NCBI RefSeq assembly: GCF_008831285.2
Contig: NC_045142.1
Span: 129,001-193,000, forward strand
DNA from: Nymphaea colorata
Taxonomy: Eukaryota > Streptophyta > Magnoliopsida > Nymphaeales > Nymphaeaceae
Direction: 5' to 3'
Length of the DNA: 64,000 bases
The notes beneath the pieces were generated by a model. The model was not told the origin of the DNA. It did not search any database and saw only the letters and a program-made list of their open reading frames with translations. Position 1 is the stretch's first letter. Each line of letters opens with the position of its first letter. Of this stretch, positions 1 through 64,000 are shown piece after piece. The translations under genes were made by a program, and so were the position numbers.

Positions 1-960
1 ATAAATAATTAAATATAGGAGAATATACAATTTAAGGAATGCACACACACAAATTAGCAAGACCAGACCATTGGTTCACCCAATACTAATTACGTGCCTA
101 TTTTTCGTCAAGGAGCAAACCACGGAATTCAACATGAAAGCACATTTTCGGACATAGATAAGCTCAAAAAGTTCTAACCGTTGATCATTGAACTTCTATA
201 AAAGCTTAGTCAAATCTTAATAAATGTCACGTTTGTACGGATTTCCAATGTTTTGAATTATGAGCATCCAAATGGTTGATTTTACAGTAAAAGGAGTGAA
301 ATATATTATAAAAAACTGATAGTGACCGATCGATATTCTATCCAGTACAAAAAGGTGAGTGGTTCTATATAAAGTGTCTTCTTTATATAGTTTGACAATG
401 AAGATCATGTTCGCAGTATCGATTTTGTAAGAAAATGAATCATGCATATCTATAAATCTGTCCCGTGGAAGATAGTGACTGGTTCTACAACATTGCTTTA
501 ATATATATATATATATATATATAAAAGGCTTTTTCCTTCGCAAAGATCCATCAGTTATAAGATGACAAGTTGATCGTAAAAAGAAAAAAATGGAAAAAAA
601 GGACAAGGCCAAAAAAGCAAGTGAGAGAAAAGAGTAGAGTTTAAAACTAATAGTAAAATGTTGAAACTGGTAAAATTCTTTTTCTTAAATATATAAATGT
701 CAAAACCGAGAAAATTAATAAACAGGTACGAAATCGTGTAACTCAAGTAGATTGGGGGCAAGGGGATCTATACTCTAATCTGCTGTATCTCAACGTTCGC
801 AATGCTTGAGCAATGTTTCCAACTTTCTACTGTACCGTCCATTTCTTACTCGCAGAAATAAAAGATAGGTGCATGTAAATCATGGAAGAGAGAGAGAGAA
901 AGCAAGTGTGTGTGTGATGTCTTGCCACCACAAAATAGATTCATGTGAAATAATGAGGAA
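1..960. other. Left-edge spacer upstream of CYP90A1
   Basis: I see no gene here; short open frames have no recognisable protein signature. The stretch is AT-rich and contains an (AT)n microsatellite at 500-523 and a GA-rich/TG-rich patch at 886-916. It probably contains the distal promoter of the CYP90A1-like gene that begins at 1088. Confidence 0.6.
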
Positions 961-996
961 ACCCGGTCTGTGATCTCGGGGTTAACAGAAATCTTC

Positions 997-1003
997 TATA
1001 AAT
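997..1003 (+). promoter_or_regulatory. TATA box of the CYP90A1-like gene
   Basis: TATAAAT lies about 85 bases before the chosen ATG, so transcription would be expected to start near 1025-1035 with a short, G/A-rich leader. The element is seen directly; its use is inferred. Confidence 0.55.
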
Positions 1004-1087
1004 GCGCAACCGAGGGGAGGGTGGGGGAAGCAGAGAGAGGGCTAGAGAGGCTAGTAAAGTGGGAAGGAAGAAAGGTGAGGAAGAGTG

Positions 1088-5020
<3,933 letters not shown>

Positions 5021-8000
5021 ACAGAAACCATGATTAATGCTTATGGGAAGAGGAGGGGCAGGGGAAGGAGGGGGAGAGAGAGAGAGAGAGAAAGTGGCCT
5101 TGAGGGGAAAGGGCTTGAATCTGCGGACAGTCAGCCCTCCTGTACATTGGATATTAGTAGTAATTAATTTCCATGAAGCAGCAAGGCGAAGCTGTTTCTC
5201 TCTGCTCTCTCTCTTTCCCCAACCAAGTACGTTCCTTAGCTGCACATTCGATCGATAAAGCAAATATATTACTGCGGATGAATGGGAGAGCATTAAAAGG
5301 AACTTGATTAATGGGAAAAGAAAAATAACATGACGACGTATTAAAAGATAGGTTGTTTAATAGTTGAGAGCATACGGCTATGTCAGCTCGGGGGGGGGAA
5401 ACATCGAACCGCTAATAATGCCATTTCGATCTGCCTTTTTTTTTTTGGCTCTTTGGCGTTGAAGTGTAGAAGTTAGAAGTACAATTGATAGAAAAACAAG
5501 TTAAGAAACCAAAGTTCTTCAACGTTTTAATTATAAAAAATGGCATTTAAATAAAACCGTCAACATTTTTAGATTTGGCAAGGAGAGTCCTAAAGTTTCC
5601 AAGAGCCTTTGCGGGCGTCGAATATATATGTAACGTGCATGGAGATGAGGGTGCCTTAATCTCTTCCCAAGTCGGTAGGATGAATAGCGATGGGAAAAGG
5701 GTCAGGAAAATCGGACATGAGCGGTCAGATGTGTGTAGGTGTAGCTAGCGAGGGGTCATAATGAAGTCTATACTTACGCTTGCTTCTAAAATATTCAACT
5801 CAACAAATAAAGAAAAAAGGGGCAAGAGGTTAGAAGGAAAAAAAAAGGAGAGAGGGACGTAGTAGTAAGTAGCCAGCAGTGAGAGAGTAGGAGTAGTGAG
5901 GGTACAACAGATATAGGTATCGTGGCGGTGAGGGGCAGCGGATTGATCAATCAAACGATGAAACGAAGAAGATGTGGATGGAAGTGAAGACGTGCAGAGG
6001 GAGGGGATGATTGAATAAAATAAGTGGTGAGGAGGAGATAGGAAGGATGGCGTGGTTAACAAACATAACCGGTGGTTCATAAATTAGTGAATGAATGAAG
6101 AGCGTAGCGTGCAGTGCAGACTGCATGTGTGTCCGTAGAGGCAGCAGCGCAGCTAGAGATGCTCCATCGATCGCTCACAAGAGGAGATGAATGCATACGG
6201 ATGGATGGATGGATGTCAGTGATAGAAGAAGAGAGACGTACGCAAATTAAAGAGGGAAAGTATCGTGTGCACGTGTAGACTTGAGGGGCCCCTTCCCTCC
6301 GTCCTTCTCCATCGATCCGTCACCCTCAGCTCCCCTCCTCCAACCAACGCTCATCCTTCCCCTTTTCTCTTCCTCCCTACTGCTGCACTCCCCTTCTCCA
6401 TCCCAGGGGCGGCCAGCGGCTAAAAGCGATGTAATTAATGTAAAGGCAGCTCAACTCTAGCTAGCTTCTACCACAGATTCTACATCTCCCTCGCACGCGA
6501 ACGATCCGCTGGCGCCTCACTTTGCCCTCTCCTCTCACAGAACGATCGACTGACACACACATTATTAGTTTAGTCTAAGTTGGTTGAGTTTATATTTCAA
6601 TTTTTGCTACGCTGCCCTCTTTTTCGTACTCTTCCTTTACATATATGTGTGTGTGTGCGGACGTGTGGGACAGTGAATCTTAATTAGACAGGAGAGAGAG
6701 GAGCAACTCCAAGAACTGGACACGTGAAACGCACGTGTGTTCGTGCTGGCAGGAACGGGAAAAGGCGGGCGACGTCGCTTTCAGCAGCAGCAGTAGCAGC
6801 AGCACCGCCACCACGACCGGCAACCAACCAACCACAAGTTGGGGAGGAGGGTAAGGTGGGCCGGCTTTCCATGACATGCCCCATCCGTCCGTCCAATACC
6901 GCCAGCTTCCTCCCATAAGTCAAGTACCCATCAATCCCGCCTCACCTTTTGCCACTGCTCCATTGCTTGCCGCCGGTGCTGTTCACGGCTCCGACTCACC
7001 ACTCCCTCCTTCCTACCTCTCCCTTTGCTTTGCTGCTCCAATCTATATATGCATCCACTCTTCCCTCCTCCTCCCCCTTCCGGACAATCTTACATCATAA
7101 AATGTTTGCTCATACTCTAAAGCGAAGGGAAGCAAAGCAAAGCGGTCGGATGCCCTCATCCATGCGCATGCCCTGCCACAAATTCTGTCATCCTGTAAAA
7201 AAAAAAACAAAAAAAGAAAAGTAGATGGGATTCGAGGAAGGAGGGCCGGTTGGCCCGTCCCGTCCGTGGCTGGGCCAGTAAGTTACGTTCGGCCAAAACT
7301 GACACCTTTGTCCTGCAGCCGGCAGCCCCCGCCTCGCCCTCTAGTATATACTTTTTATTTGTCCACTTTGCTAGCTAGCTAGCTTGTCTTCGATCGATCT
7401 AGGGCCCCCCTTGCTACCGATTTTCTGTCCTCCATGTACCTTTATATCATGGGGAAGTCAAGAGATACATCGTAGCAGTTACCGCCTTAGTTTCCCCTTC
7501 CAGCTAGGTGAGCCCAAGCGAAGGCCGTCTTCCCCTTCCATGGCCTCCTAGGCTCGAGCGCGGCGTTTGCATGGTGCCCCAACTTGATGCTGTAATATGG
7601 CCCAACAGCTACGATGGAATCAGACCGACAATGTGAGAGATCTTACGTTACGGGCCGCCGGTTTCGTCGGATCGAGCCCCTCTTTACTTTTCTTTTTCCT
7701 CTCATAGGACCCACACAGTACCATCATGCCTTTAGGATCGCACGGCCCTCTAGGGACGTATAAGGAGAGAGAGCAGGTGCATTATCTAGAATCATATATA
7801 TATATATATTAATTTCCTTTTGACAATAAAAAAAAGGAGAGTCTAAGCACACAGACGCTGGCGGGGGTTTGACCCGCACAAGGTGAAAACAAAAGAAGGG
7901 TCCACACCCGTATAATGTACCTGCAACGCTCAATATAGTCATGGACGCCTTATTTTCTCTCTTTCTATCTTGGATCCGTATCTCCAGCAGTGACCTTTTT

Positions 8001-9394
8001 CATATAAGTAGTCAGTAGACAGTAGCTGGGGTTGAGTTGAGATACTACATAACAAGGGAAAAGGTAGAGGGAGATCCTCGCCTCGTGATCCGGAGGACTT
8101 ATTCATCCACAGGAACACTGCATTTCACCGTGTGTGTGTGTGTGTGTGCATATATATATATTACACACGTGAAGTCTAAACTTGAAACCATATCTATATA
8201 AAACCGATTAAAGCCATTAATTTAAGAGAAGGGAAGAGGAGTTACGGTATTTATGATCCACAACTCATGGAAACAGTTCACTGTAAATTTCAACAAGAAT
8301 GCTATATTTTCCTACTGCGATGACAACCAGAAATTAAAGGCATGAACTGAAAGATCAGAAAGGGGTTACAATAATCAAACGACATATTTTGCTAGAGTGA
8401 TAACAACACGGAAATTAAAGCCGTTAATAGAGAGAGAAAAGGGTAACAATAATCGATCGATCTCTCATCCGCAGATATAAAAAGACAGCGGGCGGAATAG
8501 TGTGCATGTGATCTTTCACGTTGAAAGAGAGAGGGATCCGATCTCTCCATATAGACCAAACACAGATCTACGCAACACGACACAAACACGTGCGCGCTCC
8601 TTTCCGACATCGTTTCGGAATTTACGGTTTGGCATTTTCCCCACTCACCCTTTTACCTTTTGCTTTTTTGCTTCTGCTGCCGCTCCCGCAATAATGCATT
8701 AATCGATTGCCTCTGATCATCTTCCTTCAAAGCCCTCTTCCTTTTCAGAATTACATTTTAATGATGGTTTTTGAGCGATAAATGGCCTGCCCGTGATGAT
8801 AGATAAGGAATATTGAAGGAAGGGAAGCATTTATAATCAGTTTTGCTTCTTTATCCTTCCCGGTATTCCGTCCGCATCAGATCGATATATATATATATAT
8901 AAGCCTTTTTGGAAATTAGACTTGTGAGAGGTATACATGCGCACTTTCGATCCCTACCATGGTGAAGTATATATATATATATATTGCCCAATTAAGGTAA
9001 GTAAGCCATGCTCACTTCGATCTTCAAAATAACCGTGTTGCCGTCCTTTCCATCGGACACTAAATCACAAATAGTGTTTTTGAGAAAATGATTTGAAATC
9101 GGTGACAAGTGCCCGAGCGACATCAGAAGTTACTAAGGATGTGCATCACCCCATATATGTGCTAGCTAACTTTCAAACGCATTATAATCCCGTCATAAGA
9201 AAATGCACCACGTTCTCATGACCATGTGCTTTGCATTGTTGGCGATTAGGAACGATGGTACGCCTGTGGGACGTTAACGTGGGGTTTAATTAAATAGTTA
9301 TGTGTTTAATGTGAATTCAATCGTCAGACTTTTGATACTTAGAAGAAAATTTCATATCCCATTACATTATAAGTGGTGTGCTGGGTATTAGAAG
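5021..9394. other. Gene-poor spacer, 4.4 kb
   Basis: No protein-coding gene is recognisable. The first part probably holds the 3' UTR of the P450 gene. A G10 run occurs at 5391-5400. 6260-7110 is strikingly C/T-rich on the plus strand, with a CAG-type run near 6784-6802. Microsatellites include (TA)n at 7794-7809, 8885-8900 and 8971-8986. I found no tRNA and none of the widely conserved plant miRNA sequences I looked for. Confidence 0.5.
8130..8161. repeat. Compound (TG)n(TA)n microsatellite
   Basis: About ten TG dinucleotides run into a (TA)n tract. Seen directly in the sequence. Confidence 0.85.
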
Positions 9395-9844
9395 TAGCCT
9401 TAATGGATGGGACGTGAGGAAGATGTAGCACATGTGCTACATTTGAACACGTATGTTATAATTATTCTCATGTGTCTAACAGTTTGTCATTCCTCTGCTT
9501 ATGTTGAATCTTTTGCTTATGCTTGTTTACTTGTAAGGGAGTACATTCTCACCAGTCTAAGTGTTATGTCTTGGGATTCTTTGTTTTGAGTGGTCGGCAT
9601 GAGAATCCTATAAGAGGCTCCGACCATGCTATGTAAGCAAGTTGAGATCATTCTCCCTTCTTACCTCTCTCGTAATCTACAAGTTTTTAAAGTTAAATAC
9701 ATTGTGAGATTTCTTTATTCACAAAGCTTTCTTTATGCACTTGTTTTCTAAAACGATCTTTGCGCCTCTTTCGGTGGTTTGAAGGCTGACGACAACTAGG
9801 TTCTTGTCGTGCCGCATGGGCTGAATGAGTCAGCCCGTGACAAC

Positions 9845-9856
9845 TGGTATCAGAGC
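9845..9856 (+). other. Primer-binding site for initiator tRNA-Met
   Basis: TGGTATCAGAGC is the standard plant LTR-retrotransposon primer-binding sequence complementary to the 3' end of initiator tRNA-Met. It sits two bases after an LTR-type CA end, which fixes the LTR end at 9842. Confidence 0.85.
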
Positions 9857-9959
9857 CCCAGGTTCTGCTCAATTTGGGGAAGCGGTTATAGAGTCGGTGT
9901 AGAACAACACGCCAATAAGCATTGATCGAAGAGGACGTCCCGACGACTCAATACAATCT

Positions 9960-11080
9960 GCGAAGTGCCAATGGCAGGGGAATGATCCAGTCCGACGAGA
10001 TGGGCACATCCCACAGTTAGGAAGACCTGGCCGAAGTGGTGAACAAGCTGGTTGCCGAGTAGCTACTCATGAAGAAGCGTTGGACAATGCAGTCGAGTCC
10101 TTCGAGGGAATGAGAGACGAGATGAAGACCCCACGAGAACAAATGATCGATCTTATGACCATGAATCGGTCACTGACACAGTGACTGCACTTGAAGCAGA
10201 AGTCAATGAACTTCAGGTAAACAACCACACACTACAACGACAAGTTTCTGTAGGTGGAGACGACGATCGATCAGCAACGGTCGTCGTTCAGAAGCTAGTA
10301 AAATACAATGGAAACCGAGATAGTCGAGTGATCGACAATTTTTTATTTCAACTGGAATACTATCTGGACCTGCAACGCGTTGTGAGGGACGACCTTCAGG
10401 TCAAAACAACAACTATGTTGTTTGAGGGTGATGCTGTGGCATGGTGGAAACGAAAGCGACTTGACATTCAAAAGAGGATCTGCACAATATACACTTTCGA
10501 TGATTTTCAGCGAGAATTGAGGACTTACTTCATGCCCTCGAATGCGACATGCTATGCCTATCCAATGGTCGGTGAATTGGAACACACGGGATCCTTGCGA
10601 GACGATGTAAGGACCTATTATAAACTCATGTTAGATGTGCTAGATATGCAGAAACAAGATAAACTGAACTGGTTTATTTTGGGACTTCATCTGTGGGCAT
10701 GATCTGAAGTAGAAAGGTGTAATTCAAAAACCTTGGAGGACGCTTATGTGGTAGCATAATGTTTGGCCAATACCCAGCGCAAGAGCTATACTAATACCTT
10801 CAAGCCTTTTAAGAAGTCTGACCATGGGGAAAAAAGCCTTCAAGCCTTTTAAGAAGCCTGACCATGGGGAAAAGAAAGAAGGTCGATAGGAACGTAAAGA
10901 TGAATCATCGACCCAACATCAGGTCGAGAAGAAACATTTCTTTCGTAAGAATGACAACTTCCAAAATAGAGTGTTGAAATGCTAGTTCTATGAAGGTAAG
11001 CATTTAGATAGACAATGTCCAAAGCGTCTAAACAAAGACGGCCAAGCAAGTTCTTCAAGACAATTTGCTAATGCGGCACA
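9960..11080 (+). pseudogene. Degenerate gag of the Ty3/gypsy element
   Basis: The longest open piece (10181-10702) carries a retrotransposon gag domain with EGDAVAWWKRKR and FQRELRTYFMPSNA. Coding similarity continues past its TGA (…SEVERCNSKTLEDAYVVA…), so the stop is a mutation rather than the real end. Similarity upstream (about 10065-10180, …VESFEGMRDEMKTPREQM…) is in another frame. A CCHC-type zinc knuckle of the C-x2-C-x3-H-x4-C form is recognisable at about 10979-11020, but its second Cys is Tyr and a stop lies inside it. The gag is therefore broken by several stops and frameshifts. Confidence 0.8.
10797..10876 (+). repeat. 40-bp tandem duplication inside gag
   Basis: Two adjacent 40-bp units starting CCTTCAAGCCTTTTAAGAAG differ at only a few positions. 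Because 40 is not a multiple of three, the duplication shifts the gag frame. Confidence 0.85.
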
Positions 11081-11156
11081 AGGTGATGAAGGAGAATAAC
11101 CAAAGATGAGTAAACTTTAACTTCTGAACTCCCTAAAAAGGGAAGAGAAAGCGAAT

Positions 11157-11489
11157 GTGAGAGAGACACCTTCCAATGATCTCATGTATCTAGAGATTCA
11201 AGTAAATGGAAAACCTACAATGACTATGGTAGACACGGGTGTCATGCACAACTTCGTCTCAGATGAGGAAGTGAGGAGATTAGGCCTCACTCTTGAGAAT
11301 GGAGAGTTATGCATGAAGGCGGTGAACTCAAAGGCAAAACCCATTCATGGAGTAGTCCGGGATGCGGTCGTGAAGATTGAGAGTTGGTCAGGAAGAGCCA
11401 ACTTCTCGGTTGTCCCGATGAATGATTTCCGGATGATTTTAGGTAGGGCTGAACAACAAGCCGAGCAACTCGAGCGATTTACTTTTTAA
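11157..11489 (+). pseudogene. Retropepsin (protease) fragment of the Ty3/gypsy element
   Basis: A 110-residue open piece contains the aspartic protease active-site region as VDTGVMHNFVSDEE; the family normally has DTGATHNF, so Ala-Thr is replaced by Val-Met beside the catalytic Asp. It continues to the FRMILG strand and then becomes non-homologous (AEQQAEQLERFTF), showing that the element is cut off about 11445. No polymerase region follows. Confidence 0.75.
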
Positions 11490-11604
11490 TTGAAAAAATC
11501 GGTTTCCCAAACCCTGTCTCAGGCGGGAAACTTTCTTTTCACTTTTCAGTTTCCGTTTGTTTGTTCTCTCTCGTTTCGAAAGTTTTTGCCCCCAAATGCA
11601 ACCT

Positions 11605-11648
11605 TAAAGTCTCCTAAGTTCGTCCCTAAAGTCTCCTAAGTTCGTCGC
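11605..11648. repeat. 22-bp tandem repeat (two copies)
   Basis: TAAAGTCTCCTAAGTTCGTC is repeated with a 22-base period. Seen directly. Confidence 0.85.
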
Positions 11649-12706
11649 AGCTAGCAGCTCCGCTTCAGCGATCAGCCTTCAAGGTTTTTAGAGGTTTTAT
11701 GAGGCAAGGCGATGTCTGACTGCAACAAAGTGGACTAGCTTCCTGCCTGCATCTAGTTCTCTCTCTCTCTCTCTCTCTTTCTTTCAATCTCTTCCTTTCT
11801 CTCTGTTTTTTTACTTTTGTTTTTTCTAGCATATGTCGTTTTTCTGGTTTTGCACTTTCGTTTTCTCTAATAATTTCGTTGTTTTCTTTTGGGCACCTTT
11901 AGAAATGTACGTTTCTTTTAGCGTTTAGATGGGAGATACCATACTGCCATCGAATGATTTTTTTCCTTTCCTTTTTTTGTTGGGAATCGAAGTATCATAT
12001 TTGAGACTATTTGATATTCTTGCATCATGCAGCTACATCCCAGAACCTGAACTCTCTCTCTCTATATATATATTAGATTTTGATAAACCGTTCTGGAAAA
12101 CAACCTGAGAATTCTTGTACTAGTACTAGAGAGATTTGTGGTAAGTGGTTTCTATCCTGTCCTGTTTTATCAGAATATATTGGCAAATGGATTCCTTCCT
12201 TTCCAAGTTTTTGGGAGGAAACTGTTCCATTCGTATAGCTTCTTCAGAGAGAATCTTGTGGGGAACAATTTAATAACATCACTCTTTTTTGTGCAATGTT
12301 TCTGGTATATAAATTCTTGTCACTAGGATTTTTTGTTTTTGGAACTATTGATCATATGGTCTTGACAGACATTTCATTTGTCATTGAGCATGATTTGGCC
12401 AGAAACTCATTCCGCAGTTGGTGAACTAATTGCAGCACTAAGGTTCCATCAGCTACTGACCATACACTTATGTCATCTAACTTTTTCAGTTGGTGTAGAA
12501 ATGAAAATTTGAAGTATTGTATTCAACTTTTTTGTTGTATATTTTTTGATTCGTCCTCTTTTGTCACTGTTTTTGTTTTCTCAATTATCAGAATACAAAT
12601 TGTTGAAACAAAACATATGTATATAATAGTGCCAATTTCCCACGATCCCATTCCTGATGTGTATAATTCCATTTTCTTTAACTTATCGTATTGTTTTCAG
12701 TTTGCC

Positions 12707-12767
12707 ACGAATTTCACCATATTGATAGCATGGACGTTGTACGAATTTCGCCATATTGATAGCATGG
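12707..12767. repeat. 34-bp-period tandem repeat (two copies)
   Basis: ACGAATTTC(A/G)CCATATTGATAGCATGG occurs at 12707-12733 and again at 12741-12767, with one base difference. Confidence 0.85.
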
Positions 12768-12959
12768 GGTTGTTCGTGAGCAAACAATCTTCCTGTTGGA
12801 CAAAGCGAACTGACAAACGAACGATACTAACGTATATTGACAGTCATGGAAAAATGCATGAGTTAGTAAAGGTACACCAGAGCAGGTAATTGGACAAAGC
12901 TTGGTGTTGAAAATGGTTTTTGACTATTGTCTTATAGTTCTTCAGGATGTCTTTGTCTT

Positions 12960-13213
12960 ATGGTTTTACCCAAAGCAGCGTTCGATTCTTTTTCCAAGTG
13001 TTGGTCGTGATTTTCTTTCTCCTACGGTTGTAACCAAATGTTGGTCATTTTGTGAAATATGGTTCATTTTTGTTGTTTGATAGCCTGCATAGTTCTGCCG
13101 TGGGAGAGAAAACGACAGATGCTCATTCAGTCCATTGAGGTAGGCAACAGATTCCATTTCTTGATTTTCTTTCTCCTACGGTTTTACCCAAAGCAGTGTT
13201 CAATTCTTTTCCC
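12960..13213. repeat. Imperfect direct repeats
   Basis: GGTTTTACCCAAAGCAG plus a following T-rich block occurs near 12961-12998 and again near 13178-13213; TTTTCTTTCTCCTACGGTT occurs near 13010 and 13162. The arrangement suggests a diverged local duplication. Confidence 0.7.
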
Positions 13214-13989
13214 CATCTCTCAGTTTCTGCTACAATGATGTCTTATGGAAGTCTGGACTAGCCGATTAAATCACCATGGTCTTGAGCCTGCCGTGTAAAT
13301 GTCTTACGCAAGTCTGAATTGGCCTTGGCTTGTAGCCAGTCTAATGCATTTCCATTGGGAGGGATTGGAATCCTGATTTTGGTACTTTTTGTCTCAGTTT
13401 TTGTTAGTCATGGTTGCTATGTCGTGCGCTCGTCATTGGTGCTGGCTTGAAACTTTTTAAGCAGGCTCACGGAATGAAATCCATGATGGGTGCTAATGCT
13501 ATGCATCGGAAGAACTGAGGACTCGTTTGATGGGTGGAACATTATTTTTCCTCAAGAACTCGCGTTTACTTCCTTTCAATCACATGCAGTATAACCTCAC
13601 AACCAAAAAAAAAAAAAAAAGGTCCACCTTGTTATCTTTCTAATTTTTACATGAAAGGAAAGGAGGGGAGAAAAAGTCATTATTAAGCTCCCACTTTTCC
13701 AGTTACCAAATTGGTGAAGTCATCTTGTGTGCAATCATCTAATTTGTAGTGTGCATTCAAAACAACTGGCAAACTCACCAGGCTGACTCGAGAGCCCGGA
13801 TGTCTACAAATTCAGCGGCTGGCGAGGTAGAACTTGACTCACCCTTAACTCCGCTTGGCTTGCCTTTGACTCACCTAAAATCGCCATAGACTCGCATCTT
13901 GAATTTGTCAACTATGCCAAACAAGTTCACTGCGGAACACATCATAATAACCAACATTCTTATACTCTCTTCACCCTGTCCTGAACTCT

Positions 13990-14261
13990 TAGGGCTGGGC
14001 ATGGGGCCAAGTACCCGATGAGTATTCGATAACCAGCCCGATTGGACCCAAAAAAACAGGCCCAATAAAATACCAGAAGGCCCGATGGGTCCGATTCGGC
14101 ATGATTTATTTTTTAATATTTTTTTTATTTTAATAATAATACATATTTTATTATTAAAAGTATATTTTATATAAAAAAAAGTTTTATTTGATATTTAGAG
14201 AAATTATTTTAATTGGATCGGACCCAAGTTTCGGGTGTCGGGCGCCCGATGTCCAGGCCTA
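13990..14261. mobile_element. MITE-like element with imperfect terminal inverted repeats
   Basis: The left end (TAGGGCTGGGCAT…) and the reverse complement of the right end (TAGGCCTGGACATCGGGC…) are imperfect inverted repeats, and the 272-bp body has an AT-rich core. The GGGCTGGGCA/CAGGCCTA style is common in small plant DNA elements, probably hAT-type non-autonomous ones. No clear target-site duplication is visible, so it is old or the boundary is slightly off. No transposase frame. Confidence 0.55.
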
Positions 14262-14932
14262 GTTGATGTTGCATGGCTACGTATAAATGAACACCTTTCC
14301 TCCTTTCATATTTATAGCCAGAACGAGAATCTCTTAGTTTTCTCATAGCCCTGGACAGCACAAATGGTTTAGTTGATCTTATTAACTAATAATAACTCAA
14401 TATATATTATATTTCATTGTATGTCTGCGCGCTCGCGCACACACACGCATATATAGGAAAATAATTTGCATTTTTCACTTTAAGAGGTCTGTCATGCCTA
14501 CCTGCAGCCTTTTGTTTAACGAGGGCAAAGTTAGGTGCTTTAGAGAGATCGCTTAATTAATACATACATATATACATGCATACATATAACATACACAACG
14601 AAAGCTCTATATTATATCGTGAGGGAGAGAATTACCCAACTTAAGCAGGCCGTGGGTTTCAAATATGAACTAAGAAGAAACAGCTAAAGCATAAATAATT
14701 TCTCATAAGAAATCGGCCTTGGCATCGATGTCTTTAAAATGCTTCGATATCTAAAAGCTATATTTGCATGACAGCTATGTTGCATATATATAAACCATAT
14801 ATGCTTACACAAATATGAGATCAAAATTAAGTTTGATATAACTTTAGTAAATACTATCATCTCTAACGGGTCGTCAATATGTATGGCAAAACTTAGATGA
14901 GGCGCCTTTGGTTTTTACATCCTTACATCCAA

Positions 14933-14971
14933 ACACACACACACACATGCGCACACACGCGCACACGCACA

Positions 14972-15009
<38 letters not shown>
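14933..15009. repeat. Compound (CA)n-(GA)n microsatellite
   Basis: CA-rich dinucleotide tract with interspersed GC, followed by about ten GA units. Seen directly. Confidence 0.9.
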
Positions 15010-15010
<1 letters not shown>

Positions 15011-16378
15011 GCGAATTTATAGGTAAACTGAGCAATCTGTCTGGTTCTCACATTTCTGTCATGTTAGCAAGTCTTGATTTCTTGAGAGTGCGCGCGTTTT
15101 CTTTAGATATTAGTATAAGAACTAGCATAAGAGGCAAGGGACGTTTTACCGAACTCTAAATTTGAAAACCATGAAGTTAGTACCTTTATTAACTGCCAAA
15201 TCAAATCATAGAGCTCTAATTTGATGGGAAAGGATCCGACTTGCGTGCGATCCTTGGATGAAAAGACGCATGAATGGATTACAAAGGATGAAAGATTCAT
15301 TTTATAATCCATGCATCTAGCAAAACGTTGGATCTAAAATCCTTGCGAAAGTAGATCTATGCGCGGTCCAAACTCCAAAATCACAGGATATAAGATATGA
15401 AAAACTGAGCTGATCTCAGATGTGAGATCCGAGATTAGCGAAGGGCGCGTCGTAAGGTTCTTCTTTAGTATATTAGTTCATCGCATGCAGGACACCTTGT
15501 TCGAGCTCAAAAGTTACAAATCCAAATTCATGAGAAATTGACCCGTATGTGTTAAAGCGAATATTCTTGTCTAGGAGGTTGTGGGGGGCGAAGAGATAAA
15601 GTTAGTTGTTCGAATCTGATCGGAACGTACGGGTGACGATGAAATGACGAAGACCCCGAACAGCCAGTCTCAGTCACATTCATCCCTCAGCCTCATCTTC
15701 CATTTCACTCCTCTTGGCAAGTAGAAGATCCCCTCACCGTTAGGTATTTGCTCTGCTCTCGTATAATATTGATTCAACTTTTTACGGATCATGGTGAAAT
15801 GAATGGTTCTTCAATTATTTTAAATGCTATCTGTACTCAGCTTCCACATAGTTATTATGAGAGAGTAAGAGAGATCCATGCTTCAATGCACATTCGATGG
15901 AAAACAATTTGTAACTGCTAGTGGCGCATCTATTCCGAACGGTGTTGAAATTAATGAACATGGTTGGAGCTGGATCCATGGAGTTGCATGGGAAATGCAT
16001 TACCAAATACCAAGTACAACTCCACAAGCAACTGAGGAATGCCTTGGGTCCACGCTAGCTATTGCGAATTACATATATTGAACACATCGGTTGGTTTCTC
16101 ATGAGTCATGAATGAAGCCGTTCCCCCGCTGCTTAGATCTGTCATCAGTACTCCACCTAATATTGCCTGTGGGTTTGTTTGTTTATATATATATATGAGC
16201 AAGGATATGAATGGCCGCTGCAGACGGACCGGACCCTTGTTGGACTTGGCTAGGTAGCTGAAAACACGCAACGCACGTACAACAGACAAAAAAAAAAAAA
16301 AAGCCAGGCCCCACTGCCACGGTGCATGTGTGCGTAGGTGTAGGAAGGAATTAAAATATGGAAGGGGCCAGTCGCCGG

Positions 16379-16405
16379 CCCTTCTCCAACAACGCTGGAG
16401 AAGGG
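16379..16405. repeat. Perfect 10-bp inverted repeat with 7-base loop
   Basis: CCCTTCTCCA at 16379-16388 and TGGAGAAGGG at 16396-16405 are exact reverse complements separated by ACAACGC. It lies about 580 bases before the CP29 start codon. Function unknown. Confidence 0.8.
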
Positions 16406-16807
16406 GGGAACTAACGGACCCACTGACCCCGTGGCTCCAACGAAAATATCTTACAAGAATACTTGACAGTCAATGACTTTGCTGCTGCTGTTGTTGTCGC
16501 TCTTTCCTCTTAGAATATAATATGGCAGATTAAGAATCTATTTATTTCATCAGCTAGCATATACGACAGATTAAGAATCATGAGCTAGCGGCCCTGCCGA
16601 CTAGCTAGGTGTGGAGGAGTGGATCAGTGACCTTTTACGTTGCGCCGGGTCCGACCAGTCACCAGTGAGCCGGCGTATACCACTCCCACACACCAGCTCA
16701 TGACCCTGACCGGCCGCCGCAGATGGGCCACACGCTCCACCCAGAGATGAGGGCCTGACTGCATGCAAGGAGGGTGCCACGCGGCTCTTCTCGGGCGACA
16801 AGTCAGA

Positions 16808-16904
16808 GATAAGCAGTTGGACGAGGAGAGCCTTGGGATGTGGTACGCTCTCCCCTGCACCAACGGTCAGGTGATATGAGGTCTCTGGATCCTGTTCTAT
16901 ACAC
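16808..16904 (+). promoter_or_regulatory. Likely light-responsive promoter core of the CP29 gene
   Basis: An I-box core GATAAG is present at 16808-16813, an element typical of photosynthesis-gene promoters, and a TATA-like CTATACAC is at 16897-16904, about 80 bases before the ATG. A C/T-rich leader with repeated CTTCCC units follows. Motifs are seen; use is inferred from family knowledge. Confidence 0.45.
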
Positions 16905-16984
16905 CATCTTCAGCACCCCTTCCCCTTCCCCTTCCCCTTCCCTCGGGAGAGAGCATTAGGAGGGACGGAGAAATATAAGTGACA

Positions 16985-18538
16985 ATGTCTGTGGCCACCG
17001 CCGGAGCAACGTCCACCTTCTTCGGCAGCCGCCTCCACAATGTCCACCAAGCCAATGCCAGGTTCCAGGCGAGGTTCGGATTCTTCGGTGCAGGGAAGAA
17101 GGCAGAAGAGCCGAAGAAGAAATCCGGTCCTCTCAAGAAGACGGTGGTCTCCAACAGGCCCGTCTGGTTCCCAGGGGCGAAGCCGCCGGAGTGGCTGGAT
17201 GGCAGCCTCGTGGGAGACGTAGGGTTCGACCCCTTCGGCCTGGGCAAGCCCGTCGAGTACCTGCAGTTCGACCTGGACTCGCTGGACCAGAACCTGGCCA
17301 AGAACAATGCGGGCGAGATCATCGGCACCCGCTTCGAGAGCTCCGACGTCAGGTCCACCCCGTTCCAGCCCTACAGCGAGGTTTTCGGCCTCCAACGCTT
17401 CAGGGAGTGCGAGCTCATCCACGGTCGCTGGGCAATGCTCGGTACCCTCGGCGCCATTGCCGTCGAGGCCCTCACCGGTGTCACTTGGCAAGACGCCGGC
17501 AAAGTACGTAACCTCTCTTTCTTTTAAGCACTACGTTGCCGAATGCCCCCATCCTGTCCCATTCCCATGATTTCTCCAACTTGTTTCATTCACCTTTTAA
17601 CAAGTAGTCCCACATTTGATATTTGATAGATTGTGTAGGGTATGGCAGCTCTTTGATCGGTCTGCCTAAACCTCGCCTTTGAAATGCTCCAACGCACGCA
17701 GGCAGAGTTTGTCTTCTCCCCTTCCTCTTTTCTTGGCCTCAACCCAAGATTGAAGAGAAAATAACATGTACAACTTGTAAAGGGGGAAGGTTTTATCTGT
17801 TTCCCTTCAAAGTTTGTGCCTAATTACCGTAATCCAACTGGCGTTCATGAATGTCTCGTGCCTGGAAGCATCTCCACCACACATGAAATTATATGTGTAT
17901 GATTGTGGTGATCAGCTTCTCAACGCTATTTGCACTTAATTAAAAAAATGTTGCCGTCAACATGCTATTTGCACATGTTGGTGGGGCCTGGCTACCATTT
18001 GGAGAGCAACATAATAGATAGAGGAGGGGGAAGATGTTAGATATTTTCTCGCCATCTCTTTCAATGTTGAGTCCTGATTCTTCCATCCATTGGAAAAATG
18101 AACACCCCGTAGGATTATATTTTTATACTGCATGGCAACAAGGGTATATTGAATAAGGCTAGCTAGCTGCTGACCTTAACTTGGTAATTGTTTTTAATGA
18201 ATTTGTTTGATCAGGTGGAGTTGGTGGAGGGGTCCTCATACTTGGGCCTCCCCCTCCCCTTCTCCTTAACCACACTCATATGGATCGAGGTGTTCGTGAT
18301 CGGCTACATCGAGTTCCAGAGGAATAAGGAGCTGGACCCGGAGAGGAGGGTCTACCCGGGGGGCCCCTTCGACCCGCTGGGCCTGGCCTCCGACCCGGAC
18401 AAGAAAGCGCGGCTCCAACTGGCGGAGATCAAGCACTCTCGCTTGGCCATGGTGGCGTTTCTGGGCTTCGCCGTTCAGGCCGCGACCACCGGCAAGGGGC
18501 CCCTCAACAACCTCATCGACACCTTCTCCTCCTCTTAA
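16985..18538 (+). CDS. LHCB4.3: CP29-type light-harvesting protein (LHCB4 family, short C-terminus, LHCB4.3/LHCB8-like)
   Basis: Two exons (16985-17503 and 18215-18538) join in phase 0 to give 280 aa. The N-terminal Ser/Thr/Ala-rich part (about 1-35) is a chloroplast transit peptide; the mature protein is a minor antenna of photosystem II in the thylakoid. CP29 hallmarks: WLDGSLVGD at 70-78, [19 protein letters not shown] at 125-143, helix [11 protein letters not shown] at 143-152, [12 protein letters not shown] at 173-184, [11 protein letters not shown], and helix [16 protein letters not shown] at 244-258. After TGKGPLNN the protein goes directly to LIDTFSSS, lacking about a dozen residues that typical CP29 (LHCB4.1/4.2) has before IDTFSSS. 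That, plus [10 protein letters not shown] and a Yippee gene next door, points to the LHCB4.3 (also called LHCB8) type. Exons are very GC-rich at third positions. Confidence 0.9.
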
Positions 18539-20065
18539 TTAACTCATTTCACCATTGGTGGGGAGAGATCTAGAAAGAGAGGTGATCAGAGAGAGGGCTG
18601 CGGTTCTAGAGGATCAGAGTTCTCCTTCCGTATGATATGAGCTGCTTGCTTGCTGTATCGTCGTCATGACACTGTTGTCTCCTTCATGTAAATCCAGAAA
18701 ATCTCAACATTTGCGTCAGTTACGTTGGCCCTTGCTTTTGCTGCCTCTCCTTGTTGCTGTGCAATTCCAATGGGGAGACATAGTGGTTTCGCTCCTTTGT
18801 GTTACTTTCTCCTAGTTATCGTTTTTCTTGACTTTGCCCTCTCTGTTAATTTGTTGACTTATAAATATGCTCTCTCTCCCTCTCTCTCTCTCCCTGTGTC
18901 TTCATTAATCATCCATTGATCTTTCCCCTGCTTCCTGCCTTTGTTCGATGCTCACTCATCGAATGTTTTCCACATTTCTTTCATTTTCTTTTAGAAAAAA
19001 TAACTCTTTCTTGATCAGCAACCATGCAGAAGCTGGGCTCTGCAAACTGTTATCAGTTTTTGCACTAGATTGGTGCACGCAATTTGCCAAAAACCTGACT
19101 ACCGCCTCAAAACTTTTCTCCTGAAGGAAAGGAGGGAGGGACTGGGGAGGGTGGCAGATCAGATTGACAAGTACCCACTACCCAGCAACCAACCCTTCTA
19201 ACGTTGAGGCTTTGCCCGGTATATGAATCCGTATCCATGAAAATTACAAACGGAGATAATTCAAGTCATATTTTCCCCTTGAGTGCAGCCCCCCCTACGC
19301 GAACCAAGTATATTCATTTGCTGTCATGACTTTTCATTTCCGCCCCCATTCGTACTTTTCTTTCACCATGCCTTCTTTTTTTTCTTTTTAAGTTTTCTTT
19401 GACACATCCATTGATGGTCATCTCGATTTTTCTTTGTTACAAAATCCAAGAAGAGAAAAGTTCAATTTTGAGCTCTGACGAAAGCAGTGGTGAAATTTCA
19501 GAGGCTGTTTGTCGATTCACGCGGCTTTGATTTTGACAATCAGAGAGGCGTTTTACTAAAAGTCATAGTATCCTTGAACAATAAATCTTCAGGTAAACCA
19601 GAAGCCGGATTCGGATTAATTTTCTTTCACCATGAAACTGAAGGCCGATCTAAAGTTAAGGAACATAAATTTAATAATCTTTGCGTTTGGGACGATGACA
19701 CAATTAGTGAGAGGTAAAACCGAAACGCGTCAGTTGCTGGTTGAATATAAAATTTAATTTTAGTAATGATAAGAAACACAAAGCTGGGGAGGCCCCCATT
19801 GGACAATTGTAGTTTAGTTTTAATTTTACTAATTGTAAGAAACAGAAAGAGCTCGGGAGGGCCCCCAGTTGGCAATTCTAGCTACTTATGTTTAGTGTGA
19901 TTGTAGCTGGAACCCACCCGTTTCTCGGCTCCAACGCTCAAATACCTCTTTTATCTGAAGATATTCTCCCAAAAGATACTAAAGAGATCAGGTGAACAAG
20001 GAAAACAATAGGCTTTTAAGTCATCTGAGACTGATTCCAAAAGTAATTTAGGCCCCACACGCTCA
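18539..20065. other. CP29 3' UTR and spacer to the Yippee gene
   Basis: The first 150-200 bases probably form the 3' UTR. The rest contains C/T-rich stretches (18868-18900) and no recognisable gene. From about 20066 the sequence resembles 27200-27345, so it belongs to the duplicated Yippee upstream region. Confidence 0.5.
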
Positions 20066-20165
20066 GCGCATCTACTTCTTGTATGTACATCGCTACAGAC
20101 AAACCGCCACCCACCCATTTTCCTTCCTTCCTTTTGCTTTTCCCCCTTGTGGCACCCGCTCATGT
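20066..20165 (+). repeat. Yippee upstream segment, similar to 27200-27345
   Basis: Shared words include TATGTACATCGC, CAAACCGCC, CACCCATCC/CACCCATTT, CCTTTTGCTTTT and TGGCACCC in the same order; the 27-kb copy has an extra piece in the middle. I take this as the left end of the segment later duplicated with Yippee and the ATE 3' half. Confidence 0.6.
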
Positions 20166-20482
20166 GTTATTGAAATTCATTCACATCCGTATCCCCTAGA
20201 AGAATCAAGAAATAGTTGTGCTTCTTGATGAAACAATTAAACACAGCGACGAGGTAGTCTTGGTAGATCGCAAGTTTTAAGTCATAAAACCATTAATGAG
20301 ATGACCTACTCTGAACCAAAAGAAGCCAAGCAGACCTTCTTGCGGTAATGTTGGAAATGTTTGTGGAGGCGGAAATCAGATAGCTTCTGCTCTATGGGTG
20401 GTTCCTGTTTGTGGAAAAGGTGCTTAGTCTTCGTCACTGAAACGCCTTCTAGGAAAATCTTGTCGTTTTTTGTGATTATTGA

Positions 20483-20489
20483 TATATAA
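20483..20489 (+). promoter_or_regulatory. Candidate TATA box of the Yippee-like gene
   Basis: TATATAA lies about 225 bases upstream of the ATG, followed by a leader with a (CTT)n tract at 20592-20617 and a GA-rich stretch at 20668-20712. Motif seen, use inferred. Confidence 0.4.
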
Positions 20490-20711
20490 CCTGGCCAAAT
20501 TTGGGTGTGTGACGGTTTCCTCTTTATCTCTACAATTCCTTTGAATAGAGAAACATGCAATACGTGCATACGGCACGAATCCTTTTTTTGCTCTTCTTCT
20601 TCTTCTTCTTCTTCTTCAGTTTCTTATGGAAGTGACAGAAATAGTTTGGTTGGTTCGAGGCAGAGGCGCAGAAAGAGAGAGAGATAGAGAGAGACAACGA
20701 GAGACAGAGAG

Positions 20712-23700
20712 ATGGGGAGACTACACCTCTCATACCTTGATGGGAGAATGTATACGTGCAAGTACTGCTACACCCATCTCGCCCTCGTCGATGATATTAT
20801 CTCCAAGGTTTGCGTGCTTCTTCTTCCTGTCGCCATACTCTTCTTCCTCACAGATTGATGAAAATTAGCACCCTTTCCCTGACTCACCATTTCCCAAGCC
20901 GCTCGTATCCATTTGGTTGGACACCACTATCCGGTTGATAATCAATTAGCGTTAAATAAAATAAATAGTCACGCTAAGCTGTTGTTGTTCACTGCCTCTT
21001 TGGTCTTCTTCCAAAGTGAAATTTATATGGTGGTGGTAGATTGTTAAGTGCTTCCCTCCTTTGTTGTTTATTGACGGGGATCATTTTCCCGATGATCCTA
21101 TTATTCTGCTGCATTGTTTTGACTCGTTCGGTTTTGGAACTGTAACTGAATTTCAAATTGCGAAGCTTAGTGGTTACATGTCCATTCGCGTGATTGTTTA
21201 CCCGTAGCTCGTGTAGATTAAACATGATATAGAATTGGCAATTTCAAGATTTCTAGAACTGCAAAGTCATCTTAACCTGGTGGGATCTTTGATCGTCTTA
21301 ACTTTGCCATCCAGAAAGTAACAGAAGAATATACCCCGAATAGTTGTGTATTTGTTTTTCCTCTTGGGTATCAACTAGTTGGTTGGTCCTCTTGGGAAGC
21401 CCATCCCTTTCTCATGGTTCGAATTTATTTTACTAAGCAGTGGTGAGTCTGTGCATGGGGCATTCCCTTCACATTTTTGTCTCTGGTTGTACATTTTCTG
21501 AGCTTAAAAACGCAATCATGAAGGTCTGGACTTTATGGCGATTTCTGATATTTCATTAATCAGGATAAGTTTTTGAAATGCTTGAATTTGAAAAGTTGTT
21601 AAGTTCCTGTGGCGATCTTGTAGTAGTCTTAGATCGCATAGTGCTAACTGGACGGTAGGCAGACTAACTGTTGTTATTTATGTGATTTGATCAGACATTC
21701 CACTGCAACAACGGGAAGGCGTACCTTTTCAACAAAGCGTAAGTTTATCTGATTTAAATCTTTCAGTCTCTCCTTGCTTGATATGATGGACTGTTATAAT
21801 GGCATTTTTGTACATCATCAACCTTGTCTATCCAAATGGTTTATTTTCCTGAGCACTACCTTGAGGTTTTGATATCTCAAGACTTCAGTCCCGGATATGG
21901 TTGTCAATTACAGTATCCTGGAGAAAGTTGTAGCTCTGTGTAAAGGCATAGATACTAAAATTGCAAACATTATTTAGAGAAATACAGTTTTAGTAATTGT
22001 CATTTATACTTTAAAAAAGAATTGATCCTTTACACTGTCTAGTCAATCAGCATAAAGTTCTATGTGACGTGTATACTCTTTGGATGATTTTGAATGTTGA
22101 TATTCCCAGATCCTGAAAGATAGTATGTGTTCTGCCTGTTTGTTCATAGGTGACCCAAGATTCTGTAATTTGCAGATGTGCATTTTTGCTTGCAACTTTT
22201 TTGAAAAGATTGGGCAGATGAGGGGAAAACAAGGATATTATCATATTGAACTCCATAATATACTGATAGGTCATAGGTGGTATTATAGATACTTTAAAGG
22301 CTAATGAACGATAAAATGGAAGTGGATCTTCTATATCCTCTTTGTGTAGCAATGAAGACAATGATACAAGCTTGTGCCCGACTTAGGTTTCTGTAACTTG
22401 TTCTAGTTGATCATCATTAGTTATGACACTAACTCTAAAACTTCTTACAATCTTAACCCAGTAAGGTCGATTCTGCAATTATTTTCATGTGCAACCAACT
22501 TACATGCTGAACCTGGTATTTCATATTAGGCATGATATTTTAACTGACAGATGGAATTCTACTGAAAATAAAACAGCCTTCATGGAACTGTCAGGTTAAA
22601 CCTCTTTGCCCTTATGTACTGCAGAAGAAACTCACAGGATTTATAAGTGAAAAACTGAAACAGGTCTGCAGTTTTACACATCTCGCATTTGCTTTTATCA
22701 TAGATTCCATGACTGGACTCGCTTTGAGACTAATGCTTAGGTGGGATTAGCTGGCCTATACTGACCTGAGAAAAATACCAGATTTGAATATCTCAAATAT
22801 CTGGTTAACAGAATAAAAACCAAATAGCAAATATTAATTGCAGAAACCTGTCAAGTTCTTTTGAAATGTTAAAAACAGAAACATGGAGCTTAGATACCTG
22901 ACATAGTGAACCTTAGTGGTCCTAGCACTAAACATGTATCTACACACAGCAACATTGGTGGATGACTAGGTCAAACTACTATCACCCGAAAGTCTTAGGG
23001 ATAGAAATAGATTCTCATAAAGGATGATGAAAGTTGTGATATTGTTTAGAATCAATATTTGGTGTGGCCTATCAAGATCAGTTAGTGATTTTGGACACTT
23101 TGATGCTCTGGTGTTCATTGTGATAAAAATTTTCAGACTTCATAACCAGCATCAGAGAAGCCAAGACAGTGGTGGTGTTTGTCATCTTCACTGTGCTTAA
23201 ACCTTGAGTCAGCAACAAGCAGAATAGAAACCTATGGTAAGGAGTGGGAGCTGTTTTATTGGACTGTAACCAACATAAGGCATTGCAGCATCTCCTGTGA
23301 TGGTTCTCCATTATCAAGAAACCTATGTAACGTGGACATATTTTTGGATTCAGTCAATTTTGACTGAGTCCATGATTGCTCAAAATTTAGTGCTTTTTTT
23401 TTTTTTAATTTCACTGTGTATATTTATGCTGAAGGGCCTTTGACCGAAGTTGAAAGCTCTTTTCCTGCTGCCGTCTATCTCCAGCGTCTAAGCAGTCTTT
23501 GATTTCCAGCATCTGACTAGCTGCTTCTTTCTCCAGCGAGCGATGACTGTATTTAAAATCTTATTGTTCGTTATACATATATATAGACATAAGTTTTTTG
23601 AAATTACTCTGCACCCTAGCAAGAAACACATAGCATACCTGAACTTTTTTGAAGTTATGGATATGGTTGCATTGACAGTTGCATTTCTGGTTGGTGGTGA

Positions 23701-25376
23701 AGCATTTTATATACAACTTGCCCGTAAGTTTAGATTTAATGTTTCAGAAAGTGAAAACAGCCAAAGCTGGTTAGTAATGTCTTATTGCTGTTTAGAACTT
23801 GGCAAGGCAATTTGCAAAAACTTTTGAGGGCCATTATGTTTCCCAACACTAAAATCTCGCCCATGTTCTTTTGACTCCAGGGCATCAATACAAGTAAACT
23901 AATATTTGGTATGCAATGGGAATCATGCAATAATACTGAGATCATTTTTGAATTCTTAGGTTCTGAAAAGTAAAAAGGTTCTGCACAAGAATGTTCGGGA
24001 AGCAACAACCCTAAAGAAGTAAATATATAATGCATAAGTTGCATCACGTATAATGAACAATACTAAATGCAGAAGCAGCACTTAAAGGAAAAAAAACATG
24101 TGAAATGTTAAGAAAAATGTGACGTTTTAAGAATTGCAACCTTACTTTCAATATAAAGGTATCTCTATATATAAAAGTCATCAAAAGGCTGGTAAGCACA
24201 TTTTAAAGGTTTAAGTCATATAGGCATCAAGTGCCATGGCCCATGTGTACCATATCATTAAATGTATAAAACTATGCAGCAATTGGTTCAGTAATCTTGA
24301 TTTATCATTCCTGAATAAGGGAATTTTTGTAGTTCAGTGTCAGATTCCTGAGTGTTGATTGCTTTTTACTTTGTTGGAGAGTAAGGAAATGACTGCTACT
24401 GGAATTCTCTTCCAGAATAATTTTTTTCCCCCCATGATATTCAGGTTCTTTGCAAAATGCTAGTCTGTGCTCTATGGAAATGTTTTAACGCTGTTATCTT
24501 AGCCAGTCTGGCTAAGCTTAGTACAAGAAAATAGGCTAACTATGCTCTTTATAACTGAGATATTATGTTTTTGTTATGTTTATCTTAGTTAGTGTGACTA
24601 GCCTGTTTATGAAGCTCTGACAAATGTCGAATCCAATTGGTGAAAACGAAAGCTAGTAGGAGATTCAGTCAGACATCTATGGTAGGAGTTATAGATGCAG
24701 CCCATTTATTATTCTTTAGATGAGCGTGGTAGTAGAACAAAGAAAACACATTTAGCAGATAGACGAAGACCATGTGTCAATAAGGATAGTTGATGCACAT
24801 AGAAAATAAAAAATGTAGAAACAATTCTTCATTCTGCATTTCATGGAGTCTGATTCGTGATTTGCTTGTCTAACTGAATAAAACAGTTGTCAGGTAGTTG
24901 TCTTGAGACACTTGTCCGCATTCATTTGTTTCCTATGCTTATTCTGACTTTGGCTTTTTCTGATAGTGTAAATGTCTCTCTGGGGGAGAAGGCTGAGCGA
25001 ATGATGACAACTGGATTGCATACTGTTGCTGATCTATTTTGCATTGCTTGTGGATCCATTGTTGGATGGAAATATGTAAGGTCACAAGACTAGTTGGTAT
25101 GCTTTATTTGCCAGCTTACATATAAATTGGTGAGTGATTTGTTGGCAGGAGGTTGCTCCTGATAGGATTCAGAAGTACAAGGAGGGCAAGTACATATTGG
25201 TGATGTAAGGATGTGTCCTGTCTTGTCTATCTCCCATGCTGATTTTGGCTGCATGGAGTTAGCTCATTTTATTCTTGGTAAGCAGGAGGAAGGTGGTTGA
25301 TTTCGACAGAACCAACTTTGGGGGAGGCAACGAATCACAAGCAGGAGCGAGCGATGCAGATGATGCTGGATATTAA
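20712..25376 (+). CDS. Yippee-like zinc-binding protein, five exons
   Basis: Exons 20712-20807, 21695-21738, 24967-25075, 25149-25204 and 25286-25376 join in frame to 131 aa, the normal length for the family. The start MGRL is the family's usual N-terminus. Two CxxC pairs that would bind one zinc are present: Cys16/Cys19 (TCKYC) and Cys72/Cys75 (FCIACGS). Other family signatures: [56 protein letters not shown]. The last exon encodes a family-typical acidic tail (SDADDAGY). At the exon 4/5 junction the usual Leu-Glu-Arg is read as Leu-Val-Met, an unusual change. Plant Yippee proteins are small nuclear/cytosolic proteins with a cereblon-like (CULT/MSS4-type) fold and poorly known function. Intron 2 is long (3.2 kb), and its 3' part is shared with the duplicated copy downstream. 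Confidence 0.88.
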
Positions 25377-27188
25377 GCACCTAGAATTCAACGTCCTCAA
25401 CTGTTTGGATACATCTTAAGATTGCAAACATGCAAATTTCAACTCCTATGGTCTAACCTCTGAAAACTTGGAGCCACCGGCTTTGGCTTTGTACAAATCT
25501 TGCTGATACCGCGGAAGTAGCTGGTCTGCAAGCACCACAAAACTGCCATAACTTTAAGCCTGGTTCCCAGCTATACTAGGAGAAATGTGCATTTACAAAA
25601 CAATGTCTAACCCTATTTACACCAAAATGTTTACATCTCTTGATACCCAGGATCTTCGTGCCTTTGAAGGTTAGTTGAATCTCCTCAAAAAGGTCTATCC
25701 CACTAGGTCAGGCCCGAATTTTATTTGATCCCTTTGGTTCACAGGCTCCGGAGTCCTCCTTTCTTTTTCACCCAGAATAACGACCCAATGAAATCATAAC
25801 AAAAAATTCCTTTATTGGAGCCTCCGGTTTCTGGTTGAATATTGATCTGCACGTCAAAAGAAGCTTATACGATGCCTTGGATTCGTAGACGCGAAGCCCA
25901 ACGTCGTTGTCGGACATTTTAGTAGCCTTTTCATTGTTTTCGTTCTGTGCGAACATGAATTTAAACTCATTCTCAACATCGGGCGGAAACTTAAAATGAC
26001 TTTTGTTTTGGGTGAATTCATCACCTGCTTACCTTAAAAAGACATAAAAGAGGGCCTTTTGGTTCAGAGATGTCCTCGAATAAGTGACTGGAACCAATAA
26101 CAAACACCGCATTGAAGTTGAACTCTGTTTTTATATAGACATTGTTCACTTAGTTATGTAGGACGTTTCTGACATAAGCTGCATCTCTAGCATGCAGATG
26201 GATTAACCTAGCCAATTTCGAGTAATAGATCCAATTAAAACCAGAATAAGTGATGTCTTGATGATTTAGACACAAATATCTCCACAAAATCTGAGCCTTA
26301 GGCCTTAGTGGATCACTTGCATCGTAACCTAGCGTTGCATTTAAGTATCTTTAGAACAGAGCTCATTGTGGAAATAAGATTGTCAATGCTTGCATCAAAC
26401 AGCCATATGCTTCCAGACATTTCTTTTTCATTTGTAAAACCGATATGGCCATAAACCGCATTGGATTTTGACCTGCAACTCTATGTGGCATAAGCTTTGA
26501 AGATACTAGAAACGTTTTGTGCATCACCCTCCAAGTCCCAACAGCTAGGTCTTTTACGAAATTCAGAACACAAGCAACCAATAGGAATGTATGCAATACC
26601 GCATCTGCAGCTAACATTTCAGCACGCTCTTCAATTACATAGACAGTTTGGAAAGTATCTTCTAGTAATCCTGCTTCAGTCATCAGCTACTCGGGAAAAT
26701 TCACTGTGCGAAAGACTCTGCCACAGAAAATGTGAATCAAGCCAATAAATCATTCGTTCAGACAATGCAGAACCAACGACAGTCTTGTATCCATGAAGCT
26801 GCATTTTCAACGAGCGAATGCACTTGATTGGCCCAAAAGCTTGAACCAGATCCTCCCAACGAAGTAAAAAGAGATGTAAGCTTCGTGACAGCATAACTTT
26901 GTCACCCTCAATGAGAACTCTAAATCCTGAAGAACGATGAGAACTTCGTAGTCTATTCAGAAAAAAGTAAACTTGAAATCCTGCACTAATATTTGAACAT
27001 GAAAATGCACTAATCGGTGTTTACCTTAGATAGCAGACTTTTGTTACTTATTTTTATAGTGTCGATGTCCACATTCTACACTTCATCGAGCAATTCACTA
27101 CTTGTCTCAAAATCAGAGTCATCGTCAGCACCTGAATCCGGACAATCAAACTCAACGTTCAATTGTTCGTCACCATCAGCAAGAACTT
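23785..27188. repeat. Tandem segmental duplication, unit 1
   Basis: Resembles 27382-31290 over the 3' part of Yippee intron 2, Yippee exons 3-5, the intergenic space and the ATE 3' end. Matching landmarks: TTTAGAACTTGGCAAGGCA at about 23793 and 27399; Yippee exon 3 at 24967 and 29038; ACACAAATATCTCCACAAAA near 26270 and 30474; ATE last exon starting 26852 and 30959. Unit 1 holds the intact 3' half of Yippee but only a fragment of ATE. Confidence 0.88.
26676..27188 (-). pseudogene. Truncated ATE (arginyl-tRNA transferase) copy
   Basis: Minus-strand sequence matches the last two exons of the full ATE gene at 30840-36491. The exon-5 part (27188 down to about 27040) encodes DGDEQLNVEFDCPDSGADD and then stops at a TAG where the full gene reads through. 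The last-exon part begins at 26852 after the same acceptor (GGGAG/GATCTGG) and encodes the ATE C-terminus DLVQAFGP…VVGSALSERMIYWLD. The normal stop is mutated (TGA to TCA), adding 19 extra residues before the next stop at 26676. No N-terminal exons exist here. It is a duplication remnant and not a working enzyme. Confidence 0.85.
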
Positions 27189-27381
27189 GAGGTGTGGGTT
27201 CACCATCTATCTGCATATGTACATCGCCATAAACAAACCGCCCCCCACCCATCCTTGCAACAAATTTACCTGCCACTGCTTCTTAGACCGCCACTGCCCC
27301 TCTTTTCTTTCTCCCTTTTGCTTTTTTTCTCCTTATGGCACCCTTTAGCCTCACGCAACCAAATATTCGTTCGCACTATAT
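27189..27381 (+). other. Duplication junction with Yippee promoter remnant
   Basis: ATE similarity ends at about 27188. From about 27200 to 27345 the sequence resembles the region upstream of the intact Yippee gene (20066-20165), and from about 27382 it resembles the middle of Yippee intron 2 (from about 23785). Thus the second Yippee copy still has part of its upstream region, but roughly 3.6 kb with exons 1 and 2 has been deleted. Confidence 0.65.
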
Positions 27382-27967
27382 GGTCTCATTATTATTTAGA
27401 ACTTGGCAAGGCAAGTTGCAAGAACTGCTGGAGGTCCATTCGGTTCTTCTAAACTAAAATCTTGCCCATGTCCTTTTGTCTCCAAAGGCACCAACACAGT
27501 AAATTAAATTGTGGCATGCAAAGGGAATCAAACAATGATACTGAGATCATATTTAAAATCTTAGATTATGAAAAATGAAGAGGCAAAACGGTAGAACTTC
27601 TGCACAAGAATGTTGAGAAAGTGACAACAGTAAAAAGTAGAAATGTAATGCATAAGATGCATAACTTTCTCTAATGAACAACACCAAATTCAGAAGCAGC
27701 ATTCCAAAAAAAAGAAAAAAGTAAACACATGGAGTGCTTTAAAAAAGTGTGAAGTTTACAAATAGCAAGCTTACTTTCAATGTGAAGGTATATATAAGTA
27801 AAAAACATGAAAAGACCAACACATACTTTTTAAAGGTTTAAGTCATGTAAGCCTCAAGTGCATGTATATCATGTCACTGAATGTATAGAAGACTATACAC
27901 TATGCATAACTTAGTTTAGCAATATTGATCCATGATTCCTGAATAAGGGGATTTTTGTACTTAGTTC

Positions 27968-28424
27968 TGTAACCCCCCAAAAGTTTAGTCTCGTATTGAA
28001 GATTGTGAGGGATCTTCAAGGACTTATAAAAAGAGTTATTAAATAGATGGTTGTCCTAGTTCTTAACCTTTTTGGGGTTGGAGCTGAAACTGCTAGGGGG
28101 TGGGCTGGGATCTACCGAACCATGAGCCCGAGTCCATGAGTGGATCAGGTTGTTACAATGATATCAGAGCCGATTCAACACTCAGACCTAGGGTACCACA
28201 CGCGCATATGTGTGTGCCTTAAGAAGGGTGGATTGTAGTGCTCCAAAAGTTTAGTCCTGTATCGAAGATTCTGAGGGATCTTCAAGGGTTTATAAAATGG
28301 GTTATTAAATAGATGGTTGTCATGGTTTTTAATCTTTTTGGGGTTGAAGCAAAAACTGCTAGGGGGCGGGTTGGGATCCATTGAAATCAGGGGCCCAAGC
28401 GCAGGAGTGGGTCGAGTTGTTACA
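27968..28424 (+). mobile_element. TRIM: small non-coding LTR retrotransposon
   Basis: Two LTR-like direct repeats, 27968-28157 (190 bp) and 28234-28424 (191 bp), both start TGTA and end GTTGTTACA. Each contains GATCTTCAAGG, TTATTAAATAGATGGTTGTC and AACTGCTAGGGGG. Between them is only 76 bp holding a primer-binding site and a purine-rich AAGAAGGGTGGAT just before the 3' LTR. No coding capacity, as in TRIM elements. Flanks AGTTC and AGTTT look like a 5-bp target duplication with one change. The LTRs differ at many positions, so the insertion is old. The paralogous site in unit 1 (about 24330-24350) lacks it. Confidence 0.85.
28159..28171 (+). other. Primer-binding site of the TRIM element
   Basis: TGATATCAGAGCC follows the 5' LTR after a single base and differs by one base from the canonical tRNA-Met site TGGTATCAGAGCC. 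Confidence 0.75.
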
Positions 28425-29037
28425 AGTTTAGAGTCAGATTCCTGTCTCTTTTTTACTGGTTTAATGAGTATGACAATGACTGGTATTTTTCTTCCAAAGA
28501 AATGCTTCTTTTTTTTTTTGTAATGTTGAGGTTCTTTCTAAGGCATGTTCTCTGGACTGCAACATTTTAACGCTTGTATCTTAGCTGGTCTGGCTAGCGT
28601 AGTACAAGAAATTAGACTATCTAGGCTCTTTATAACTGATATAATATGAATTTATGATGTAAGTCATAGCTAGTCTGACTAGCATATTTATGAAGCTCTC
28701 ACGAATGTTTAATCCTATCACTAAACACAATAGTTTGTGGGAGTTTCAGTTAGTCAAATTCTCCCTCCAATTCCCTGTTGTAGGAGTTATAGATGTAGAT
28801 GTGGACCCTTTATTATTGTTTAGATGGGCAAGGTGATAGAACAAGAAGAAACCTTTAGCAGTTAGATGAAAGCCATGTGTCAATACGGATACTTGATGGA
28901 CACAAAAGAGATTATAGGCAATTCTACATTCTGCATTCATGAAAAAGTTGTCATTTGTCAAGTAGTTGACCAGAGATGTTCCTTGTGTTGATTGATTTCC
29001 TATGCTTCTTGTGACTTACTTTGGATTTTTTTAATAG

Positions 29038-29416
29038 TGTAAATGTCCTGCTGGGGATGAAGAAAGTGAGCATGATGATGACTGGATTGCATGATCCATT
29101 GTGGGATGGAAATATGTAAGATCACAGGACTAGTTGGTAATGCTTTCTTTGCCAGCTCACATATATAAACTAATAATTGGTTTGTCGGCAGGAGGTTGCT
29201 CCTGATTAGACTCAGAAGTATTAGGAGGGCAAGTACATAGTGGAGAAGGATTTGCCCTCTCCTGGCTCTCTTTCATGCTGATTTCGAACTGCATGGAGTT
29301 AACTCATTTTGTTATTGGTAAGCAGGAAGAAGGTTGTTGATTTTGATGGAACTAACTACTGGGTAAGCAGCGAAGCACAAGCAGGTGGGAGTGATGCCGA
29401 TGATGCTGGATGTTAA
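29038..29416 (+). pseudogene. Broken Yippee-like copy (exons 3-5 only)
   Basis: Counterparts of Yippee exons 3 (29038-29115), 4 (from 29192) and 5 (29326-29416) are recognisable with their splice sites. Exon 3 has lost about 30 bases that encode the second CxxC zinc pair (compare the intact [12 protein letters not shown] region), so no zinc site can form. Exon 4 has in-frame TAG codons after APD and after QKY. Exons 1 and 2 are missing. Exon 5 still has the acidic DADDAG tail. It is a duplication remnant. Confidence 0.88.
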
Positions 29417-30839
29417 GTGCCGAGCATTCAGCATTCCTAGAAGTCAGTTTTGTCGTACATTCTTGCCTTTCTGAGGTCCTCAAACTGTTTGGATACTTCT
29501 TAAACATGCAAACTTCAACTCCTATGGACTATTCTCTAGTAACTTGGAGTCCTCGGCTTTATAACTTCGAACAGATTTTGCTGTTTCCTTGGAAGTAGCT
29601 GGTGTGGAAGCACAGAAATGTTATCATAATGTGAAGCTTGGTTCCTGGCCATATTAGGAGAAACATGCATTTAACAGAACAAGGTCTAACCTTATTTACA
29701 CAAAATCTTACGATGTCTTGGTACCAGGATCTTCGAGCCTTGAAGTTTAGCTGAATCTTCTTAAAAAAGAAGTTGAAATTCCACCTAAAAGGCATTAACT
29801 CTATATCAATACAAGGGAAAAGGCCCAACACTGTCAGATGTGCATTGAGTGGTTTATGATATCCTCGAGGATCTGTCTCGCTTGACTTGGCAGAAAGGGG
29901 TGCTTATTTCCTGTGCAGATGTTTTCAACTCGTTCTCATGTAAGACTCCGTGATCGTGGATTGTCCTTCCTAGATGAATGAGGCCCTCGCCTTCTGCGTT
30001 AGCTAATATTTTCCCTTTAAAATAGGGCCCAGTTTTGGCGAGCCTTTTTTATCTTTGCAATAAAAGAAAAGTCAGGGCTGGATTTTATTTGACCCCTTTC
30101 AATTAGATCTTGGGATGACTGGTTTTGTTTTCCACCAAGAACAATAACGGCATTGTAATCATAACCCTAAAAGGGCTACATAAAGAACTGGGCCGTATTT
30201 TAACGGTATACCCTAAAAGGGCTACATAAAAAACTGGGCCGACCTTGTTAGGTGATACTTCTATCGAGTTTATGTTGAAACTTCCGAGATGTCCTCAAAT
30301 AAGGGGCTGGATCTAACAACATACGCGGCATCTTAAGATCGACTTTGTTTTAAGTTGAACTTTATTCATTCCTTGTGACCTTTCGAACATAAGCTAGATC
30401 TCTAGCATCCAATTGGAACCTAATCAATTTCGAGAAAGAAGTCCAATTAGGAACCGAACAGGTAATGATTTAGACACAAATATCTCCACAAAATCTGTCC
30501 AATTAATGGATCATCGGGATCCTAATCTAGCGTTGCACACAAGCATCTTGAGAACAGATCACACTGTAGAATAAGACTGTCAATGTAACTCTGTGACGTA
30601 CACTGTAAAAATCATAGAAACATTTTGTGAACCACCCTCCAAATCCCAACTCCTAGGTCTTTTACGAAATTTAGAACACAAGCAATTAATAGGAATGCAC
30701 GCGGTACCTCATCTGCAGCTAGCATCACAGAACAGTCTCCAATTACATAGACAATTTGGAGGGCATCTTGTAGCAGTCCGCTTCAACCAACAGCTATTCG
30801 GGAAAATTCACTGTGAGAAAGATCCTACGGCAGAGAACG

Positions 30840-33800
30840 TCAATCAAGCAAATAAATCATTCGTTTAGACAATGCAGAACCAACGACAGTCATATATCTA
30901 TGAAGCTGCATTTTCAATGAGTCGATGCCCTTGCTTGGGCCAAAAGCTTGAACCAGATCCTTCAAGTAAAGAAAAGAAGTTAGCTTCTTGACTGCATAAA
31001 AAGCAAATGCACCATGTAAGCGAGAACTCTAGATACTGAAGAACAATGAAAACTCTCTAGTCTATTCAAAACAAAAGGAACTTGAATCCTATGCCAATAT
31101 TCGAACATGAAAATGCATAACGATATTTACCTTAAATAGAAGGGTTTTGTTACTCATTCTTATTTTTATATTGTTGACATCCCCATGTTCCACTTCATTG
31201 AGCAACTCACTACTTGTGTTATCATCAGCACCTGAATCAGAGCAATCAAACTCAACCATCAATTGTTCGTCACCATCAGAAAGAACTTCGTCTTCTTCTT
31301 CCTCAGAGATTAAAGAAGGTTGTGATGCAGAGTGCGCCTCGGTTTGGCAGGGCAAGTCACTCTCCTTTTCCAAGCCGATGAAATCTGACAAGACCACATA
31401 TGGTTTTTTATCCAGCAAAGGCTTTGCTATATGGAATGGCACCCACCTACAATAACCAATACACATTTCACGCGACAGACATTTTCTCAAGACAAATAAA
31501 AAAAAATGTCCATGTCACATAAACCCCAGACATATAAATAAATAAATAAATATATATATATATATATATATATATGAACCTGGATTGCAACAGCCAGGTT
31601 TTGATGGGTGGTAATCCGTATGGGCCACACACACCTGGAGAGAGAAGGGAAGCAAAAGAGAAGCACTGGGATCCCCACGTGCAACGGGCAGCCGCACAGC
31701 CAGGATCCCACAGTATGCAGGGATCCAGGCTCTCTCTCCCCTCGTATGTGCCTCTCTGTGTGTATGTGTACATATATATACATGTACGCTCAAAATAGTT
31801 ATAAGTTAGCACCTTCCATGAATGAGTGGACAAAATAGCACATTTAGAGAAGGGAAGATCAAAATAGAAAATTGATCAACAATTACATGTCCATTATCAG
31901 GTTTCGAGGTTGTGCCATGTTGGTACAATACAACTGACATGACAATGACATGATGCAGGGTTAACAGCAGCCTCAGCAAAGCTCAAGACAAGCAGAAAAA
32001 TGAGTTATGAGGAGCCATAGATACATATTCTCCTCCTCAGCCTTTGGAGTTAAGGTTGGACTTGGACAAAACTAGGTTGGTTGTACTCCAATATGAACTC
32101 TTGTTATTTGTTCGCTTAATTAAGTCATGCCAAATGAACCTTTCCAGGATCCAGATTAACCTACAATTTGAATTTAACTGCCTGCTGTTGGTGCAGGTTC
32201 CTAGAACATTAAAACACGGTGTTCTATAAAACTGCTTCACTTTTGGGAAAGATTCACGCTACACGTGTCAGTGTTCATGTTGCCAAATGCCTCCTTAAGG
32301 AACAACCTCCAAAAGAGCCAAAGAAATTTCTTATAAGAAGCTTGGTCCATAGCCCCAGCCTTCACCCTACCTTCTATACTTCTAACTGCAGCATTATACA
32401 TTCTCAGTGCACACTTATAAGAACGCTAAACTTTACCAGGCCCAGTCTTTAACTTAAGGACAAAGGAGACTGACTTATCCAGAGATAACATTCAAATAGT
32501 CATGGTGCCATCTCATACCATATGCAAGCATAATTACACGTATCAAATTATGGGCAAAAAGATGAGACTTACTGATAACGAAGAGGACATAGAAGCTCTG
32601 AAGGTGAATAAGATGCCTTATATCTCATTTTGCCGCATTCATGGATGTAATATCCAAGATAATAATACTGAATGCTGGGACACAGAATTCCTGTCTCCTT
32701 GACCCAATTAATTTCCTGCAGAGCTGAGTACTTACCGAGTGACAAAAAGGCAAAATCTGGGTCCCAGAATAAATATTTGCTAGACAGACATCTAGGAAGA
32801 ACATCAACCACACCAACTGCAACAAGCTTCCCGTCGATCAAATACTGTTGATGGAAAGAACCAAAACCACAAGACGGGACTGTGCCGTCACCAGCAGGTG
32901 GAACAAAAATAAGAGGGGATTCCACCAAAAATCTTCTATATAAGCTTTCGTCCAAATGATCAGGCTTATCATTGTGCACCTTAATTTGGTACCTTTGATA
33001 CAGAGCAAATTCCTCAGGATCGAAACTTGATCTGCTCATACGAATCTCAAGTTTTTTCTTTTTAACTTGAGATGGGCTCTTGTCATCAAGAAGGCATTTT
33101 CGCTTGGCATTGGCTGCATTACCTTGAGGAGATTTTACAGAGGTAACCACAGTGCAAGACAGTTTATCTGAACTAGCTTGCTTTCTTTCTGAGTAAAAGT
33201 TTAGATGGCCATTACATGCTCTGACTGACAAGTCAGAAAATTCACCTTGCAGATCCATTGCCTCAGCCAGTTTCTCTGCTACATAAGCAGGTGTAAATTC
33301 TTTTTCTACTGATGACCGCCTTATAGCTGCTGCTATCTGAAAAGCAATGCTGCAAGTGTACAGCAAATCTCTAGCAATATTATGCAGCTTCTTCTTCATC
33401 TGCGGAACTACCCTCTTGACAGAAGCTTGGGGAAAGTTAACTGTAGAAGGTAAAACACTATGCTTAATGCATGTGCTAACAGCTATATCAATGTTAACAG
33501 ATAAGTTCCTGTCATACTGATCCAACTCATGTGTAATACTACAAGTATCAGTAGAAGATTCCTTCATCAACGTTTCTGAAGCCCAAATATTTGGAGATTG
33601 ATTGCTACTGTCAGTGGATAAAGCATTAGGCGCAGCTTGCTGGCCATTTGCCAAATCTGCCTTCTTTAAGCAAAGATTACCATCTAAGAACCTGCATATT
33701 GGTTCAATCCAGCATGAGACCCTCACAAAGTTGCAACAAAAGAAAGGGCCAACAGGCTGGTGCCAACAATACAAAACAGATGGCAAACAATGTCTTCGAA

Positions 33801-36491
33801 TAAGAAAAAAAAAAAGTTCCGTTGTAATTAATACTTATCAAGCAAGAAATGCATATGGATGACAAATTACCTTTGCATTCGTCTAGATACACGTGCTTGC
33901 TCCTTGGCAGCAACAAACTCATCCGCTTTAAGACGAATGGTATACAATCTGCAGCATGTTCTTTCCATGTCAGGTTTGTAAAGGAACATGCCTGATCTCC
34001 TCCATCCACGATCAAGAAGTTCTGTAAACATGGAAATGTTGGGACAGGCAGGAATAGTAAATAATCTGAATATACATCACTTCAACTTATTGCAATAAGA
34101 AAATATACTACAATCCAGATGAACAATCTGAAAAAATAAAGGAACCTAATAGGTTAATTGTAAGGAAAAGCATCAGATGTTGGTCAAACAAAACCAATAA
34201 GGAAACCACAGAGCAAAAGAGAACTGGTTTTATATAAAAAACTAACGAAAACTACCACAACAAATAAATGAATACCACTCATCAAATTGTATATCTATGG
34301 ATTTGGATTTTATCATTCTTATAGTATAATAATATGTGTACAACCATGCAACAAATGATATGGTTCATTGACTGTGCTATGGCATACAATCAAACTAAGC
34401 ACATAACAGGATGTACTTCCAAGTTTACTTCTCTAAGAAGTTCACAAAAAATACATTTTTTCGAAAAAAACGCAATAAATTAAATTGCCGTTTCAAACTT
34501 TAAAAAAAATGTGTTTTTTTGGAAAAAAAAACGTTAAAAACACATTAAAAACGTGTTTTTAATGTGTTTCTACTTTCTAACGCGTTTTTTCGTGTTCTTT
34601 TTCACTTTTTATTTTTTATTTGTTGCAAATCTAATTATGTTTTGATGTGTGTCATTAGTTTCTCACTTATTTTATTTTCCCCCATTTTTAGTTTTTAAAA
34701 ATTTTTAATTTACCATATTTTTTCCGTTTTTTTCAAGTTCGCCGTATTATATCCGAGAAAAACCCCGCCGTTTAAAACTCCGAAACGTTATTTGTAACTA
34801 TGCTTCCAACACTGGAAGATTTGCATATGATCCTCTAAAGAAAGGGAGGAGTGAGAAAACATGCCCCAGATTTACAAGATGGAAGTTTTCATTCGCTTAC
34901 CATCTAGCTCCCACATCCTTATTTAGCAGGCCAACAAAACAGCAATGTAAAACACAATAATACGGTTGACTTAAAAACTTGACTTAAAACTTGGAGAGAA
35001 CTAGTAAACTTTGTTATTAGAAACCCAAATTGATCAATGTACAGCAATTGTGTAAAAAAGACAGACCTTGATAGTCATCCACTGTGATTCTGTCGGCCCC
35101 TAACCCTGAGGAAATCAGTGACAGATAAAACATGTCAAGAGAACACAAAGAATCATATAAAAAAGAAAATCCTAAATTGTTAGGAAGGTGCACTAAAACG
35201 TACAACTGAAGGCCTGCTTATGCAAATAACAAAAGGTAATAATGAGCTTAGCAAGCCTATGTCACACAGGTGCTGATGGGAGCATGAGTGCAGCATTTTT
35301 CAGAATAATATGGGTGTAGAAGTGGCGAGTATATATATATATATATATACACACACACAACAAACAATCAAACTAGCAATAAAATGGTTTACAAGTAATA
35401 AAAATAACAATCAACGACTAACAAACTATGATTTTATCAATGATTCAGTGGAAAATAAGGTAAATTGCTTGTTGCTACACCCATGTCTCACCAGCAACCG
35501 ACATGTCTCGGGTGCAGCAACCTTCTTGAAGAGTCTGTGTTGCTTAGGATCAAGCTCAAGACAGACAGCGTGAGCTTTGAGTGAACAGTGGCCAAGATGA
35601 AACCATCAGTGCAGAAGAAACCTAATCCAAGAGCTCATCTAAATTAGCCATTCGGCAAGTGTAGCTTGAGGATAAAAGAAACAGTCGTTACTCGTATCTC
35701 TAGCAAATAGGAACACCTCGCAAGATCTCAAATATTTCTACCAGAGAGCCCACTAGAAGAGAGATATCTTCATGAGGTTACAGACTTACCCATTCTCCCA
35801 AATTCTAATTGAATCATAGGAAGGACTACTATCTCAAGAAGTAAATTTCCTTGTGAATCCTTTGTATTTAGGCTCCATCAGCATATAGGTGCGAATCATG
35901 AAGCAGAGAATCATCTATTGGACATTAGCAGAAAACCTTTTATGACAGGAAGAAACATGTCAGCATACCTTGGTGAATGAGACTCGAAAGAGAAATTCAT
36001 TAACTTTACAAGTGTACAATAGACTATTTATTATTCAAGGCCCACGAACAAGCAAGGGGAACCTGATTTTTATAGTAAAAAGTATTACACGATTGGGCAA
36101 ACTCTGTGCACATGAAAATCCAGCCAATCCTCTCGCCATGTTAAGATCTCCTTCAATTGCTTAATACCTTAAAAAGAAAACGTAAAATTTCGTAACTCGA
36201 AAAGAAAGGTGCGGAGACGATAATTCGACCTACCCGCGAACGATTGCCACTACAACAAAGCCATCATCGAATTCAGCAAATGGATGGCAAACAAAGCTGA
36301 TGAAGCTAAAAAAGAGAAAAGAAACCCTAAAAAAAGGAAGGAAGAGAAACAGGGATACCGTGAGAGAGGCTCGTTCGGCCGCCTGATCTGCAATAACCGC
36401 AGGAACTCCTGTACAACCCATAGTCCGTGATGACGCTCTCTCCAGCGCCTCGCCTGCTGCTGCTGGCACCGTGGTCCGATCGTCCGTCCAT
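30840..36491 (-). CDS. ATE1: Arginyl-tRNA--protein transferase (ATE), six exons
   Basis: Minus-strand exons 36491-36359, 35105-35067, 34022-33872, 33691-32573, 31446-31131 and 30959-30840 join in frame to 625 aa (Arabidopsis ATE1 is about 630). ATE adds Arg from Arg-tRNA to N-terminal Asp/Glu/oxidised Cys, marking proteins for the N-degron pathway. Seen: N-terminal SSCGYCRSGGRTSLSHG (Cys motif of the ATE N-domain), DRGWRRSG and TCCRLYTIRLKADEF (exon 3), and SSFDPEEFALYQRYQIKVHN with FGSFHQQYLIDGKLVAVGV in the GNAT-like catalytic part (exon 4). Then YLFWDPDFAFLSLGKYSALQ, YYYLGYYIHECGKMRYKASY, PSELLCPLR (exon 4) and WVPF, then an acidic linker (EEEEDEVLSDGDEQ) and the C-terminal VVGSALSKRMIY helix. 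ATG chosen as the only in-frame Met before CGYC. Oddities: Cys-Cys-Pro is Cys-Cys-Arg, and LSERM is LSKRM. Whether it is ATE1 or ATE2 cannot be decided. Confidence 0.92.
31537..31574. repeat. (AATA)n/(TA)n microsatellite in ATE intron 4
   Basis: A few AAAT-type units run into about twelve TA units. Seen directly; it makes several spurious open frames on the minus strand. Confidence 0.85.
34440..34790. repeat. AT-rich block with perfect palindrome in ATE intron 2
   Basis: 15-bp arms at 34538-34552 and 34555-34569 are exact reverse complements with only GT between. The block around them has A- and T-runs with CG-containing words such as GCCGTTTCAAAC (about 34482) and GCCGTTTAAAAC (about 34768), and TTTTTTCGAAAAAAACG faces CCGTTTTTTTC. 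It may be a small DNA element of unknown family; no coding potential. Confidence 0.55.
35329..35359. repeat. (TA)n(CA)n microsatellite in ATE intron 1
   Basis: TA units followed by a short CA tract. Seen directly. Confidence 0.85.
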
Positions 36492-38315
36492 CGCCACGAC
36501 AGGAGGAGCGGAAACTCACACGCTTCCGGCCGCGTACCCAACCATATAACAAGTTCTACTCGGTCTGCTTTGTTTCTTTTCTTTCTGCCGAGATGACGAG
36601 TTCGTGTATTGAGAAGATTGAGTTCGGGCAATCAAGTCATCAATCAACAACGTAATCGAAAGGAAGGGAGATGTTAAAAAAGGGAAAGACGAAAGGATGG
36701 AACTGATTGGGGGGGGGATTTCGGCAACCGCAGCTGAGAGAAGCCAACCCCTTCTTCCCCACTCCCCCAACTCCTCCCCCCCTTTGTACCTCTCCCATTG
36801 ACGAGTTATTTTTTCCCCGTTAAATCATTTTTTTACTTATACGGTCCATTCTTTTAACCGATACAAAAAAAAAAGATCTATTTTTTCTGAAATGTCAAAT
36901 ACAGCAAATGTTCCCTTTTTCATTTACATTTACAACTTAAAAGTAAAGGTCGACTTAACGAGACAAAGGCAACTCAACGAGACAAGTCAACTCGGTCTAG
37001 AACTCAAATTCACTTAATTAAACTTAAGTTTAGTTAAACTTAACTTTAGCTAGACGAGCTAGCCTCAATTAAGCTCGTAGCAAGGTGTGTTTCACAAAAG
37101 ACGTAGTTTCAATGGACTTTCTTGTAGCTAACAAGGGCGAGATTCACAGTTCAAATCTGGTCGTCTCCATTGATGCTAAAATTAACTTTAGTGAATGGTT
37201 CAGCTAAGCTCAAGCCAAAACTCGGATCAAGCTTAACCAAACCAAGGTTGATCTTCTTAAGCTCAAGCCAAGCTCTAAGTATAGCTCATGGCACTCGATT
37301 TGAATTCAAACTAGCTCAGCTCGGCCCGAACTCGACTTGTGAACTGCCCTAGGGTGATGCATGAACAATCAATGAAGTCATTTGACATAAGTTTGTCATC
37401 GGCTCAAAGCGAACTTACACCTGAAAAATCTCTTAAACATCACTCGCTAACCGAATGAAAGAAGTAGCATTAACCCAAAAAAAAAAAAAAAGCTTAACAT
37501 GATTAGTTTATTGTATGGCCAGCTCCTCTACAAACTTCTTAGTATATAGGTGGCAACTTCTTACGAGGAAAAGGAATCCTCGTAATAACCACATTTTTCC
37601 TCACAACTTGCAGATGCATTCAGCGACTAGTTGAAGTTGATGATCATCTCGTCTAGCAGAAAAAAGCGGATGGTCGAGGCAGAACAGCGCCTTCTGGTTT
37701 CCGATCGGGCTTTTCTTCTGTGCTGGAGAGGGAAGGGGAGAACAACTGACAGCAAATGAAATATGTGTGGAGATGAAGTTGCCAAAATCAGGGGGTTGGA
37801 TCAAATTAATAGCTGGGGTTTACAACTTCATATGCATTAGTGGGGATGAAGGAACTTTTTTTTTCTTTTTTAAGAGTATGAAGAAAGAGCCTAAAATAAC
37901 CCGCCTTTGAGTTGGCAGAACTCGAGCAATGTTATCACCGAAAACCAGATAAAAAACCGAATCGTATCGGCGACACGTTTTCGTCGGATTTTGATTGGTT
38001 TGGTCGCCTTGACGTCAATGCAATGCCACCCGCACCAGAATATGGGAAAATTAAATAATTATTGCGGGATGCTAATCAGCTGGCTTTCGTCGTATAACAA
38101 ATAAAGCGATTTCTTTTTTCAATTCTTTGCCCGAACGAGGAAGAGAGAAAAGAAGTGAGGTTGGCGTTGTTATCTCCATAAATGTTTTTTGGAAGCAAGC
38201 ACATTAGAGAAGGCAAGAAGAGGGAGGATGGGTGGAGGGGACCGCCATGCATCCGAAGCCTTTCTTTTCTCATTTGTTTTACCAGGCAATTCTAATCATC
38301 CTTCGCCGCAGGAAG

Positions 38316-38366
<51 letters not shown>

Positions 38367-38685
38367 TTTTGGCGACGGACACCCTCGGAATCCATTTCCA
38401 TGGCTTCCTTTCCTAAGGAAACGGAGAAGGATTACACAGGCCGTTCGGAGTTGCTGATTAGCATTCATGCTAAAAGCAGGATTCAGCAGCCGGAGGAGTT
38501 GGCATGAATAAAAAGAGAATCCATGGAGGGAAGCATATTCCTATTGAAAGTCACCAACATAAGCTGCGCTAATGCAATATACAACAGATGATTTTCTGCC
38601 ACCATACCTATATATACGTATAAACCTTTTATAAGGGTAGAATCAGAAGCCATAAACTGCATCGGTGAATCCAGGAGGCTAGATA
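36492..38685. other. Spacer between ATE start and NPC1 stop
   Basis: The first 300 bases left of 36800 hold the presumed ATE promoter/leader (minus strand), including a G9 run near 36711. 36945-37360 is a low-complexity stretch of repeated AGCTCAAGC/AACTCGACT-type words, of the kind often left by degenerate plant MITEs. No gene recognised between 37360 and 38685; the last part is the 3' UTR side of the phospholipase gene. Confidence 0.5.
38319..38358. repeat. (TA)20 microsatellite
   Basis: About twenty uninterrupted TA units followed by CACACA. Seen directly. Confidence 0.9.
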
Positions 38686-41600
38686 TCAGCTGCTTTCTGC
38701 ATAGGAGCCGGAACCTCCGCCCACCGTCCTGCTTGTGAGGGACGGTCTCATGGTCACGATGGCGGATTCGTTGGCACCTGCCCTTAGAGCAGCCCTACCA
38801 GCTTCGAGGAACCTTGCAACAGCATCCTCTGCATACTGGTTTGCTTGACCAACAGTCATTGTCCTGCCAATATCTGGGTAACCATTAAGGACGTGGTCAC
38901 CGTTGAGCTGAGAAGCAAGCTGAATGAGCTCCACCTGAAACTCCGAGAGCTCAACATCTTCTTGCGGTCCTGACGGACGTAGCGATCGTGTGACATCGGG
39001 GAGCTTTTCTGCAGTTATTGACAACTGATGGTTAATGCAAAAAGAACAATAGGTGGGTGATCTCCCCTCAGAAAGGAAGAGCCAAAACTCAGAAAGTCGG
39101 TCCTTCAAAATGTTCAAAGCACAGAACGAGACCCGACCACCCCTCGTCCCCTCCCAAAAAGCGTATCCTAGATGAACTGAGAAGTTGATCGCCAAGTGAA
39201 ATTCCATCACCCCAGAAAAAAGATCGTTTGCAGATGGCAAGGTAGCAAAACTTGAAAAGAACAATTATGCGTATAATAACGAAAACTGGCTTCCAAACGA
39301 TTAGGGTCAGAAATATTCCGATTCAGGTCTCCATATATGGCCAGTTGCCACATGAATCATGAAGTGGAAAATAATCAGATTTCACAACAGTCAGATAGTG
39401 AAGGAGAAAGAGTGAAGGAGCATGTATGTGAACCTGGACAATCAGTGCGAGGCGTCTTGCGAATAGATAAGTAGCTTTCAAAAGTCCCCGCCCATGCATC
39501 TCTCTTTGTTAAGAAGTTAGATTTCAGGTTGAAGAGCTTCTTCACGGTTGCAGGAATGGATGAATGTTCGAATTGAGAATGTGGAGTTGGCCCATTTGGC
39601 TCATGGATAACTGCAGCAAACGACATTGATCAGATTAATGTAAATCCCTCCCTTTTAACATACCACCACCATTGTCTGTAAATCACTACACCAAAAAAAA
39701 CAAGGTCTGACGACAACATAAAGACCCAAGAGGCAGAGTATTAGAAAGAGAAAACATAATAACAAACCACCAGCACACAAAACGGAAAAAAGAGAGAGAT
39801 TCTGTGAGAACTGTAACATGCTCTGCATATTAACCCCTACAATCAAAACAGTCAACAAGACCAAATGCCCTGGTTACTCCAGCATCTATTTTCCTATGCC
39901 TATTTAGCTTTCACTTGAATGTTTTACGAAAGAGGAAAAACCAATAATTAGCTTCTGATGCTTTCGTATGTGAATCAAGCTTACTATTTCAATAAACTTC
40001 AACACCTAAAACAGCAAAACTTAACTGTCATAATCTCCCATAGGCAATCTAAACCACATTGAATACAACGTAATATATTACTGTCTAACCCACACAATCA
40101 TGTTGGGTTAAAACATCAGAGAATGCGTAAACTGATCTTTGCACCCTAGAACAATATCTTTAACTCAACTATGACTTGAATATACAGCATAACAGCTGTA
40201 ATAGGCCAATGGCAAATGATAATCAAGTAAGCAAAACCGACAAGTCAACAACACTACAAAATGCATTTTTAACTAATAAATGAGATTATGAGAATGATCT
40301 ACAGACCAAAAATTATTCCACAAAAACTGGAGGTTGAAATATATCACTGTCATTCAGGTAAATCACAAAGTCCACTTGTTCAGAGTGGCAGTCGAAATTG
40401 GGAACATATAACCAATATTAGATAACTATTGAAACTTTGAGAGCTGCCAGCTACAAAATTACAGGACTTTCAAACTCGCCCCAGAGATGAATAGATAACA
40501 TTAACTTTGTTACCTCCCTTTTCATTTACTAAAGTACTGTCACCACCACAGGTGAGATCTCAAACTGTCCCTAATTTCTCCTCCTTGGAGAACTCAAACA
40601 GCAATAACTTAGCAAACCAATATTAGCAACAAAACTTGTAGTTGTAGGGGCTAAGGACCTTTTCCGACTTTATCTGAAGCATCTTAGCAAAGTGCACCAG
40701 CAAGAACATGTCGTTTACTAAAAATGGGCCCATTCTCTGAATTTTTCTAGTTAAGAAGATTTTCTCAAGTATCCAAGATAGTATACTTTATTATTTTGTG
40801 ACACATAACGATATAAATTTGAGATTCTAGCAGATTGACCTACTCACAAGAATATGAATGGATCCCTATGTACAAGCAGTTTTTTTTTTCCGAAGCCAAT
40901 ATTATAAGGGCTTTTCTGTTTCTTGTATACCGATCAAATTAACCCACTTTTTAAACTAATTTAGACTAAAAAATGCAGTGACATTTAAAGTTTCTGCAAT
41001 TGGAAGAAATTAACATAAATGAGCAGAATAAATTTAGACCTACGAGGCTTTAGATGAACAACTAATAGCTAATCCCTGAAAATGAAAGAACAGATAAGAT
41101 TTCGATGCCACTCTGACAACTAAATCTAGGCTGGGCTTAAAATTGCATGCATTAAAAGTCCAGTTATGAGTTCAACCTTCTTACCTGAATAAGGAAAAGA
41201 TACAACAAAAGGAAAAAAGGTAGAAACGAGGCAGTCTAGATGCTGGGCATTGTATTATACATATTCTTCTTATCAAACACAGAGCACACCTGTTTCCAAA
41301 AAGAAGGTTCACATCCTTTTCAAATGAATTGCTAGGGCTACGCTTACACAGGCACCAAGGTGTGAAACTTAACAAGATTGTCGGTTTTAAAACTGGTTAA
41401 AACACACTCTGAATGGCCTCGAGAGTATAATTCATCTTTCAAAAAACGATCAGCAAGAAGAACATGACTGCATATCAAGAGAGGAAAACTAATAGCAACT
41501 GGGTGAAAGATGTTCCATGTCGATTACTGCAATCATCGTTCTGTCACCCAAAAAAAAAAAAATGAAGCTACGTTTGGAGTCAGTCATCCAAGAGCGTTCT

Positions 41601-42874
41601 ACTAGGAATCCCCAAGAAAAAAAGAAAGTCCAATCAAGCAGGAATTGTTAATAAAATTTATAATCAAGAGGCCCAAGAAGAAGAACAAGGAAGAGGTGGA
41701 ACATCGTCGGACAAATAAAATGAGAGAAGGGCACAAGAAAAATCAAGTTAAAGGGCAGCAAAGAAATAATAATACCAGTGCGTTTGTCTATCCAAGGAGA
41801 TATCAAGAAGGTGGGAACCCTGACGCCCAAGCGGTCAAACTTGAAGTAGAAAGGGTCGGGACCGACGATGCCGTCCGGGTTGGGAACGTGGGAGACGGGC
41901 GTGGGAACATGGTCGTAGAAGCCACCGTGCTCGTCGTAGGTGATGAGCAGCAGGGTCTCATTCCACTGGGGGCTGGCCCTCAGCGTCTCGTAGACCTCCT
42001 TCACGAACCTCTGACCCCTGGCGACATCGTGAGAAGGGTGGTCGTCGTTGGCCGGGAAGGCCTTGACGTCGAAGTACCGCTGCTCAATGACGGCGTAATT
42101 TGGGAGCCTCCCCATCCTGGCGTGCAGACGGAAGGAGAGTTTGTAAGAGTGGAAGTGGACGATGTGCTTCAGCTTCCTGAGGCTCTTGAAGAAGAGGGTG
42201 GCGGGGATGTTCTGGTAGTAAATCCCGAAGCTCAGTCCGTTCTCATCCAGCGAGTCGAAGATGGTCTTCTGGGGGAACCCGTGGATGAGGTCCTTCCGGA
42301 CGTTGCTGGACGCCCCGTGGGAGGTAGCGGAGTGCACGTAGAACCGGTTCGGCTGCGTTGACGCCGGGACCGACGCGAACCACCGGTCGAGGACGGCGAA
42401 CTCGTCGGCCAAGGCCGTGTAGACAGGGAGCAGCGACGGCTTGAAGCCGCTCATGACAATCTTGGGCATCTCCTCGCTCATGTTGCTGGCCTGTTGCACG
42501 AAGCCGTTCATGGGAGCGGGGTTGGCGGAGGTATCCTCCGACCCAAAAATCTGCTCTCGGATGGCCTGGATGGAGTGGCCAGGGTCGGCATCCACGAACT
42601 CGGCATCATCGGTGACGAAGACGGTGGGCGACTCCTCGTCGAACGCGGAGTAGCGGTTGAACTCCCTTCCGGTCAGCCCGTCGATTTCCGGCCGGCTGGA
42701 TTTGAGCCAACCCAATATGTGGTCGAAGGACCGGTTCTCCATAACCAGAACAACGACCGTCTTGATGGGACCCTTGATCTCATGCCTCCTGGACAAGCAG
42801 CCGCTGGGCAAGGAGGCGAACACCAAGATCTCCACTAACACCCACGCCACCAACATAACCCGGCGGCCCTGCAT
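38686..42874 (-). CDS. NPC1: Non-specific phospholipase C, NPC1-like, three exons
   Basis: Minus-strand exons 42874-41776, 39610-39434 and 39008-38686 join in frame to 532 aa; Arabidopsis NPC1 is about 533. The ATG was chosen because [20 protein letters not shown] is a signal peptide start; a longer in-frame extension upstream has no support. Phosphoesterase-family motifs: [11 protein letters not shown] at 46-56, [42 protein letters not shown], and SPWIDK near the end of exon 1. Exon 2 carries [19 protein letters not shown] and [10 protein letters not shown], exon 3 [15 protein letters not shown] and the C-terminal [11 protein letters not shown]. These match NPC1 more closely than NPC2/NPC6 as I remember them. 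The enzyme hydrolyses common phospholipids to diacylglycerol, probably in the secretory pathway/ER. No defects seen. Intron 1 is 2.2 kb without recognisable insert. Confidence 0.92.
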
Positions 42875-43088
42875 CTTCTCCGGGAGGACACCCCGGAGAA
42901 TCAGAGAACAGAAAGAAGAGGAGCGGTAGAGAGAGAGACAGGCGAAGCACTTTTTTGCTTTTCCTTTCCCTCCGTTTTTTCCGTCCGTCTCCAATGCACA
43001 TATACCAGGACTTATCTATAGGAACGGCAGTAGGGAGGTCGAAAAAAAATACGCGAAGGAGGAAAGGTGCCGGCAATATCGATGGTGG

Positions 43089-43096
43089 TATTTATA
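43089..43096 (-). promoter_or_regulatory. TATA box of the NPC1-like gene
   Basis: The minus strand reads TATAAATA, about 215 bases upstream of the chosen ATG. No other TATA-like sequence is nearer. Motif seen, use inferred. Confidence 0.5.
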
Positions 43097-45092
43097 TTTC
43101 CTTAAAACGGATGGCGACGTCGGCGAACGACGGAGGCGCGGTGGGCGGCAGATGCCTCGAATCAATCACGAGCATATACGAATGGCTAATTACTTTTCCC
43201 ATCCAATTCTTTCTTTTTCCTTTTTTTGTGATGGTTTTTTCTTCGCAGAAGCAAACATGACCGGGACACTAGCGCGGGGGTCCACGTCCCGTGTCGATCC
43301 TTCCCTCTCTTTTTCCTTCTCGTTGAATAAGGGCGCGAAGGCCGTCGGCTTTTCCCTCCCCTAAGGAAATAAAAGCATTCCAAAGTTAAAACGACGAATC
43401 CAAGCAATGTATATACAGGTACTATTGAAGGAAAAAGAGCAGTTGATTTCAACTTTCTAGGCCAGGGGCGGCCCCAACTCCAAGGGGAGCAGGAGTTAAT
43501 GGAAAGAAAGGAAGTTTGGAGCGATGTTGTAAGGCGATGAGACGAGTCAAAATTGTGAATTATAGGTTAAAAGAGCATTGATTTTGACTTGCGATTGCAT
43601 GTTTTATTTGATTCTACATTAGTTTTAGAACAGGTGATTTGATTGCATTGAAAAGGAAAACGCAACAACACCATCAATGGTCTCTTTACTGTTCTTAATC
43701 ATTTCTTTGATCAGTTATAGTGTGGATTTACTAGGGTTTTTGTTGTTTGGAGTTGTTCATAGTCGATTGAAGCCCGGATGAAATCGTCCCCAAAAAGGGA
43801 CTGGTTCTCCCGAAAAGAAGAAAACACGTTGGCACTTGCCAATCTTTGGGTTAAAAAAAAATGGATTTTTAATGGTTTAAAACGCTGTTCTGTTCATTGG
43901 TTTCTTTTCTATTCGTGTTTAGACGGAGATTGAAGCATTCCAAGAGTGAAAAAAAGATGGGAGTTTTTTCCGCCTTTTTCTCCGTAACATTAAAAAACCG
44001 GCTTTTTTCATGAGATTTCTATCAATTTTGAGTCGGATTTCATTCTATTCTTTTTGTCCATTAACTAGTTTACGATGTTTCCATTGATACTACACAGGAC
44101 TGATTAAAGAAATGGCGGAGAGGGTGAATATGCAGGGGCGTGTGCTGCCAGTCGGCGTAGCAGGGAGCGGCTTCCCTGCTGGAATGGATAAGGTGGGGAT
44201 GACACATAAGCCTCTCGGTCGGCGTGTTATTGCCTCTGGCGATCGTCTCGTCGGCCGTCTGGTTTGGGAACCCCTTCCTTAAGGTCTGCATCCATTAACT
44301 AAACCTGAAAATCAAACCGCCCAATGATCGGGCACTGTTGGAAACCGCTGCTTTTGTCACCAAACCCGGTTCAATCATAATTAAGGGTAAAACCGCTTTG
44401 AGAGAACACTTACCTGTCACGGGCCGACTTTTTCAAGCCTTATTCGGCTCGCGCGGCACCGAAGGTTTCCCCAAAGCCTTCGGCCAGCCCGACTCTTTCT
44501 TAAGTTTACAGAAGCGTTCATCTATTTTCGGGGACTGTGGATTGGACGAGAAGTGATATGAACTCGGCACACCATCACCCAGGTTTATTCCATTATAAAC
44601 TATCGGCAAGCCGTGGTCATGAGGTCATGTCAGAACGTCACTATTTCTCCAAGTGTCTATCTACTTCCATACGAAATCTGGGTGGATGTAACTTTCCTTG
44701 AGATGAAGTCCCCAACCAATGCCAGTTCACGACTATATGTCATTAACTAAGGCGGTCGACCATCGCCCTACTCAACGATGAGCATTCACTTGCTCAATCC
44801 TGCGTGACTCTACGTTGTTGTGGAACGCAGCATATGCGTCCACTGAGGGAATTGCCTCTAACCCACGCGCACCCCCTTGTGCATCCAAACACTACGCGTG
44901 GGGAACCTACCTGATTCCCCAACAACGGACTTGCACTTTCAAATGGACTAATGACCATGATGCATTTATGCGCTTTTGCTTTCTGTTTGACTCAGCATTC
45001 AATTGAATCTCACATGCTTTCCGAGCTATGCTTAAGCTGACCAAGCAGCATGTCATTTTACTGGCTTGGCCGGGCTAGACACAGTCTTTCAA

Positions 45093-45196
45093 CAACGTAA
45101 CCAACCCTACACGTTAATTGTTTTGTAGTCGAATAGTCTTCCATCAACGTAACCAACCCCACACGTTAATTGTTTTGTAGTCCAATGGTTGAATCA
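45093..45196. repeat. 52-bp tandem repeat (two copies)
   Basis: CAACGTAACCAACCC(T/C)ACACGTTAATTG… occurs at 45093 and 45145 with a few differences between the units. Seen directly. Confidence 0.88.
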
Positions 45197-47658
45197 CCAA
45201 ATTGTTGCTTTAATTCGACTTCTCGTTTCATAGGAAATTTTTTCCCGTAGTGGTTAAGGATGCATACGAAAAGTGTCAGTCGAAAGCTTTACATCAAGTT
45301 TCAATTATATGATCCTGTTTGCCTAGCTTTTTCTGAACAACAACATCATCGTCGTCATCATTATCGCAAAGCCAACTGGTCATTAGAACTTTTTTTTTTT
45401 TACCTCAGTTTGATGTCCTCAAATTGCCTTACCTTGACACTTGCTTGAGAACTCGCCAAGAGAAAATTGATTCACGAGCTTGCCAAATGGAGTTAAGAGG
45501 AAAAGGACAACTTGTTGTTATTGATCGCAAAGTACCTTTTCCCTCGAAGTGGAACCTCCTCTTTTTTTTTTTTCAAAAAAAGGAAAAAAAGAATGTCCAA
45601 AAGATTGCAACTAAGTTGAGAGACTTACTAAAAAACTGGGGGTTGATGCCCACAGGAACCACCCAACCAATTGACCGTGTACCAACCACTTGAAGTGGAA
45701 CCAACGTTCTTAATCTCCTAAAATACAAAGACAATTTATTGAAGGTTGTTGCTACTGCACTTTCAACCAAGTTAGAAACTAGAACAAAAGGATGGAGATC
45801 ACGGGAAAATTGGCGTAACACATGCAAACGAACTCCTTGATCGAATCAGAATCGTCCATTATAGTAATACCTTTATCAGAAAATGAAAACAAGAAAAAAC
45901 TTGTTTGACGGGTGCGTGCACTAAGAGATTATGAATCAAACCGCCACATTAGATGAAGAAAATGAAACTTATAAATCTATGTTATCATCAACAAAGAGTT
46001 TAGGTCCTTGCGCGGAGAGGAGAGGACAACCAAAAAAAGAACAGGACATGGTGAAAAGATAAACCCCCTTAAGAATGACAAGTATAGGCCTTCTTCACCA
46101 TGCTTCCTTTTATAGCAACAAGATTGTTCGATAATAAAATCTGACGCAAGAAGATGAAGTAGAAAAGCAGAAAGGGAGAAACAAGTGGATTTGTTTATTA
46201 AGTTTTTGCGGCGTCCGCGTGGGAGGATGATCCATATGGAATATTCCACGTAAACTTACTATTAGAATCACGGTGGGCAGTGTGAACTGATCAGGTAGGC
46301 AGCTCTTGCCGAGGTCATTCTTTACCTTATGCACACACCTTTAATTTGTCTTACCAACCACTCTACGTCAGCTGCAAACTTCTCAACGCCCGGAACAAAG
46401 TTTCATGAAATCAAAATCAAATAAATGGGGTCAGTGGAAGGTAGAACAAAATTTCCACCAACAAAGTATCCAGTACTAATAGTTAGCAGTTTTAAGCCCG
46501 CTACACCCCTCCTTGGGGGACTTACCTCTAACTTGAATGCTAATAATATGAGCATTGACATGACTTTTTACCCTCCGGAACTACCCCGCCCCATGTTGAC
46601 AGTAGGTGATCGCTGACGCATAATTTTATTTCTTATTCTTGGACTAGCTACCATTCACATGTCGTCTCTCCTGTCGGTTCCTGGTGACATATTACTTGAA
46701 ATGCGTCGATTTCTAACATTGCGCTCATAATTTAATTCATAAGCCACAATATTTAATTGTTTCAAGTCGGTGAATGTCATTAATTAAGCTAATTATTTAT
46801 GACACAATCAAGAAGCGGACATGCAATGTTGATTGCAGGTGTTGCTCGATCTTCTTTCGAAAGTATGGTCTTTAACAGATCATAGTTGTTCTCAGATTTC
46901 TGCGGTCTGGTGCCGCAGATGTTCCTTTTAATTATCTTTCCTCTAATGTGGCCGATAACGTTGCACGTCTTCTGCTCTCGCTGCCGGTGATAGGAGGCAA
47001 AGGCAATTTAAAGCTGTAGACATGGACCGATTTCATCCATACATGTCCGGTGATGGCGGCACGTTAACGGCGATCTGTGGACAAGCAAGAAGAAATCAAA
47101 ATGAAGATGCAAGTATTGCTATTGCGGATCGCAACCGCCGAAGACAAAGTTGAGGATTGTTCAACTAATCGAAGAGTCATTTTCAGGTTAATTTTATTAG
47201 CAGACGAGTTGCATTGATACAAGTCACAAGCGGCCCTTGCTGGTCAATGGCCATGGACGTGGCAGGCGTAGTATCCACCAATATGAAGCTGTGCGGTCGT
47301 TGTCCAAGAGTTTCTGCTGACGTTACAGCTTCGTGACTTGCAGAATATTTAAATGGGGCCATCAACCTGATGGATACAAGGTAGAAAGGCCCAAAAATAC
47401 AGTTTCTGCAAATTTTCTGTATGGAGAAAGGGAAAAGGTGGAAAATGCTCTTCTGCCACTTGCCCAACCGTGGAAAAACCAAGCAATCAGCCGCCCCTCA
47501 AATAAATAAACCCCTCCCCAAGGGGCCTTTCCATCATGGGATTCAATAATTCAAAAATCTCAATCTGCTATCTGCTTTCCTACCATCTAATCCAATATAA
47601 GGTTTTGCCGATTAGATAAGGAGTTAACATAATTAATTTAGCAAAACAGGAGATGAAA

Positions 47659-47661
<3 letters not shown>

Positions 47662-47719
<58 letters not shown>
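47662..47719. repeat. Compound (TA)n(GA)n microsatellite
   Basis: About eighteen TA units followed by about eleven GA units. Seen directly. Confidence 0.9.
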
Positions 47720-47870
47720 AACTAGGCTATGGTTAATATAGCCAATTATAGGAGCCATTAGACAAGTTGAGGATCCGATGGCGTTTGGAACATTTACAGC
47801 ATACTTCCTCACCTCACAATTTTATCAAATCTACCTTTCCCCTTGCTTAATCATCTCAAATCCTCCAATC

Positions 47871-47916
47871 AGGTTATGGGAACTGTGGTAGACAGGTTAT
47901 GGGAACTGTGGTAGAC
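47871..47916. repeat. Perfect 23-bp tandem duplication
   Basis: AGGTTATGGGAACTGTGGTA plus GAC is repeated exactly at 47871-47893 and 47894-47916, so it is recent or conserved. Confidence 0.92.
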
Positions 47917-48623
47917 GTGCATCTGCTGGACCTTGCATCATGAGTCACCAATAACTGCATCGTCACACATGGCGTGGTCGAGAACCTGGGGCTTAATCCC
48001 GAATACCATCCGCATCGCGGGCTTCTTGATGCTGCAGAAGCGGCATAGGAAACTCGTGTTTCAAAAACGAAAGATGATAACTCAAGATTTTAGTATCCAC
48101 CCTTTTTCAGTTTCTAGGGAGAAAAGGATAATGTATTTTGAAGCCACAAGCGGGCCCCTTAAGGACATATGTATACCACAGACGTTATCTTTGACTAGGA
48201 AAAACCACCACCACGCCATCATGCTACTCGAAAATTCGTGAAAATTGGTAAAGAAAAATAAAATGATGCGAAACCAGCCATTTCGCACTAAAAGGGTCAG
48301 CAGAAAAGATTCTTTCTTCAGAATTTATGTACGAATAATGGGGCATTGAACGATCAATAAGATGACGAGAAAAGTTACAATGTCTAGCATATGTAATAAT
48401 ATAAACCCCATTTGCAGGCTCACCCTTCCGCAGAAACGATAGAGCGTAAACCACATCTTAGCATAAAAGGTGCCCGCAAATACATAAACAAGCAGCTAAA
48501 CTGCCTTTGGTACAGACAAAAGGACTCCACATAGTCCTCAACATGGAGATATCCAATCAAACCCATCACATATGAATATATAACACATGCCTTCCAGGAT
48601 TCGAGAGGGGCTTTGGATGGATG

Positions 48624-51600
48624 TCAAACATGATTTTCAGAGCAGACAAGCCAATTAGTGCTCCCATTGCCACTTCTGCCAGATAGACCTGCCGGGGATG
48701 ATCGAAACCCTTTTTCACTGCTTAAATCGTCATCCTCAACTTCGCTCACATCCAAGCAAAGGTTACTGTTGCTAACACTCTGCTCTGAACTAGCATTGCT
48801 GCTTGTAGCAAGAGGTGAATCTGAAATGCTGATAGGTCTGCTTCTCGCAGGCCCAGATCTGACACTATACATAGAGGAAGCAGGAACATTGGTCATAAGA
48901 GGCCTTAAGCTCCCAGGGATACTACGCCGAATGTCCTGCAAAGCAAGAAAATTCATTAACTGAACTGGCAGATAACCAAATCAATGAGATAGAACAGTGT
49001 TCTCCAGCCATTCCACTGTTTTCTTTCTAATGGAATTTCCACTTGATGACTTCTTAGAGAAGTTAACCTTGACCTATTTAAAAGATCATTGAACGTAGTT
49101 TAAATAGCTGAACGTAGTTTAAATAGCTGAATTGGGGGAACGATGTTTCCTCACGCTAAGAAGGTCGAGCTTAGGCAGGGTAGTGACATAGGGCAGCATG
49201 TGTGTGTCAAGCCCTGGCTACTTGAAAGTACTAAGCACTCACAAAGGAAAGCAATAGGGCTTTGCTTTGCTCGTTCCTTGCTTTCAAGTGGATTAAACAA
49301 AAAGGTACCCTGGAAATGACCCTTCAGGTCTTCTCACTAAAGCAGATATTTATCACTAAAAGTGTGCATATTAAGTAAGTATGTAATTTTTGTGTATATA
49401 AAACAGAAATTCACGCTCACCAATTTCAGTGAACTAACCAGATTACCAGTCAATTTCTTAAAGATGGGCTCTCATGAAAAGACAGATACATCATTAAAAA
49501 CAACGAAAAGATGTATCCCCATATGGAAGTACCCCCTTTCTCTCTCCTCCTCCTCTTCTCCTAGTTTTTGAAAATCACAAGACCAAGTTTGCTAAGGCAT
49601 CCGTACTGTCTTCAATTAGTGCAATCAAACAGCCTAAAACACCCATCTCCATATTATGACACTCAGAGGAGCATAGTGTGATGTGAAGCTACATTCTGGT
49701 ACCAAGTCAGAATGCCATTCATGGGCATGAATGACAATGGAGACCTGCATCGGAGAAGAAAACATTCCGTTGTTGCACACGGAAGCTGATGCACCAACCT
49801 GAACGAAGCGTGAGAACCAAAACAAGACAGAACAAACTACATGACATACTTGATTGACTCTTCTCCAAAGTACCATTTTTTTATCACAAGCCAAGGATAT
49901 AATAAAAAAGTAACTTCCTAACAGATAAAACCAGGAAGTTCGAGAAACTCAAAAATTATCTTTCAATGAAGGTGTCGAAGACCTGTAATCAGCTCATCGA
50001 CATTTTAATTGATGTGAACACAGGTAGTCTGAGAGATTGAATGTGGAATTTGCCTTGGGATTCAGGTATACTTGCTATCTAACTGAAAGTTTTATAACTA
50101 TTAGCCTCATAAATATGAAAAAGGAAATGCTAATCTTTAAGAAGAAAGATATAACAAAAAGAAAATAAATGAATACTTACGTCTCAAATTATAGCTAATT
50201 CCAAAAAAATATGCAAGTGCATTGTAACTTTCTAGAGTAGAAAATTGTGATCATAACAAACAAGGGGGTGAAAAGGACAGAGTGATCTACCATGTGCCTC
50301 AGGGCCATGTCCAGTGATTTCTTTGAAAGTGTCCTGCCAAAGCCTGTGCTATCAGGAGAAGCCGACTTTCCTAAGGGATTATTTGGGGAAGATCGTAAAT
50401 TGTCCTGCCTAGGAGGTGCCAATCTTCGCAGATTAATTACTCTTTCAACCATCTTGCTCCCAATTACAACAGGGCTAACATTATCACCATTATCAGAACG
50501 CAATCGACTTGATGTAGTTAAGCTTCCATTGCTCTGATTACCGGTGCTTGGAACCCTCCCTCTCAAACCAGTAGGAGAGCATGATTGCCTTCTTGGTTTA
50601 CCATTTGAACCACCCTCAGAAGAACCAGATTTGAGGGCATTTGGGGCAACAGGCCTACCTCTAGAGGCAGAAACAGGCCTTTCAGGCATTGACGTCCTCA
50701 AATTTGGTGGAGCATCCAACGAGAAACCAGGCATCTCTGAAGGTTGCCAGGGTCTGGATCTGACTGTAGGAGAAGTACCACGTGAGGATGCAGCATTCCT
50801 TGATGCAGTGCTCGACTTAGCACCAGAAGTTGAACGACTAGGTGGTCCAGGATTACTACATACAGCGGATGGTGTTGATGGCCGCCTTGTGGGGGTAGAT
50901 GGCCTTGATGATGACTTAGAAGCTGACAGTGTAGGCCTGGCTGTTGGAGTGGACGATCTAGCAGAAGGTGTGGCAGGTCTTCCAGAAGCAGCAACGGGTT
51001 TCGTGGAAGGTAAGGTTGCCCTTGAGGTTGGAGTGGAAGCCCTGGAGGGCTTAGAAGCTGCTGGTAGTGTGGACCGTCCAGTTGGTGTCGATGGCCTAGA
51101 TGCTGTCGAATTTGTGGTTCCAGATGGTCGGGACACTGCAGAACTTGTGGTTACAGATGGCCGAGAAGTGGTTAAACTAGCGATTGCAGTTGAAATGGGT
51201 CTTCGGAGAGAAGTGCTTGATGTGTTCAAGGCTGAGGTTGAGATGGGCTGCCTTGATAATGGATTTCCCCTTGGAGCTGTTTCAGACTGAGGAACAGATA
51301 ACTGCATCCAGCAGGAAGCATAAGCTAACAGCATAGACAATGGCACATGAGGAGAATCTTGAAACATATGATATAGGAAAATTCAAAAACTCAGGTTTTG
51401 ATATAACATGGAGACTGTTGTCATGCCCCAGCACCTCGGCTCTTTGAACCTGCTCTGAACCAATTTTATCAATTTTATTTTCTGGTCAACTGTGGGATAA
51501 GAAATTCCTATGCTAAGAACACACATGCTGATTAAAAAGATCCTGAGACAGAACGTATTTAGATCATGACCAATGCCTATATAGACATAGACAGAAGGAA

Positions 51601-54600
51601 ATTTGGTGTGGACCAGGTCAGAATGGCAGGAAATACTTTCAGCCAGATGTCTGTAGATCTGAGTTTGCAGTTGCAAGTGACTTCATCATATCAGACCTAG
51701 GAATCCACTTTCCATCATACAAATTCGGTGGGAAAACTAGAGTCGTGAGCCTTGTTATTTATACGCATTATAAAACATTGAATTTTGAATCCTTATACAA
51801 AAGATGCTCCAGTGTTCGCACCAGATGTCTGAGAGATGAATTAGATAGCATTACTTAAAAAAGGAAAGCATAAAGCACATGTTCAGGAATCCTCTTTGGG
51901 TTTTTGTCAGTTAAATTGTTTTCTTTACTTTTACTTCTTTTTCTTCACTTTTTCCTGTGTCTTTGGCTGAAAAAAAACTCAAAACTATTTTGGCATGTCA
52001 AAAATTGACAACAATTACTTACCTAGTGAAAGTTATTTCTGATCACCTTTTCCAATACCAGGTTTGCTTCTTTCTTCCTTTTTCAGAAGCGTTAAATGTA
52101 AACACCTTTCCTTCTCTTACCATTGGCTCCGTCTGCCTTAACCCAATTTTTCTGTAGAACTGGAGCAAATTCGGTTGCAGCTTATTAAAGTTTACCCTAA
52201 ATCTCAAACCTCTCTGATCATAATATCAGCCTGCCACTGTTGAGATATTTGAGAATAAGATCTGCTTCATCCAGTTCACTCTTTTTCTTTCATAGTACTT
52301 TTAAATATTTTCGCCATCCATTATTCCTTGAATCATGATCACAAAAATGTCCTGGGTTACTGATTATTCACAAGCCACTCCTTGAAAAACATTTTAAAAA
52401 CAAAAAAACTTACCAAAACAAATTGTTTCTTTCCATGTGGGACCTTAGATAAACCAGATACTTGGATTGATAGATAACCTCCACGACTGCATTTCTTGTT
52501 CTGGAATATGTACCTATAAGGCTCCAACTAAAAAGACAGCAAGCAGCCGGCTGGAAACTGGAACACTCAACACTTTGCCATGGATGAACCAAAATTGGCA
52601 AAATTATCTATCATTACTGCTGCCACCATTTTATTGAGAAACAAAAATATTTTTCTAACTTAGTGATCTACACATTACTTTATGCTTTGTGGGATATTTT
52701 GAACAAGTGGCTCACTTAAATATGTATCCTGGACATTTCAACTGAATGAAGAGTTCAACATTCTCTCTTAAAGTAATGTGCATGCTGCAGAGCATGGAAA
52801 CAAAGATAAGAAATCAGTTGGTGGCAGTTAGTAATACGATTTTGAATAACTCCATCAAACTATACAGTTGGAGCAGAACTAGGCAAGTTTACAGGATGGC
52901 TGATTGATGATTTGACCAGCTGTCCAAGAAAGGGAATGCTGAATTTCTAGTGCATTGAATACAATTGTCTAAAAATCAAAACTAGGAACAAATTCCCATT
53001 AGAGAGTATAATTGTATCAATTCCATATTTTTAAGGCAATTCAAAACACTGAACATCTACATCGTCCATGCCTACAGTTCTTCTAAGTCAACTTAGCAAC
53101 TGCATGACTTGTCGAATTCACTCTTCTGGAGACATCATAACTCAAGCTATTCTACTATGAAATGGAAGAAGAATGGAGCAACTTTGAGCACTTAATGGAT
53201 AGATGATGTGGAGGTTCTGTTTCCATTATTACCATCTAAGGGAAGACACATAGATATTGAAGCCAAAGAGTTGTGAACCAAGACACAGCCACTTTGTCAA
53301 GCTCGTTATCAGAACAGGAATCCCATTTGCACACATATTCTAAAAATGCTTGTGCAACACAGGGTACAAACAAGCAGGATGGCTCCAAAATTACCTTCTC
53401 TGCAAGTTTTCTGAGCTTGAAACACTGATGGCACTACTTAAGGCATGTTAGGATGTTCTTGATACAGCATTGCGAGACAACCCAACTCAGATGCATCATG
53501 CACCCTTGAATGACAGTCTCAAATGGGCTGTTTCAGATACCTTCAAGCTTGTGACACTCTCAGAAGGCTAGTGGCTTTCATTGTATCAGTATTTAAGAAA
53601 AAAAAAAAAGGTAGTGGTGGGGGGCAGGGGGTGTGGGTGGGGTGTGCGGGTTGTTTTGGGTTGTGTCATGAGACACTCACTCACTCAGACATGTTTGATG
53701 AGGCAAGAGATGGGATATACAAATTTGAACATGACATCCCATGAAACAACCTGTCCACCCCAATCAAACACTGCCCTAAAGTTTTATACACAGCTGATGG
53801 CACAGTAAACATTAAACTTTATATTTAAATTGACGACCTAAACTATGCCAAATACTGTAGCCCACTAGAAAAATAATAATTTAAGAACATAAAGAACAGA
53901 AACGTGCACATAAGCCATGCAATCAAATGATTTTAAAAACAACAAACAATCTGAGTGTATGTTACAGGAAGACAGATGCAGCAAAAGAAAATTGCATTCA
54001 AGAAAGTTGTGGAGACCTCATTTTCTAGTATAACCAGGTCTAGACAGAACAGGACAATAACTCATGAAGTTCTCTCACCAAATTACAGGACTGCATTCAT
54101 ATTAGAAATAACTAACATCTTTTACATTGCATTATGTGTATGAGTTGGCAGTGTATAACAGCAGTAATATAGCCAAACAAAAGTTCCTCATAGAGTCACC
54201 CATCAGAAAACCTGAAATGTAGATATTACATTAAGTAGCAAACTTTACTCTATTAGCTTTGCAACACATATCCAAAAAGCAACTCGAAAATTTTAGCAGC
54301 ACTAGCATAAGGAACGGAAAAATAAGAAAAGCACGTACTCTAGATTTAAGCACAGTTGGACGAGCTTTTGGTGTCCCAATTTGACCAACTGAACATGCAT
54401 GTGATTCCTTTTCCAGAGAAGGAAAAAGAGGTGTTCCAGGTGGTGTAAGTAGCCTGAGAGAAGAAAATGTATGTCATAATTTAAAATGCAACATTTCAAC
54501 AGGGCATGCGCTAAAAGGTTAGCAAAATAGGGAGTTAAATCCAATCATATCACAAAGTAGAGGATGAAAAACATTAGAGATAATGAACCAAGAGCTGTCA

Positions 54601-55725
54601 GAGACAGAGACCATGGTGGCGCAATTCAGATAGGCTGAACTCTAAAAATTAAAGTAAAATCAAGGAAACAAAAGGGGAACTTCTGAAATGCATTTCTATC
54701 AAGCGAATGGCGTGTTTGTCAGGAAACTATCACATTACGAGTAGCTAGAACCATCTATGTTCCCTAAAATTATCATAATGAAATCCTCTTTCTTTTGTGC
54801 GGGGCGGAAAAGTCATCTTGATGAAACTATCACTAAACCCTAGCGAAGGTGAACAGTCTTCCAGGTATAAAACCATGTAACAGATACCGAATGTTTTATC
54901 GGATGCCTCTAAGGGCACGGCCATTACCAATCGTAGTCGTTTTTCTCTGAATCTGAGTTCAGGAAGTCATCGGATCCAACCTTGCGTGAAGCTGTTGCCG
55001 TTGCTACCTTGAAAATGGGTGAACCCCCTGATTTTGAAGCTGCAAAACACAACGTGCAAAAATTTGAACATTTAGCGAGATTCAACATAAAGGGCATAGG
55101 CACATTAGTCAAATAGTTGAAGAGTACAAGGGCTTCAATTTCCAAATAATGAGGTAACGTTAGCCAAAAGATACTGCCGCATCACAACCAAGAAAAAAAA
55201 AGAGAGAAGAGAAAAAACTGAAAACATCTGCCTTTTCAAATATGAGCAGGAAATCGCGCACCCAAGAACCACTCAACAGCACATGCTCGTCAAAAAGAAA
55301 GAAAGAAATTTGAAAGGAACATGTAGAAAACGATATCTTTTACTCAAAATAGCACAAGGTGTCATGAAAAAATACCTCTTGGTAGATTCTGTAGACCAGA
55401 TCTAGAAGATAAGACTCCGAATGGCAAAAAACTCAAACGAAATTTGAAAGGAAAAAAAGACCCACAAAATTTGTCTCAAATCATAAAGAAGCTAGATAAA
55501 AAGGAGAATGAAGCTACACGGAGCAAGATCTGTCTTGCCTAAAGAGGGAAACTCGTCCGCGTTGCGAAGAAGCATGTTGGTTCTCTCCTTCTCGCGTTTC
55601 CGCAGCTCAAGGAACAAAGACAGTTCTTCTTCCTTCTCCTTCAAGATGCTTCCGAGTTTCATCCCCGGTCTGTGATGCAAAGGCCCCGGCATTTTCGAGT
55701 CTGGAGCTCTGAAACCACGATTCAT
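48624..55725 (-). CDS. Basic Ser/Pro-rich protein (BPP-like, plant microtubule-associated type), five exons
   Basis: Minus-strand exons 55725-55518, 55039-54928, 54453-54339, 51286-50291 and 48935-48624 join in frame to 580 aa. N-terminus MNRGFRAPDSKMPG, then a charged KEKEEELSLFLELRKREKER segment; conserved SDDFLNSDSEKNDYDWLLTP (exons 2-3) and PPGTPLFPSLEKES. The large exon 4 is a 332-residue region of repeated S/T-R-P-S/T-P units, strongly basic and disordered. The C-terminal exon has DIRRSIPGSLRPLMTNVPAS, YSVRSGPARS and SDSPLATSSNASSE. This architecture matches the plant family of Arabidopsis At2g40070/At3g09000 (BPP family, reported to bind microtubules; from memory). No catalytic domain. 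Intron 3 is 3.05 kb and intron 4 is 1.36 kb. The ATG was chosen since MNR… is the family start. Confidence 0.85.
53619..53642 (+). other. G-quadruplex-forming motif in BPP intron 3
   Basis: Four G-runs of 6, 5, 3 and 4 separated by 1-3 bases satisfy the G3+N1-7 rule, and the G-rich tract continues to about 53670. It lies in intron 3 on the strand opposite to the transcript, so the folded strand would be the template. Confidence 0.65.
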
Positions 55726-58700
55726 TGCCGAAGATCGCAACAACCGCTAGAAAATCCTGGAGCCCGCGACCATTTCCGCGTCGCCTCTTCGCCAAACGTT
55801 TCTCGGACAACCGTTAGAAGTGATCAACAACCATCGAACACGAGACGCGGCAGAGAAAGAGAGAGCGAGTGATGGGGGAAGGAACGAAGAGTTTTGCGCT
55901 TTCCCTCCTCCTCCTCCTGTGGAGTCTGGAGCCTTCTCCCTCCCCGATTGCGAGCGAGCGAGAGGGTTAGCGAAGTGGGCCCCCTTCCCCCCGCTCTTCC
56001 CTCCCGTTCTGAAAATACGAACTCCGTTTCTCCCACCTGTTTCAAATCACCAGAAAACCATTTCTTTTTACTGAATCCGCAGTCATTCAAAATCAAGCGT
56101 CCTCCTTTTATTTGTATTTTATGGCATGGGGAGGTGATTTCCCAAAAGTGCCACTTTCTTAGTCTCCAACGAAAGAGGCCGAGGTGCCCCCCCCACTTCG
56201 GTCTCCATGCCTTCAAACTTCAGCTGGCTGCTATCTCTTGGCTCTCGTTTCCGAAAGATGGCATGGGCCATGGCCATAGTCATACGGGAGGTTTGGTGAA
56301 CAGTGGTGGTGGCGGCGCCACCTCCGGAAACTTGAGTCCAAAGACCACCATCTTGCTGCTCTTCCAAGCAAGGCTCTTTCTCGCAATTGCTTACTGTCAA
56401 AGCTCCATCCCCACCACAAGCTAAAATATGGATGGTGGGTGAGCCAAAGTAAACATGGATTCGGCTGGCAAGCGGGTGTCACATGCATTTTGACGGACAT
56501 ACAGCAGGTTCTCAACCAAAGCACCGGCACCCTGGATATACTGCTTATCAGTAACACTGGATTAGAATCCTACGTAGCTTAATTGGTTGACAAAAAGCGG
56601 CCCATACTGCAACTGCTGCAGAGCCCACATGACTTCCATTCGAGGGCCCCCCTCGGCTCCTAACAACCGGTTCTATACTTTACTTTTTCGGTTTCTGGTT
56701 TTGAAAGGGAGGGGAAGAAACTAGTAAGAGTCAAGAGAGAGGAGGCAACCCGACATGGTGGAACTGACCAGAGTGTTGTTCAGTTCGGAGTCGCCACACA
56801 AAAGAAAAGGGTGTTCCGGTCATTTCGCGACCCTGCCCCTTCACCTCTCTCGCGTCCTGTCTTCCGTGTTTCCCTGCTAGTGTGAACGGAGAGGAAGGTG
56901 TTGGTGATTCGATTCCATTGGGCAGCGGGTTTTCTCCTTAATCAGCGTCGTCAACATCCACATCACTTTCGCTTATAGGGATTCGTGAGCTTTCGGCAAT
57001 GAAAATAATTTGTCGCTTGCCCGAGGGGACTCCCCGTCCTGCTCTCCTTTCCACTCTGCCGCGGAAATCAAAAGCCAACGCCCTAGAGAAGAGACACACG
57101 TATTTGGAGAGTCACATGCGTGCTCCTTTTACTCGGTTGGGCTGGCTGCACTCAATAATAAGTGGACGTAGTGACCTTTCCTTTTACACCCGCGCAGTCG
57201 GCCGTTGATGCTCCACAAGAAACGGTTGCTTCTGCAGTGGCGTGTGAATGTCTCTCTCCCTGTTGTGATGTTCGCTCACAGTCACGGACGCCACAGGGAA
57301 AATGTACATGTGGAAGAAGTGGTGCATATTCATGAAAAAGGTCACTGAACATGATTCCTTTTTTCCGCAGTGCACTCCACTCGGCTCAGCTCAGTTGGAG
57401 AAGATGGGGTCTTACCCTTTCTTCTTTTTGTGTCATGCTTCTATTTCTTTCTTGGACTGTTGCCGAGTGGCGGCTAATCAATGTTAATGCGTTTTGTTAT
57501 TTGCTCATGTGCAAACTTCAAATGCACAAGTGGCTGCAGCCTCGGACAGTTTTCTTAATGAGCGAATCCAGTTCTTTTGTGAAAGAAGTGGAAGGTGGAA
57601 GAATTGTATCAAACCTCTACAATGACAATCTACCATCATATGAGTTGCTGCAGACCATGTGGCACAGCAGCTGCCATGCAGTGCATGGACGCTAGATGGC
57701 ACAACAAGACGAAGTGGTAGACAGGAAGCCGACATTATTGAGCAGGGCATATATGCTAATGCAGAATGGGGTCATAATAAGTGCTCTGCTCCCTTTAGGT
57801 TCTTGTCTTCAAGCGTCAAGTTGCGCCTGGAGCAGCTATTTGGACGCGTACGTGTGGCCGCCCATGCACTCTACTAGTACGTCCATGACCCCATTATATG
57901 CCCACATGAGCTGCAATTAGGGAGGATGACCCCCAAACAAAATCTCTACCACTGTACACTAATTAAAATAATGCAAAGATTTCGCCTCGCTAATGTGCAC
58001 GGAAAATATTCACTTTGTCAATTAATTTTAATTGGTACAGTAAATTTGCCGGTTATTCAGGAAACTTAATTGGGGTCATAGCATACAACTGGTCGGCGCA
58101 CTAATTGGTCCCTTGCCATCATCGTCGTCGCTAATTTCCAGGTGAGCATGAAAGCTTCCCCTCTTTCCTTTTGACTCATGATGCAGGGGTTGCTCGGGGA
58201 CCTAGACTGGATATAGTGTACCACCAACTTTTTAATCAGCCCCTAATGTTCAGTTCAGGAATATAATACTCGCGATAATTGAACTGGTGATAAACAGCAG
58301 GGCAACCAACTTACGCTACACTCATTGTAATCACCTCAGGGATAAAGATGCACAATTATCTGAGACATGGATTGAATTGTCAAACCGTCATAATTTGCAA
58401 CTAAAGTCGAATTAAAAGATGGGCCGGCGAAGGATTCAATGAAAATGGAGATCTGGTGATTGCCAAAAGTTAATGCTAACATAGGCATCACATGAACAAA
58501 ACCAAGCGACAGGCTTTCGTGGGTTGGGCCGCCTACCTATGAAGTAGTCATGGTGGGTGGTGTTCTTGTTGGAGTCCTGATGGTGTCAATAATGGCGACC
58601 TTGGTCAGATAAAAGAGTACCCCGTGAGGCTAATCATCAGAAGGCATATGTTCTCCCGCCGACCCCTTCAATTTTCAATTTCCCATCCTGTTCTCGACCT

Positions 58701-59097
58701 CGATCCAATCTACAAAAGAGAAAAAAGCACCTTGACTTTCAACATCGAAGTATACTGCAGCTCCACGTCTAACTTAGAAATGGTAAACACAAAACTTTCC
58801 AAACCAGACAAGAGAGAGACAGAGATAGAAATTTCTCAAACTTGACCAATTTATTGGAACATGTAAAAAAATAGAGCTTCCAGCATTAAGGTGTACCTCG
58901 ATGAAAATACAAATGACTTACGCAAATACAAAAGTGGACAAGTGCTCCAAAGGTGTACCCCCACGCATGCTCATAGCTTGGCAAACATCAAAGCATTCAC
59001 GTATAAACATATGTTTGAGTGTGCAAACGAATATGCACAAAAACTTGTAAATACATGCTGGTAAGTGATCATCGCATGTCCAACAAACTCGGAAGCC
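55726..59097. other. Spacer between BPP start and villin stop
   Basis: The BPP leader/promoter (minus strand) lies in the first few hundred bases, with purine-rich minus-strand stretches. Several overlapping open frames at 55.8-56.6 kb and 57.0-57.9 kb show no conserved domain and look random. A GGGCCATGGCC palindrome is near 56264-56274. No RNA gene recognised. Confidence 0.5.
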
Positions 59098-62000
59098 TTA
59101 AAACAGATCATGCAGCTTCTTAAGTTTGTCCCGTCTCCACTTCGGTAGATTGTAAAATGCTTCCTTGGCCATTCCGAATACTCCCATAAACTCCTCAGCA
59201 GATAAATATGCCTGCAACCACGAAATACAAAAAATGTTCGCATAAGAAACTGCCTTACTATTCACATTATCATAGGATGCACCTAGCCAGTGTCTCTCAG
59301 AAAACGAATGGTCGAGCAACAAGGAAAACAAATCAAGATAGGATCAAACAGCCAAAAATTGCAGTTATTTTGCATCACATGTCGATCTAAGAGTGCCTAC
59401 AAGCTTGTTTTTGCTCAGGAAGCAACATCTAACATAAATTATGACTAATCATTGTGCTAAATAGCCGAAGAATACCTCTCTTTTAGTTATCTCGACACCT
59501 ATTATTTGGTCATTGCTGGAAACTCTTAACTTTTCATAAGGAAATGTTTGCAAGCCAACTGATAGTGCATCATTGCCATTTGTCAGGATTTCTTCGGTCG
59601 AAGATACACTTGCCTCTTCTTTTGCTGGAACAGAATCCAAAAACCCCTCTGCCGAGTGCATATATACATTTGTGTAAGTCAAGGGAAAAACATATTTCAT
59701 AGAGAAGTTTATTCACCAAAAACACAAATGCACTGCAACAAAACATTACCTTTTGATTGTTTCATTCCACAGGATTCGGAGCTTTCAATTCCAGGTGAAA
59801 TGCTGGAAGTCTTTCCCAGGTTTAAGCTGTCTTCAGAAGATTTAACAAAGAGATTCCTGACAACAGGTGGGGTGGACAATTGAGGGGCAATTGATGCCTC
59901 AAACCTTGAGGTTAATGCAGTAAATGCTGGGGATTTGCTTCTTGGTGCAGTCCTCTCAGAAGTGGTTGATTTGCTTCTGGAGCGCTGTGACGATTTACTA
60001 GTATCACCCGCTCTATATGCTCTAGGAATCTTTTTTGGTGTCTGTCTAGAAGCACTAAAGTTACCAAATCATTTATAGCAACTCCATTCAAAAGTTAACT
60101 GATAATCATCTACCGGAACTCCATTCAGTAACATGAAAAGTATCTTTCTTTTCTCTTATGAAGTATGAACACTAGTAACATGAGAAGTATCTATCTTTCT
60201 CTAATGAACACTACTGCACGAAAGAAAATTAGAAAGAATCACAATGTCAAAACAAAAATATAGTTTATGGTTCCTTAAAATGACAATTTGTAATTTCCAC
60301 AAAAAACAAAAAGTAGGCCTTTATGTCTTAAAAAAAGCTGTAAGTTTTCCATTTTATTCAGTATTAACTTTAATTATGAACCATCGAAAGTTCCAAACCA
60401 TGACTTACTTCCAGCTTAGGGCCAAGTCCCTTCACAACTGCCAGTTTTCTCTCAAATGAGTTCCCATGCATCTGCAGAAGTGCATAGAAAAGCTTAAAGT
60501 TATCTACTGAACAAAACATGGACATGAAACATCCACCTAGAACTGTTTTCACATGCAAAATTTTACTCCACTCTTGCTGCACTAGCAATTAACTAAAACA
60601 GCTTGCGTTACTGAGGATAGATGTATGGAATATGCACCACCTTCATAATGCCGTACAATGGTAGAATGCAAGGACAGTATACTCACAGATGCCTTTGAAG
60701 TATCCCATGAGAAGAAACGGGTGAAGAATTTTGGCTCATATCCTTCCATAACAACATGTATTGCAGTCTCTAAGGACATCCCTTCCAGGAGAATATCTAG
60801 GTCAATAAATTTCTGTTGGTTCAAAGAAGCAAAAAAGCATTAGTAAAAGTCAGTGGAACCACATAACATTCACAAGCATGCCAAAGGGCATTTAAATAAC
60901 AAAAATTTCAGGCATGAGCTTCTATAAAAATCTATTCATCAAAACAAAAGACTCAAGGGTATATACCTTAGCTATTGAGAAAGCTGATTCTTTGGATCTA
61001 AATTTAGCATGCTGCCCTATCCATACATAAAGTTCAGTATGGCAATTAAGTATAAACACATCTTCAGTGGTCAAGTCATCTTGACTGAAGTTAAATATTT
61101 CTTTGACCTGAAACACCACCATCACATTGTCAATAAGCGCACTTCTATGCACAAAATGCAACAGTTCAATCAAATGCTACAGAATGCAAATGCATTATAA
61201 AATGATTATAAAGATGAAGCTCTTTATTGAAAGTACAACTTAAGGATTAACATTTCCAGATTTCACCCACAAACAAAGGCTTCATAAGAACATTGAGACA
61301 ACTCCTGAAGCAGCAGTTGTTGGTGACAAGCTAATAGATGAGTATTAAATAACCATTGTAAGAGACAAGGCTTCTCTTACTAAAATACTAGGAATGAATT
61401 ACATGGAAGCAGGAGAAGAATGAATCATGTGTTTGCATTGTGGCATGATATCTAAGAAATCAGATCATGTAGATATAACAGTAATTATTTGACAGCAGCC
61501 ACACCCCAAACACATATTTTATAGAACTGGGATGTTTGTATTGTGGCATGATATCTCAGAAAGCATATCATGTAGATATAACAGTAATTATTTGGCAGCA
61601 GCCACAATAACCCCAAACACATAAAACTATATAGAACTGGGATGTCATTAGGATGATAACTGGGAACTACCTTAAGATCACCTGGAAATGAAGAGTCCAC
61701 AAAGGCACCAGTAACAAGAAGAAAAACCAAAATATTTGTTAGTTTCTCCTTGGATGTAAAGAATTGCAAAACAAGAAATAACTATATCATCCATAAAAAA
61801 GAGAAATAATCACAGTCAAAAGAATGAAGCTAACCTTCTATACCAATACAGACAAATAAATGTGGATCCTCAACAAATTCCTTAGTATCCTTCTCCTTTG
61901 GATAGTCCATCTTCCCCCCAATTGCATCCCAAAAGATGTCTGGTTCACTACCCTCCTTCACTTGTATAGGTTGTTTCTTAGGCTGTCAAGAATCACCAGA

Positions 62001-63274
62001 CTATAATTAAAAGGTCATAGAAAGAGGAACAAACTAGTTTTATCTTAACATTTCTTGAATTCCCCATGAACCACATTTAAATTCAGCATCTATGTCGAGA
62101 TATGCAAATTTAATGCAACACCTCAAAGTTTTACTCTCATATCTAAGATTGTGAGAAACCTTGGAGAACTTATCAGGGGGTTGGCTAAGTGATTGAATGT
62201 TCTGGTTCCTAACCTTTTTGAAGTTTAAACCGAAGCTGTTACGGGCAGGTTGGGATCTGCCAGACCGGAAAGCCGAGCCTAGTGTGAGAGTGGTTTGGGT
62301 TGTTACAAATATTGTCTTTGTGTGAAATGCATAGTCCATTTTGACTCCTATTTCATTTCCCCTGCTCTATAAACCATATCGCAACTTCATAAAAAATTGT
62401 CATATCACTGCATATTCAGCTCTATCCATGTGATATAGGTCAGTTATAATGATAGAACTCTTATTTCCACTTGTTTCTGTTTGTTGTTGTGTGCAAAATC
62501 ATCATGTTCTTTTCAGCACATTAGTTTGTTCTTTACAGCAACAAGGCTGAGAAAGTCACAGCCCCTCCTTCCACTTTCCTCTTTGCAGGTTTCCAGTATT
62601 TTATTCATAAGAGCATCAAAGATTCAGAGCTGATTGCCATTTCTGATGTTTTCTCTATCCACATAGATATGCACAGTTGTAAGCTATCTATAAATGGATC
62701 TACAATCTTATGTGTCCCATAGTTATCCATAAAATCCAGGTACAGCTTCCCTTTGCACGACACTAACCATTCCAACTTATCTGTTTCATTTACTATCTTT
62801 CGATGGAGTGCTAATGTAAATGGTCAATGCAAAAACAGTACCCCATCAGCTGATCATAGAAAAAATACCTTGTGGAAGGTGGCACCCTAAGGTATACAAG
62901 ATACAACTTCATTCTTTATTTCACTTATCGGTGGATTTATTATTTAAGGAAAACAAGTACAAGGTTCATTGCCAAACATTAGTATCTTTTCCTTTATCCC
63001 ATTTCCCTGTGGATTTATTATTTAAGGAAAGGAAGGGACAAAGTATCCTTGTGAACATGAGTATCCCTCAAATCTGAGCAGCAAATCTACTTAAGCTTCA
63101 AAGTAAATCTGAATTGTAGCACAGAAATCCAAGTTAAAAACATACATTAAGATGGTCCAGCATTCTGTCAGCAATATCATGGTCTTTTGGAGAAGAAAGG
63201 TTGCCAGTCCAAACGAACATAAATGCTTCTGCCTCCAGAATATAACAGAATGATGAGTTAAGTGAACTTGAGAC
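59098..63274 (-). CDS. Villin (actin-bundling protein), C-terminal nine exons, partial
   Basis: Minus-strand exons 63274-63146, 61982-61835, 61681-61671, 61107-60967, 60812-60687, 60471-60409, 60041-59750, 59648-59476 and 59211-59098 join in frame to 398 codons plus stop; the N-terminal gelsolin repeats lie beyond the right edge. First exons show the end of a gelsolin repeat (SLNSSFCYILEAEAFMFVWT, DHDIADRML), then DPHLF, then the last repeat NFSQDDLTTEDVFILNCHTE, LYVWIGQ and EGYEPKFFTRFFSWD. A Ser/Pro-rich linker (PAFTALTSRFEAS) follows, and finally a villin headpiece AYLSAEEFMGVFGMAKEAFY, NLPKW, ending HDLF. Plant villins bundle and cap/sever actin filaments in a Ca2+-dependent way. The headpiece suggests bundling capacity. 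Class (VLN2/3 versus VLN4/5) not resolved. Confidence 0.92.
61671..61681 (-). CDS. 11-nt microexon of the villin gene
   Basis: GTGATCTTAAG is flanked by TTTCCAG and GTAGTT on the minus strand. The exon before ends one base into a codon (GAAG/GTTAGC), and the exon after starts in phase 0 (CAG/GTCAAAGAA), so exactly these 11 bases restore the frame and give Gly-Asp-Leu-Lys where villins have the short segment before the last gelsolin repeat. Without it the frame breaks. Confidence 0.8.
62114..62307 (+). mobile_element. Solo LTR related to the TRIM at 28 kb
   Basis: A 194-bp piece begins TGCAACACC and ends GGTTGTTACA like the TRIM LTRs, and shares GATTGTGAG, CCTAACCTTTTT and GGTTGGGATCTGCC-type words in the same order. 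No second LTR or primer site follows. It lies in the villin intron between exons 63146 and 61982. Confidence 0.75.
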
Positions 63275-64000
63275 CTGAAATTGTGAACAACAGTGCCTTA
63301 TTTTCGTAAATCTCAAGTGCCACATACATTACCACTGCAAAGACTAAGCGCAATGTTAAACAGAAGTTATGTAAACCGCTTACTTGTATGATTGTGCATA
63401 TGCATATCCTACATGTGTATCTATACATGTTTATCTTTGAGACTGCATCAATGCACAGCTCTTTGACCCAAGCATTAGAAAACTGTGTCTGTGCTCAATC
63501 CACTGGTGAGCAACCTATTCTATGAAATGAAGTATGAGGTGAGAATATAGGCAGCCACATGGTGGTAACACCATCTGTATAAATGTGTATCTTACATCCC
63601 AGTAATGCAGTTGAGCTTTAGTTTTCTTTCATTCTGTTATCGAAATGTATCATGCAAACAGGTAACTTTGCAAATCTCAGGCTCCTCAAATTAGAAGGAG
63701 ATATGTCAACTATGTAAAAGAAAATGCAGACTTGTTGTATTTAGAAGTGGATACATTCCAGAAAGTATGGGGATTTCAAATATTGTGCTGTATTACCTTT
63801 TCATCCAATTATGCAAGCACTTATTTTCTATCATAATTCGGGATCCTACCAAACCAACTAGTCCTACGAAGGAGTCTGGCAGCCATTTACCTAGTGATGA
63901 TTTTCGCCTACATAGAATAAGATTATTGCAAAATGGTATCTTCTGTGGATTTTCCCTCCATGGAATTTCATGGGAAAGGAGCTTCCAGGTTCTGAGAGCT
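63275..64000. other. Right edge, villin intron
   Basis: I could not find the preceding villin exon on the minus strand, so this is probably intron sequence of the partial gene. No other feature recognised. Confidence 0.5.

Follow-up and report, generated by a model that had tools for sequence, protein, structure and literature searches.

Two pseudogenes of different origin at a Yippee-ATE locus of Nymphaea colorata, probably from one partial tandem duplication

Background

Duplicated (non-processed) pseudogenes of plants, as described in PMC7935947, are recognized by tandem position, retained introns, retained homology in the flanks and disabling mutations. The locus described here shares these features, with one difference from the usual case in that account: a single event appears to have produced two pseudogenes that derive from different neighbouring genes, one encoding a Yippee protein and the other ATE, an arginyl-tRNA-protein transferase. 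The same source discusses double-strand-break repair as a route to plant pseudogenes, chiefly for dispersed copies. For ATE itself, a review (PMC5452128) gives one gene per plant species in general, names Arabidopsis, Populus and Sorghum as having duplications, and describes the Sorghum paralogue as possessing ATE-C only and as likely not a functional arginyltransferase. The partial ATE copy reported here is similar to the Sorghum paralogue in being incomplete, but the Sorghum copy keeps ATE-C, whereas ours keeps just the tail beyond ATE_C (PMC5452128). A further parallel is PUB15/ARM1 in the Triticeae, also a partial duplication of a gene; that copy is reported to be functional (PMC6092874), whereas the pieces here show no sign of function. 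A literature search found no paper in which Yippee, ATE1 and plant occur alongside tandem duplication.

Organization of the locus

The window, a stretch of 64,000 nucleotides from the N. colorata genome, contains four gene pieces that run from left to right as an intact Yippee gene (+), an ATE fragment (-), a broken Yippee gene (+) and an intact ATE gene (-). This order had been proposed in a first-pass annotation of the sequence, and it is borne out by gene models and domain matches. Exon borders of the Yippee and ATE models were set by hand from reading frame and splice sites, without transcripts. The pieces, and the two copies to which they belong, are as follows.

20712-25376, + strand: intact Yippee gene; 5 exons (20712-20807, 21695-21738, 24967-25075, 25149-25204, 25286-25376), 131 aa, GT-AG introns, open frame
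26736-27188, - strand: ATE 3' fragment, made up of half of exon 5 (27025-27188) and of exon 6 (from 26852 downwards)
27216-27343, + strand: Yippee upstream remnant in copy 2, from BLAST matches, alignment and a shuffle test
29038-29416, + strand: what remains of exons 3-5 of the Yippee pseudogene; exons 1-2 absent, lesions in exons 3 and 4
30840-36491, - strand: intact ATE gene; 6 exons (36359-36491, 35067-35105, 33871-34021, 32573-33691, 31131-31446, 30840-30959), 625 aa, GT-AG introns, open frame
about 20069-27188: copy 1; whole Yippee gene and 3' part of ATE, in same-order BLAST blocks with copy 2; left edge uncertain, about 20069 to 20082
27204-31288: copy 2; Yippee pseudogene and 3' part of the intact ATE gene; start approximate, inside unmatched junction sequence
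27189-27203: duplication junction; about 15 bp of filler or decayed sequence, without a match at either parent end

Both outer genes have the domains expected of them. The left Yippee protein matches PF03226 Yippee-Mis18 (E 3.1e-12, 47 bits against a curated cut-off of 26.6), and the intact ATE contains, in one open frame, PF04376 ATE_N (E 3.6e-23) and PF04377 ATE_C (E 1.5e-44), the latter ending at residue 476; the best of 6 distinct PDB matches to ATE is 8tzv, 'Isoform ATE1-2 of Arginyl-tRNA--protein transferase 1' (E 1.3e-75). A scan of viral contigs with the Yippee protein found no relative, as neither of the 2 stretches that matched the pattern was confirmed.

We consider it very probable that this arrangement arose by a single partial tandem duplication of a segment that began about 640 bp ahead of the Yippee start codon and ended midway through ATE exon 5. 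Such an event explains the order of the pieces, the sharp ends of similarity, the similarity that extends beyond exons and the fact that both halves of the unit show equal pooled divergence. It is also what the first-pass annotation had suggested, and the collinear blocks, the edges and the equal distances described below support it.

Similarity and divergence between the copies

As expected of a partial tandem duplication, the copies lie side by side in the same orientation and are collinear in coding and non-coding sequence. The same-order matches, all direct, were found by self-BLAST of the window, with two further ones from a more sensitive run.

20082-20118/27216-27252: Yippee upstream block, 89%, E 4e-6 (window self-BLAST)
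20103-20157/27287-27343: further upstream match, 77% (more sensitive run)
23779-24334/27383-27962: 73%, E 1e-93 (window self-BLAST)
24483-25691/28565-29767: 71%, E 0.0 (window self-BLAST)
25707-25800/30071-30165: spacer match, 70%, E 9e-8 (more sensitive run)
26063-26388/30282-30585: 72%, E 2e-42 (window self-BLAST)
26474-27188/30584-31288: 79%, E 3e-171 (window self-BLAST)

In the Yippee half, the blocks thus span the upstream region, the sequence from within intron 2 to exon 5 and the 3' flank; they then take in part of the spacer and, in ATE, the 3' region as far as half of exon 5. Similarity beyond the exons, on which the initial proposal had been made to depend, was found by self-BLAST and alignment in the promoter, the introns and part of the spacer, and identity in the aligned parts is 74-85% for introns, 77-79% for alignable flanks and 80-90% for exons. 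The upstream match is short, but its similarity score of 55 is reached by none of 1000 dinucleotide-preserving shuffles, the best of which scores 35, while the whole upstream stretch in a forced alignment gives just 58% identity over 131 columns. Landmarks in the spacer had been said to match in order; this stands for 25707-25800 and its counterpart, but most of 25692-26062 no longer aligns (44% in a forced alignment, with that one local match of 70%). Copy 2 also has no counterpart of 26389-26473, and the copies now differ in length, with 4.1 kb for copy 2 and 7.1 kb for copy 1.

If the unit was duplicated at one time, its two halves should have diverged to the same extent, and pooled non-coding sequence agrees with this prediction: K2P is 0.286 in the Yippee half (95% 0.255-0.320, 1523 sites) and 0.278 in the ATE half (0.236-0.327, 724 sites), both sets excluding the Yippee upstream block, the unalignable spacer and columns at an LTR element in copy 2. 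Neutral divergence is therefore equal along the unit at the level of the pooled values, and two separate duplications of different age are unsupported. Single non-coding stretches vary from 0.174 to 0.326 (unalignable spacer excluded), with values of 0.322, 0.174 and 0.188 for Yippee introns 2, 3 and 4 and 0.326 for ATE intron 5.

Pooled exon distances are lower, at 0.200 for Yippee (0.138-0.268, 223 sites) and 0.139 for ATE (0.091-0.187, 269 sites), as expected where one member of each pair remained under constraint. This constraint is clear for ATE but weakly shown for Yippee, where the exon interval overlaps the non-coding one and where introns 3 and 4 are no more diverged than exons 3 and 5 (exon K2P 0.206, 0.142 and 0.232 for exons 3, 4 and 5). 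Differences are spread evenly over the three codon positions, with 11, 14 and 14 of 73, 74 and 76 in Yippee exons 3-5 and 12, 9 and 13 of 89, 90 and 90 in the ATE fragment, as expected if the other member of each pair drifts freely; the counts are pairwise and take the changes of both copies together. The ATE count was kept within the breakpoint; the next 15 columns beyond it hold 10 differences.

Edges of the unit and the junction

Similarity ends sharply at the left edge, at the junction and at the right edge. On the right it stops at 31288, in the middle of ATE exon 5 (31131-31446), and beyond 31290 it is not clearly above that of shuffled sequence, with a similarity score of 18 where 300 dinucleotide shuffles average 17.2 and reach at most 25. 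Left of 20060 the score of 21 is reached by 19/300 plain shuffles and is not clearly above that of shuffled sequence. The extent of 20066-31446 given in the first-pass annotation is thus close on the left (about 20069-20082) but too long on the right, where the unit ends at 31288 and 31446 marks the 5' border of ATE exon 5.

At the junction, the ATE piece of copy 1 ends at 27188 and Yippee upstream sequence restarts about 15 bp further on. No repeat common to both breakpoints was found, as two 400-bp regions around them share short words only (best E 1.8), and recombination between breakpoint repeats is accordingly unsupported. The unmatched 15 bp and the lack of a common repeat make end joining likelier than repeat recombination, and suggest that the junction was made by non-homologous end joining. 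Retroposition is ruled out by the introns kept in the copies.

A TRIM-like element in copy 2

The Yippee pseudogene is interrupted, in an intron, by a short LTR element.

27968-28424, + strand: TRIM-like LTR element within an intron of the Yippee pseudogene, its LTRs at 27968-28157 and 28234-28424

The element is 457 bp in total, with LTRs of 190 and 191 bp, an internal part of 76 bp and ends TGTA...TACA, and at 28162, beside the 5' LTR, lies the primer-binding-like sequence TATCAGAGCC, which we take to be a PBS motif. We likewise presume, from its general features, that it belongs with the TRIMs (terminal-repeat retrotransposons in miniature), which it resembles in its short LTRs of about 190 bp, the PBS-like site by the 5' LTR and the tiny internal part; it differs in that its flanks, AGTTC and AGTTT, agree at 4/5 bases only. 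A related LTR-like stretch, 67% identical, occurs at 62114-62308.

Copy 1 keeps the empty site, where two of the BLAST blocks overlap at 24331-24334, and this uninterrupted site indicates that the element most likely inserted after the duplication. The LTRs are 82% identical (K2P 0.212, 0.142-0.293), a distance below the 0.28 between the copies but with overlapping intervals, so that the order of events is read from the empty site and not from an LTR clock.

Fate of the inner pieces and alternative histories

The two inner pieces are disabled in different ways. In the Yippee pseudogene, exon 3 has a 31-nt deletion, and exon 4 has two stops in the ancestral frame and has lost its splice donor to a 4-nt deletion; upstream of these, copy 2 jumps from the counterpart of 20157 straight to that of 23779, so that the region of Yippee exons 1-2 is gone. 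Under a single duplication, the inner Yippee would have had at most about 640 bp of upstream sequence at the start, and would probably have decayed because its promoter was clipped and it was redundant, with a loss from copy 2 of up to about 3.6 kb that covered exons 1-2.

The same final map could also be reached in two steps, by a larger tandem duplication that gave two complete Yippee/ATE pairs and a later deletion of the 5' half of the left ATE and of all that followed, as far as but not including the promoter of the right Yippee. Such a history sits well with the other large deletion that copy 2 underwent anyway, but it requires one extra event, and self-BLAST of the window finds neither the 5' half of ATE nor the outer flanks a second time, although two steps do not strictly predict such a copy; we regard this history as unlikely.

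With one partial duplication as the preferred history, the ATE fragment was most likely truncated at birth by the breakpoint, and so was never whole and never possessed the catalytic domains. It begins at about residue 534 of 625, beyond ATE_C, and by its domains does not qualify as ATE; exon 5 contains an in-frame TAG, the normal stop codon of exon 6 is lost, and the exon 6 frame matched 0 families in Pfam. The inner ATE piece would thus have been dead on arrival, without a promoter, exons 1-4 or the catalytic domain. The first-pass annotation held that each copy had lost a different partner, which is right for the inner Yippee, which decayed, but in the preferred history the ATE piece was cut off by the breakpoint itself and not by later loss. 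Conversely, nothing was taken from the native upstream flank of the left Yippee or from the 5' exons of the right ATE, and hence both genes stayed intact.

Both inner pieces are presumably without function. A contrary view would be that they were retained for what they do, for example if transcription through the ATE fragment or the Yippee pseudogene yielded antisense or small RNA with a tuning effect on the intact genes, or if a truncated peptide were made. A precedent is offered by PUB15/ARM1 of the Triticeae, a partial duplication that is conserved and reported as a source of pathogen resistance (PMC6092874), and the ATE fragment still has the exon 5 splice donor and the exon 6 acceptor. 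Given the in-frame stop, the lost terminal stop, the absence of a catalytic domain and the lack of third-codon-position bias, we think it very improbable that the pieces were retained in this way, and just as improbable that transcription of the remnants serves to regulate the intact ATE or Yippee, whether in cis or by way of small RNAs, with the duplication kept for that use. Heterozygous plant assemblies can contain haplotype duplication, but two haplotypes set side by side are hardly credible here, as about 23% non-coding divergence, differing lesions, partial units, a junction within an exon and an LTR element in one copy with 18% LTR divergence are far beyond allelic difference.

The Yippee-ATE neighbourhood and the rest of the window

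To the left of Yippee lies a chlorophyll a/b-binding protein gene (16979-18538, +), presumably CP29/Lhcb4-like, of which 16979-17527 matches PF00504 (E 1.2e-18) and a second part, 18188-18538, was spotted by eye among the open frames. Together with the intron-bearing Yippee and ATE genes, this gene points to plant nuclear DNA as the source of the window. In Arabidopsis, consecutive locus numbers denote neighbouring genes. One source (PMC9210943) lists seven Arabidopsis genes with a Yippee-Mis18 domain, AT3G11230 among them, while ATE2 is given as AT3G11240 (PMC11531839), and from these consecutive numbers the neighbourhood of Yippee and ATE may be old in plants; a literature search did not find At3g11230 and At3g11240 named together. 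LHCB4.2 is named together with At3g08940 in the literature, and AT3G08990 is a Yippee-domain gene (PMC9210943), which makes an old Lhcb4-Yippee-ATE neighbourhood possible.

Elsewhere in the window, a 455-aa open frame at 41651-43015 (-) has a phosphoesterase domain (PF04185, E 4.6e-97). We take this to be, probably, a plant non-specific phospholipase C gene. Weak similarity to retrotransposon gag occurs at 10073-10699 (+; PF03732, E 1.7e-4, and PF19259, both below cut-off), and 61430-61645 is a tandem direct repeat with a unit of about 110 bp, 88% identical. An Rfam scan of the whole window at the gathering threshold gave 0 matches.

Implications

The duplication is old, cleanly preserved and well explained as an event of an ordinary kind. 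The locus illustrates clearly how two kinds of pseudogene, one truncated at birth and the other decayed later, can come from one partial tandem duplication, and the LTR insertion present in one copy supplies the order of events. For the annotation of this genome, the consequence is a practical one: automated calls at the locus may list a spurious extra ATE or Yippee gene.
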